A stretch of DNA of 64,000 bases from Antennarius striatus (Eukaryota; Chordata; Actinopteri; Lophiiformes; Antennariidae): assembly GCF_040054535.1 (NCBI RefSeq), contig NC_090782.1, positions 25,355,001 through 25,419,000 of the forward strand, given 5' to 3'. Shown piece by piece: positions 1 to 64,000 of the stretch. The notes beneath the pieces are model-generated. The model saw only the letters and a program-made list of their open reading frames with translations. It had not been told where the DNA came from and made no database searches. Position numbers and translations under genes: made by a program. Position 1 is the stretch's first letter, and each line of letters starts with the position of its first letter.

Positions 1-420
1 AAGTCGTGATTCCATGTATTTAATTAATGATTCCATTGACTTCATTAAAGATACCCTTGATTTAAGTGATGACTCCACTGATTTAATCGGTGATTCCATG
101 AATTAGATGTTCCATTTAACTAATGATTCTACTGATTTACAACAATGATTTCATTCATGATTCCACTGAATTAGTGAATCCACTGATTTCATTAACAATT
201 CCATTGATTTCCATAATAATTCCACTGATTTAATCAGTGACTAAATCAGGTGAGTTAATGATTGTATTTAATAAGAGATTCTTCTGATTTAATCAATGAT
301 TCCACTGATATAATTCACAATTCCACTGATTTCATTCATGATCCCATTGATTTAATCAATGATTCCACTGATTTAATCTATGATTCCACTGATTTCATTG
401 ATAATTCTATTGATGATCCC
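1..420. repeat. Degenerate 21-bp satellite running off the left edge
   Basis: The first 420 bases are built from diverged copies of a 21-base unit of the type GATTCCACTGATTTAATCAAT, with a second variant in which TTTAATCAAT becomes TTTCATTCAT. The copies are in register near 320-410 and drift further left. The array lies in the intron following gmds coding exon 4 and its left end is not in the window. Confidence 0.75.
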
Positions 421-1489
421 ACATAATAAAAAGACAAACATGTTGAAGCTCGGTCACACCACGTCCATAAATGGACATGCCGCTCCATCAACCAGTGTTT
501 CTCCAGTGGAAGCGGGTTTAGAGGTAGAACGGGGCTTCCTGATCTCATAAAAGATTTACGACTTACAGACAGCGCCGCGGTGGGCGGGGCTTAGCTGTGG
601 CAGGTCGATCACATCAAATCCACCTGGATGCCTCGTTCTCCACCCGGGGGGGCGGAGCTCTCTCACGCCGGTTATGCAGTCTTTGTGTTTTCGGAATGCA
701 GCGACACCGGGCGACTTTTTGGCAACGCCGACCGTTAATGACGGTAATAAATCGTCGTGGGTGTGATGATGAGTGTCAATCACAGCCGGGACTTAAACAT
801 TCACAAGTAATGCTGAGTCAGGTGTCCGTGAGAAGACACCCGACAAAGACATGCACATTAAAAATGCCCCCCACCCCGACGTCACTGACTTCTGGTGGAG
901 GGGTCAGGGTCGACAGAACGGGGTAATTACCATCTTAACGACAATCCTAAAGAGGCCTGAGGGGGGGCGGGAGGGGCAACAGAGGGCATCCCGGGATACC
1001 TGAGGGTGTCACCCGTCCAAACACGTGACATCATTAGTAAACAGATTAGCACGCCTCAGATTACCCAACAGACGGGTCGTTTGGCAGCCAGCGCGTCCGC
1101 AACAACAACACGCGGTGCGTGTGGGAGCGATCACAGGTTGCGTCAGGCGGGAGAGGGGATCCACAGGTTGGGAAATAAAGATAATTCTTTATCGCTCGGA
1201 GACAACGTCACCGTTTGCAAATAGTCCGAGAACCACGATGCAACGTGGGCGTGGGGGCGGGACTCCTGCTCTCAGATTAGCGGCGGCGTGGGTCGTGAAC
1301 GAGGTGATGTCACCGGTGGAGGGGCGGATGGAGGCCTCGCCCCTCCGTTGGGTCACAGCCCAGTGGGCATGAAGACGGCAGGAGCCTCGCTCCTCGTGGT
1401 TGATGCGTTCCAGGAACAAATTCCGCGATGGAACGACGAGCTATTCATTTTATTATTTAGGGTAATTTAAAGGTTTCTGACCCCCCCTA

Positions 1490-1690
1490 TACTGATATTA
1501 AACCACCTTCTATCTGTATCACCTTTAAAACACTCTGACAGACTGTTTAAACCACTTTGGTGTCTCACAGAAGTCTGAGACTCACAGAACGTAGAACAAT
1601 TCAGGATGCTGTCAGCCAATAGAATGCGAGTACGGTATCATGTGACTACCTACCAAAAATCCACAATGACGTGAAGTCGCGAGCGTTGAT
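1490..1690. repeat. Dispersed repeat, copy 1
   Basis: About 190 bases match 10372-10560 in the same orientation with scattered differences. Shared landmarks are TACTGATATTAAACCACC, ACTCTGAYAGACTGTTTAAA and CAGCCAATAGAATGCG. I do not recognise the family; a non-autonomous DNA transposon is likely. Confidence 0.6.
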
Positions 1691-3347
1691 GCGCGAGAAC
1701 ACACTGTAATAATAAAGTCTAGTGTGTGTATTCATCAGTACAGTGTGTGTACACACACACACACACAAATCTCTTTGTCAACTGAGCCGCGTGTCGCTGT
1801 TTGGCTGCAAGCTTCTGTTTTTTTTAACACGCTAGCAGCTAACAGCAGCTAACAGGTGACGTGAGAATACAGGTAACACCACAGGTCACATCCAGCGTAG
1901 CAGGAGAGGCTAACGTTAGCATGTGAGGAGAGCCAATGGGGCGTCGGGGGAATCGGTTCTGCGTTTCTGACCCTGAGGAATTGTTGATTTATGAACTTCT
2001 TGTTCTGTCACGGCAGCAGAAACGGCGACGCTCGGAAAAGTTTTGCAGGATTAGACGCCAAACAGGGTCGTTCCGAAACGAACGGCAAATTTAAAATCAG
2101 GAGATCCTCCTTCAGAACGTCTGGGTCGGACCAGGATGACACAGAGCAGACGACCAGCGGGACAAACCGACCAGACCAAACCAACGACGAGTCGATGACG
2201 AGCAAATCTGTCCTATTAGCGATGTTTACGAGGAAATTCATCCAAAAAAAAAAAAAAGAAGAACCACAGAACATTTTCCAGCCTGAAACTTTTTGCTCTA
2301 ATCTGACATGAATCTGTGTTTTTCTAAACTGAAACTTGTGTTGCTGCTCGTAAAACAGGATCATTTGTTCAAACTAATTCTAAGCGAGCGCCATAAACTC
2401 TCTGACCGTTAGCGTTAGCGGCAACATCAGAGAAGAACGCGTGAACGTGTGATTAAAACTACGGTTCTAAAGGAAGATTGTAAACTTATAAAACCCAGTG
2501 TGTAATTTAGCAGCTGTAATGTAAGTGGGTGATTAGCCCGACATTAGCTTCGTCTGTCTTTCAACATTACTTTAAAGCGGCGCTCTGCATTAAAAAAGGA
2601 TATTAAAACTTTTAATAATGGGTTAAAGAACACAAACTGCACTCTAATTATAGGTTTGTTTAATCGCTGGTTTTATCTCTTCATCTTCGCTTTTTACACG
2701 GCGCTTCTGAAACGCTTGTAAGTCGTGACACGCCTGATTTTTATTGCCAAACGTCTCCCTGGAGGACATAGCAACAGGAAGCGCGGCGGCGCGTAAATAT
2801 TTAGGTGTAATCCCTGGTTACTGTCCAACAGCTCCTCTAACCAGACCAAACTAATTAAGTCATGATCCCAGCGTAGTGTTTACTGCGGTGTCGAACAGAT
2901 GAACACACGACGTTTTCCATCACTCACCAGGAGGAGGAGAGAGTCTGGGACGAGGCCACGGCTTCTAAACGTTCTGTTCCCCTCATTTATTCCTCCGTTA
3001 ATTTAATCTTTTCATGAAAAGCTAAAATAGATGCTAGCAAATCCTAAACAGCCAATTTGTCACGTATAAGAGATATTTATATATGAATCACACTTACAAA
3101 TGGAAAATAAATTATAGAAAAATCACTGAAAATTAAATTGTTAAGAATGATAATCATTACAAATCTAAAGAAGTGTTTTTTCTCATTTTTAATTAATCTG
3201 TAACTTTTAAAAGAATTTTAAAAATCATATAATTAAAAGAAAAATTTAACAACTAAAAGTTTAAGTTCAAGAATAAATTAATAATTAATTCTTGTTTTTC
3301 CAGCAGTTGAAAAGATTTTAATTTCAGGTTAACAGATAAAGAAAAAA

Positions 3348-3358
3348 AAAAGTATATA

Positions 3359-3407
<49 letters not shown>

Positions 3408-3510
3408 AGTATTCATATATATGTATACATACTTATGTACTGTATATATACTTATATATAAATTATATACTTATACAGTACATAAGTATATACATATATA
3501 TTATATATAT
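3348..3510. repeat. (AT)n tract with an imperfect palindrome
   Basis: A run of alternating AT at about 3353-3400 is followed by an imperfect inverted repeat. TATACATACTTATGTACTGT near 3423-3442 is mirrored by ACAGTACATAAGTATATACA near 3475-3494. The block could extrude as a cruciform. It lies inside a gmds intron. Confidence 0.65.
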
Positions 3511-4460
3511 ATTTCTTTTTGCTTAGTAATTTTTTTTCTTTTCTGACTTCATCCGTTTAATAACTTATTGATGGTATTTTTTGTTGTTGTTGTTTTTAAA
3601 CCCATAAGGTATTTTTAACACTACCTTATATTGTTTTCTAATTTGGTAATTAACAAAAAATATATCCCCAAAACATTTTAATTAATAATCTGTGATCCAT
3701 TCTTCTGATTGCGATAAATCTTCTATAAAACACAATTTAAACACATTGATTACTGCTGATCATTTTTTACCTGTAGTAGAATCGGTTTTATCTTTTGGGA
3801 TATAAAATCGAATAAAGTGAATAAATAAAATCGTATGAAGTCGGATGTTGTCCTCGGACCTGACGGGACCGGCGGCCGTCCAGTAAACCGGTAGGCAGCG
3901 GATCACCGGCGGCTCACTGCTGCCATCTATCGGCCGCAGGCGGAACTGCAGCCTCCTGCACTGACCGCTGATGTGGAATATCTGAGGTCTGATTTCACAT
4001 TCACATTCAAACGCAGTCGTGTTTACATTAGTGATGGCATATGTTGACTCAGCGTATTTACCTTAAAAAAAACCTCCATGTTTCCACGCGTTACAACCTT
4101 CCTGGAAACCAGAGCCCTGACTCATGATCCGACCCACAATGCACAGCGGCAGGACGTTCCCGGTGCAGACGTGTTTCTCTTGGCGCCGGCCGCTCTATTC
4201 TTGACCTGCGGTTCTGTTTCGACTCGGGCCAGCCGGCTTATCTCTCCTGAAGCCCTAACCTTTCCAAACGGGGCCCCAGCCGGCCTGGGGGGCCCCGGCC
4301 CGCCTGTGGTGGGGGGAGCTGTTCTGACCGCTGACCGCCAGGCCACCAAGGCGACGCGCTGCTGTTTCTGCTCAGACGTGATTCTGTGAGCGCCCCGAGC
4401 CAAAACCACCAAAGATCTGATTCTGCAAGGAAAACAATGGAAAACACCTCCGACACACAC

Positions 4461-4496
<36 letters not shown>

Positions 4497-6099
4497 GGAC
4501 ACACACATGGAGCTGCACACACACTTCAGTGGGGAACACCCCAATGTGGTGCCAGGCACGATGAACGCAGCGTGTCGCTGAGGGTTGATTGGATGGGAGT
4601 AAAGTAAACACCAATCAGACAGCGAGGAAACAGGGGCAATGGGCTGTTACCATGACAACGATGCTCGTCACGCAAAAGTTTGATCTTTTTCTGTTTCGTT
4701 AATTTTCAGAGATAAACTGAAGACAGAAGAATGCATTTGTAAAATTATAAATGTGTAATTCTAACATCTGCTAAATATTCTAAATATATTCTAAATATTA
4801 AATATTTTAAAGTCTGATGGAAATTTAAATGAATTGTTTTGGTCTAATATGTAGGAAAAAAAAGATTTTCAAAATTATCCTTGAGATTAATTTGAGTCTT
4901 TGTCTATTCGCTACTTATTTTATTAAAGATTAAAAAACTGTGTTTCCAGACTCTAAAAGGACATTTAAATTAAGATCACAGGTATAATCCGTCTAAACGA
5001 CGTTCTTCTGGAGGATAACTCCTGTAACTGAAACATGTTTTCAGTCATCTGAGGATCTAAGTGTTAAAAACAAGGGAAAGAATTTTAAAAGGAAGCAGGA
5101 ACGTCCAACAGATTCATGGAGCGGAGAAGAACCTCTGATCCCTGACGTCTGAAAAGCTTTTAAACAAATAAAGACTTTTTATGATCGCACCGTTAAACCA
5201 TGTCTCCCCCAAAAAGTCATCTTTTAATATCATCAGCTGAGATTCTATTTCTAACCTCTGCAACAAAGAAGTATTGATGGAATTTGGGGGATTATGAAAG
5301 TTTCTGAAATGAAAGATGCAGAAACAATCAGATTCCAGCTTTGATGATGAAATCTGAAAATATTTTCGGTTGTCGTCTCCTGGAAACCGCCATCGCCTCC
5401 TGACCTTCTCTCTCCTCGTCTTCGCCGTCCAGACAGCGGCGGGCGATGTCGGGCGTCTACTTTCTGCTTCCTTTGAGGGGCTCCGTCCCCGCGTTCCCGT
5501 GGAAACCAGTGCAGCTAAGCTAAGCTAACCGAGCGTCGGTCTGTCTCCCTCTGTCTTCAGTGGATGGATTTCACTAAACCGTTGCCATGGTGATCCAGAG
5601 GGACGTCTGACGCCATCCCAGAATCCTTTCCCGGCACAGGAGTGTCGTCCCACCGCCGCCGGATGTCTTTCCTGAGGGTTAAGACGACGTCTTTGGAACG
5701 TCGACGCCCAGAAAACACATAAACCCTCCTGTTGATCGCTGACCTTTGACCCTGCAGCTGGTCACCTCTCTGGCCACCCAGCATCCCCCCCCCCCATCAG
5801 AAAACAACCATCACTGTGTTTCCAGTGATGAGTCTGAGCAAAGGAAGCCGCCCCCCCAGACGTCCCGCATCGGACCGGGACGTCTGGGGGGGCGCGGTTG
5901 GTCGGGTGGATAAACGCGCCTCAGAACTGATTCCCTGAGAAACGGTGACGGCGAGGTGAAGACGCCGAGTCATCGTAGGGGCGGAGCCAACCGGGACCTG
6001 GCGGGTCGGAACCGGGTGTGTGTGTGTGTGTGTGTGTGGCCTCTGTGTGGGAGGTGGGAGCCAAGTCACCGACGCTAACCGCAAAGGATATGAAGGAAA

Positions 6100-6151
<52 letters not shown>

Positions 6152-6408
6152 CCTGTCTTTGATCCCTTTTTTCCATCTTCACTCCCTGGGGGTGTGGAAC
6201 CACTTCCTGATTCCTGTCTGAAGCCCCCCCCCCCACACACACACACACACCGATAACAACGGCTCAATAACACGTTCCCTATAACTAATCAATCAACTGA
6301 TCGATTGATAACAGAAACGTATTGATACCCTACAGCTGAGAGGTCTTCCTCCAGTCCAGAACGCCCACTCAGGGGATTGTGGGTCACGTTCCGGCTTGGA
6401 GGAGGGAG

Positions 6409-6410
<2 letters not shown>

Positions 6411-6448
<38 letters not shown>
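6411..6448. repeat. (GT)n next to the gmds exon 4 splice donor
   Basis: A 38-base GT run on the plus strand reads as CA in the gmds transcript. It starts within about five bases of the 5' splice site of coding exon 4. Confidence 0.85.
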
Positions 6449-6450
<2 letters not shown>

Positions 6451-6453
6451 TAC

Positions 6454-13522
<7,069 letters not shown>

Positions 13523-13720
13523 GTGTGTCCGGAGGAGGGTCGCGGTGCGCGGCGGAGGAGACGCGGAGCCGGTGTGGACGTCAACATCTGCAGCAGAAAC
13601 GCATCAGCGCCGCTGCAGCACCGACCCGGAAGCTGCGCTGACAGCAGCCAATCAGAGGCGAGTACGTCGGCGCAGCGATGATGACGTCATGAAGGAGGGC
13701 GTTGCCATCGGAGGGCAGCA
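13523..13720 (-). promoter_or_regulatory. Probable gmds promoter with CRE, CCAAT and ETS-like sites
   Basis: The sequence directly upstream of the gmds ATG is CpG-rich. It holds a full palindromic cAMP response element TGACGTCA at 13682-13689, a CCAAT box at 13648-13652 and a CCCGGAAG ETS-like site near 13625. No TATA box is evident. The arrangement fits a housekeeping promoter. The start site is inferred, not seen. Confidence 0.55.
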
Positions 13721-13759
13721 GGCGGCTGCTCACAGCGCCACCCAGAGGACAGGAGTAGA

Positions 13760-15560
13760 TACGGGATCCATTTAATATAATTTTTAAAAGGTATTTTTCT
13801 ATTTATTATTTTAATTCAATTTATTTATCAAACAGTCTGTTAGTTCAATTAAAAAATAATTAAAAATTAAGAATAAAAATTTGATCAAAATAAATAAAAA
13901 ATAATTAAAAAATACAAATTAACTGTCAAATTTATTTTCAAATCTAAACTTTTATTATCTGTACTTGTTTATAAATTATTTAAACGCCTTCACTCATTTC
14001 ACACATTTAATGATAAAAAAAACTCATTATAAAGCTTTATTACTAGGCAGACAAGCAGGCAGACAGAGGTAAATAGATACAGTCTTGTCTCCACATCTGC
14101 ACCAGCTGGGTGCTGACAGGCCCCTGAACGCTACCCCTCTCCCATCCCTCTCTCTCTCACCTTCCCACGGCCGCGCAGCATGCTGGGAGGTGTGATTTCA
14201 TTCCAGCCCACTGGAAACATCAGGACCCCAGGTGTCTGGGGTCCTGAGAAGCGTTCACCCGCCCCGCCTGATCAAAAGGGATCCAGTGGCGCGTCTCCTC
14301 CGGTGTGGATCCCCCCACCCCATCCCCCCGCTGTGCGTGTTTGTGTGCTTGGGATCCGGATAAAAGGTCCTCATGGTTGTCGATCCTTTGTTCTCCACGT
14401 GGATACCCCCCCCCCCCGGATGTCCACCCACCATGTGTTTGGTGGACAAAGAATCTTTTCATCAATAAGAATCTGATTTTATTCTTTCAAACTGTTCCTT
14501 TAAAGCTGTCAAACGTTCCACATCAGGGTTCTGCTCCTTAATCTGTTCTGGATCAGTGAAACTGTTTTCTTCATCTGCGTCAGCTTGATGACGTCATGTT
14601 TGTGACGCCAATGTCGCGTGGGAACAGATCTAAAACGTTTGACATGTGACGCTTACCGGTCACCTGAATGCGTTTCGCATCATTCCACCACCAGAGGGCG
14701 ACCTTGTGTTTTTAATCTGAAAAAGCAGCAGCGTCAGAGGTCACGTGGGGGCAGAGTAATCTGATTACATTTCTGGAATATTTCTGGGATGATGTTAAAA
14801 GCGGTTTAGAAGCAGGTTGGAAAATGTGCGACTGATTTTTGTGAGAAACAACTTGAGAAAAATTTTTTTTGATAGAAATCATCAATAAATTTATTGACTA
14901 ATTATAAAATGAGTAAATTATCCATGGAGAATAGAAACAAATGGAGGGTCGAAGAGGACAAGGCTATCAATTCAAAAGCAGACAAACAGCAGCTGGGCTT
15001 AATTTATTCATTTATTTATCTTCTACATTTATTTACGTCTCATCGTTACACAAGAAAACTTGAAAAAAAATATCATAAATTCAAATAAACATTTGTTCAA
15101 AATCACAAAGCTTTCTTTCCACATCCGACTGAAGCAGCCAACGACCGAGGGCTGGATTAGAACCAGGCCTCCCGGATTAGAACACGGCCTCCCGGATTAA
15201 CCGAGCCATTTGGTCGCCGCTGACGACGCCCAAACATCCTCCCCTAAAAGCTTCGATTCAAGTCCAGTCTGGTTGAACCAGGAAACACGTGAACATTGGA
15301 ACCAAACACGAGTCATAGGTAGTGTTCTGTTGTTCGCGACGCCTTCATGGAAGGTGAGACGGCTACTCCGAACCGCGGGAGCTAAGCTAAGCTAGCTGCT
15401 AGCGTGAGCGCGTGGCAGGAGCGGCGGGGGGGAATCAAACGGATTCACGCGGCGTGACTTCAACCCAAGAAAGAAGAGTTTATTCATAAGACTTGTAAAT
15501 GAAAAAAAGAAAGAAAGAAACATCCGTATTCACAAAATCTATTTATAGATCTTACAGTCA
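13760..15560. other. Gap between gmds and the kinase gene; no gene seen
   Basis: An AT-rich stretch at 13760-14050 is followed by mixed unique sequence. No exon with credible splice signals and family features was found. Confidence 0.5.
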
Positions 15561-15568
15561 TTCTATAA

Positions 15569-15574
15569 TTTATT
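15569..15574 (-). terminator. Candidate polyadenylation signal for the kinase gene
   Basis: AATAAA on the minus strand at the end of a GC-rich stretch (15580-16030) that could be the distal 3' UTR of mylk4 if transcription continues past 16038. The alternative signal for a shorter transcript lies at 16997-17002. Confidence 0.4.
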
Positions 15575-16037
15575 TAAATTATCTGCTAACCTTGTACAAT
15601 TGGGCCAAACGGTGCAGAACATGCAGCAAACCAGACGCACCGCGAGGCGTCGCCGTTCTGGAGCCGGAGGACGATTCCAGGGTTCTACCTCCTGCATCCG
15701 GCTTCCCCGACGGGAAGCAGCTGGGGGCCCCTCGCGGGGGCCCCTGGCGGGTTCAGGGGGACGTCCTGTGGACGGCGCCGCGGACGCGGCATCAGACAGT
15801 CTTCCCCACGCTGGTGGGGTCAGGACTACGAGCCGTGGGACTAAAGCTAACACCGGGGGGCGAAGCGGAGAGTCGTCATCCAGCAGCCGCACGGGGGCGG
15901 CAGCGTTGGTCCAGGGTTGGGCTCCGGGCCTGCAGGCCGGGGGCCACACGGGGTTTCTAGAGAGAGGGGGGGGGGTCAGGCTCAGGCTGGAGGAAGGCTG
16001 GTGATGAGGAGTGTGTGTGTGTGTGTGTGTCTCACCT

Positions 16038-17543
16038 TTAGCTCTCTGGTGACGGAGCGTGGGCGGAGTGGCACCTGGTTTTCTGTGGGAGGATCAATGG
16101 AGTTAGTTCCTGATCAATCATATATCAATAACGACAGACGACAACATACGACACATCCGATCAAAGAAAAGTCACGGACGGAGGAACAGGCTCAGGTGGA
16201 AAATTAACATAAAATTCTTCACATTTTCTAAATTCTAAATACACGAGGTAAATCTGAGATTAGAGTTCTAATTTCTCAAGAAAAGACTTAAACTAATCCG
16301 TGAAATTAAAGAGATAATTTTTTGAGAAAAAAAAAGCAAATATTCTGAGATATAAATCAAGATTATAATACAAAAATAATAATACAAAAAATTCTGAGAT
16401 TAAAACAGCAAAATTCCGATTTAAAAAATTTCACACTGAGATAAAATTCTTCAAGTCATGAGATAAACTCAGAATTTCTGTAATTAAAACCATAAATGTA
16501 ATGGAGAAGAAATTAAATATTGATCAAAAATTCAAATATTCTGAAACTGAAACATGTCAGATGAAAATAAAAACTTAATATTGACGTATAATTAATACTA
16601 ATTAATATTGATGTGCAATTATTAATACATTAATAATATATTAATATGTTATTAATATATTAATAATGGCATATACCGTATATTAATATTAATAATTGCA
16701 CATCAATATTATTAACACCATTTCATAATATATTATTGTACTAATATTCCTTGACATTTTAGTACTAAATTTATGAGAAACAAAATGCATAAACTTTCTG
16801 AGAGGTAAGTCAACAATACGTGAGAAAAAAATTCAGATTAAAAAAACACTTTAAATCTCACATGAGAATAAAGTACTAATTTTAAGAAAATAAACTGTAA
16901 ATCTAAACTATAAATTTATTTATAGAACCAATAAGAATTTTAAATTAATTAATTATAATTATAAATTTAAATAGTGTCTGTTATTATTGTCTGTTTTTTA
17001 TTAATGACAGCTCTTTTTTCATAGCGCCGTTTGAAAGCTTTTGAGCACCACCTTGTGGCTGAGCCGGTAGTGCAGCCCGGGGTCGGACAGCCAGGGGTGT
17101 CTCAGGGACTCGGTGGCGCTCATCCTCCAGCTCTTGCTCTTCACCAGCAGACGCGTGATGAAGTCTTTGGCCTCGTCCGTCACGTCCGTGAACTCGTCTT
17201 CCTCAAAGTTCCACTGGCAGGCCAGGATGTTGTTCAGCGTCTCGTTGTCGTCGTCCCCCAGGAACGGAGACAGCCCGCTGAGCCTGGACCCGGGAGGGGG
17301 GGGGCGGATACATGTCAGGGGGGTGAGCGCTCAACACGTCTCAACACGTCTGCATCATACTTACAACATGTATGTGATGACGCCCAGGCTCCACATGTCG
17401 GTGGGGAATGAAACAAACTCGTAGTTGATGACCTCAGGAGCTAAAAACTCCGGCGTCCCGAAGTTGACCCTCAGCTTCTCTCTGGGTTTGTACCTGAAGG
17501 CAGACGCCCGCCGGGCGAGGGTGAGTCCTGGAGGGAGGGGGGG

Positions 17544-17594
<51 letters not shown>

Positions 17595-20500
17595 CACCTC
17601 CTGGCCAGGCCGAAGTCGATGATCTTGATCTTGTTGGTGGCTCTGCTCACACACAGGATGTTCTCCGGCTGGAAGGAAACGCATCACAGGAAGGGTTCCA
17701 TTCAGTTTAGCAGGGGGTGGAAATGATGCGTTCAAGGTGCTCAAAGGAATCAGAAAACAGAGCGCCACCTTCAGGTCCAGGTGCAGGATGTACATCTTGT
17801 GCATGTACTGCAGCCCCTCACAGATCTGCCGTATGAACAGCACCGTGTCCAGCTCCGTCAGGTTGTAGTTCTCGTCGATGATGCGGTCGAACAGCTCGCC
17901 GCCCTCCACGCTGCAGCGACACATCACGCTTAGCGGCAGCAAAGGATTGTGGGATCATTCACCCAGGAGAGAGAGAGCGAGGAGTGAAGCACTCACTATT
18001 CCATGACCAGGATGATGTCATGACGCGACTCGAAGGCGGCGTACAGCTGGATGAGGTTGGCGTGGTTCAGCTGGTTCATCACCTGGATCTCGTTCCTCAC
18101 CACCTCCTGGGGGGTGAGGGGGGCGGGGGGCAGAAACACCAGGTGATCAGGTGGGGTTCTAAACCCTCCACGCCACGTTGTTTACAACCACCATCATCAT
18201 CATCTTCATCATCATCATCACTATCATCATCACCATCATCACCATCACCATCATCACCATCATCATCACCATCATCACCATCATCACCATCACCATCATC
18301 ATCACCATCACCATCATCATCACCATCATCACTATCATCATCACCATCACTATCATCATCATCACCATCATCATCACCATCATCACCATCATCACCATCA
18401 TCATCACCATCATCACTATCATCATCACCATCACTATCATCATCATCACCATCATCACTACCATCATCATCATCACCATCATCACCACCACCATCATCAT
18501 CACCATCATCACCATCATCATCATCATCACCATCATCATCGTCACCATCATCATCATCATCACCTCACCTTCTCCTTCTGGCTCCTGGCTTTGATGATTT
18601 TGGCGGCGAGCGTCAGCCCGGAGGAGTTCTCCTTGCACTTGTGCACCTGTCCAAAGCGCCCCCTGGTGGACGGAGAGAGAAGCGAGTCAAATATAATATT
18701 TATTCTACAGTTCAAAGGACATAAATATGATTGATTTATTGATTAATAACGATTTGTGACTGACTGATTTAGACCCAACAACAACAAGTTATTAACAGAC
18801 GGACTGTAAATACATCTGGGGTTAATGGCTGACTAATTGCCTGATAATAAAACCCTTTAGGGGTTAATGGATGATTAATTGCCCCATAATAAAACCCTTC
18901 AGTCGGGCAGTAATTGCAGCCGTATCGTGTGAGAGATCTGAGGAATGCAATGCATGCTGGGAGGTAATCTCCAGCTGGACAGGCAGGATTTAGCACTTGT
19001 CTATTACATCAGAGAGGCCCGCTGTTTACCCCCCCCCCCAAAGACTCGGAGACAACTGCCCTTCAGGGGGCAATAAAAGGGGCTTGGATAAAACTCTTAG
19101 ACGTCCCCTGGGGGGCATGAGGTCCTCGTTACTGAGGGTTTACTGACAGGAGAGGGTCCCACTCACCCCCCCAGGACCTCGTCCCTGTTGATGGTGTAGT
19201 AGGTGGAGATCTGGTGGGGCTTGGGGGTCACGATGCGGTGGTCGAAGGGTGCCAGCGGTGGGGGGCTGGAGTCTGAAACAGGAAGAAGACAACGATAAGG
19301 AGCTTTGTATGACGACCAATCAGAGAAGTGGGCGGGGTCTGCTGAGAGGACCTCCTCAGGTGAGGTGGGGGGCGGGCGTGTCTCACCAATGATGAACTCC
19401 TTGGCTCCAGACTCGCTCTCCTTCGACTCCTCCTCCCCCTCCACCTTGCCGTCGTCCGATTTGGGGGCTTCCGGCTCGCCCTCCCCCCCCGGTGCCGCGT
19501 CAGCGCCCCCCCCTCCTCCTTGCTGGTCCACCCTGCTCTTCTTCAGGTCGTCCTTCAGCGGCTCTTCCTCCGCGACGCGACGTTTGCTGCAGGCGGCCGA
19601 GTCGCCGACGTCCTCAGAGCTGCAGGGTGAACCAATCAGACGCAAGATCGGTTTGATTGATCTGATCTGATCTGATCTGATTTAGCTGGGCCTCCTCCTC
19701 CTCTTCCTCCTGAGGGGGGGCGCTACAGGCTACACAAACCTTTCCTGTGGTGAAGGGGAGGTTTTCAGAGCTTCCAATTTTGCCGCCGCTTCTTCGTCAC
19801 CACGTTTCCTCTTCCCATCATCCTCCTGGTCTCCACCTTCTGCTTCGTCCTCCTCCTTGTAGACATCTTCCTCCTCCTCTTCCTCCTCCTCCTCCTCCTT
19901 CTTCTCCTCTGATGGGGCCGAGGCCTGAGGTCCATCCGGGATCAGCTCCACCTCGGCTTTTCCAGGAGAATGTTCTGCGTTCTGCCGGTTGAGCTTCTCC
20001 ACCTGACCCGGTTCCTTCAGAGGAGACACGTCTGGAACAGGGCAGGATGAGCATCATCATCATCATCATAATCATCAGCGGGCTCAAACCCACGTGTTGA
20101 CACTGAGACAAGAAGATCAGGTCAGTCTAAACTCTTGGGTCTGACCTACCTGGCAGGTCCTGAGGTCTCCTCTTCTTCTGGGCCTTCAGGCCCTTCAGGC
20201 TCAGCTTGGCTCGATCCCGCTCATCCTTAGTCTGGATGAAGAGAAGAAACAAGATCCAGCATCAAACAACCGATCCATCCGACCACAGCACCCGATCACC
20301 CGGTGGGACGCCCAGCGGTCCAGAGAAGGTTCTACGTTCCTTCATGAACCGTAACACACCAGGATGACAGGATGGACGTTCCATCAATCGCTGGACAGAC
20401 CAGCTTACTGCTGATACAACCTTCCCCCCGCCCCCCAACACAACCCAAAACTCCCTCCAGGTCTCTGATTGCTCCGTAAAAGCACTTACAGAAGAACACG

Positions 20501-21467
20501 CTGGGGGACGTCACAGATAACGTCCCTGGAGAAGATGGGGACACGCGTTCCCAGTAAGCAGGTCCCCAAAGTTACCAGACAGAAGCATCACGACCTTCCA
20601 TTGGCTGAAACCTTCCAACTGGATGCTAAGCTAACAATGTTAGCTATCTGAGGAGCTACAGCAAATCAATAAAAACTGGTCGGATGCGACGGACAAACTT
20701 CCAAACTCATTGGCGCTAACTCTTTTAGCTGCCGCTAATGTGAAGAACTCATCTGCAAAAACGAGCTCAATGACACGCTTAAAGTATTTTTTTTCAAGTT
20801 TTTCTATTTTTGAAGAAGATGGAAACTGTTCCCCTGCTTCATGATGTCACACCAACAGCAGCTGTCAGACCTCTCGCTAGCCGCCGCTAACGTCACATCA
20901 CCATTAGTAGAGATACCACCACCAGCGCCGTGGCGACAGGAAGCAGCTCCTCACCTTCCTCCTGGACCCCCCCTCCGGGGACCGGAACAGCAGCTCCACC
21001 AGCCTGGAGCTCTTCACCGCCTCCCCGATGAAGCTGAGCACCTGCTGGCTTCCCTCCAGCAGCTTCTCCACGCCGTCCAGCCGCCGCCCCTGACTGTCCA
21101 TCCTCTCGCTGGCCCTCTGCACGGCCCCTCGCACCTCCCTGCACAGCGAGCCGCGCCTCCCCCCGTGGCCGTCCTCGCACAGCGACGCCAGGTCCCTCCC
21201 CAGGCCGCGCACGTCGTAGGCCAGCCCGTCCAGCCGGGTCAGGACGGCGTGCTGCGTGTGGAGCAGCCGCTCCATCTGGGAGCTCAGGGAGTCCATGCGC
21301 GTCTCCACGCAGCGCAGCGCCGCCTCGTGGGGGGGGCACGGCGACGGCGGGCAGGCCTGGGGCTTGTCCGATCCGGTGAAAGACAGCTTCCTCCCCCCGG
21401 GTTTCTGGCCGTGGAGGGGGTTGGGGTCGTAGACTTTGGCCAGAGAGTTGACGAGACTCGAACTCAT
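16038..21467 (-). CDS. mylk4: Myosin light chain kinase family member 4 (Ser/Thr kinase)
   Basis: Predicted Ser/Thr kinase of the myosin light chain kinase family. Exons on the minus strand: 20955..21467, 20150..20231, 19740..20031, 19387..19619, 19167..19272, 18569..18662, 17997..18106, 17769..17910, 17598..17668, 17365..17493, 17052..17283, 16038..16082. They sum to 2049 bases, 682 residues, with every phase consistent. Residues 1-171 resemble the coiled N-terminus of MYLK3, with MDSLSSQMERLL and SSRLVELLF. Residues about 199-375 are acidic and low complexity. The kinase domain follows: P-loop LGGGRFGQVH near 408, AAKIIK lysine near 431, HLDLKPEN near 524, DFGLARR near 541, NFGTPEFLAPE near 565. 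FDHRIVT before the domain and HPWLSDPGLHYRL after it favour MYLK4 over MYLK2 or MYLK3, as does the neighbourhood. No calmodulin-binding tail is visible. The last exon gives a tail of KTRCHSAHAPSPES; reading through its donor instead ends in VVLKSFQTAL. The start could also be further upstream. Confidence 0.9.
16602..16710. repeat. AT-rich hairpin with 24-bp perfect arms
   Basis: Arms at 16604-16627 and 16687-16710 are exact reverse complements with the core ATTGATGTGCAATTATT; the space between is AT-rich. It lies in the last kinase intron and resembles a small foldback element. Confidence 0.7.
16997..17002 (-). terminator. Proximal polyadenylation signal of the kinase gene
   Basis: AATAAA on the minus strand, 17 bases after the TGA at 17019-17021 that is reached when the donor at 17051 is not used. 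It supports a possible short transcript ending in VVLKSFQTAL. Confidence 0.45.
17545..17592. repeat. (GT)n beside the kinase exon 9 donor
   Basis: GT on the plus strand reads as CA in the kinase transcript and begins within five bases of the donor at 17597. Confidence 0.85.
18181..18566. repeat. (ATC)n trinucleotide array in a kinase intron
   Basis: About 385 bases of ATC/ACC triplets (CATCATCACC pattern) fill nearly the whole intron between the exons at 17997-18106 and 18569-18662. The Ser-Pro, Ile-Thr and Met-Val repeat reading frames over it are artefacts. It touches the donor of the P-loop exon. Confidence 0.9.
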
Positions 21468-22048
21468 GACGTTTGTGAGCCCCTCCAGGAAAACGAGGCA
21501 GACGAGGAGAACGGGGGTCCGTCCCTCAGGCAGCACCATGCACAAATGACTTCAAGAATAGCCCACTGTCCTCGACATTAAAGCCCCCCCGCCCCACCCC
21601 AGGACGTCAGGGGCCGAGCGGCCAGCGATAAGAGCCCAGGGCTCGGGTGTGCAGCTGGGGATTGATGTGGGATGCTGAGGGGGGGTCGCTATGTGACATT
21701 TGAGACCCTTCATGAGCTCTCCAGTCAGGTGTCAGAATCCCAGGAATCCGGGCCTGAAACCCGACCCCCCCACAAAGAGAAAGACAAACAAATAAAGGCC
21801 TATAAAAAGAACAGCAGGGCATCGCTAGCGGAACGGGGACGGGCTGTTCTGGCTCTATCTGGGGGGTCGGGGGGGCGCTTCACCCTATTCTCAAGGAGAC
21901 ATCAAACTTTACTGATTGCTTGGACTTCTGTTGAAGACAGAGGCATTGTGGGTAGTTTTGCAGCTCCTCAGGTGGGGGTCATAATGAAATGTCGCCGATT
22001 CTGACTGTCGACCCAAGATCCTGAAGGGAACAGGAAGAACCGCTAAAC

Positions 22049-22577
22049 CAGGGGGGTCAAACTCATTTTTACCAAGAGCCACATCAGCATCACGGCTGTC
22101 CTCAAAGGGCCAGATGTAACTAATAAATGTAACTAAATGTAACTCAGTGTAATGTAACTAAATGTAACTACTCCTTAATGTAACTAATAAATGTAACTAA
22201 ATGTAACTCAGTGTAATGTAACTAAATGTAACTACTCCTTAATGTAACTAATAAATGTAACTAAATGTAACTCAATGTAATGTAACAAATGTAACTACTC
22301 CTTAAAGTTAAATAACTTATTTATGACTTATTCAAGTTACAAACATTTCAGTTTGTAACTTGAAAAATTATGTTTGCTTGTTCTGTTGTAACATCAAACA
22401 CAAGTGAGGACATTAACTTTGTTCACAACGTGTTTGTCAGTTACAATACATTTAATTACTGCATTGTGGGAAATGTAGTTTATTTTTAGACACTCTGACC
22501 TTTTATGCTCTTGCGGGCCACATAAAATGATCCGGTGGGCCACGTTTGGCCCCCGGGCCTTGAGTCTGACACGTGTG
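22049..22577 (+). mobile_element. Non-autonomous hAT-type element with 64-bp repeats
   Basis: Begins CAGGGGGGTCAAACTCATTTT-like and ends with the matching inverted end GAGTCTGACACGTGTG. Subterminal text AAAGGGCCAGATGTAACT and CGGGCCACATAAAATGAT is typical of a fish hAT family. Inside are about two and a half copies of a 64-base minisatellite built from TAATGTAACTAA blocks. A related copy lies at 37435-38313 in reverse orientation with many more units. Confidence 0.7.
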
Positions 22578-24210
22578 AAACTAAACAAAAATGTTCGTTT
22601 CATTGGAGTTGAGAGTCACCCGGTCGTCCTGTCCGTTCGTCCTGGGGTGGGAAACAGGAAACAGGAAACAGGAAGCAGGTGAGGCTACCTGAGCAGCGAG
22701 ACCGAAGCCTGGAACAGGAGGCGGGGCTTGAACCCAAACCACCGGTGCTGGTTCAGACACGTGTGACCGCTCACACTGGCCTCAAAGTTTTCCACGTCTC
22801 CGGAGGGAGGGGGGGCAGGGCGACAAATCGTCGGTGCCTACATCCTGGCATGCATCTGTCAACACCGGAAAAACCTGACCTATCTGCCCCCCCCAGTGTT
22901 CCCAGTCCAGACAGCCCATCAGCTGTCGGGTCTCACACCAGGACCTGATGTGAGACACAAACACGACAAGTTTCTGAGACGCGAGCCGGACATAAAGCAT
23001 GACTAGCGCTACATGCTAGCACTACACGCTAGCGCTACATGCTAGCGCTATCCAGGGATATGAAGGGACACCCCCAAGAAAAATGATCTTAAATGGGAAT
23101 AAAACTTCCAACTGGGCCAGGGGGGAGGTGTTTGGGGGGCCAAAACCAAAGGTGCATAAAGAACCAATCCAACACCCAGAAGATGCTCCAGGGATGGGGG
23201 GGGTCGTGGGTGCACGAGGCCAGCAGGAGGTTTAACTGTACCCTGCTGGACAATCTTGGCAAACCCCCCAGTAAAGTTTATGTGGTGGTATAGAGGAGCG
23301 GATAGAGTTACTCAGCAGGAAGACAGAAGGTGACCCCCCCACTGCCCCCCATTCCCCCTCCAGTTATCCAGAACAACGGCGCTGCAACGTCCCACGCACC
23401 ACGAACGCAGCGTTTTGATGTCCAACAAGCAGCGGTTCTGGTGGATCAGACGTTCTTGTCCCGCTGACAGCTGATCTCAGGCCCCGCCCCTGCTACGGGT
23501 GGGGGGGGGGGGCAGTGACTCATGGGTCGGACCTAAACCCTCAGACGTTCAGAGGCGTCGCCCGTGAAGCCAAACACGCCGCGGCGTATGGTTAGCATTC
23601 AGGCTAATCGTGACACACTGTGGAAACATGCGCGAGTGTTTTTATCAGTGCATCTCTGATCCAGTGGGGGGGTGGGCGGAGGGGGCGTGTCCAGACTATT
23701 TACGACTCGTTCCGTCTCTGGATCGTTGGGTTCTGCCTGTCGCTGTTGCAGAACCTTCGGTTGATGTTTCTACGGCGTTTCAGATCCGCGGGTTTGTTTC
23801 CTGGGGCCTCTGGCGGGGCCCCGGCAGTGGAAAGAGGGCCACTCGTTATCTGCCTGCCACGCCGCTATCTGCCCGACCTGTCGGTGGCGCCGGCGGCTGC
23901 TGACAGGCGGGATCCACGGCTCCGGTCGGCGATAACGTGGAACACCAGGAACACGCCTTTCATGGGCCGGAGGCGCGGCGTGACGTCTGCAAGGCGTGTA
24001 CCAACACACACGCTCAAACACACACACACACACACACATACACACACACACACACTGTCTTAAACACACACACAACTTCACCGGGAGGGAAGCGTGTCGC
24101 TGTCTGCGTTACGTAACATGAAGACAACTGGGAGCGGCTGGGCCAATGGGATTGAGGGTAGACGACGACCTCTGACCTTGTGGAATGACTGTCAATCTCA
24201 GCACCCCAAA

Positions 24211-24225
24211 ACACACATACACACA

Positions 24226-24282
<57 letters not shown>
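24211..24282. repeat. (CA)n microsatellite
   Basis: CA tract with a few interruptions on its left side; a second shorter tract lies at 24010-24055. Confidence 0.85.
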
Positions 24283-24284
<2 letters not shown>

Positions 24285-25303
24285 TCTTAACATGCAGCTG
24301 ATAGAAGCAGTTCAGCAGTAACAGATAAATAATGTGAAGGCTGTAAACCAGGCTTCATGAATCTGGTTTGAATCTGGTTTGAATCTGGTTTGAATCTTGT
24401 TTCAATCTGGTTTTACTGAGATGATGACAAGAATAACGCAACAGGTGTGTGTTAGTGCTACGCTGGCGCTATTTGGCGCCGTCTTCTGGCCATTAGCGCA
24501 CAATGCAGAGTTCACTTCACAACAGATTCGACTCCATGCTCAAAAGAACAAAAAACTAAGAAAAGTCTGAAAATCCACAAACTATTTTTTTTATCCGTGA
24601 CCTGGAAATAATGAAATAGTACATTTCTGATCTAACGTGACAATAAAAACCAAACTGTCCATAAATATCCTCCTTTAACTGAGACTCGGAGAATTTAACA
24701 TCAGCTGGTTCAAGCTCAGAACTGTAAAAATTTAAATTATTATTTTATTTGCTTCTTTCAGGACGTCACTGTTCCGGCCTGTAGAGTGCAGAGGTCAGAG
24801 TTCACCACTAGAGGGCAGTAGAGGACCGTTGCCTCGCTTTGGGGGAACAGGATCGGGTCACCAGCAGGTCTCTGGTTACCCTGAACCCCGACCCACTAAC
24901 CCGCCCCACACACCCCGTTCAGGCCAGCCCTACTGGACGAGTCATGTGACGCGTCACCAACACCCCAGAGGTCAACGCCGCAACCTCATGCTGGCTTTAA
25001 CAACCACTAAGCCCCGCCCCCTGCCTGCCTGGACCCTACCTTCATCAGGCCTCGTGTACCCCCCCTTCTACAGCAGCTTTGAACTAAACAGAACGCGCCC
25101 CCCAGCCTCCAGGTGACACTGTCTAGATGCTAGTTCATTAGCTGCAAAGGACTAATGGCGGGGCTCAGTCTCAGGGGGGGTCACATGTCGCCTTTTTGGC
25201 ACAAACCTGAGGAAGCCACCCCCCACCAGCTTTAACACCCCCACCGTGAAATCAGTGTGATAACAGTAGCGGCACACACTCAACACGCCTGTTACACCCC
25301 CAC

Positions 25304-25306
<3 letters not shown>

Positions 25307-25391
<85 letters not shown>
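25307..25391. repeat. (GT)n microsatellite
   Basis: About 85 bases of pure GT dinucleotide. Confidence 0.9.
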
Positions 25392-25393
<2 letters not shown>

Positions 25394-26172
25394 CGGCAAC
25401 ACGCCACACTGTAAGGACTTTTGCTCATGGCTGAAAGTGGACACCCCTGGGGGGCCAGGTGAAAACAGCACATTCCTCCAGAGTCCTGCTTCAGGACGGG
25501 GGCCCAGGAGGGACAAACATGGGTTCAAACAGTTCCAACAGCGACCCGTCACGGGGGGGGGGGGGTCCGTCACGCTGAACCCCTGACCTCTCATGTGTGT
25601 GTACAACACACAGGGACCAGGTCCGGGTTCGGGTCCTGGGGACCCAGTGATGGTTATAGTTCTGTGGATTGGTGGGTGTGCTGGCGACACATCCAGGGTG
25701 TACCCCGCCTCTCACCCTGACGGGGGTCAGCGGCTGCAGACGGACTAATCCTGGTTCTAGTTCTGCAGGATGTTTTGGTCAAATCCCCCAAAAACTGGAA
25801 CCTGAAGAATGGAACTTATCGACTCCTAGACTCCTCCTCGTTTCTCCAGAAACGAGCGGCGGGAGGTCACGTGGGTTCGGTTCTGCACAAACATCGTGAA
25901 CCGGTTCCCACCGGAGGACTTGTGACGTCACCGCCCGTGACGCGCGCTGGATGATGCGTTTGCTGACCGCATACGTCACGAACTACTGAAATGTGTACTC
26001 TGACCTGATTGGTCAGTTCAAACACAACACCTCATCCATCAATGACGTCATCAACAAACAGAATCATGAAAAGCTGATCGCGCATCTTTCCGGTACAATT
26101 TCTGACTAAATCAACTATAAAAACACGTGACTGATTACAACAAACAGACGCGTTTACTCCTGGGGGGTTTAC

Positions 26173-26310
26173 CTGCGCGCGTCCGGTCGAGGCGGTCCTC
26201 CCTCGCTTCTTCACGGAGAATAAGTTCCACCACCGCCTCCAGAGGAGGGTGGCCACCAGGCAGACGCTCCCCACCACCCAGAGGCCCTGATCCCTCAGGA
26301 GGTTCTCCAT
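26173..26310 (-). CDS. Candidate first coding exon with a membrane segment
   Basis: The exon opens with ATG at 26310 in a CpG-rich stretch and encodes 46 residues up to CAG followed by GTAAAC (donor at 26172). The sequence MENLLRDQGL is followed by a hydrophobic segment at about residues 10-23 (WVVGSVCLVATLLW) and then a basic stretch RRWWNL...VKKRGR, a typical single-pass N-terminal anchor with cytosolic positive residues. No other exon is seen between it and mylk4 on the same strand. It ends in phase 0, and a pyrimidine-rich acceptor candidate at 21483/21482 is also phase 0 and in frame with the kinase start. It may be a mylk4 first exon or the start of an unrelated small gene. Function not recognised. 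Confidence 0.45.
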
Positions 26311-26760
26311 GATGCCCCCCCCCCCAGCCGTGGAGAACGGTGGTCGTGCGTCTGGCGCTGCGCACCGAGGACTCAAGCCGCTCCTGCGCGGACCCGGACC
26401 AGCCGAGGTGTGGGGGGGGGTCACCTGCCCACCCAGCCAGCCATTCACGTCCCTCCCCAGGACCTAAAAGGAGCGCGCGCTGTCTCCCAGACGAGAAGGT
26501 GACAGGTGGTCCCGGGTGTCATTACCGGATTCCTGCCGCCGGTATGTCGGTGAGACCCCCCCGGTATCCGTTAACCTCGGACGCAGCACTTCAGGCGTGT
26601 TCTGGAATACCTCCGCGCCGCGCGTCCGCGCGCCTCGCGAACCGACACAATAGTCACGTGTCACACCTGCACGCGCGCGCCTAGCGCCGCTTTTCTCCCT
26701 CAGACCGGAACCGGAACCGGAACCGGACCGGTCCGTCTGGATCAGAGGAGGCTCGACCCA
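26311..26760. promoter_or_regulatory. CpG-rich, promoter-like stretch
   Basis: Dense CpG, including runs such as CGCGCGC near 26670 and a tandem GGAACC run near 26706-26725, directly upstream of the ATG at 26310. No TATA box is evident. It fits a CpG-island promoter for the minus-strand exon. Confidence 0.4.
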
Positions 26761-28481
26761 ACTACCAGGTTTTATGCTGTAACGTCACCGATGACGTCAC
26801 AGGCATCCCTCCTTCACGTCAGAGTTCCATCTGGATCAGAGACGATTAAATTCTAAGGCAGATAAAACCGGTTCAGTCCGGGTTCACACTGATCACCCAG
26901 AGGTCCTGATCCGGATCCGAGGAGAACCACGTGTGAAATGTGGTTGATCAGGATCATGACACCCATCCAGGTTCTAGCCCCCCCATGGAGTCACGTGACA
27001 AAGCTCAGCCAATCAGAGGTCTGATGCTTTAGCTGTTTACTCTGAAATCTGATTGGCTTTCGGAGGACAGGTTGGAACATTTCTGCGTTCCGACTGTCAG
27101 GAAATCAAGTTTTCCTCTTGTTTGTGCTTAAAGATAAAAATCAGAGTTTTATTAATTCTGTTTCAGATGAACTGAGACGTTTTCCGTCTCATCCCAGGTC
27201 GTTCTTCAGCAGCTCCTCTGGAGACGTGTCCTCGCCAGATCGAACGGCTAAAACCATTATCACCTCTTTTTAGAGCGGGGGCCTGATTTAACATGCAGCA
27301 ACAGCTTGAGGGGGGTCAAGGGTCAAAGGTGTTGCATAGCCGGGCCCCCAGGGACGTAAAATATCCCACAGCAGGAACCTGAGAGGAGAACCTCTGCAGA
27401 GACGAGCGACCGTGTTAATGAAGCTGGTGACAGACGAGCGATGGGCGGAGCTAAGGGGCGGGACAGGGGGCGGGACGGCGATGAAGAGGAAGGTGACTAA
27501 GCTGCAGCTGGGATGGGGGTGTTAAATTACCCCCCCGATGTAACAAGAACATGTCCTTTCAACAACGAGCCAGAAAAACATTTTCCGCCTCCATTCCCTG
27601 TCTTCGGTTGTGGGCGTGGTCTCCCTCAATGAGGGCGTGGTCTCCTCGTTGTGGGCGTGGTCTCCCGCCTTTGCTTTCCTTGTCTCCTCTGTTTTAGCTT
27701 AGCCGCTAATAAGAAACACAAATTTGAAGGATGTGTTGCTAAGCCTTATCAATACATCCTTCTTTAAATCTGTGTTTCTTATCAAATATTATGAGACCTC
27801 TTTTTTATTTTTATAAAATGATATATATTTACATATTATTTATTATAAGTTTTTATTTTATTTTCATGTTGATTTTTAGGGCTTCTTCTCACTTATTACA
27901 TTTATTCATGTGTTTGTTTTGCATCAGGATACCAGACATATTTTTCAAAACATCGATAAAGACGCTCCTAACAAATAATGATTGAATTCACAGCTCAGCA
28001 CTGCCCCCCTGTGGCCTCCGGGTGTACTTCAACCAGGCCCTATACTGTACATTAATTTCCTCTGAGTGTGTGTTTTCAACCCTCCACCGGGCCTGCAGCG
28101 CCCTCTAGTGGACCCACTGAGCATCACCCCACCTGTCTGGTCACGTGATGCTGCCAACAGGTGCAGGAACTGGAATTGTGGGTTATTTTTGGGCCCCTCC
28201 TGCCCTGGCAGCTGATTGGCTGGAATTCAGCATTGTTACAGCGTAATCTCTCTCTAATGAATACGGGCTTTGTGGTGGACCCAGAATGCCGAGCGGCGCA
28301 GCTAATTGACCAGTAATGAATGGATTTCTAATCAGCTGATCAGGAAACCATACTGTTGTTTTTTATGGAACTGATTTTTCCAAAGACACGTTATCTCTGG
28401 TGTCCAGGAAGCTTTTCAGATTATTCTCTGGTAATCTGTAATCTGACCCGTCTGGTTCGGGGTGAGGATGAGGAGGATTAC

Positions 28482-28728
28482 CTGTCCTTCCTGTTGCTTC
28501 ATCTCCACCTGTTTGAGCTCCCAGAAGCTGCGCATCGTCTCCACCTTCTCCAGGTGACGGTAGAACGCCAGTCGGCCCAGACGGAGGCTGTTGCTACGGT
28601 TACGGATGGCCTTCAGGCCCTCCATTTTCTCCACGATGGGGGACATGGGTATGGGTGGCGGCATGGCAGACGGGGGGGGCTTTCCATTCTTTCTGCCCGT
28701 CTCGTTACCCAGAATCTCCTTCCCTGAC
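28482..28728 (-). CDS. Orphan internal exon of an unidentified gene
   Basis: An 82-residue open frame bounded by a good acceptor (GGTTTCAG before 28728) and donor (GGACAG|GTAATC at 28481). The entry phase has one leftover base and the exit phase is 0. It begins SGKEILGNETGRKNGK, passes a Pro/Met stretch (PPPIPMSPIVEK), then IRNRSNSLRLGRLAFYRHL and ETMRSFWELKQ, probably helical. Codon choice and splice signals look like a real, conserved exon. I do not recognise the protein. No partner exon was found to the right within the window, and the exon at 26173-26310 starts with its own ATG. It could belong to a gene with long introns, or be a stranded copy. Confidence 0.5.
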
Positions 28729-31700
28729 CTGAAACCACAACAAGTTCTTTTTTAATTCAAGTAAAAATAAATAAAATTCAAATCCGCTGCTGAGAATGTT
28801 CATTTTAATCTTTTATGACTGAAGACTAACAAACATTGTCCGATTCCGGCTCGTCAGGCGTGAGAATTTTCTAAATCTTTCTAATATTTGACTTTAATTT
28901 CACCTTCTTCTCAACTTTTAAAAAATATTTCCAACATTTTTTCCTCTACATTTCTGAGCTTTTTATTTGCGTTGCATTTTGTACAAAACTATCTCAGCCA
29001 CCAGGACGTTATTTCTTTAGTGACCTGGGGCAGGACCAGGCCACCTCGGACCGGGGGCAGGGGCATCAGGGGCTTTCTCAGGGTAGGGTTTCCCCCCCGG
29101 GGCTAAAGTGATGCACCTGTCACTGTTTACCCCACAGCCTCGGTGACACCCGGTGATTTATGGTCTGTTGGCACAACTTCAAATGTTCTTGCTGGTTTCG
29201 CTTCTATTTCCTCGAGGGAGGAGGGAGTGAACTGAAGATGCTTTATTCACTCAGATGCTTTGTTCATGCTGGCGATTACAAGTTTTTTAAAAATGGAGAC
29301 GACGATGTGAGTATGGCTTTGATGACAGGATATTTTTATCATATCATAGGGAAGATTAACTGCAAATCCTGGGATTGGAGGAGCACTAATTACATTCCTA
29401 ATCTGTCCTAATTTGAAGTTAAGAGCTGCAGAAACACCCTGACTTTGTCTCGATGCAGGTTTACCAGTTTTAATCTAAAATATTTAAAAGCAAAATGAAA
29501 AATATGAATTCATAAACTTAATCAGTAATTCACATTTTAATTCATTTTCAAAGGGACGAGACACAACAGCTGATTGGTGCTCAGCCCCGCCCTCACGCCA
29601 TGCATCGTGTTCGGGTTCTGATGCGTCCAGGGGCCGGCTCACACCTGGAGGGTCACCTGCTTTATTTTCAGTGCATGCTGTTACGGGGGGCAGGGGTCAA
29701 ATCCATGGAAATCCTGCATGGGTGAAAAACCATTAGGAGCCGGGAGCTGCTGTCGCCAGGCAGACAGGAATTAAAGCTGAATAGATCGCTTTCCATTGTG
29801 GTCGCTTTGACTCATCGCAGTTGTCGCTCTAACCACCCTTACATAAGAGTGTTGTGTTTGGAATGCAGCCGTGTTGTATCTGGACTTGCGTGCTAGCCAT
29901 CAGGGGTCCAAGCATTTCTGTAGTTCGCGTATGTTTGTTTTGCTTGGCGGCTCTGGGTAATCCTCTCTATAAAACAGCGAGGGGTTCCTATCCGTCCCCT
30001 CCATCGTAATCCTTCCATGTAACTGAGAAGAGGAATTGAATGTATCTCATACCGCTTAAAGTAGCAACGAATCATAAAGACCCCCGAGGACTGTCTGTTT
30101 GGATGATTAAAGAGCGGGGCAAAATAAAGAGGGCAGACTTACATCCTTCATACCTCCCTTAAAATGCTAAATGTGCCTCAAGAGCTCAGCGATAAGAGCC
30201 AAATGATAACGATAAGAAGAGAAAGAAACATTAGACTCCCTTTATGTAGCATAGAGCCGACAGGAAGTTCACGCGACAGTTAGAATAAGATCATAAGCAC
30301 AATAAAAATAACAATGACTGAATGACTACAGATTGTAAGATTAGAGGAATATGACCCCTCCAACAGTGACTCAAACCTCGCTGGAGGCCAGGAGCAACAG
30401 CTGCTCAGCAGCCCGGGTGTCATCAATAACACGTAAAGATATCAGGATGTTAAGGCGTCAGAAATCAACTGCAATGAGGCAAAAAAAGGCTAAAAAACAA
30501 GAGTTACCTGGTCCACGATCCAAACTCTAAAATAACAAATAAATGTGTTTATCATCAACATATTAGATTTGTAGATGCGTTCAAACACAGATTAGTAAGG
30601 GTCGAGACCACACCCTTGAGGAACTTCACAGGTGAAATTCAAGTCCTCCTATTTCTGTTTGGAATTATGATTCTGTCCAAACCTTCCCAAGAACCTTTGA
30701 CATCCCAGAATGCACTACTACAGCTTGGATCAAAGAATACGAACATAAATGCTTGTAGGAGGGGACACTATCGGGATGATTTTGTATGTAGAATTATTTC
30801 TGGGACTGTGATCAAGTCCCAGAAAAAGTCCAAACACATCCATGGGTTTATTCTAAGAGGCTAATTGTGCAAAGTACAAGCTGGGAACAATGGAGTGTTA
30901 AAAACAGAGACAACATGAAGGACGGTAGCAGCAGGTGACAGGACAACGCCCCTCCGTAAATCTATTTTATGCCTTGTAAAGGACTCAAAATGGCACTAGA
31001 GTGTAATAAAAGTGAATTAGACTGACCCACTGGAACTAATGGGGCCCAGGAGGGATCTCTTTGTGACCTACCTTGTCTCTTTGTCACGGTAACTCGTTAA
31101 AAGCTTCATGAAGTTCCGACAAAGATTTTGATGGTGTTACACAAGTGCAAATAAAAATGATTAGGTTTGGAAATTGAAAATCTGGAAAATTTGGATGCAA
31201 ACTTCCATTTTTATGGCTGTCTAGCCAGGTAAATGATATAAAATATGGTCTTGACACGCCTTGTGCCCGATGGTGTCGAATGTTCGTCCATCTATTTCCT
31301 CCTGCCTGTCCGGGTCAGGTGGCAGAGGCAGCAGATGAAGAAGGGTAATCCAAACGTACATTTTCCAGCTCCTCCAGGGGGTCCTGAGGCATTCCCAGAC
31401 CAGATCAGATAGATAATCTCTCCAGCAGGTTCTGGTTCCACCTCGGGGTTTCCTCCACCTTGGACGGGCCTGGATGACCTCCGACAGGAGGCGTCCAGGA
31501 AGCGTCTCAATCACAAACCCAAACCAGCCACCAACGGAAACTCATTTTGGTCAACTGTGTCCACAAACTTCATTTTCGTGTCACGACCCAGGGGACATGA
31601 CCACAGGAGAGCGTTGGAGCGTAGATCAACTTCAGAAGAATGTCACCAAATCCCTGTCCGTCTCATTTTCCAGTTTCCCATCAAACGTCAATGAGAGCCA

Positions 31701-34700
31701 GACTTTCTAACAGACGTAGAACCAAAGGAGAACTTGCAGCACAAAAACTGTTTTCTAAGTTCTTCTGTTTCACTTTGTTGTGCATTTAGCACGTTAGCAT
31801 CAAGTCTACAAAATGCATGGTTAATACTGTGGGATGGACTCCATGCTAACCGTAAGACCGCCCAGATGGCTTCTGTTTGTGTTGGTTGGTTCTTTTAGCT
31901 AAAAATCTGAGTCAACCCTGAAAATAGGAACTTCACTTTTTGCAGAGGGTAATTTGCTATATACTCATTTGTGATGTTTGCATTGATAATTACCAATAAA
32001 TAAACTTTTCCATTCCAACAAGGCGTGCACGACCATATATGGAGCGTATATTCTTTATTTTTATCCGACACAGCAGTAGGTCTTGTCGTCCTCGTCTCGT
32101 CTGACCGGGTGTGGAATAACAAGCTTGTTGGAATATTGCACAATGATTCCTGGTGAACCCAGGAGATCATCTCAGCCTCTGCTTCGTGTCTCCGCCGCCG
32201 GTTGGAGTGACTGTCAGATAACAAGAAGTGGCCGGAGGAGCCAGGGAGTCGGCTACGTGTTGGATGCATGTGCATCGGCGTTGTCATGTATGATACAAGG
32301 AAAACCCATCTAGTGTTTGTTTGTTACCAGGAAGGAGCAACCAGGTGGAAAAGAGGCCTTTAAAAGTAGGACAGAGGGTTGAGTCCCAGACCTGTGTGGG
32401 AGGGGGGCCCTCAGTTTGGATGATCTTCACCCTGTAAACCACAGGAATGTGAAGGATGTCCCTCTTAGGACACGATCATCCAAACCAAATTTGTCTTCAA
32501 CTCATCCAAAGGAAAGACGAAACTCAAAGTATCAGAGACAAACGTCATTAAATACACACAATACACGTCTAAGTGCGGATCTGCAAATTCCCTGTGGTAA
32601 AACACGAAGCGACTGGATCCAACCTCCATCATCAGGGGGAAAAAAGGTCCAAAAAACATTCTGGACATATTTTCCAACCCATGCCGCTTCATTAGAGAGG
32701 ACAGCCGAGTAACAGAAACCGCTTTTAGAATTAATAGGCATCAAATTAGACGTGTTGACTGGCCGACACGATAATATGAAGAAGCTAAACTGGACTTTTC
32801 CATCCTGCCAACTCTGCAGCTTTAAAGCCGAGACCTGATCAGCGTATCATCACCGCTGAACTCAGGGTGTCCGATTCGGATCGCTGGACCAAGATGTCCT
32901 CTGATGATAACAAGCCGGGAGACTGATGCCCATCCGGTGCATCAGGGTCCACACAGGATGTACACATATATCAGCTCCGATCCAACAGTCGGACAGAAAC
33001 TAACCTCTGCACAAGAGTAACTGTAGACCCACGACTGCCTTATTTTACTCCAGATGATCAAGTTTTCTGTGCTTTGCACCAAAATGATGATTAATCAGGA
33101 TCAACCCGGCAGCCCAGTCTTCCCAACACAACTCTAGGTAGTCTAGGTTTTTAATTTAGGTACTGTTGAACAAACCTACATAACAAAAGACAATTCTGAG
33201 ACATTCATAACAAGATTCCGGCTTGTGAAAGCAGAAGAAAACGTTAGTTGTGTTGCTTTTGTCTAGAAAGCATTTCAATTCAATGAGGAGTGATTGCGTT
33301 TCAAATGATTGTGCGTGAGATAAATCAGAGAGGTGTAACTTGACAAGCTGCACCTTTGGCTGAGCGTTACTGACACCACGGGAAAAGAGGTGCTAGAATT
33401 CAAACCACGGCTGTTATGCAAGTTTAAGACTGTTTTGCATTTCAAACAAATAGCACAAATAGCCCCATAAGATATTCACAAAACAGAGACTTCTGTCAGC
33501 AGCAGGGCCAAAGACGAACCCCAGAGGACTCACCCTTGGTAGGTGGGGACGTTTGCAATCACCAAAACTTTCTTCTCCTTGCCTCCCATGTCTCTAAGGA
33601 GTGTGAGGTGGACTGTCTCTCCAGGATTCCGTCTTCTGCTGGTTTATGTTCTCTAGTCCGGTCTCTGGAGGTTCTCCTCCTCCTCCACAAACGGCCTGAG
33701 CGGCAAGGAAGAACCGGTTGGTGACTGGCAGAGGGACGGCTCAATGAGACGCTCTGGCGGCTGGTGAGTCTCTGGATGTGGAGCCGCAGACGCCCAGGGG
33801 ATAAGTGCTAAACTGAGGGGAGGGGGGTGAGGGAGGAGAGGGAGAGGAGGGGGGGTCTACTCTGGGACCCTGGGACCACAAGAGCGTAGGAAGCATTCCA
33901 GGGAATGTGGCTTGTTATAATGGAACGAGGGGTATGCCGGAGCGCCATGTGTCTCTGCTGGAGGAGGGATAATAGACTGAGAGGGGGGACATGCTGGGAC
34001 AGTGTGGGGGAGGAAGGGGGCCAAAGGGACAAAGATAGAGTCATATTTAAAGAATACCCTCGTTATCAGTTACTTTTTCTTCACGACAGATTATCTGTGC
34101 CACTTGAAGGCAACGGAAACACCCTGTAAACACGGCAGCGGAATGCCGTTGCGTTTTGGCTGACACAGCAAAACGCCCAACAAACAGTCGCTTATTTACA
34201 TGTCCGATGGTCTCAGGACAACACGAGCAAACACGTCCCATATTCGTTCTACTTTTAGATCAAAGTCTTCACCAACTCTTGGGGGAAACGTTTGGCTCAT
34301 TATCAGATAAACACTCCAAGTTCAGCGGCTAGTTGCTAACTCTGTCTGGTGCACACGTAGAAACCAGAACTAGCATAGCATGTGTTTGAAGCTATTTTGG
34401 TGACAAAAAGAGTTAAAGTGGACAGAAATAATAAGCCGCCAGCAGGAAAAATGTAAGAATTAAATTTGAGATGGTAAAAAGTCGTAGAATTGAGGCTCAT
34501 TATCAGGTAAGCTGGAGTTGCTTCACCGCAAGCCACCAGGAGTTCATGAGCCAGTCCGGTCTTGGTGCCAGTCCAGTGCCTGGATAAACTGGGAAGGTTG
34601 AGTCAGAAAGGACATCTGGTATAAAACCTCTACCAGATCAACATCATACATGGAAAAATCTGTGGTGGCAACTCATCTGAAGAACAAGCAAAAGAAGAAT

Positions 34701-34728
34701 ACTTAGACATATTGCTTCAGTCTACAGT

Positions 34729-35172
34729 AATCCCTCGCTTATTTGCACTTCAAGACGCATTGTTTCACTACATCGCATACTATTGGCTGACAACGTCCGT
34801 GTGTGTGCTACGTTCCTTTTCCCGTTTCCCGAAACACGGAAATGAGAAAAGGTAATGCAGATATAAGGTGATTTAATATCAGTATGGGGAGGGTTCATAA
34901 ACGTTTAAATTACCAATCCGGTATGGAAATCATAGATTTGATTCGCATGTTTGATTTGGCAAAAGTTTTACGTTGGATGCCCTTCCTGACACAACCCTCT
35001 GTATTTATCCGGGCTTGGGACTGGCACAATAAGACACTGGCTTGTGCCATCTTGCGGCTACATTGTTTAAATTACTGTAATTAATGAAATAGTTTGTCGC
35101 TATATCGCAGAATTTTGTTTTTTGGCTGTGGTCCTGGAACGCATTAACCGCAAGTAACAAGAGATCTCTGTA
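34729..35172. mobile_element. Tigger/mariner-like non-autonomous element
   Basis: Left end ACAGTAATCCCTCGCTTAT is characteristic of Tigger-like elements. The right end, GGAACGCATTAACCGCAAG running to TCTCTGTA, is its decayed inverted counterpart. Internal text about cells of the type TTTCACTACATCGC fits the same family. No transposase remains. Confidence 0.6.
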
Positions 35173-37434
35173 TATCAAAACCTCTGAACCTTTAGCAACA
35201 GGCTTTACTTCATGGATGTCAAACACTTCGATAATACTTGTGAGATGTTTAGCCTTGAAGACTGGTTCAGAGTCTCGTCGATAGTGAAAAAAGAGATTTG
35301 GTCATGAGAGCAGGGAAGAGACCAAGAAATGACATCATGGATTTAAGTGGCTAAAACGTACCCCTCTAGGACGAGGACTTGTGACGTTTGCAGGGATCTC
35401 TTTCTTGATCTTTTGCCTCACTAGAATTGGTGCCAAATCAGAAGTCCTGGTACCCCAAGAATACTGGAGAATAGCGGCTCTGCTCAGCGGATTAGCAGTT
35501 AGCCTCGACAACAATATCTCAGATTTGGAATGAAGCACAGGTTGCACCTTTCCCAGTTTTGTCTCATTAAAGTCATGGGTTGTTGACCTTCCCATTAACG
35601 AGCCCAGCCTTCAGATGGGGGGTCCTGACACCAAATCTCTGCCCCACCCCCTATCTCTGTGCTAACTGGCTCTGCTCATGTCTGTTACTGTAGAGTCTTA
35701 ACGGCGCTTTACATCAGAGCTAGACAGTCTCGCTGGGACAAATGTTTGTATTTCACTTTCTATGTTTAGCTCACACTCAATTGGGTTATCAGCGGTCAAT
35801 GGTGATGTTTACCCAGGAGTGGTGATAACACGTAGTTCTGTGTGTCCAAAGGCTTCCTATCAATACTACATATTTAGTTGTAAATAAAAGCGTCAACAAG
35901 CCTACAGGAACACTTGAAGCTTCCGTTTCCATGAACAGAGTGAGATAAGATAGAAGCTGACAGAGTCTCGCAGACGCAGATCTGTAAATACCTCCTCGTG
36001 ATGGAATCCTTTAAAAGGTGAGTATATGATAACAGGGTCAAACAAGCCCCACCCCCATCTCTGCCCGTCACTCCGCCCACAGCCCACCTTCAACCTGGCC
36101 TTTCACAAACCAACCGCCCAACATCTGTTAGCTTCAGCCAAACGCTACGTCGTGCTGCTTCGGTAAAATGTCAAGTTGTAACGAAAATGATGAACATATG
36201 AAGAACTTAAAACGTTACATCAACGCTTTTTAGGATGAAGGTCAGATTGAGCCGTCTGCAGTGGTCGCACGAGACAAAGACGTGACACAGTTTCCCCCGA
36301 CAGGAAGTCACGAAGCTGACGCCGCGGCTAGCGTTCAGGCTTGGCCAGCACCAACTTTACTGCGAGGTATTCTGAGCTGCTCCGACTTCTGGAATGGTAG
36401 CGGCTAAGTTCTAAAGACGTATCGCGTCACGTTCTTTTTATTCTCAGGAAGCCCTGGCATCACACAAGTGCTAATCTTTCGGTCGCTGACTGTACAAGAG
36501 CTGCGGAGCAAAGATGCAACCTCTGGGGGCCGGGACACTCGACACTCCGTTAATCTCACCTGGTCGGGGAGGCCCATTCCTGGATGATCCCGGGTAAGGT
36601 CATGGTCGCCTGCTGAGCTCGGCGTGCCTCCCGACCACAAACGGTACCGAGGGCACCCTTGTTTGTCTGGACCCAAAGGTCCATACCCCCAATGTGGTTG
36701 TAGGGGAGCGGGAAATGAAGAGACAGGGAAACAGGAAGTCCAGCTGGTGGATAAAATGAACACAAATTCAGATTTTAGCTCTGCAGTGCACTGGCATCCT
36801 GCACAGAGTGTCCACTGCTTCTCGCCCGTAATTCTGCAGGGATAGGCTCCGGCAATCCCTGTGACCCACAGAAGCAGAAGTGGGTACCTCCCCACACCCC
36901 CCATTGGCACTGACCGTGACACATTAGCTTTAATTTCTATGGCAACAGCCTCACATGTTTTTTTGCAAATAAGAGCATGTAATTACAAACAAGCACTTTG
37001 AGGGACATTCAAGTGCTTCGCCTGGGGAAATCCGATCGATCGCTGAGAGTCTGGCTCGTCTGGCAACGCTGAGTCGTCAGAATCTCTAGCAAATACTTTA
37101 CACCTGATTTGATTGCATCTAAGTGCTTCTTAAATCTGAGTCCATCCCAACAGGTTTCTGCATGTGTGAGACGGATTAACTGAAATAACTGAGTAAGTTA
37201 AAAATCATATTTACAGTAATCCTGAACATTAGTGTGAGCTGGAATGAACAATGTAGATTAACAAATGGTGGGATTATCGATTAATAATAAATCTCTGGTC
37301 ACATTTCCAGGTTTGTACCAGGACACGTTTGGGTTGGATGAAGACGGAGCGGTTTATATTGAATACATTTAGATTTAGGGGTGTTTTGGTTGGCCAGAGG
37401 TTATAAACTGCGTTCATAACCCTTAAAGCAAATG

Positions 37435-38313
37435 TGTCAAACTCAAGGCCTGGGGGCCAAATGTGGCCCGCCACATCATTTTATGTGGCCCGCAAGAGCG
37501 TGTCTAAAAATAGATAGGTCAAGTTTGCTTTGTTTGTTTTTTCTGTCTAACTGTAATGTTTGGAACTAGAATAAGTCAGAAATTCATTTATTTAACATTA
37601 AGGAGTAGTTACATTTAGTTACATTACACTGAGTTACATTTAGTTACATTTATTAGTTACATTAAGGAGTAGTTACATTTAGTTACATTACACTGAGTTA
37701 CATTTAGTTACATTTATTAGTTACATTAAGGAGTAGTTACATTTAGTTACATTACACTGAGTTACATTTAGTTACATTTATTAGTTACATTAAGGAGTAG
37801 TTACATTTAGTTACATTACACTGAGTTACATTTAGTTACATTTATTAGTTACATTAAGGAGTAGTTACATTTAGTTACATTACACTGAGTTACATTTAGT
37901 TACATTTATTAGTTACATTAAGGAGTAGTTACATTTAGTTACTTTACACTGAGTTACATTTAGTTACATTTATTAGTTACATTAAGGAGTAGTTACATTT
38001 AGTTACATTACACTGAGTTACATTTAGTTACATTTATTAGTTACATTAAGGAGTAGTTACATTTAGTTACATTACACTGAGTTACATTTAGTTACATTTA
38101 TTAGTTACATTAAGGAGTAGTTACATTTAGTTACATTTATTAGTTACATTAAGGAGTAGTTACATTTAGTTACATTACACTGAGTTACATTTAGTTACAT
38201 TTATTAGTTACATTAAGGAGTAGTTACATTACACTGAGTTACATTTAGTTACATTTATTAGTTACATCTGGCCCTTTGAACACAGCCGTTATGCTGATGT
38301 GGACCTTGATCCC
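37435..38313 (-). mobile_element. hAT-type element expanded by a 64-bp minisatellite
   Basis: Reverse-oriented relative of 22049-22577. Its terminal part GTGTCAAACTCAAGGCC lies on the left. The other end near 38265-38313 (TCTGGCCCTTTGAACACAGC) is decayed. Between 37600 and 38270 it holds about ten copies of a 64-base unit, spaced exactly 64 bases at 37600, 37664 and 37728. Some units are shortened near 38130 and 38230. Confidence 0.75.
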
Positions 38314-39521
38314 CCTGCCTTAAAGTCAGGTGTAACGAGGCGTTGCCTGCTGTAGTAGGACACTATAGAACCACAGTTACGTAACAGGGAGCGCCAGAGT
38401 CCAAAGGTCTCCAGGTGTGACCTGTGACCCAGCATCAAACCCAGCCTGAGCCCAACAGAAGGTCATTGAGTTGAACCTGCAGAATCACAAACATCAGTCT
38501 GACAGAATGAGTCCTGGTGTAAAAAGAATCTCTGCAGGTGTCCCACCTCCCTGGTCCCAGACCTTCTGGTTCTGATCCAGATGGTTCTGGGCTCCACAGA
38601 CCTGATGAACATCTGGGGGGGTGTTCTGGTCTGGTGTTGGGGGTGTCTGTCACGCGTGGGTCGTGTGTCTGTGAGGTGAGAACAGGTGGATGTCTGATCG
38701 ATCATCACAGGCCGACAGGAATGCCTTTCACGCTGATCACAAAGCGTCCACCGTCACCAGTGGGTGATATATCGCACAGTCACGCGTCCCGCCCCCGCGC
38801 TGCGGTCACACCCTGTTCGTGTTCCTGCAAATGAACCCACACCTCCTGGATTTCACCACCGAACCCGGACTTTTAGGACTTTTCCGGACTTTGTCTGCTC
38901 GATTGGTCATTTTCCTTTCTGTCTTCCAGGCGGGGGTCGTGTGCGGGCAGTGCGGGTTTCAGGCGTTGCGTGACGTTGATCAGGTAATGTCAGAGCGGTT
39001 TTCACGCACAACACACGCAACACGTCGTGTCGCATTTCAAATGTGCGCAATTTATTTCCACTTACGCTCGATTTCAAGTGCGACGTGTGTGGGTTTATTT
39101 CCGGGTCTTGAACGCAGCTTCATCCTGCTTGCTGAGAGGTGTTGCATTTAAAGACTGTGGGAAAATTATACTTTTCTAATGCATTGCGAATTCCGCCCAC
39201 AAATTCACATTAATCCAAGTTGAAGCACTTCCGTAGAGTTATTTTAGTAACTTTTACATTCAGCTGACCTTATTTTATTAGATTTATTTAAAACGGGATT
39301 AGATAGAAAATGCCAGGTTTTCTTTCTACCATCCTTACCTTTCCAGACAGCCTCCTCCTGTCTGATCTCTAGTTGTAGTGAAGGTGTGACGTCAGTCTCC
39401 TGTCCACCTGAGCGTCTTCACTTTGATTCCAGGTCTTCCACACGATGCAGCTGCATCCCGTCTGACGTGATGCTGTCACTAAGCAGCTCTTCTCTTGCAG
39501 GACATCTGTGCATCATCCATC

Positions 39522-41631
39522 ATGGCCGCCATCAGCAGCTCAAACACAGCTTTCGCCCTGGAGCTTCTCCGGACTCTGAGTCAGGAGAATCCCAGTGGGA
39601 ACGTGTTCGTGTCTCCTCTGAGCATCAGCTCAGCCATGGCTATGGTTCACCTGGGAGCCAAAGGGAACACGGCCACCCAGATGGCTCAGGTAAACGCCGT
39701 CCGTCACTAGAGGTCCGTCATCAGCAGAACAAACTACAGGAACCAATCCCGGCTGCAGCTCCGACCAGAGCTGCACCTGGCTTCATGGAACACCTGTAGA
39801 TGCTGGTCCACCTGGATTAGATCTCTGAACACAACAAGGATCCACAGACAGAAGTCGTGTCACTGACAGAACAGCCCTTTAGTTTCTATTTCTAGCCTCA
39901 AACAAACGTTAAATGTGTTTAATATGGTTCATGTCAGATGGAAAAATAGATCTTTGGTGTAGAAGTAGGTGAGTAGAATTACCTACCTACCTACCACCAC
40001 CTGTTGGTGTGGAGAGTTATGTCCACTTTCCCTGTGCAGAATGTATTAATGTATTAAACGGTCTTTAAACGAACCTTTTGGTCCAGTTTTTGACAAAGAT
40101 AAATCTCATACACAGAATCAGGACCAGAGAAAGCAGCACCACATGTCCAGCTGTCTAGGAACAGTATTCTAACCCGTGTTGCCACCAACAGATGTGAATC
40201 TATCCTCACACAGGCCCTATCGTTTGGTGAAGGCGTCCACGCAGACTTTAAGGCTCTGAATGCCGTCATCAACTCGCCGTCTGCGTCGTACATCCTGAAA
40301 CTAGCCAACCGTCTCTACGGAGAAAACTCTGCCAAATTCCTCCAGGTGAGGGTTCACATCACGGACGATGGGATGGAATCGATGACTTGGTACGACTGAG
40401 CTGATGTGATTTGCTGTGTGCAGAACTTCCTGGACGCCACGCAGAAGTACTACAGCGCCGACCTGAAGACGGTTGACTTTGTCGGGGCTCCGGAGGCGTG
40501 CCGAGGAGAAATCAACAGCTGGGTGGAGAAGCAGACAGAAAGTGAGGATGTCCATTTGAACTGGACACAGAATGATCGTTATAGAAGCTCATAAAGCACT
40601 AATCAGGAATCTGTTCTGTGTATTTCCTTTAAGATAAGATTAAAGACCTCCTGAAGCCAGGATCGGTCACCACCATGACCAGACTGGCTCTGGTGAACGC
40701 CATCTACTTCAAGGGAAACTGGCAAAACCGTTTTGATGAGGCAAACACCAAAGAGATGCCTTTTAAAGTCAATCAGGTGACTGAAGACAGGTGATGTAGA
40801 CACACGCTGTAGTCCCACTCTGAAAGCAGAGTCTCTGATCTGATGGCCCAACGTTTCCTGTCCATCAGAATGAGAGCAGACCTGTCAAGATGATGTACCA
40901 GATGAAGAAGCTGCCCTACAACTACATCCCTGAGTTCAGCCTGCAAGTCCTGGAGCTGCCCTACGTGAAGGAGGAGCTCAGCATGTTCATCCTGCTGCCA
41001 GAGGAGTCCAACCAAGGCGCCGACCCTCTGAAAAAGGTGTGAAACCCAAGGAGGAAAGTTCTCTCATGAACAGATTAGTAGACAGGGCAGGAGGTAGTGT
41101 CTGAAGCTCTTGGGAACATATAGAACAATAAATAAAAGTAACTGTGATAGTTTTCATGATGTCCGTAGCGCTCCAGTAGGACTTGATGCTGTGGAACAAA
41201 CAGGGTTTTGTGTTTGGTTCCAGCTGGAGAAAGAGCTGACGCAGGAGAGGCTGGACGAGTGGACCAAGAGGGACAACATGGACACCCAGTCAGACGTCCT
41301 GGTGCACCTGCCCAAATTCAAGCTGGAGGAAGACTACCAGTTAAATGATCCTCTGTCCAGACTGGGCATGACCGACGTGTTCGACGTCTCTAAGGCCGAT
41401 CTGTCTGGCATGAACGGCGAGGGGGGGCTCTTCCTCTCCACGGTGGCTCACAAGGCCTTTGTGGAGGTGAATGAGGAGGGGACCGAGGCGGCTGCAGCCA
41501 CAGCAGGCATCGTATCATTCTGTATGTTGAGGGAGGAGCACTTCACAGCAGACCACCCCTTCCTCTTCTTCATCAGGCACAATAAGAGCAAGTCCATCCT
41601 CTTCCTCGGCAGGTTCTCGTCTCCTCAGTAG
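39522..41631 (+). CDS. serpinb1: Clade B serpin, leukocyte elastase inhibitor type
   Basis: Intracellular serine protease inhibitor of the ov-serpin group. Six coding exons: 39522..39689, 40214..40345, 40424..40541, 40634..40776, 40869..41036, 41224..41631, 378 residues in all, the usual length, with the standard clade B exon pattern and no signal peptide. Visible family landmarks are [42 protein letters not shown] and [14 protein letters not shown]. The hinge [12 protein letters not shown] is intact, so the inhibitory loop insertion should work. The reactive loop reads [13 protein letters not shown]. By analogy with mammalian SERPINB1, Cys343 would be P1 and Met344 P1', preceded by Phe, predicting inhibition of neutrophil elastase, cathepsin G and chymotrypsin-like enzymes. 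The ATG lies 21 bases after an acceptor at 39500, so a non-coding leader exon exists upstream. Its 3' UTR sequence recurs at 56950. Confidence 0.95.
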
Positions 41632-41727
41632 ACAGAGCCCACAGAGGAAGATGCGGCAGTCATTAAAGTAGAACATGTACAAAGTCGTGAATGACTTTAC
41701 TGGTGATGCTTTTTGCTGTTGCCCTGA

Positions 41728-41733
41728 AATAAA
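41728..41733 (+). terminator. Serpin polyadenylation signal
   Basis: AATAAA about 100 bases after the serpin TAG. The surrounding 3' UTR (41632-41765) is repeated, interrupted by a mobile element, at 56954-57000 and 58634-58735. Confidence 0.8.
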
Positions 41734-42177
41734 TCATTAATGAATGATTGTGAGTTGTTTGGGTTGGATTAATGTGTTATAAATAATACAGAAGAAAATA
41801 AATAAATAGAAGAGATAATATTAATGAATCAGAGACGAAATGTCTTAAATTACGAACATTATGATAGTTTTGGGTTCGTTATATCTCCCCGTTATGAAGT
41901 TTCTTCCAGTTAATTCTCAGGTGTTTCTCGGCTGTTCAATCAGAGCAGAAAGATTCTCTGGTCGTCAGGTGACAACCCGGAAGTCCACAACGTGACGTGT
42001 TAATGTAAAAGTTTGAGGTTGTAAGAGAAATAGCGATCAGTGAATAATCATCCCTTTTCTTTTTTTATATTACTTTAAAACATAATACTATTTTAATACT
42101 ATAAATTAATACTATAAATTCACAATCCAAACGCAAATATCCCGGGTATCGAACATTTAATTATATTTTATTTTGAA

Positions 42178-42428
42178 GGCGCTCACCGGAAGTGCATCAA
42201 ACTAGTCTTCCTTTAGGTAACTAGTGCTGCTGAACTACTGAACGCGTCTGTGGGACTTGGAATTGTTTTAGTGAACTAACGCGACACTGAGGTGAATATT
42301 CGTAAAGTTAAAAGGTGTTTGTGGAGCTTAACCCGCTGTTAGCTGCTGCTAGCTGGCATTAGCTTTGGCTAATAGCGTTAGCTTCTCTGTCTGACATCGG
42401 CCGAACCCTCATTTACCTGTGGGGACAG
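42178..42428 (+). promoter_or_regulatory. Duplicate of the gfus promoter and non-coding exon 1, facing right
   Basis: Over about 265 bases it differs from the gfus copy (55080-55345, minus) by two substitutions and one 10-base indel. ETS site and splice donor are both intact. It faces the coiled-coil gene at 46070, but no transcript is proven. Confidence 0.6.
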
Positions 42429-42780
42429 GTAAGTTAACATGCTGGCTGTATGTTGACAGAGTTTGTCTTCTAGTTTGTTTTGGGAGTTAATAAAATATAT
42501 TGATCGAGTAAAATCTATTTTTTAACCATTTACAGCATCGCAGAGGATTATACGTCTTTAATCTTGATGAAATCAAAGTATGATATTTTGATATTTTACC
42601 ACTTCCGGTCGAAACAACATGTTAACACCTGGGAAAAGTAGTTCAATAAGTTTGATTAAGGTGAATAAATTTTTTAAATGATTAATTATAATTTATCATG
42701 TATAGAAAACTCAAAAAGTAAGTAAATTATTATTTGTTAATCATTTGTCTATTGTTAAAAGTGTTGTTAAAATCATCCAA

Positions 42781-43371
42781 GAAGGTGGAGGATTTAGAGT
42801 ACTTAGGGTCAACAGTCCAGAGCAATGGAGAGTGTGGAAAAGAGGTGAAGAAGCGTGTCCAGGCAGGATGGAACGGGTGGAGGAAAGTGTCAGGTGTGAT
42901 GTGTGATAGAAGAGTTTCAGCTAAAATGAAAGGAAAGGTGTACAAAACTGTGGTGAGACCAGCAATGTTGTTTGGTCTAGAGACAGTGTCCCTGAGGAAA
43001 AGACAGGAGACAGAGCTGGAGGTAGCAGAGATGAAGATGCTGAGTGTTGTGTCCGAGTGGGGAGCACGTATACATACAAGGAGGTGGAGAGTGAAGTGCT
43101 AAACATTAAAATTATATTTATTTTTTCTGCTGCATCAGGTACACCAGGTTGGAAATCTGCATCTCTATCATTACCAAAGGTCCTGGAATGGGGGCACTCT
43201 AACATTATATAGCCCCCGCCTAAACACAAGGCATTATGGGAAGGGTAGTTTTTTAAAAATATCTATACACAACACTGAGGTTCTCTCTGGGAGTGACCAG
43301 GAAGGATAGGATCAGGAATGAGTCCAGTGGCGACCCCTGAAGGGAAAAGCCGAAAGGAGAAGAAGAATCAT
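42781..43371 (+). mobile_element. 3' fragment of an RTE-like LINE, itself interrupted
   Basis: Encodes the reverse-transcriptase C-terminal part: LEYLGSTVQSNGECGKEVKK, RVQAGWNGWRKVSGVM, KGKVYKTVVRPAMLFGLET. It then breaks at about 43097-43255 (unrelated insert) and resumes with SLGVTRKDRIRNE and the 3' tail GTGGCGACCCCTGAAGGGAA. Truncated and not functional. Confidence 0.75.
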
Positions 43372-43779
43372 TTTTCTGTCATAACAATGCTTCTTGGAGA
43401 TGAATCTTATATCATTGATGATTGAACTTTGACCTCAAGGCACTTGTGGGATCAGCTTTGGGGTGCTGTTTGTACCAGAGTGACCGACCCACCACAGACG
43501 CTGGTTGAAGAATGGGATGCGACCCCACAGCAGTGTGTGACCGGCTGGTGACCAGCATGAGGCGACCTTCCTGCAGTCCAAAATTCTGGTCATCAGGAAC
43601 ATCAAGGAAGTGGACAAATATGAATGAACGTCAAATCAGGACTCTGAGGTATGATGTGTTAAACTACACACAACGATGACACAATCTGAAAGAACGGGTT
43701 CATCTCCATCAGAAGGCGTTATTGATCATACAAAGATTGCTGACTACAAAACCCTGGAAATGAGACCATTTCAGTACAC

Positions 43780-44300
43780 CGACCAGTGACGTGCTGAGGC
43801 ACAGCCTCACCTGCCATCAAAAAAGAGGAAAATGGAAAATGGAAAAAATAAATTAAATGTTTATATTTATCCACTGATGGGTATTATATAGTTATTTTCC
43901 ATTTAACTTCACCAAGTTTACATTATTACTGGTGGGCTTGGAGGAGAAGGTCCACAGTGGATGGGCTGTGTAGAATTTGAGTTTATATCCAAACATCACC
44001 AGACTTGGTAGAATCACATCCCTGAATCACATCGCCACTTCGCCATAGGCGAAGTAAATTCCAGATTGGCTACAAGGTTTTTGGCCTGTGTAGCCACAGT
44101 GGCGTTCTTATTTTTACGGAAAATAGGCTAAAACTTACAACTTTTTCGCCCGCTAGTGCCGCTCGCTAGCGCCGCTCGCTAGCGCCGCTCACTAGCGCAG
44201 CTCACTAGCGCCGCTCACTAGCGCCGCTCACTACCGCCGCTATTTCCGCATGCCGACGGAAATAGCCGAAGTGACCCGAAAGCTCCCGATCATTAAATAT
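43780..44300. repeat. Dispersed repeat remnants and a 13-bp tandem array
   Basis: A segment beginning GACGTGCTGAGGCACAGCC resembles a common fish transposon end. At 44157-44243 lie about six copies of a 13-base unit CGCTCACTAGCGC, itself partly palindromic. No gene is seen. Confidence 0.5.
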
Positions 44301-45074
44301 GCACTCGGGTCATGACCTCCTCTCGTCCAATGAAAAACAAAAAGATTCTTTTTTTACAAGCTAAACCCGTGAATTGGTGTAAGACAAGGCGAGGACCATC
44401 GATCTAAATAAATTAAGAATCCTGTGTTATATTGTAGAGTTTATGTTAAAATTCCAATTGAACAACAAATGGTGAATGCTGAGAGGGGGTGGGGGGGACA
44501 GACCGATCAGAAGGTCAATGAAAGATATTATCAATACTTGTTAGTAGTCTTAGACTTTTGTTCCCTCTGACCAGCAGGAATAACCAGCGATGATGTAAAT
44601 GTGTTTTCACCTCGCTTGATGTTTTATGTCTTTTTAAATTGAAATGAGAAATCATGTTATTGAATTAAAATAACTAAACTAAACTAAACTCTGTCATACC
44701 AATGGTGTTGGTGGTGGTCAAAGTTAAATGGCTTCTAGTCTCAGTAAACTACCAGTAAACACTGAGTAATATTTAGTCTGACTGTATCTTCAGAGTGAAT
44801 GAAGTTTTCAATGGTTGAATCTCACATTCATTCCTGCATCAAGTAGGACAGAAATAAAGAGAGTTCAGCTCCAGCTGCTGGCTTTAGGGGGTTTATGGAG
44901 GGAAACTGAACACAAGATTTTGTCCTCAGAATGCAGGAAAACAACCACATTTTCTAAAACATTTCCCGGGGGAGGCCCCCTGTACCCGCCCTGTGGGGGG
45001 GTATCCCCCTACGCCCCCCCCCCCCCCCCTGTGACAAGTATTGTTCGTCAGCGCGCTTCGCCGCTGTCTTGGAC

Positions 45075-45580
45075 ACAGAATGTGGCTTTTTGTGGCTTAC
45101 TCAATTCTCTTACACTGAGCAACAGTGGCTTAATCACACAGACTCCTAGTGCAAGCCCAGCATACCACAGTGCTACTTTAATTGATAACATATTCACCAA
45201 TGAATCCGAAAATAATACAGTGAACAGACTATTAATCAATGATATTAGTGACCACCTACCAGCATTTGCAGTTTATAATATCAAACACCTGAGAAGTCAG
45301 CCAGAGAGAAACCTAAACTACAGACGAGTGAGGACAGAGGAAACTATTAATGCATTAAAGAATAATGTATTGGCACAAAATTGGGACGATGTATATGAGA
45401 GTGACATTGATGGTGCTGATTAAGCTTTCTTAGGAATATTAATGTCATTGTATGTATAAGAATCAACCATGGTTTACAAAGGGATTACAAAATGCCTGTA
45501 AAAAGAAAAATACACTAAATAGAGAATTCATGAAACAAAAATTAAAGAAGCTGAAAATTTAAAAAAAAATAATTACAACC
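45075..45580 (+). mobile_element. LINE fragment (L2/CR1-like)
   Basis: The frame contains HSATLIDNIFTNESENN and DISDHLPAFAVYN, the typical junction between endonuclease and reverse transcriptase in L2/CR1-type LINEs. A stop at 45421-45423 is followed by decayed frame-shifted LINE text. Truncated at both ends. Confidence 0.7.
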
Positions 45581-45594
45581 AAGGCAGTAACAGA

Positions 45595-45985
45595 CTGCAA
45601 CATCCCGCGACACCCCTGAATTCAAAATGTTACCCTGACCTACTTGCATAGGTCAAAGATCAAAGCTAGTGCTCTGACCTACTGTCATGGATCAAAGCAC
45701 AAGGTTTGATCTACGGTCTTACTCACACTGGCTTCCCTCGTTTTTCTATTTATCCGGTTCCTGAGTGTACAAAACTTTAAATTTGACCGTGACCTAGTTT
45801 TCTCAAGGTCAAGGTCATCATCTCATTTTCATCCCCTTTGCTGCCTGAGTCATGTGGTTTTTGTTTCATCTTTCTATCTGTAACGGTTGTGAAGATATTT
45901 GGTGGACGAATGAACGAACAGACCGACGGACGAACGGACGAACACTGACAATTACAATACATCACTGCTTTGAAGCGCTGACATC
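45595..45985 (+). repeat. Dispersed repeat A, intact copy
   Basis: About 390 bases from GCAACATCCCGCGACACCCC to CAATACATCACTGCTTTG. The same repeat lies reversed in the gfus intron, split into 51117-51210 and 52675-52880 by a mariner-like insertion. It ends about 85 bases before the coiled-coil ATG. Confidence 0.75.
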
Positions 45986-46069
45986 AAAGCACGCAGTGAT
46001 GTTCTAGAGCCCATCAGACACTCTTGAGAGCCACAGAGAGACAGCAGTAACGAGGAAGAGAAGACAAAC

Positions 46070-46771
46070 ATGACCCACAAAGACGTGAACGACAAACTAT
46101 TGCAGGAGCAACTGAGGTGGGAGCTGACGGGAAGCTCGGTCCAGCTCTCTGAAGGCGCCCAGCTGGAAACCCTCAGTGAGATGTTCAGGAGGGCTCAGAC
46201 CAGCCTGGAGGAGCAGACGTCCTGCATCGCCGTCCTCCAAGCCCAGCTGGACAGGATCAAGGCCGTGAATGAAGGTCTTGAGAAAGATCTACAGCAGGAG
46301 AGGGCCTCCTATGAGGCTCAGCTGGAGGACCAGCAGTACCAGATGGATGCTCTGGAGGCTGATCTGGATAAGGCTGAGGCTCATTTAGATGCCAGCTGGT
46401 TGTATTGGCAGCAGGAAAACATGTCTCTGCTGAAGCACACAGAGGAGCTGGAGAGGACCCTGAAGAAGACAGAGCAGGAGTCAGAGACCAACCAGAACCC
46501 GTGGAGGGAGAAGAAGAAGGAGAAGAAGTCAGAAACACACCAGGGTCAATGGAGGCAGGAGAAAATGTCTCTCTACCAGGAGATGGATGCTCTGAAGACC
46601 ACTCTAAAGCAGAAGGAGCAAGAGTGGGAAAACAAGGAGAAGGCCTTGACGTCCCAGCTGGAAGAACTTCAGGACAAGATCCAAAAGAAGAAGAGTGGAA
46701 AGAAGTGGTACAGGAGGCTGTTCTCCAGGTGCCCGATCTGGGATCAGGAACAGAGAATAATCTGGATCTGA
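46070..46771 (+). CDS. Intronless coiled-coil protein, function unknown
   Basis: One uninterrupted 233-residue frame, MTHKDVNDKLLQ to RRLFSRCPIWDQEQRIIWI. Residues about 45-215 are rich in Glu, Lys, Gln and Leu with heptad spacing (LQAQLDRIKAVNEGLEKDLQ; ALEADLDKAEAHLD; ALTSQLEELQDKIQKKK), predicting a long parallel coiled coil. Two Trp-containing repeats, NPWREKKKEKKSET and GQWRQEKMSLYQEM, suggest internal duplication. The tail is basic (KKKSGKKWYRRLFSR) and could bind membrane or nucleic acid. AATAAA follows at 46847. It could be a retrocopy or one of the fish single-exon coiled-coil genes. Codon use looks well kept and there is no stop. An acceptor-like TTCTAG at 46007 lies upstream. I do not recognise a named family. 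Confidence 0.65.
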   Translation: MTHKDVNDKLLQEQLRWELTGSSVQLSEGAQLETLSEMFRRAQTSLEEQTSCIAVLQAQLDRIKAVNEGLEKDLQQERASYEAQLEDQQYQMDALEADLDKAEAHLDASWLYWQQENMSLLKHTEELERTLKKTEQESETNQNPWREKKKEKKSETHQGQWRQEKMSLYQEMDALKTTLKQKEQEWENKEKALTSQLEELQDKIQKKKSGKKWYRRLFSRCPIWDQEQRIIWI

Positions 46772-46846
46772 AGGAACTGAATGGACCTTCAACCGCTGAA
46801 ATGTTCCAAATGTTTTCTCATGTAGGACTGAATCTGAAAAAATTAT

Positions 46847-46852
46847 AATAAA
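46847..46852 (+). terminator. Polyadenylation signal of the coiled-coil gene
   Basis: AATAAA 76 bases after the TGA of the coiled-coil frame. Confidence 0.65.
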
Positions 46853-47050
46853 AGTCTCTCAAAGGTCCTGTTTGTTGGGTTGTTTTCAGTAGCTAATGTC
46901 GTATTACAATTCTTTGTATTTTATATCATGGAATATTTATTTCTATGCATAAAAACAATCTGTTGGAAGTTAATTCCTCTACCGGTGCTGTGAGAGGATC
47001 ACAGCTGCCAACATTTGTGAGGATGGTGACACCTGAATCTTTGGGGTATG

Positions 47051-47230
47051 GGCCTACCTGGGCTGTGCAGGTGAGTCCATCAGATAAATCCACAAGAGGG
47101 CAGCAGAGACTCAGATATGTTGAGATAAAGTGACGTCTGGTTATTCTGCTGCGCTCCGCCAGGGTGGCGTTTGTATTTTCTAGACAGACACAACTCTTAA
47201 ATGTTTTACATCAATGTCTTTATTTCTGTG
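47051..47230 (+). pseudogene. Fragment duplicate of the exon/intron border at 56.5 kb
   Basis: From GGCCTACCTGGGCTGTGCAG and its GTGAGT donor onward, about 180 bases match the reverse complement of 56340-56543. That stretch includes CCACARGAGGGCAGCAGAGA and a decayed intron. The upstream coding part is not shared, so only the exon end and intron start were copied. Confidence 0.55.
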
Positions 47231-47316
47231 CTAATTTACCAAATCAAAGCAAATTCAACCAAAAATCATTTAAATACAAGTAATGTCAAACGGTGAAAGA
47301 TTTTCTGTGTATCTAC

Positions 47317-49165
47317 CAGGGCTTTGAACCGGTTCATTGAACGAAAACGAAAACCGGAAACTTTTGGTATTTTGGCAGGAACGAAAACGAAAACTTTATA
47401 TTTTTAAATGTTCTGGAACAGAATCGGAACAGAAAATAATGACCTGATGTTTGACCTCCTGTCCTTCACTGGAGGGGTGAGAGCAGAGGGAAGTAGTGGC
47501 TATCAGCAGCAGGTAAGAACAGGGAGGTCTCCCAGTCACCATTAATCATTACAGGTGAACACTCAGCGTGTCAGTCTGAACATGTATGATTTAGACATGA
47601 ACTCAGTGGCTGCAGTCATTTTCAGAGCAGTGTGTTCCCGTACTGCCAGCGCTTTGTAGTAATACTGAGCTATGGGAGAAGAACAATGAAGATCTGTTGT
47701 TCAGCAATAAATGACATGGTGGGAGTTATTCTGTTCTAATGTCATGTAGTGTCTAAGTAGGAGGCATAAGCCTGAACTACATGATATAACTGTCATAAAG
47801 CAGAGGTGTAGTGCTGTGGTTGTTTACTGGAGGGTGGGGGCATATCTATAATTATAGTCTATAGTATATAAACTAATTGCTTTAGTTGCCAATTTAAAAG
47901 CCCTTAACTTACCGTATTTTGCGCACCATTCAGCTCCTTGTATAAAGAGGCTCAGTCTAAATAACGGAGTTTATTTCCGTACTTTAACCGGACACACGGT
48001 GCACCTTTATCGGTGCATGCTAGCTAACAGAAGCAAAAAGGTGACTGGTTGGACTGTGTTGTACTACGTATTTAAATTTAAAAAAATACACCGACATTAT
48101 TTTTTAAATCTGTTTTTATTTTTTGATGTGTAGTAAATCCCTGAAGTCGTCTCCGGTCTGCATTGAATCTGTCGGTAGTTTCTCCACCGCTGACCGGCTG
48201 GTTTCCGGGGGTCTGTCCGGTAATGATGCGGCTTTAGAGAAACATCGGACAGAAGTCTGAGCAGACACGTTAGTCCAGGACCCACAATCCACCACCTGTT
48301 GGGGGGTGTAACTCCTCTGCACTGCCCCCAGTCCTGGTAAACCTGTGTTCACGTCTCTCATCCATCGCTCCATGACCCCCAGCTTCACTTTAAAGCCTCT
48401 GTTCACACCGATGTCCAGCAGGTGGAGGTCTTTCGTTGATCCTCCAGGATGAAGACAAGCTCCGAGTTCAGCCGCTTGACGTGTTTCTGACAGAAGCGGT
48501 GGTGTGGGGGGGGGCATGGAGTCACAGATCAAGAGAGATGGCGAAGCGTGAAAAAAGCCCCCCGGTCTCTTTACGTGAACCGGAACAACCGGAACTGATA
48601 GCCTGGAGTTTACGTGTTGTGTCGTAAGCGTGTCTCTACGCTGACGTCATCGTCGGGGGTCTTCAGCCAATCAGATGTGGTTACCAGCATACCTGCGGTC
48701 CAGTCCCGGTATCCCCCCCATACCGGTACCTACCGGAGGTGTGCCGGACGGAGCCTCGCGTCACGTCCTCTGATTGATCCATTGCTGCCGGCGTACGTAG
48801 TGACGTAATACGTCCTCTCGGTGGACAGTGGTCGGTCTGGAGGATCTCTGACTGACGTCACAGAAACATTTCTACAGATTGGTGAACTCAGTGAACACAG
48901 AAGACGCTTCATGTCAGAAGGAGCAGCGTTGGTTTCTGAGACATTTTAAGGCTTTTAAGCGCGTCTAATGGTGCGTAAAATACAGCACCTACATATTTAC
49001 TGTATATTTACAAGGAACGTTATTAACCGGTTCAGGAACTTTTTTTTTTTGTTCTAACCGGTTCAGGAACGTCAGTTTATTGGTGGAACACAAAACCGGA
49101 AATGTTATAATTCCCTTTCTGTTCGGAACGAACCGATTGGCAAAAAATTCTGGTTCAAAGCCCTG
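47317..49165. mobile_element. hAT element, 1.85 kb, with 8-bp target duplication
   Basis: Termini CAGGGCTTTGAACCGGTTC at the left and GGTTCAAAGCCCTG at the right are inverted copies. The flanks GTATCTAC (47309-47316) and GTATTTAG (49166-49173) agree at six of eight positions, as for an aged 8-base hAT target duplication. Subterminal repeats of GAACGAAAACGAAAAC and ACCGGTTCAGGAAC are present. The frame at 48116-48532 is not recognisable as transposase. It sits just beyond the gfus stop codon. Confidence 0.8.
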
Positions 49166-49410
49166 GTATTTAGTTTACGACTAGTTAAATGATTCCATCG
49201 TGCCACCACCTGAATTCAGCTTCACTGCAGTCCGTTTACGTTTCACACAAAACCACATCAGCAGAAAATAATCCTGTAACATAAAAGAGCGTCCGGACGG
49301 GAACGTCCAGCCTCGGCTCAAATGTCTCCCTTTCAAACCCTCTTCCCACACCAACGGAGCCAAGGGGTCATGGATCAACACACATCCTACCAGCTGGACA
49401 GGTTCACGTG

Positions 49411-54141
<4,731 letters not shown>

Positions 54142-54479
54142 CTAGAACAGCACATAGAGACACATCCAATGACATCCCAGCGTCGAGACGTCTGGAACCA
54201 AACCTCTCAGGTGGACCCAGCAGACGTTGATGACATCAGACAGAAGCTCAAACTGCTGATCGCAGCTCAGACTAGTTCGAACCATTTCAGGTCAGCCTGC
54301 CTCATTGTTCGGTGGATGACTCTTATTGTGGAACTGCATACCGGAGTGAAATGTTGGCTCAAACTAAGCAGTGAATCGAAATGTTTCCATTTAATCCGTG
54401 CGTCATCAGTTGGAACCAATCGAAACCTGCTTTTCTTGCTGAACAAGACGTCATTCATGAAAAGGATGTGTGTATAAAC

Positions 54480-55665
54480 CTAACATAAAGAGTAAAGAAA
54501 TCAGTGTTTGGTAATTATTTCTCTGTTGTAACAATGCTTCTTCGAGATAAATATTGCCAGTTGATTGATTTGACAACACTCCAGCCGGTCACACACTGCT
54601 GTGGGGTCGGATCCCATTCTACAACCGGCGTCTGTGGTTGTGTTGGTCATTGGTGCAAACAGCACCCCAAAGCTGATCCTACAAGTGTTTGATGGGGTTG
54701 AGGTCAAAGTTTAACCATCAATGATATAAGATTAATCTCCAAGAAGCATTGTCACAGCAGAGAAATAATTACCAAACACTAGTTTACTTACTCTTTATGT
54801 TAAGTTTTATATATAGAATAAATGGATAATTAATCATTAATGTTACTCATTTACTTTACTCACCTTAATCAAACTAATTGAACTACCTTTCCCAGATTTA
54901 ATTACGTTGTTTCAGCCCGAAATTGTAAAATACCAAAATATCATACTTTGATTTTATCAAGCTAAAACACGTTTAATTCTCTATCGTTTACCTGCAATAT
55001 TGTAAATGATTAAAAATAGAATTTATTTGATCAATATATTTTATTAACTCCCAAAACAAACTAGAAGACAAACTCTGTGAACATACAGCCAGCATGTTAA
55101 CTTACCTGTCCCCGCAGGTAAATGAGGGTTCGGCCAGAGAAGCTAACGCTATTAGCCAAAGCTAATGTCAGCTAGCAGCAGCTAACAGCGGGTTAAGCTC
55201 CACAAACACCTTTTAACTTTACGAATATTCACCTCAGTGTCGCGTTAGTTCACTAAAACAATTCCAAGTCCCACAGACGCGTTCAGTAGTTCAGCAGCAC
55301 TAGTTACCTAAAGGAAGACTAGTTTGATGCACTTCCGGTGAGCGCCTTCAAAATAAAATATTATAATTAAATGTTCGATACCCGGGATATTTGCGTTTGG
55401 ATTGTGAACTTTCTATGGTATTAAACAAATGTTTTAAGTAATATAAAAAAAGAAAAGGGATGATTATTCACTGATCGCTATTTCTCTTACAACCTCAAAC
55501 TTTTACATTAACACGTCACGTTGTGGACTTCCGGGTTGTCACCTGACGACCAGAGAATCTTTCTGCTCTGATTGAACAGCCGAGAAACACCTGAGAATTA
55601 ACTGGAAGAAACTTCGTAACGGGGAAATATAACGAACCCAAAACTATCATAATGTTTGCAATGTG
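54480..55665 (-). repeat. Promoter/exon module, copy 2 (gfus's own)
   Basis: Minus-strand copy of the module: CCCGGAAGT at 55527-55535, ACCGGAAGT at 55331-55339, exon 1 core 55106-55345, donor GTAAGT at 55100-55105. Its intron side runs to a 220-base element at 54533-54757 with inverted ends ACAATGCTTCTT, partly shared with copy 1 at 43385-43570. Confidence 0.85.
55106..55345 (-). promoter_or_regulatory. gfus promoter and non-coding exon 1
   Basis: An ETS-type ACCGGAAGTG site, CpG content and absence of a TATA box suggest a housekeeping start. The exon ends GGGGACAG at 55106, followed by GTAAGT, and would splice to the ATG-bearing exon at 54141. A CRE-like TGACGTG and a second CCGGAAGT lie near 55510-55535. 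The exact start site is not visible. Confidence 0.65.
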
Positions 55666-56045
55666 AGACCTTATCCATCCATCCATCCATCCATCCATCC
55701 ATCCTTCTCCTAGTGAATGCTCTTAACAGGAAAAGCTCAGGATAAAGATTAATTTAGTCATTAATTTTCTAAACCCTTTTTCCTGCTTCCGTGGGTCACA
55801 GGGGTTGCTAGAGCCCATCCTAATGGACATAGGCAGGGAGACGCTCCAAACACCTTGCCAGCGTGTCGCAGAGCAACACTCACGCCTGCAGACAACGTGG
55901 AACCGACCGATCCACCTGAAGTGTGTGTTTTTGGGAGGTGGGAGTGGGAGGAAACCTGAGAACGCAGAAAAAACCCACACAGACAGGGAAAACATACAAA
56001 CTTCACACAGAACACAGCGCCACCCATTGCGCCAATTATGCATGA
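55666..56045 (-). mobile_element. SINE ending in (ATCC)n
   Basis: Begins with ATCC repeats at 55676-55703 (the 3' end in SINE sense) and contains the reverse of the widespread fish SINE/LINE text, including AGGAAACCTGAGAACGCAG and AAACATACAAACTTCACACA. It abuts the left boundary of module copy 2. Confidence 0.65.
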
Positions 56046-56523
56046 CACATTAATAGAACCGGAACGACTAACAATCATTTATAGTGATTTATTGATGACA
56101 CTGTGATTAGCTGAGGTATGCATCACCTGCCTGAAGGGTTCAGGAAAAACACATTCTTGAGCCGTAGTCCAAGGGTTGCCATGTTTCAGCTGTAATCCTT
56201 CATGTTCGGGGGAGAAGATCTGATCTCCGACACACCTTTCTTCTCAAGAAGTTCATTCAACAGCGAGAAGCTCCATTTATGACTCAACAAATCAGCTGTG
56301 CAGCATCGGAAGGCTGATCAGACACTCACATCGCACTGAGCCCAACCTTCTGTTGATTTTTGTGCTGATTTGCCAAATATATTGATATAAAACACAAGTG
56401 TCGTGTCTGTCCAAAAAATAGAAACCCCATCATGATCGCCCACAGCAGAAGAACCAGACATCTGCCCGTCTCAACGTGTCCGGGTCTCTGCTGCCCTCTG
56501 GTGGATTTATGTGGTAGACTCAC

Positions 56524-56640
56524 CTGCACAGCCCAGGTAGGCCTGGATGGTGTGGAGCCTGTCCTCCACCTGGCTCTGCATGCTGTTCAGGTAGCACAGC
56601 AGGAGTTCCAGGGTGCTGTTCATGTACTCCAGTTGAACCA
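56524..56640 (-). pseudogene. Truncated exon of an unidentified gene
   Basis: The minus-strand frame encodes QLEYMNSTLELLLCYLNSMQ and then SQVEDRLHTIQAYLGCA, followed by an excellent donor (TGTGCAG|GTGAGT at 56523). Its 5' side is cut by a repeat tail with (TGAT)n at 56641. No other exon of the same gene is seen. A shorter duplicate of its 3' border lies at 47051-47230. Protein family not recognised; probably helical. It could be a last remnant of a duplicated gene. Confidence 0.45.
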
Positions 56641-56745
56641 TCAATCAATCAATCAATCAATCAAACTTTATTTATGAAGAGTAGCCCAAAGTGCTTTACA
56701 TAACAATACAAAAAGTTTACAGAAGAAATATCCCCCCTCATCCCC

Positions 56746-56785
<40 letters not shown>
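56641..56785. repeat. Retroelement tail with (TCAA)n and (CA)n
   Basis: TCAATCAATCAATCAA is followed by AACTTTATTTATGAAGAG and CAAAGTGCTTTACATAACAA, the usual 3' end of a fish retroelement in reverse, then a CA tract at 56743-56785. Confidence 0.6.
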
Positions 56786-56787
<2 letters not shown>

Positions 56788-56949
56788 TCGGTGGTACCGG
56801 GTCGTCTGGTCCTGGTACCAGGAACATTTGAGTTTTGAAGTTGATGTCCAAGAAAGACTTGCGCTGATATATTTTATTCCTTAAATTCCCTTAATCTTTC
56901 ATGTAAATGTGTAATATCGTGTTTGTTACTAGATGGGAAGACATCAAAC

Positions 56950-59900
56950 TAGACAGAGCCCACAGAGGAAGATCATGCAGTAATTAAAGTAGAAAATGTA
57001 TGTGGTACCTGGGGAGGAGGCAACCTCCCCTTGGTCCAACAACGCTACCTCCTGAGAATGGGCAGGAGGACCCATAAAACTTTTCTTTAGTGTGGCGTGG
57101 CTGACAATACTGTATATTTTCCTGCTAAGGGACAATTGAAAAGAGGCAGGTAAATATTCAAAATTTATTGCTGTAACCCCCCCAGACATCGCATTAAACC
57201 AGTTAAAAACAAGTTCCCTTAAATCATTCTCATGGAAGGCTGGTGGATTCTCCTTGGTCTAGGAAGGCCGGTCCCGCAGATGCGAGACCCCTGCTACGGA
57301 GGCCCCTGGTGAGACAAAGGTAAAAACACAAGCCCAACACCAACACAAAACATGCAATAAAAAAACCTCCACACTTAAAATCGAATAAAAACTATTGAAT
57401 ATCACACCGTGTTGAAATGGTTAAAAGTACACACCAATGATGTGTCCCACCAGTACAATCCCCCTACAAGATGCAGGCATCAGCGTAGGTCCGGCCTTGT
57501 ACAGTGAGTATCCTACATATCAAAGACAATTAGAGAGGAGAACCACCAGCATCGACAGCACCTTTTAAAAAAGATAAAATTCAGGAGAGCAACAAAGAAC
57601 AGAAAAGAAAGAAATTAAAAGTACAAATTCTTCCTAAAAAAACAGTGGCTGGCCCGGTCCCTTTAAGAAAAAACAACCACGTTAGATTTCAGCCTCAGTA
57701 AAACAATTTAACAAAAACAAACTCTGAACGTAACTAAAAGGTGTGGGCCTACTTTTTGGTCCACTCAGCTGTCCCACCACACCGTCGTGGTTCACGTTCT
57801 GTCGCTACCAAACAAACCAGCAATTTGACCAACATATCCCAATACGTATACATAAAATAGTCAATAAAAATGTGTATTTTAGTCATTTATCCGTGCATCC
57901 TGGCAGTTCAGGTCTCAATGAAGTAAATCATTGACAGATTTCATTGCTGAAGTCTGTGTCCTCCAAGAAATGACAACTATCCTGGTAAAATGAAAAAAAA
58001 AAAACCCCAGGCATTTAGAAAATCAAATGGCAGTGAGTAACATTCTACCATGAAGTACCTGCAGGCAGGTGAGCGCAGCTCCCAACCAGCGAACAGAAAA
58101 CACACCTGTGTCATGCTCTCCTATAATAAATAGAGACTGATTTAAACCGCGGTACACTGGCGTCGTGCCCGGAGTGTCCCCTGCCTCACGCCCTGAGACT
58201 GCCGGGATAGGCACCGGCTCCCCGCGACCTGCGTTAGCGGATTAAGCGGGTTGGAAGATGAATGAATTAAATGAATGATTTAAACCACAATGACCCATCC
58301 TCAACCTACATAATTTAACAGAGTCCCTTCGGGATAGAGAACTATAATGACATTTCCTATTGACTAGAGATTGAATAGAAAAGTAGTGCCTCCCCTTTCT
58401 GCCAATCCACTTGCCACTTTAATTATTCCTCTCAGTTCCACTCTTCCTAAAGGGAGGTGCTCTACAACTTGCTTATTTAAACTTTCTTTGGGTAAGCTGT
58501 CCACTTTCTCATTACCCTGTACAAGGAGAGTCTAATCCTCCAGTCAAACATTCATCACATCCTAACTGGACCCAACACAACGTGATCTGATGCAGCTCTG
58601 TTGTCTGCCTGCCTGTTTAGGTTCCCACATGTACTAAGTCACGAATGACTTTATTGATGATGCTTTTTACGGTTGACCCGAAATAAGAAATGTATAGCTT
58701 CACAAATCATCAATAAATGATTGTTTGGGTTGAAACCTTCTTTTCCCGGAAGTCCACAATGTGACGTGTGAATGTAAAATTTGAGGTTGTAAGATAAAAT
58801 AGCGATCTGTGAATAATCATCTCTTTGAATCCTTATCTTTCATTTATGTTACATTAATATTTTTGTATAATACTTAAAAAGTTCAGAATCCCGATGAAAA
58901 TAACGCGGGTATCGAAAACTTTATATTTTATTTTGAAGGCGCGTACCGGAAGTGCATCAAACTAGTCTTCCTTTAGGTAACTAGTGCTGCTGAACTACTG
59001 AACGCGTCTGTGGGACTTAGAATTGTTTTAGTGAACTAACGCGACACTGAGGTGAATATCCAGGAATTTAGCCGAACCCTAATTTACCTGCAGGTACAGG
59101 TAAGTCAACATGCTGGCTGTTAGTTCAGAGAGTGTTTTTTTTTCTTTTCTTTTGTTCTGCGAGTCATTTGAGTATATTGATCAAAATCTATTTTTTTTAC
59201 TTATTTGCAGCGTCGCAAGCAAATGATAGAGGATTAAACAGCTGCTTACTGTAAAATACCAGAGAGATGAAACCTGAGTATTGTGGAGGTTCGCAGGAAC
59301 GAGGCAAGGGTACAGGTGAGTTCAGTCTTCATTCACAAAGCGTGTCACGACAACCAACACAGTCCCTTTAAATATCGGTTCCCCTATCACACCCTTTAAC
59401 CCCGTGATTTCACACCTTCCTTGTGCCTGTCTGGTGTGAGACAGCTCTCCCAAGTGTCAACTACAGTATTTAATTAACTAATGATCGCACTCTTTCTTCT
59501 TATGTGTCATTTTTCATCAGATATTTTTCTAATAATTTGATGATATATTAAAAATGGACACAGAACAGAATGGAAGTAAAATCTAAATAGTTTCATAATT
59601 TCTTCTAATAAGTGACTGTCAGTCTGATGGTAGTGATAGTCATTAAATGTTGACTTCAAAGCAACGTCTGTATTTAATGAACATGAGTTTCTTCTTTAGT
59701 TGACTGAGTTTCATTAAACTCAGTCATACAAACAAATCCCTTTTGTGCGTTAATCATTTAAACGGTTCACTGTCCTGTTCAGTAAGAAAAACAGGTTTGG
59801 ATCTCTTTACTGACGCACAGACTGCATGGAAAGCAATTAGATTGTAGACAGTCTGGGGTTGGACCACAACAAACACTTTGACTCATCAGTCTGACGCAAA
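56950..59900 (+). repeat. Promoter/exon module, copy 3
   Basis: Starts with TAGACAGAGCCCACAGAGGA, identical to the serpin stop codon and first 3' UTR bases. It is interrupted at 57001-58629 by an LTR and resumes with the UTR at 58634. It has CCCGGAAGT at 58745, ACCGGAAGT at 58945 and the exon core to 59099 with GTAAGT donor, but about 100 bases inside the exon are missing. Downstream it matches copy 4 to at least 59700. Confidence 0.8.
57001..58629. mobile_element. Solo LTR inserted in module copy 3
   Basis: The block opens TGTGGTACC and closes TTCCCACA, giving TG...CA ends with the inverted termini TGTGG/CCACA. It is flanked by TGTA at 56997-57000 and 58630-58633. No protein frame is present over 1629 bases, so it looks like a solo LTR. 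A SINE tail piece at about 58147-58290 lies inside. Confidence 0.65.
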
Positions 59901-60289
59901 TCCACAAGAAAATCATCCACAGACCTGAGAAGGAAGTGATTCAAACTATTATCAACTGCGATCAGCAACTTGATCGCCTGATGTCATCGAACGCCACTAG
60001 ACATCAAAATATTTTGTTCCAAATTCCAGGCGTCTATTAGTCTGTTTCTAACAGGCGGTTTCTGTGCCTGCTGCTCTAAATGCTAATGAGCTCCGTCTGT
60101 TACACGCCCACTTACCTGGGGAGAGGCGGGGCTAAATAAATCACTCCTGTGGTTATGTCACAGAGCTGAGTTTGATCAGTTTGTTGGAGCTCTGTGTCAC
60201 CAAAAATCAAGGTTCTGTTGTTTTACTCAACTTTATGTCTGTTGGCCACAAATAGTGGACGAGTAAAATCACCAGAAAGCCATTAATAG

Positions 60290-61131
60290 CGCATAATATC
60301 ATGTTACTGTACAATAAATCAGAATAATATGATTATATTAAAATTAGCATGTATAGTTCCAATATCTACCGTTAAGCGTCACTCGTGATTCATTCGATTG
60401 TTTGAATTGAGATAAGTTTACGTGGGGTAAGCTTTTGCTCTATATACAGGTAGTCCTCAAGATATGAACATTTGACTCATGAAAATTCAGAGATACAAAC
60501 AAATGTGTTTCACCATATCTGATTATTATCCTGCAGTTCTCTTTTCTGCCACAACCTCCGCAGGGCAGCACCGCTGAGTTGTCGCAGCTCCAACGCTCGT
60601 CTCCCTGTTGTTGTTGTTTGTTGTTGTCTCTGTTAGCATCTCAGAGCGTCAGGCTTCCTACATCATTGGATACTTTACTGTTTATCATGGATGAATAGTG
60701 AAGATAGTGGTAGTGACCATGTCACTGATGACAACTCTGATTCTGACCCACAATAACTCCTCGTCCTCTTCCTTCACTCTAAGGTTAAGCTACATGCTAC
60801 AGTAGCGTACAGTGGATCGTCACCATCAACAGCTGACTTTAAAGCTAAGCTACATGCTACAATAGTGTACAGCGGATCATCAACAGTTGACTCTGACTTT
60901 TGTTGATGATCTTAAAAACTGGTGGAGAGTTCCTTGAAGTCTTTTATTCTTCATCTCCTTAAGGATTAAATTATGAGCATCAAAGTTTACAGTGAACTAA
61001 TCTGGATTTAAACAGTCCCTTGAATTGTGAGTCACGCTTAATGGTAGATACTGGAACTATACGTACATATTTTAAAACATGTTTTTATTCTCATTTTATT
61101 CGCATTTATTGTACAGTAACATGATATTGCG
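60290..61131. mobile_element. DNA element with about 120-bp terminal inverted repeats
   Basis: The left arm 60290-60410 and right arm 61011-61131 are inverted copies, sharing AATATCATGTTACTGTACAA and, further in, TATAGTTCCARTATCTACC. Between them is a direct duplication of a block with AAGCTACATGCTACARTAG (60785-60900). No transposase is visible. Confidence 0.75.
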
Positions 61132-61499
61132 ATGCCCAGTACTGTAGACTGTTATGGTGTCTTTGCCCTGAGCGTTGGGCGGCTCATGTGTTGGGCTGTG
61201 GGAAGTTCACAAGACTTGGGAAAAGGGAATGGGAGTTCGTTAGTGATGAGCGGGAGTTGTGTCTGTTTAGAGCTTCTGTGTAAAGAGATGAAGGCTGATG
61301 AAGTGTGTGTTCGAGTTCCATCTCTGCTGTTGTTAAAGTTAATGCTCATAGTCTAACAATATTATGTTCTTTAATGGGTTTTTTTTTGAAGAGTCCAACA
61401 TTTGTGGTGAACAGACCACAGTCGAGTGAAATGACATAAACTTGATTGTTATTTTACTGTATAATTTTTTTGGTTCACCACAGATTTCCCAATGACTGG

Positions 61500-61805
61500 C
61501 ATTCATATTGAGAACAAGGAATTAAGATATAAGAACAGATGTTTACCATCCCTTGTGTTTTGTCTCATACTTTGTACTGTACTGTCTGATGCACTGTCTG
61601 TGTTGTCCTGTCTGTGTTGTACTGTCTGTTGTACTGTCTGTTGTACTGCCTGTTGTACTGTCTGTTGTACTGTCTGTTGTACTGCCTGTTGTACTGCCTG
61701 TTGTCCTGTCTGTTTACCGTGGGTCAGAGAGGACTGCAATTTCATCTGTGCTGTATGTCGTGTATATATGGTACACTTGACAATAAAGCTGACTTTGACT
61801 TGAGA
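61500..61805 (+). mobile_element. Retroelement 3' end with 12-bp tandem repeat
   Basis: At 61590-61712 a 12-base unit TGTACTGTCTGT/TGTACTGCCTGT is repeated. It is followed by a tail ending CACTTGACAATAAAGCTGAC, similar to the tail of the SINE at 63451-63779. Confidence 0.55.
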
Positions 61806-61834
61806 TTAAAATAATAATAACGGAATCATTTCAG

Positions 61835-63960
61835 GACAAAATGTCTCGCATTGCAAACACAATGCTTAGTTTTGGATCCATGGCATTCCACCTTCATGAT
61901 GAGGCAACCTGTCAGATGTTCTATCCGCTGCTGAAGCAGATCCATCTATTCATTCTACTGAAGACGAGTTTTTCCGCCTTGCAGGTCACGGGTCTGCTGG
62001 AGCCAATCACAGCTGGATAAAGGCGAGAGGCGGGGTCAGTCCGGTACGTAGCTAGCGTATCCGGGGCCGTTATGTGACAATCCGGAAGTCCGGCATTTTG
62101 CGTGTGAACGTAAAGGTTCGAGGTTGTAAAATAAATATCGTTTGGTGTATATCACACCTTAAAAATTCTCTTTCATTTAAATTACCTTAATAATTTTCTA
62201 TAATACTTGAAAACGTTCAGAATTCCAATGCAAGCAACTCAGGTATCGAATACGTAATTATATTTGTATTGTTTATTTTGAAGGCGCTCACCGGAAGTGC
62301 ATCAAACTAGTCTGTTCCTTTAGGTAACTAGTGCTGCTGAACTACCGAACGCGTCTGTGGAACTTAGAGTTGTTTTAGTGAACTAACGCGACACTGAGGA
62401 GAATATTCGTAAACTAAACGGTGTTCGAGAAGCTTAAACCGCTGTTAGCGGCTACAGCTTTGGCTAATAGCGTTAGCTTCTCTGTCTGACATCGGCCGAA
62501 CCCTCATTTACCTGCGGGTAGAGGTAAGTTAACATGCTGGCTGTTAGTTTAGAGAGTTTGTCTTCTAGTTTGTTTGTTAATATAATGTATTGATCAAGTG
62601 AAGTGTGTATTTTACCCAATATAAGCATCGCAGGAAAGTCAAAACAAGAATCGAGCAGCTGTTTATTGTAAATACAGGACAGAAATGAAATCTGAGTAAT
62701 GAACTCGATGTGAAATGTTTTCTGGGTAACATTTCTTCTAACTGAACGAGATGAGGTTTGATCTCTAAATGCATCCTGATGAGGCGGATCCTACTCTTGT
62801 TACTTTGGTGTCTTTTTTTCATCGAGTATTTTTTCCCCATAATTTGATAATGTATTAAAAATGGACACAGGACAGAATGGAAATAAAATGGAAATAGACG
62901 TTTTATACTAATTTTCTCGAATAAGTGATCGTCCGTCTGACAGCTGTCAGATATTTTTCATTAAATGTGGACTTCAGAGCTACGTCTATTTAATGAACAT
63001 GATGAGTTCCTGCTTTACTTCCTCTGATCGTTTTGTCCAGATTGAACATTCTGGAAGAATCATTTTTGACTCAGAAGTTAAGTAAGAACTCAACACCCAG
63101 GTCGGCTGGACACCCGGGTCGACTGTCTGCCCCCTTTGAAACAGCCTCACAGTTTCCCCTCCTGATGGCTGCAGGTGAAGAAACCACCTGTAGCTGTCCC
63201 ACCCGTCGCCCTCCGCTTCTGCATGTCCCATCGGCATCGTCCTGATGCCCTAAAACAGTCCACTCTGTCTGGACTGGTTCATCACCTGACCGGTTAAACA
63301 TGCTTGTCCAGTTCTGACCCACTGACATTCTCTAAGTGTCATTTCCAGGAAGACTAAATCCAATAACCACTGATATGAACTTTCAATATGGTATTTTGGT
63401 ATTTTACCACTAAAACAATGAAATCTGGCAGAAGTTAGTTTGATAATTTTCGGACGGCACGGTGGCGTACTGGTTAGCACTGCTGCCTCACGGCAAAAAG
63501 GTCAGGGGTTCAAACCCCATCATTTCCAACATGGCCTTTCTGTGAAGAGTTTGCATGTTCTCTCCGTGTCTGAATGGGTTTCCTCCGGGTTCTCCGGATT
63601 CCCCCCATTATCAGGAAAAATACGCATCAAGAGAATATTAGGTCATGTTGGACCATAGTGGCGGCGCGCCCAGGGTGCAGCGGCTCTGGACCAACCATCC
63701 ATCTGGCCTTGAAATTTCGTTGTACCGTCCCTGTGTGTGTATAATGACAAATAAAGAAAGTTTGACTTTTTTTTATTTTTTGATAATTTTTTGATAAAAG
63801 TCAGTGTTGTAAATGAGTCCTTTTTTATGATTCTCTATTTTCGAGGTGCTTACTTCTTTAGTAGGTAAAGCAGGTATTTGACTTGCTCATATTGATGACA
63901 CACGGACTGAATGTTAAGAAAACAGGTTTGTGGAGGAAACCTGGGGGTAGGAAAGTCAAA
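61835..63960 (+). repeat. Promoter/exon module, copy 4
   Basis: Begins with AAATGTCTCGCATTGCAAAC, as copy 2 ends. It holds TCCGGAAGT at 62081, ACCGGAAGT at 62290 and exon core to 62523 with GTAAG donor. A SINE-tail insert sits at about 61935-62050. The downstream part matches copy 3 with an offset near 3340 bases. It may continue past the right edge. Confidence 0.8.
63451..63779 (+). mobile_element. tRNA-headed SINE with target duplication
   Basis: Head with box A-like TGGTTAGCACTG and box B-like GGTTCAAACCCC, body with GCATGTTCTCTCCGTGTCTG, tail ending AATGACAAATAAAGAAAG and a T-run. Flanked by TTGATAATTTT at 63440-63450 and again at 63780-63790. Inserted into module copy 4. Confidence 0.8.
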
Positions 63961-64000
63961 AATAGTTTTCTCGGCTTTTGACTTTGGTATGCAGTTCCAC

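Follow-up and report, generated by a model that had tools for sequence, protein, structure and literature searches.

In Arabis alpina, the PEP1 locus possesses two copies of exon 1, both spliced to the same exon 2 (PMC3527215); the arrangement goes back to a partial tandem duplication that took in the proximal promoter and exon 1 along with part of intron 1, as in the gfus cluster presented here. The duplicated NPEPPS promoter, which drives TBC1D3, likewise came to be placed where something else could be driven (PMC12871316). Schistosoma japonicum has genes with a similar core promoter and signal sequence whose 5' piece was copied repeatedly, with flanking repeats, as at the present locus (PMC3434034).

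Four gfus 5' ends and their shared core

The window analysed is a stretch of 64,000 nucleotides from Antennarius striatus (coordinates are window positions, and values past 64000 continue the same numbering). It contains four copies of the gfus promoter and non-coding exon 1, and the segments, marks and directions given for them in a preliminary description were all confirmed. Delimited by blastn (A42 against B55) and donor position, the A42 unit (41839-42760, plus strand) runs from the promoter region through non-coding exon 1 into the first part of intron 1, while B55 (55672-54749, minus strand) and D62 (62065-62701, plus strand) hold the promoter region, exon 1 and the start of intron 1 of gfus1, the gfus gene of the window, and of gfus2, respectively. 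The C58 unit (58745-59293, plus strand) has the promoter region, a shortened exon 1 and the start of intron 1. Pairwise blast similarity was 87% over 951 columns for A/B, 79% over 599 for A/D and 84% over 339 for A/C.

A search of the whole 548-Mb assembly with unit 42000-42700 returned five rows at four places only, C being split into two pieces. A 23-bp core pattern allowing up to three mismatches matched four times in the same assembly (reversed control: 0), and a 22-bp pattern at the same tolerance matched four times in the window (0 in 100 shuffles). All four copies are thus local, spanning 22 kb, and as these neighbouring places were the only ones found in 548 Mb, the unit is not a repeat family, the counter-case that the preliminary description had named against its own reading. 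The core had 0 matches in IMG/VR and 0 in prokaryote contigs, collections from which records of the fish's own genome may be omitted, and a described RNA family was rejected for the window (0 Rfam matches at gathering scores).

The copies share AGTGCATCAAACTAGTCT (42191, 58951 and 62296 on the plus strand, 55316 on the minus strand), GTAACTAGTGCTGCTGAAC (42217, 58977, 62324; minus strand 55289) and ATGCTGGCTG (42439, 59110, 62534; minus strand 55086). Each also carries, in its own direction, two CCGGAAGT motifs, which we take to be a site of the ETS-factor type (41977/42186, 58746/58946 and 62082/62291 on the plus strand, 55527/55331 on the minus strand). Copy A has an additional CCGGAAGT in reverse direction at 42601. 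The GTAAGT donor is intact in all four copies, directly after the last base of exon 1 (A 42428, B 55106, C 59099, D 62523); the junctions proposed earlier for A, C and D coincide with these bases. The donor block is kept at 45-50 of 51 positions among copies.

Alignment of the six pairs revealed a conserved core of 119 bp, starting at the second CCGGAAGT site (42181-42299, plus strand, in copy A), with 0-6 differences per 119 positions (95-100% identity) and a further 2-base insertion in D, versus 20/298 to 89/307 differences in the flanks (7-29%). In total, 112 of the 119 core columns are invariant in the four copies. When 10-column blocks were shuffled, none of 10,000 shuffles reached the observed 105 invariant columns among 110 gap-free ones (best shuffle: 104), the core borders having been picked after inspection of the alignment. 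Changes specific to C amounted to 2/119 in the core, 4/128 just upstream, 0/54 at the first site and 13/102 in the intron (one-sided Fisher tests, which assume independent sites: p = 0.018 for core versus upstream plus intron; p = 0.047 for core versus all flanks). The stretch adjoining the core upstream showed 67-79% identity in the five pairs involving C or D. The likeness of the core may reflect either constraint or gene conversion. The flank differences are graded, from A-B (20/298) through C versus A or B (59-61/291-302) to D versus the rest (82-89/295-308), so that the copies can be ordered, with D62 as the presumed oldest.

Two complete gfus genes and two further 5' ends

The gfus1 gene encodes a protein of 324 aa in coding exons 2-10 (54141-49411, minus strand), with intact frame and splice sites; the protein matches the PDB GDP-L-fucose synthase 4e5y (524.7 bits), presumably the human chain. 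The preliminary description held that only the copy at 55.3 kb leads into gfus. This proved incorrect, as D62 leads into a complete gfus2 with nine coding exons and 324 aa (64540-68732, plus strand) outside the window; the second gene could not be known from the window alone, since its coding exons begin 540 bases past the end. Intron 1 of D62 at the window end (63853-64000, plus strand) matches gfus1 intron 1 at 54447-54328. It follows that of the three orphan promoters with ready donors announced earlier, the donors stand and at most two of the orphans do, A42 and C58, the latter pointing into gfus2.

The two proteins differ at 22 of 324 aa, and the genes at 40/975 coding bases and in intron lengths. 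At 20 comparable differing sites, gfus2 alone agreed with 4e5y at 10, gfus1 alone at 3 and neither at 7, a 10-to-3 excess that is not significant (binomial p = 0.09). Sites 118 and 175 are among those where gfus2 shares the 4e5y residue and gfus1 departs from it. Farther 3' of gfus2 lie ORFs with an F420_oxidored-type NAD domain (76.3 kb) and an EF1_GNE domain (83.6 kb), which would fit pycr3 and eef1d, neighbours of human GFUS.

Collinearity with the source gene extends past exon 1, as intron-1 similarity is found in A, C and D; C58 is collinear with gfus to the ATG and D62 through the full gene. In C58, the 3' end of intron 1 up to the gfus start codon position was located by alignment with gfus1 at 59753-60082 (plus strand): 59753-59993 matches gfus1 54467-54225 (E = 5e-15), and the local alignment extends to 60082/54139. 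The acceptor is broken, its AG reading AA (60078-60079), and gfus exon 2 was undetected in 60001-62080 (best score 27, a value that 25 of 100 shuffles also attained). C58 lies 3.3 kb 5' of D62 on the same strand, both exon 1 copies being 5' of gfus2 exon 2 with the donor consensus intact in each, and the C58 donor could serve gfus2 as that of an alternative first exon. With an acceptor matrix that is rough and covers six of the nine gfus2 acceptors (two of them below zero), 13 AG sites in 59100-64600 scored at least 4, the best being 9.4 at 59211, versus 2.6 for the gfus2 exon 2 acceptor; as these 13 outscore the true acceptor, the C58 donor has other candidate partners. Against use of C58 also stands the absence of about 90 alignment columns from the middle of its exon 1.

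Behind A42, about 600 bp of other DNA lie between the end of the unit (42760) and a continuation of intron 1 (43366-43548, plus strand, blastn match to gfus1 intron 1 at 54770-54581). Gfus exon 2 was not found in 43549-46000 or 43549-49000, the best scores being no higher than those attained in 64 and 18 shuffles out of 100, respectively. The stretch at 45674-45975 matches gfus1 intron 6 at 52857-52661 and 51213-51103; it was rejected as a remnant of the gfus body, and is rather a dispersed repeat, because it also matches a locus on C8 at 80-87%. By this comparison, A42 is an orphan whose gfus similarity ends in intron 1.

Origin of the cluster and competing explanations

A serpin gene adjoins A42 upstream: its last exon, which codes as far as 41628 and has its stop at 41629-41631, and its 3' end together occupy 41221-41787 on the plus strand (Pfam Serpin, 2.9e-48). 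Copies of this 3' end occur upstream of C58 at 58627-58686 (plus strand; 85% of 60 with 41673-41732), with a second piece at 56950-57000 (90% of 51 with 41629-41679). Upstream of B55, 56035-56093 (minus strand) matches 41728-41787, the 3' end and just beyond (80% over 60 columns, E = 3e-8). As A, B and C carry serpin 3'-end sequence upstream, the duplicated block would have comprised the serpin end together with the promoter region of gfus, its non-coding exon 1 and its intron 1; no serpin sequence was found upstream of D62, which makes the first step of the history a guess.

The four 5' ends thus probably arose through repeated local duplication, tandem and inverted, at the boundary between serpin and gfus. 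At least one event would have taken in the whole gfus gene, with C58 as a possible alternative exon and A42 as a probable relic. Each unit would be a promoter making an exon 1 that is spliced to an acceptor downstream. B55 and D62 would drive their own genes, gfus1 and gfus2, across putative exon 1 to exon 2 junctions, C58, with no acceptor of its own, may supply gfus2 with a distal first exon as an alternative, and A42 is most likely a relic without product.

A serious contender, at somewhat less than even chances, is that both A42 and C58 are dead relics whose core and exon 1 identity come from gene conversion and not from use. Gene conversion appears visible between gfus1 and gfus2, where, with approximate exon borders, conversion-like tracts were found in intron 2 (91/92 identical aligned sites), intron 3 (90/90), intron 9 (71/74) and the exon 8-9 interval (219/224, with some 55 bases of exon 9 coding sequence in it), introns 4 and 5 being intermediate (58/66 and 64/70) and intron 7 low (52/71). 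Most of intron 1 shows 0.42-0.72 identity per 60-base bin between the two genes, and its DNA is non-homologous in part. Around exon 1, B-D identity forms a plateau of 0.87-0.93 per bin; as it covers 55380-55021, it reaches some 85 bp beyond the donor into the intron, which also speaks for conversion. Against it, conversion would have to single out the same 119 bp in all six pairs next to the poorly matching upstream stretch of the pairs with C or D, and the donor block is kept as well, although both facts are compatible with conversion.

It is possible, though rather unlikely, that C58 and A42 are both live promoters under selection, gfus2 being fed by the tandem C58/D62 pair and gfus 5' ends having been gained repeatedly. 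A third gfus gene (C16) has a tandem partial duplication at its 5' end, made of an exon-like stretch with donor, intron and exon 2 start, so that extra start sites may recurrently tune GDP-fucose supply. A core upstream of this third gene was rejected (best local score in 5 kb 24, reached by 93 of 100 shuffles).

Less probable still is the capture of downstream exons by A42 and C58 as orphan promoters with ready donors, as put forward in the preliminary description. In its favour are the four intact donors, promoter capture by segmental duplication as known for NPEPPS/TBC1D3 (PMC12871316), and an ORF encoding a coiled-coil protein of 233 aa, the longest intact one examined behind A42, which lies 3.6 kb 3' of it on the same strand (46070-46771, plus strand). 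The case is weakened by D62, which is no orphan, and for C58 by the broken acceptor and undetected exon 2. As a captured exon of A42, the ORF is unsupported. It is a member of a dispersed family, a search giving 32 matching rows, its own among them and several at some places; the likeness to its two closest relatives sets in at 45980-45981, about 90 bp before the ATG. In 45900-46075, directly ahead of the ORF, the top-scoring AG reaches -2.0, compared with a range of -0.9 to 2.8 among those six gfus2 acceptors to which a score could be given. Higher scores, 5.0-7.8, belong to three AGs elsewhere behind A42 (42536, 43139 and 44575), which stay candidate acceptors. Between the ORF and its nearest relative, dN was 0.097 and dS 0.194 over 223 codons, a rough estimate as the codons of the relative lie in two frames, so that some constraint is possible. 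That the ORF is a retrocopy was rejected, since the additional 165 and 161 bases of its two closest relatives lack GT...AG ends; together with the 427-aa open frame around the extra bases of the nearest relative, this makes deletion likelier than intron loss.

An assembly artefact, with haplotypes or false duplications posing as copies, is very improbable: no point in its favour was found, aligned blocks differ by 12-29%, gfus1 and gfus2 diverge in coding bases and intron lengths, and all copies lie within one contig of 26,452,028 bases. That the unit is a mobile or repeat element bringing its own promoter is hardly credible. The copies do occur in both orientations amid sequence resembling transposon debris by eye, but only four places were found in the 548-Mb assembly, they adjoin gfus or serpin sequence, and the outer ends of the copies vary.

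The gfus cluster among described systems

No printed account of this gfus cluster was found in the literature covered, most subscription journals lying outside that coverage. PEP1 exon 1 is reportedly coding. At PEP1, both exon 1 copies precede a single exon 2 on one strand, as C58 and D62 do for gfus2, and their splicing is shown (PMC3527215), whereas that of C58 and D62 is predicted from the DNA and their exon 1 is non-coding; unlike PEP1 as described there, the gfus cluster has two further copies, one of them inverted with the whole gene. A fusion transcript is reported for NPEPPS/TBC1D3 (PMC12871316), while a captured exon was not identified in the gfus cluster. The Schistosoma japonicum copies are genome-wide and belong to expressed genes (PMC3434034), whereas the gfus copies are four, confined to 22 kb and known from sequence.

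The cluster looks like ordinary local gene duplication, with an instructive history of a known kind. It offers a natural series in one genome, with two full genes, one 5' end in the position of a further first exon, and an orphan, all sharing the same core, which allows promoter decay to be compared with reuse and gene conversion. If C58 is used, the locus would be a PEP1-like case in an animal metabolic gene; otherwise, it would be an ordinary local duplication.

Four copies of the gfus 5' end and the genes behind them

Four segments, A42 (41839-42760, plus strand), B55 (54749-55672, minus), C58 (58745-59293, plus) and D62 (62065-62701, plus), each comprised a promoter region, a non-coding exon 1, a GTAAGT donor and the start of intron 1 of gfus. 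They were present where the preliminary description had placed them and proved to be long collinear duplicates, not chance short motifs. A42 was 87% identical to B55 over 951 columns, 79% identical to D62 over 599 columns, and 84% (339 columns) and 75% (151 columns) identical to C58, with similar values for the remaining pairs. The last base ahead of GTAAGT was 42428 in A42, 55106 in B55, 59099 in C58 and 62523 in D62. The check for a genome-wide repeat found only these four places in the 548 Mb assembly, in which the window is C7:25355001-25419000, and the observation stands: the query 42000-42700 returned five rows, solely at the four copies (C58 was split in two), while a 23-bp core pattern, allowing up to three mismatches, matched four times (reversed control, 0).

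B55 leads into gfus1, with exons 2-10 at 54141-49411 on the minus strand. It had been described as the only copy leading into gfus, with the three others as potential orphans, but D62 heads a complete second gene, gfus2. The window ends inside the D62 intron, where 63853-64000 matches gfus1 intron 1 at 54447-54328, and examination of the following 29 kb placed nine coding exons at 64540-68732 (numbering continued past 64000). Spliced at GT/AG borders, each gene gave a 975-base open frame of 324 codons plus a stop; the two differ at 40 bases and 22 amino acids (dN 0.032, dS 0.082). The best PDB matches of both were GDP-L-fucose synthase chains (4e5y, 544.2 bits for gfus2 and 524.7 bits for gfus1). 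From sequence, we infer splicing of exon 1 to exon 2 in both genes, and B55 and D62 are most likely their ordinary promoters.

Behind C58, similarity to gfus1 intron 1 covered 59753-60082 and stopped at ATG; the acceptor reads AA in place of AG, and a search for exon 2 behind this copy detected none. Behind A42, gfus similarity stopped within intron 1 at 43548, past an inserted stretch. A further match behind A42, between 45674-45975 and gfus1 intron 6, was set aside as rather a repeat, since another contig also carries it. A self-complementary, MITE-like sequence was observed in gfus1 intron 1 (54476-54807) and partly in A42 (43366-43548), where the similarity of A42 and B55 ends.

Conserved core and probable gene conversion

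A 119-bp core (42181-42299 in A42) showed 0, 3, 3, 5, 5 and 6 differences in the six pairs of copies and was invariant in 112/119 columns, compared to 20/298 (A42-B55) to 89/307 (B55-D62) differences in control flanks (Fisher test, p = 0.0016 for A42-B55 and p ≤ 6.4e-7 for each of the other five pairs). CpG sites kept in all four copies, relative to those present in any, amounted to 5/7 in the core, 2/6 around the first site, 3/9 between sites and 0/7 in the intron. Changes specific to D62 were fewer in the core (4/119) than in the upstream region and intron (29/230; one-sided p = 0.003). Those specific to C58 were 2/119 in the core, 4/128 between sites and 0/54 at the first site, so the low rate of this copy is not limited to the core.

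Gene conversion seems to be active between gfus1 and gfus2, judging from identities of 91/92 in intron 2, 90/90 in intron 3, 219/224 in the exon 8-9 interval (including about 55 coding bases) and 71/74 in intron 9, compared to 58/66 in intron 4, 64/70 in intron 5 and only 52/71 in intron 7; most of intron 1 stood at 0.42-0.72 per bin. The likeness of the cores could also have been kept by this process; tempered by it and by the C58-specific rates, core conservation is consistent with use of the copies.

Duplication of the serpin-gfus boundary

The serpin of the window (Pfam Serpin, 2.9e-48) ends at 41631. Pieces of the serpin 3' end were found upstream of C58 (56950-57000 and 58627-58686), and upstream of B55, 56093-56035 is a copy of 41728-41787 (the very end of the serpin and just beyond); no serpin sequence was found upstream of D62. 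The copies are therefore blocks of the serpin-gfus boundary. In flank differences, A42 groups with B55, followed by C58, with D62 outermost. Past gfus2 lie ORFs with F420_oxidored and EF1_GNE domains, as expected of pycr3 and eef1d, respectively, which are neighbours of human GFUS. Among 20 comparable gfus1/gfus2 differences, gfus2 alone agreed with 4e5y at 10, gfus1 alone at 3 and neither at 7 (p = 0.09). We infer that D62 is the ancestral site.

An exon-like piece (LEYMNSTLELLLCYLNSMQSQVEDRLHTIQAYLGCA) without a Pfam match occurs near B55 (56475-56643) and downstream of gfus2 (70720-70888, continued numbering), with 91% identical DNA; the duplications thus seem to have also taken in sequence 3' of gfus2. 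A shorter version was seen at 47051-47111.

Elsewhere in the window, protein kinase exons (Pkinase, 2e-18), presumably of the myosin-light-chain-kinase type, lie at 17361-17954 on the minus strand; human MYLK4 and SERPINB1 are neighbours. Tandem arrays occupy 18187-18569, 37585-38267 (period of about 63-64 bp) and 22114-22353, the latter related to the 37585-38267 array in inverse orientation.

Possible use of the additional first exons

On the strand that it shares with D62, C58 lies 3.3 kb upstream; its donor is intact, and it has no acceptor of its own. Because D62 exon 1, as a first exon, has no acceptor, the nearest downstream acceptor known from a gene belongs to gfus2 exon 2 (64540), and C58 could thus supply gfus2 with an alternative, distal first exon. 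Its donor may also be spliced elsewhere: 13 AG sites in 59100-64600 scored at least 4, compared to 2.6 for the gfus2 exon 2 acceptor (rough matrix), so C58 has other possible splice partners. A42 and gfus1 point towards each other, and A42 is most likely idle.

Of the initial interpretation, the promoter-region copies with a donor are retained and the three orphans are not; no evidence of captured exons was found. The best capture candidate, an intact coiled-coil ORF behind A42 (46070-46771, or 46768 without the stop; 233 aa; no Pfam match above its cut-off), was not supported: it is one member of a dispersed family (32 genome rows matched, its own included; nearest, C5:26358440-26359597), similarity to its two closest relatives starts at 45980-45981, ahead of the ATG, and the best AG just upstream has a lower score than any of the six gfus2 acceptors for which a score was obtained, so it probably arrived with its own 5' end. 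With dN 0.097 and dS 0.194 to its nearest relative (223 codons, rough), it may be a working gene. Between this ORF and the gfus1 3' end, an inverted-ended element (CAGGGCTTTGAACCGG ... GTTCAAAGCCCTG) at 47318-49160 resembles, by eye, a hAT-type transposon.

A third, more divergent gfus gene was found on another contig (C16:10026778-10029746, minus strand; matched stretches 60-74% identical to gfus2), with no trace of the core in the 5 kb upstream. Its 5' end (within C16:10026001-10036000) carries a tandem partial duplication with blocks 72-77% identical, the unit comprising a stretch that resembles an exon and its donor (AAGACAG|GTAAGGAG), an intron and the start of exon 2. Extra 5' ends thus occur at two gfus loci of one genome, this gene and the cluster described here (C7).

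Partial tandem duplication giving an alternative first exon has been shown for PEP1 of Arabis alpina (PMC3527215). C58 resembles PEP1 in the partial tandem duplication, although first-exon use is shown in PEP1 and predicted for C58. The locus is a further example of partial local duplication, a known kind of event that here may include tandem first exons.
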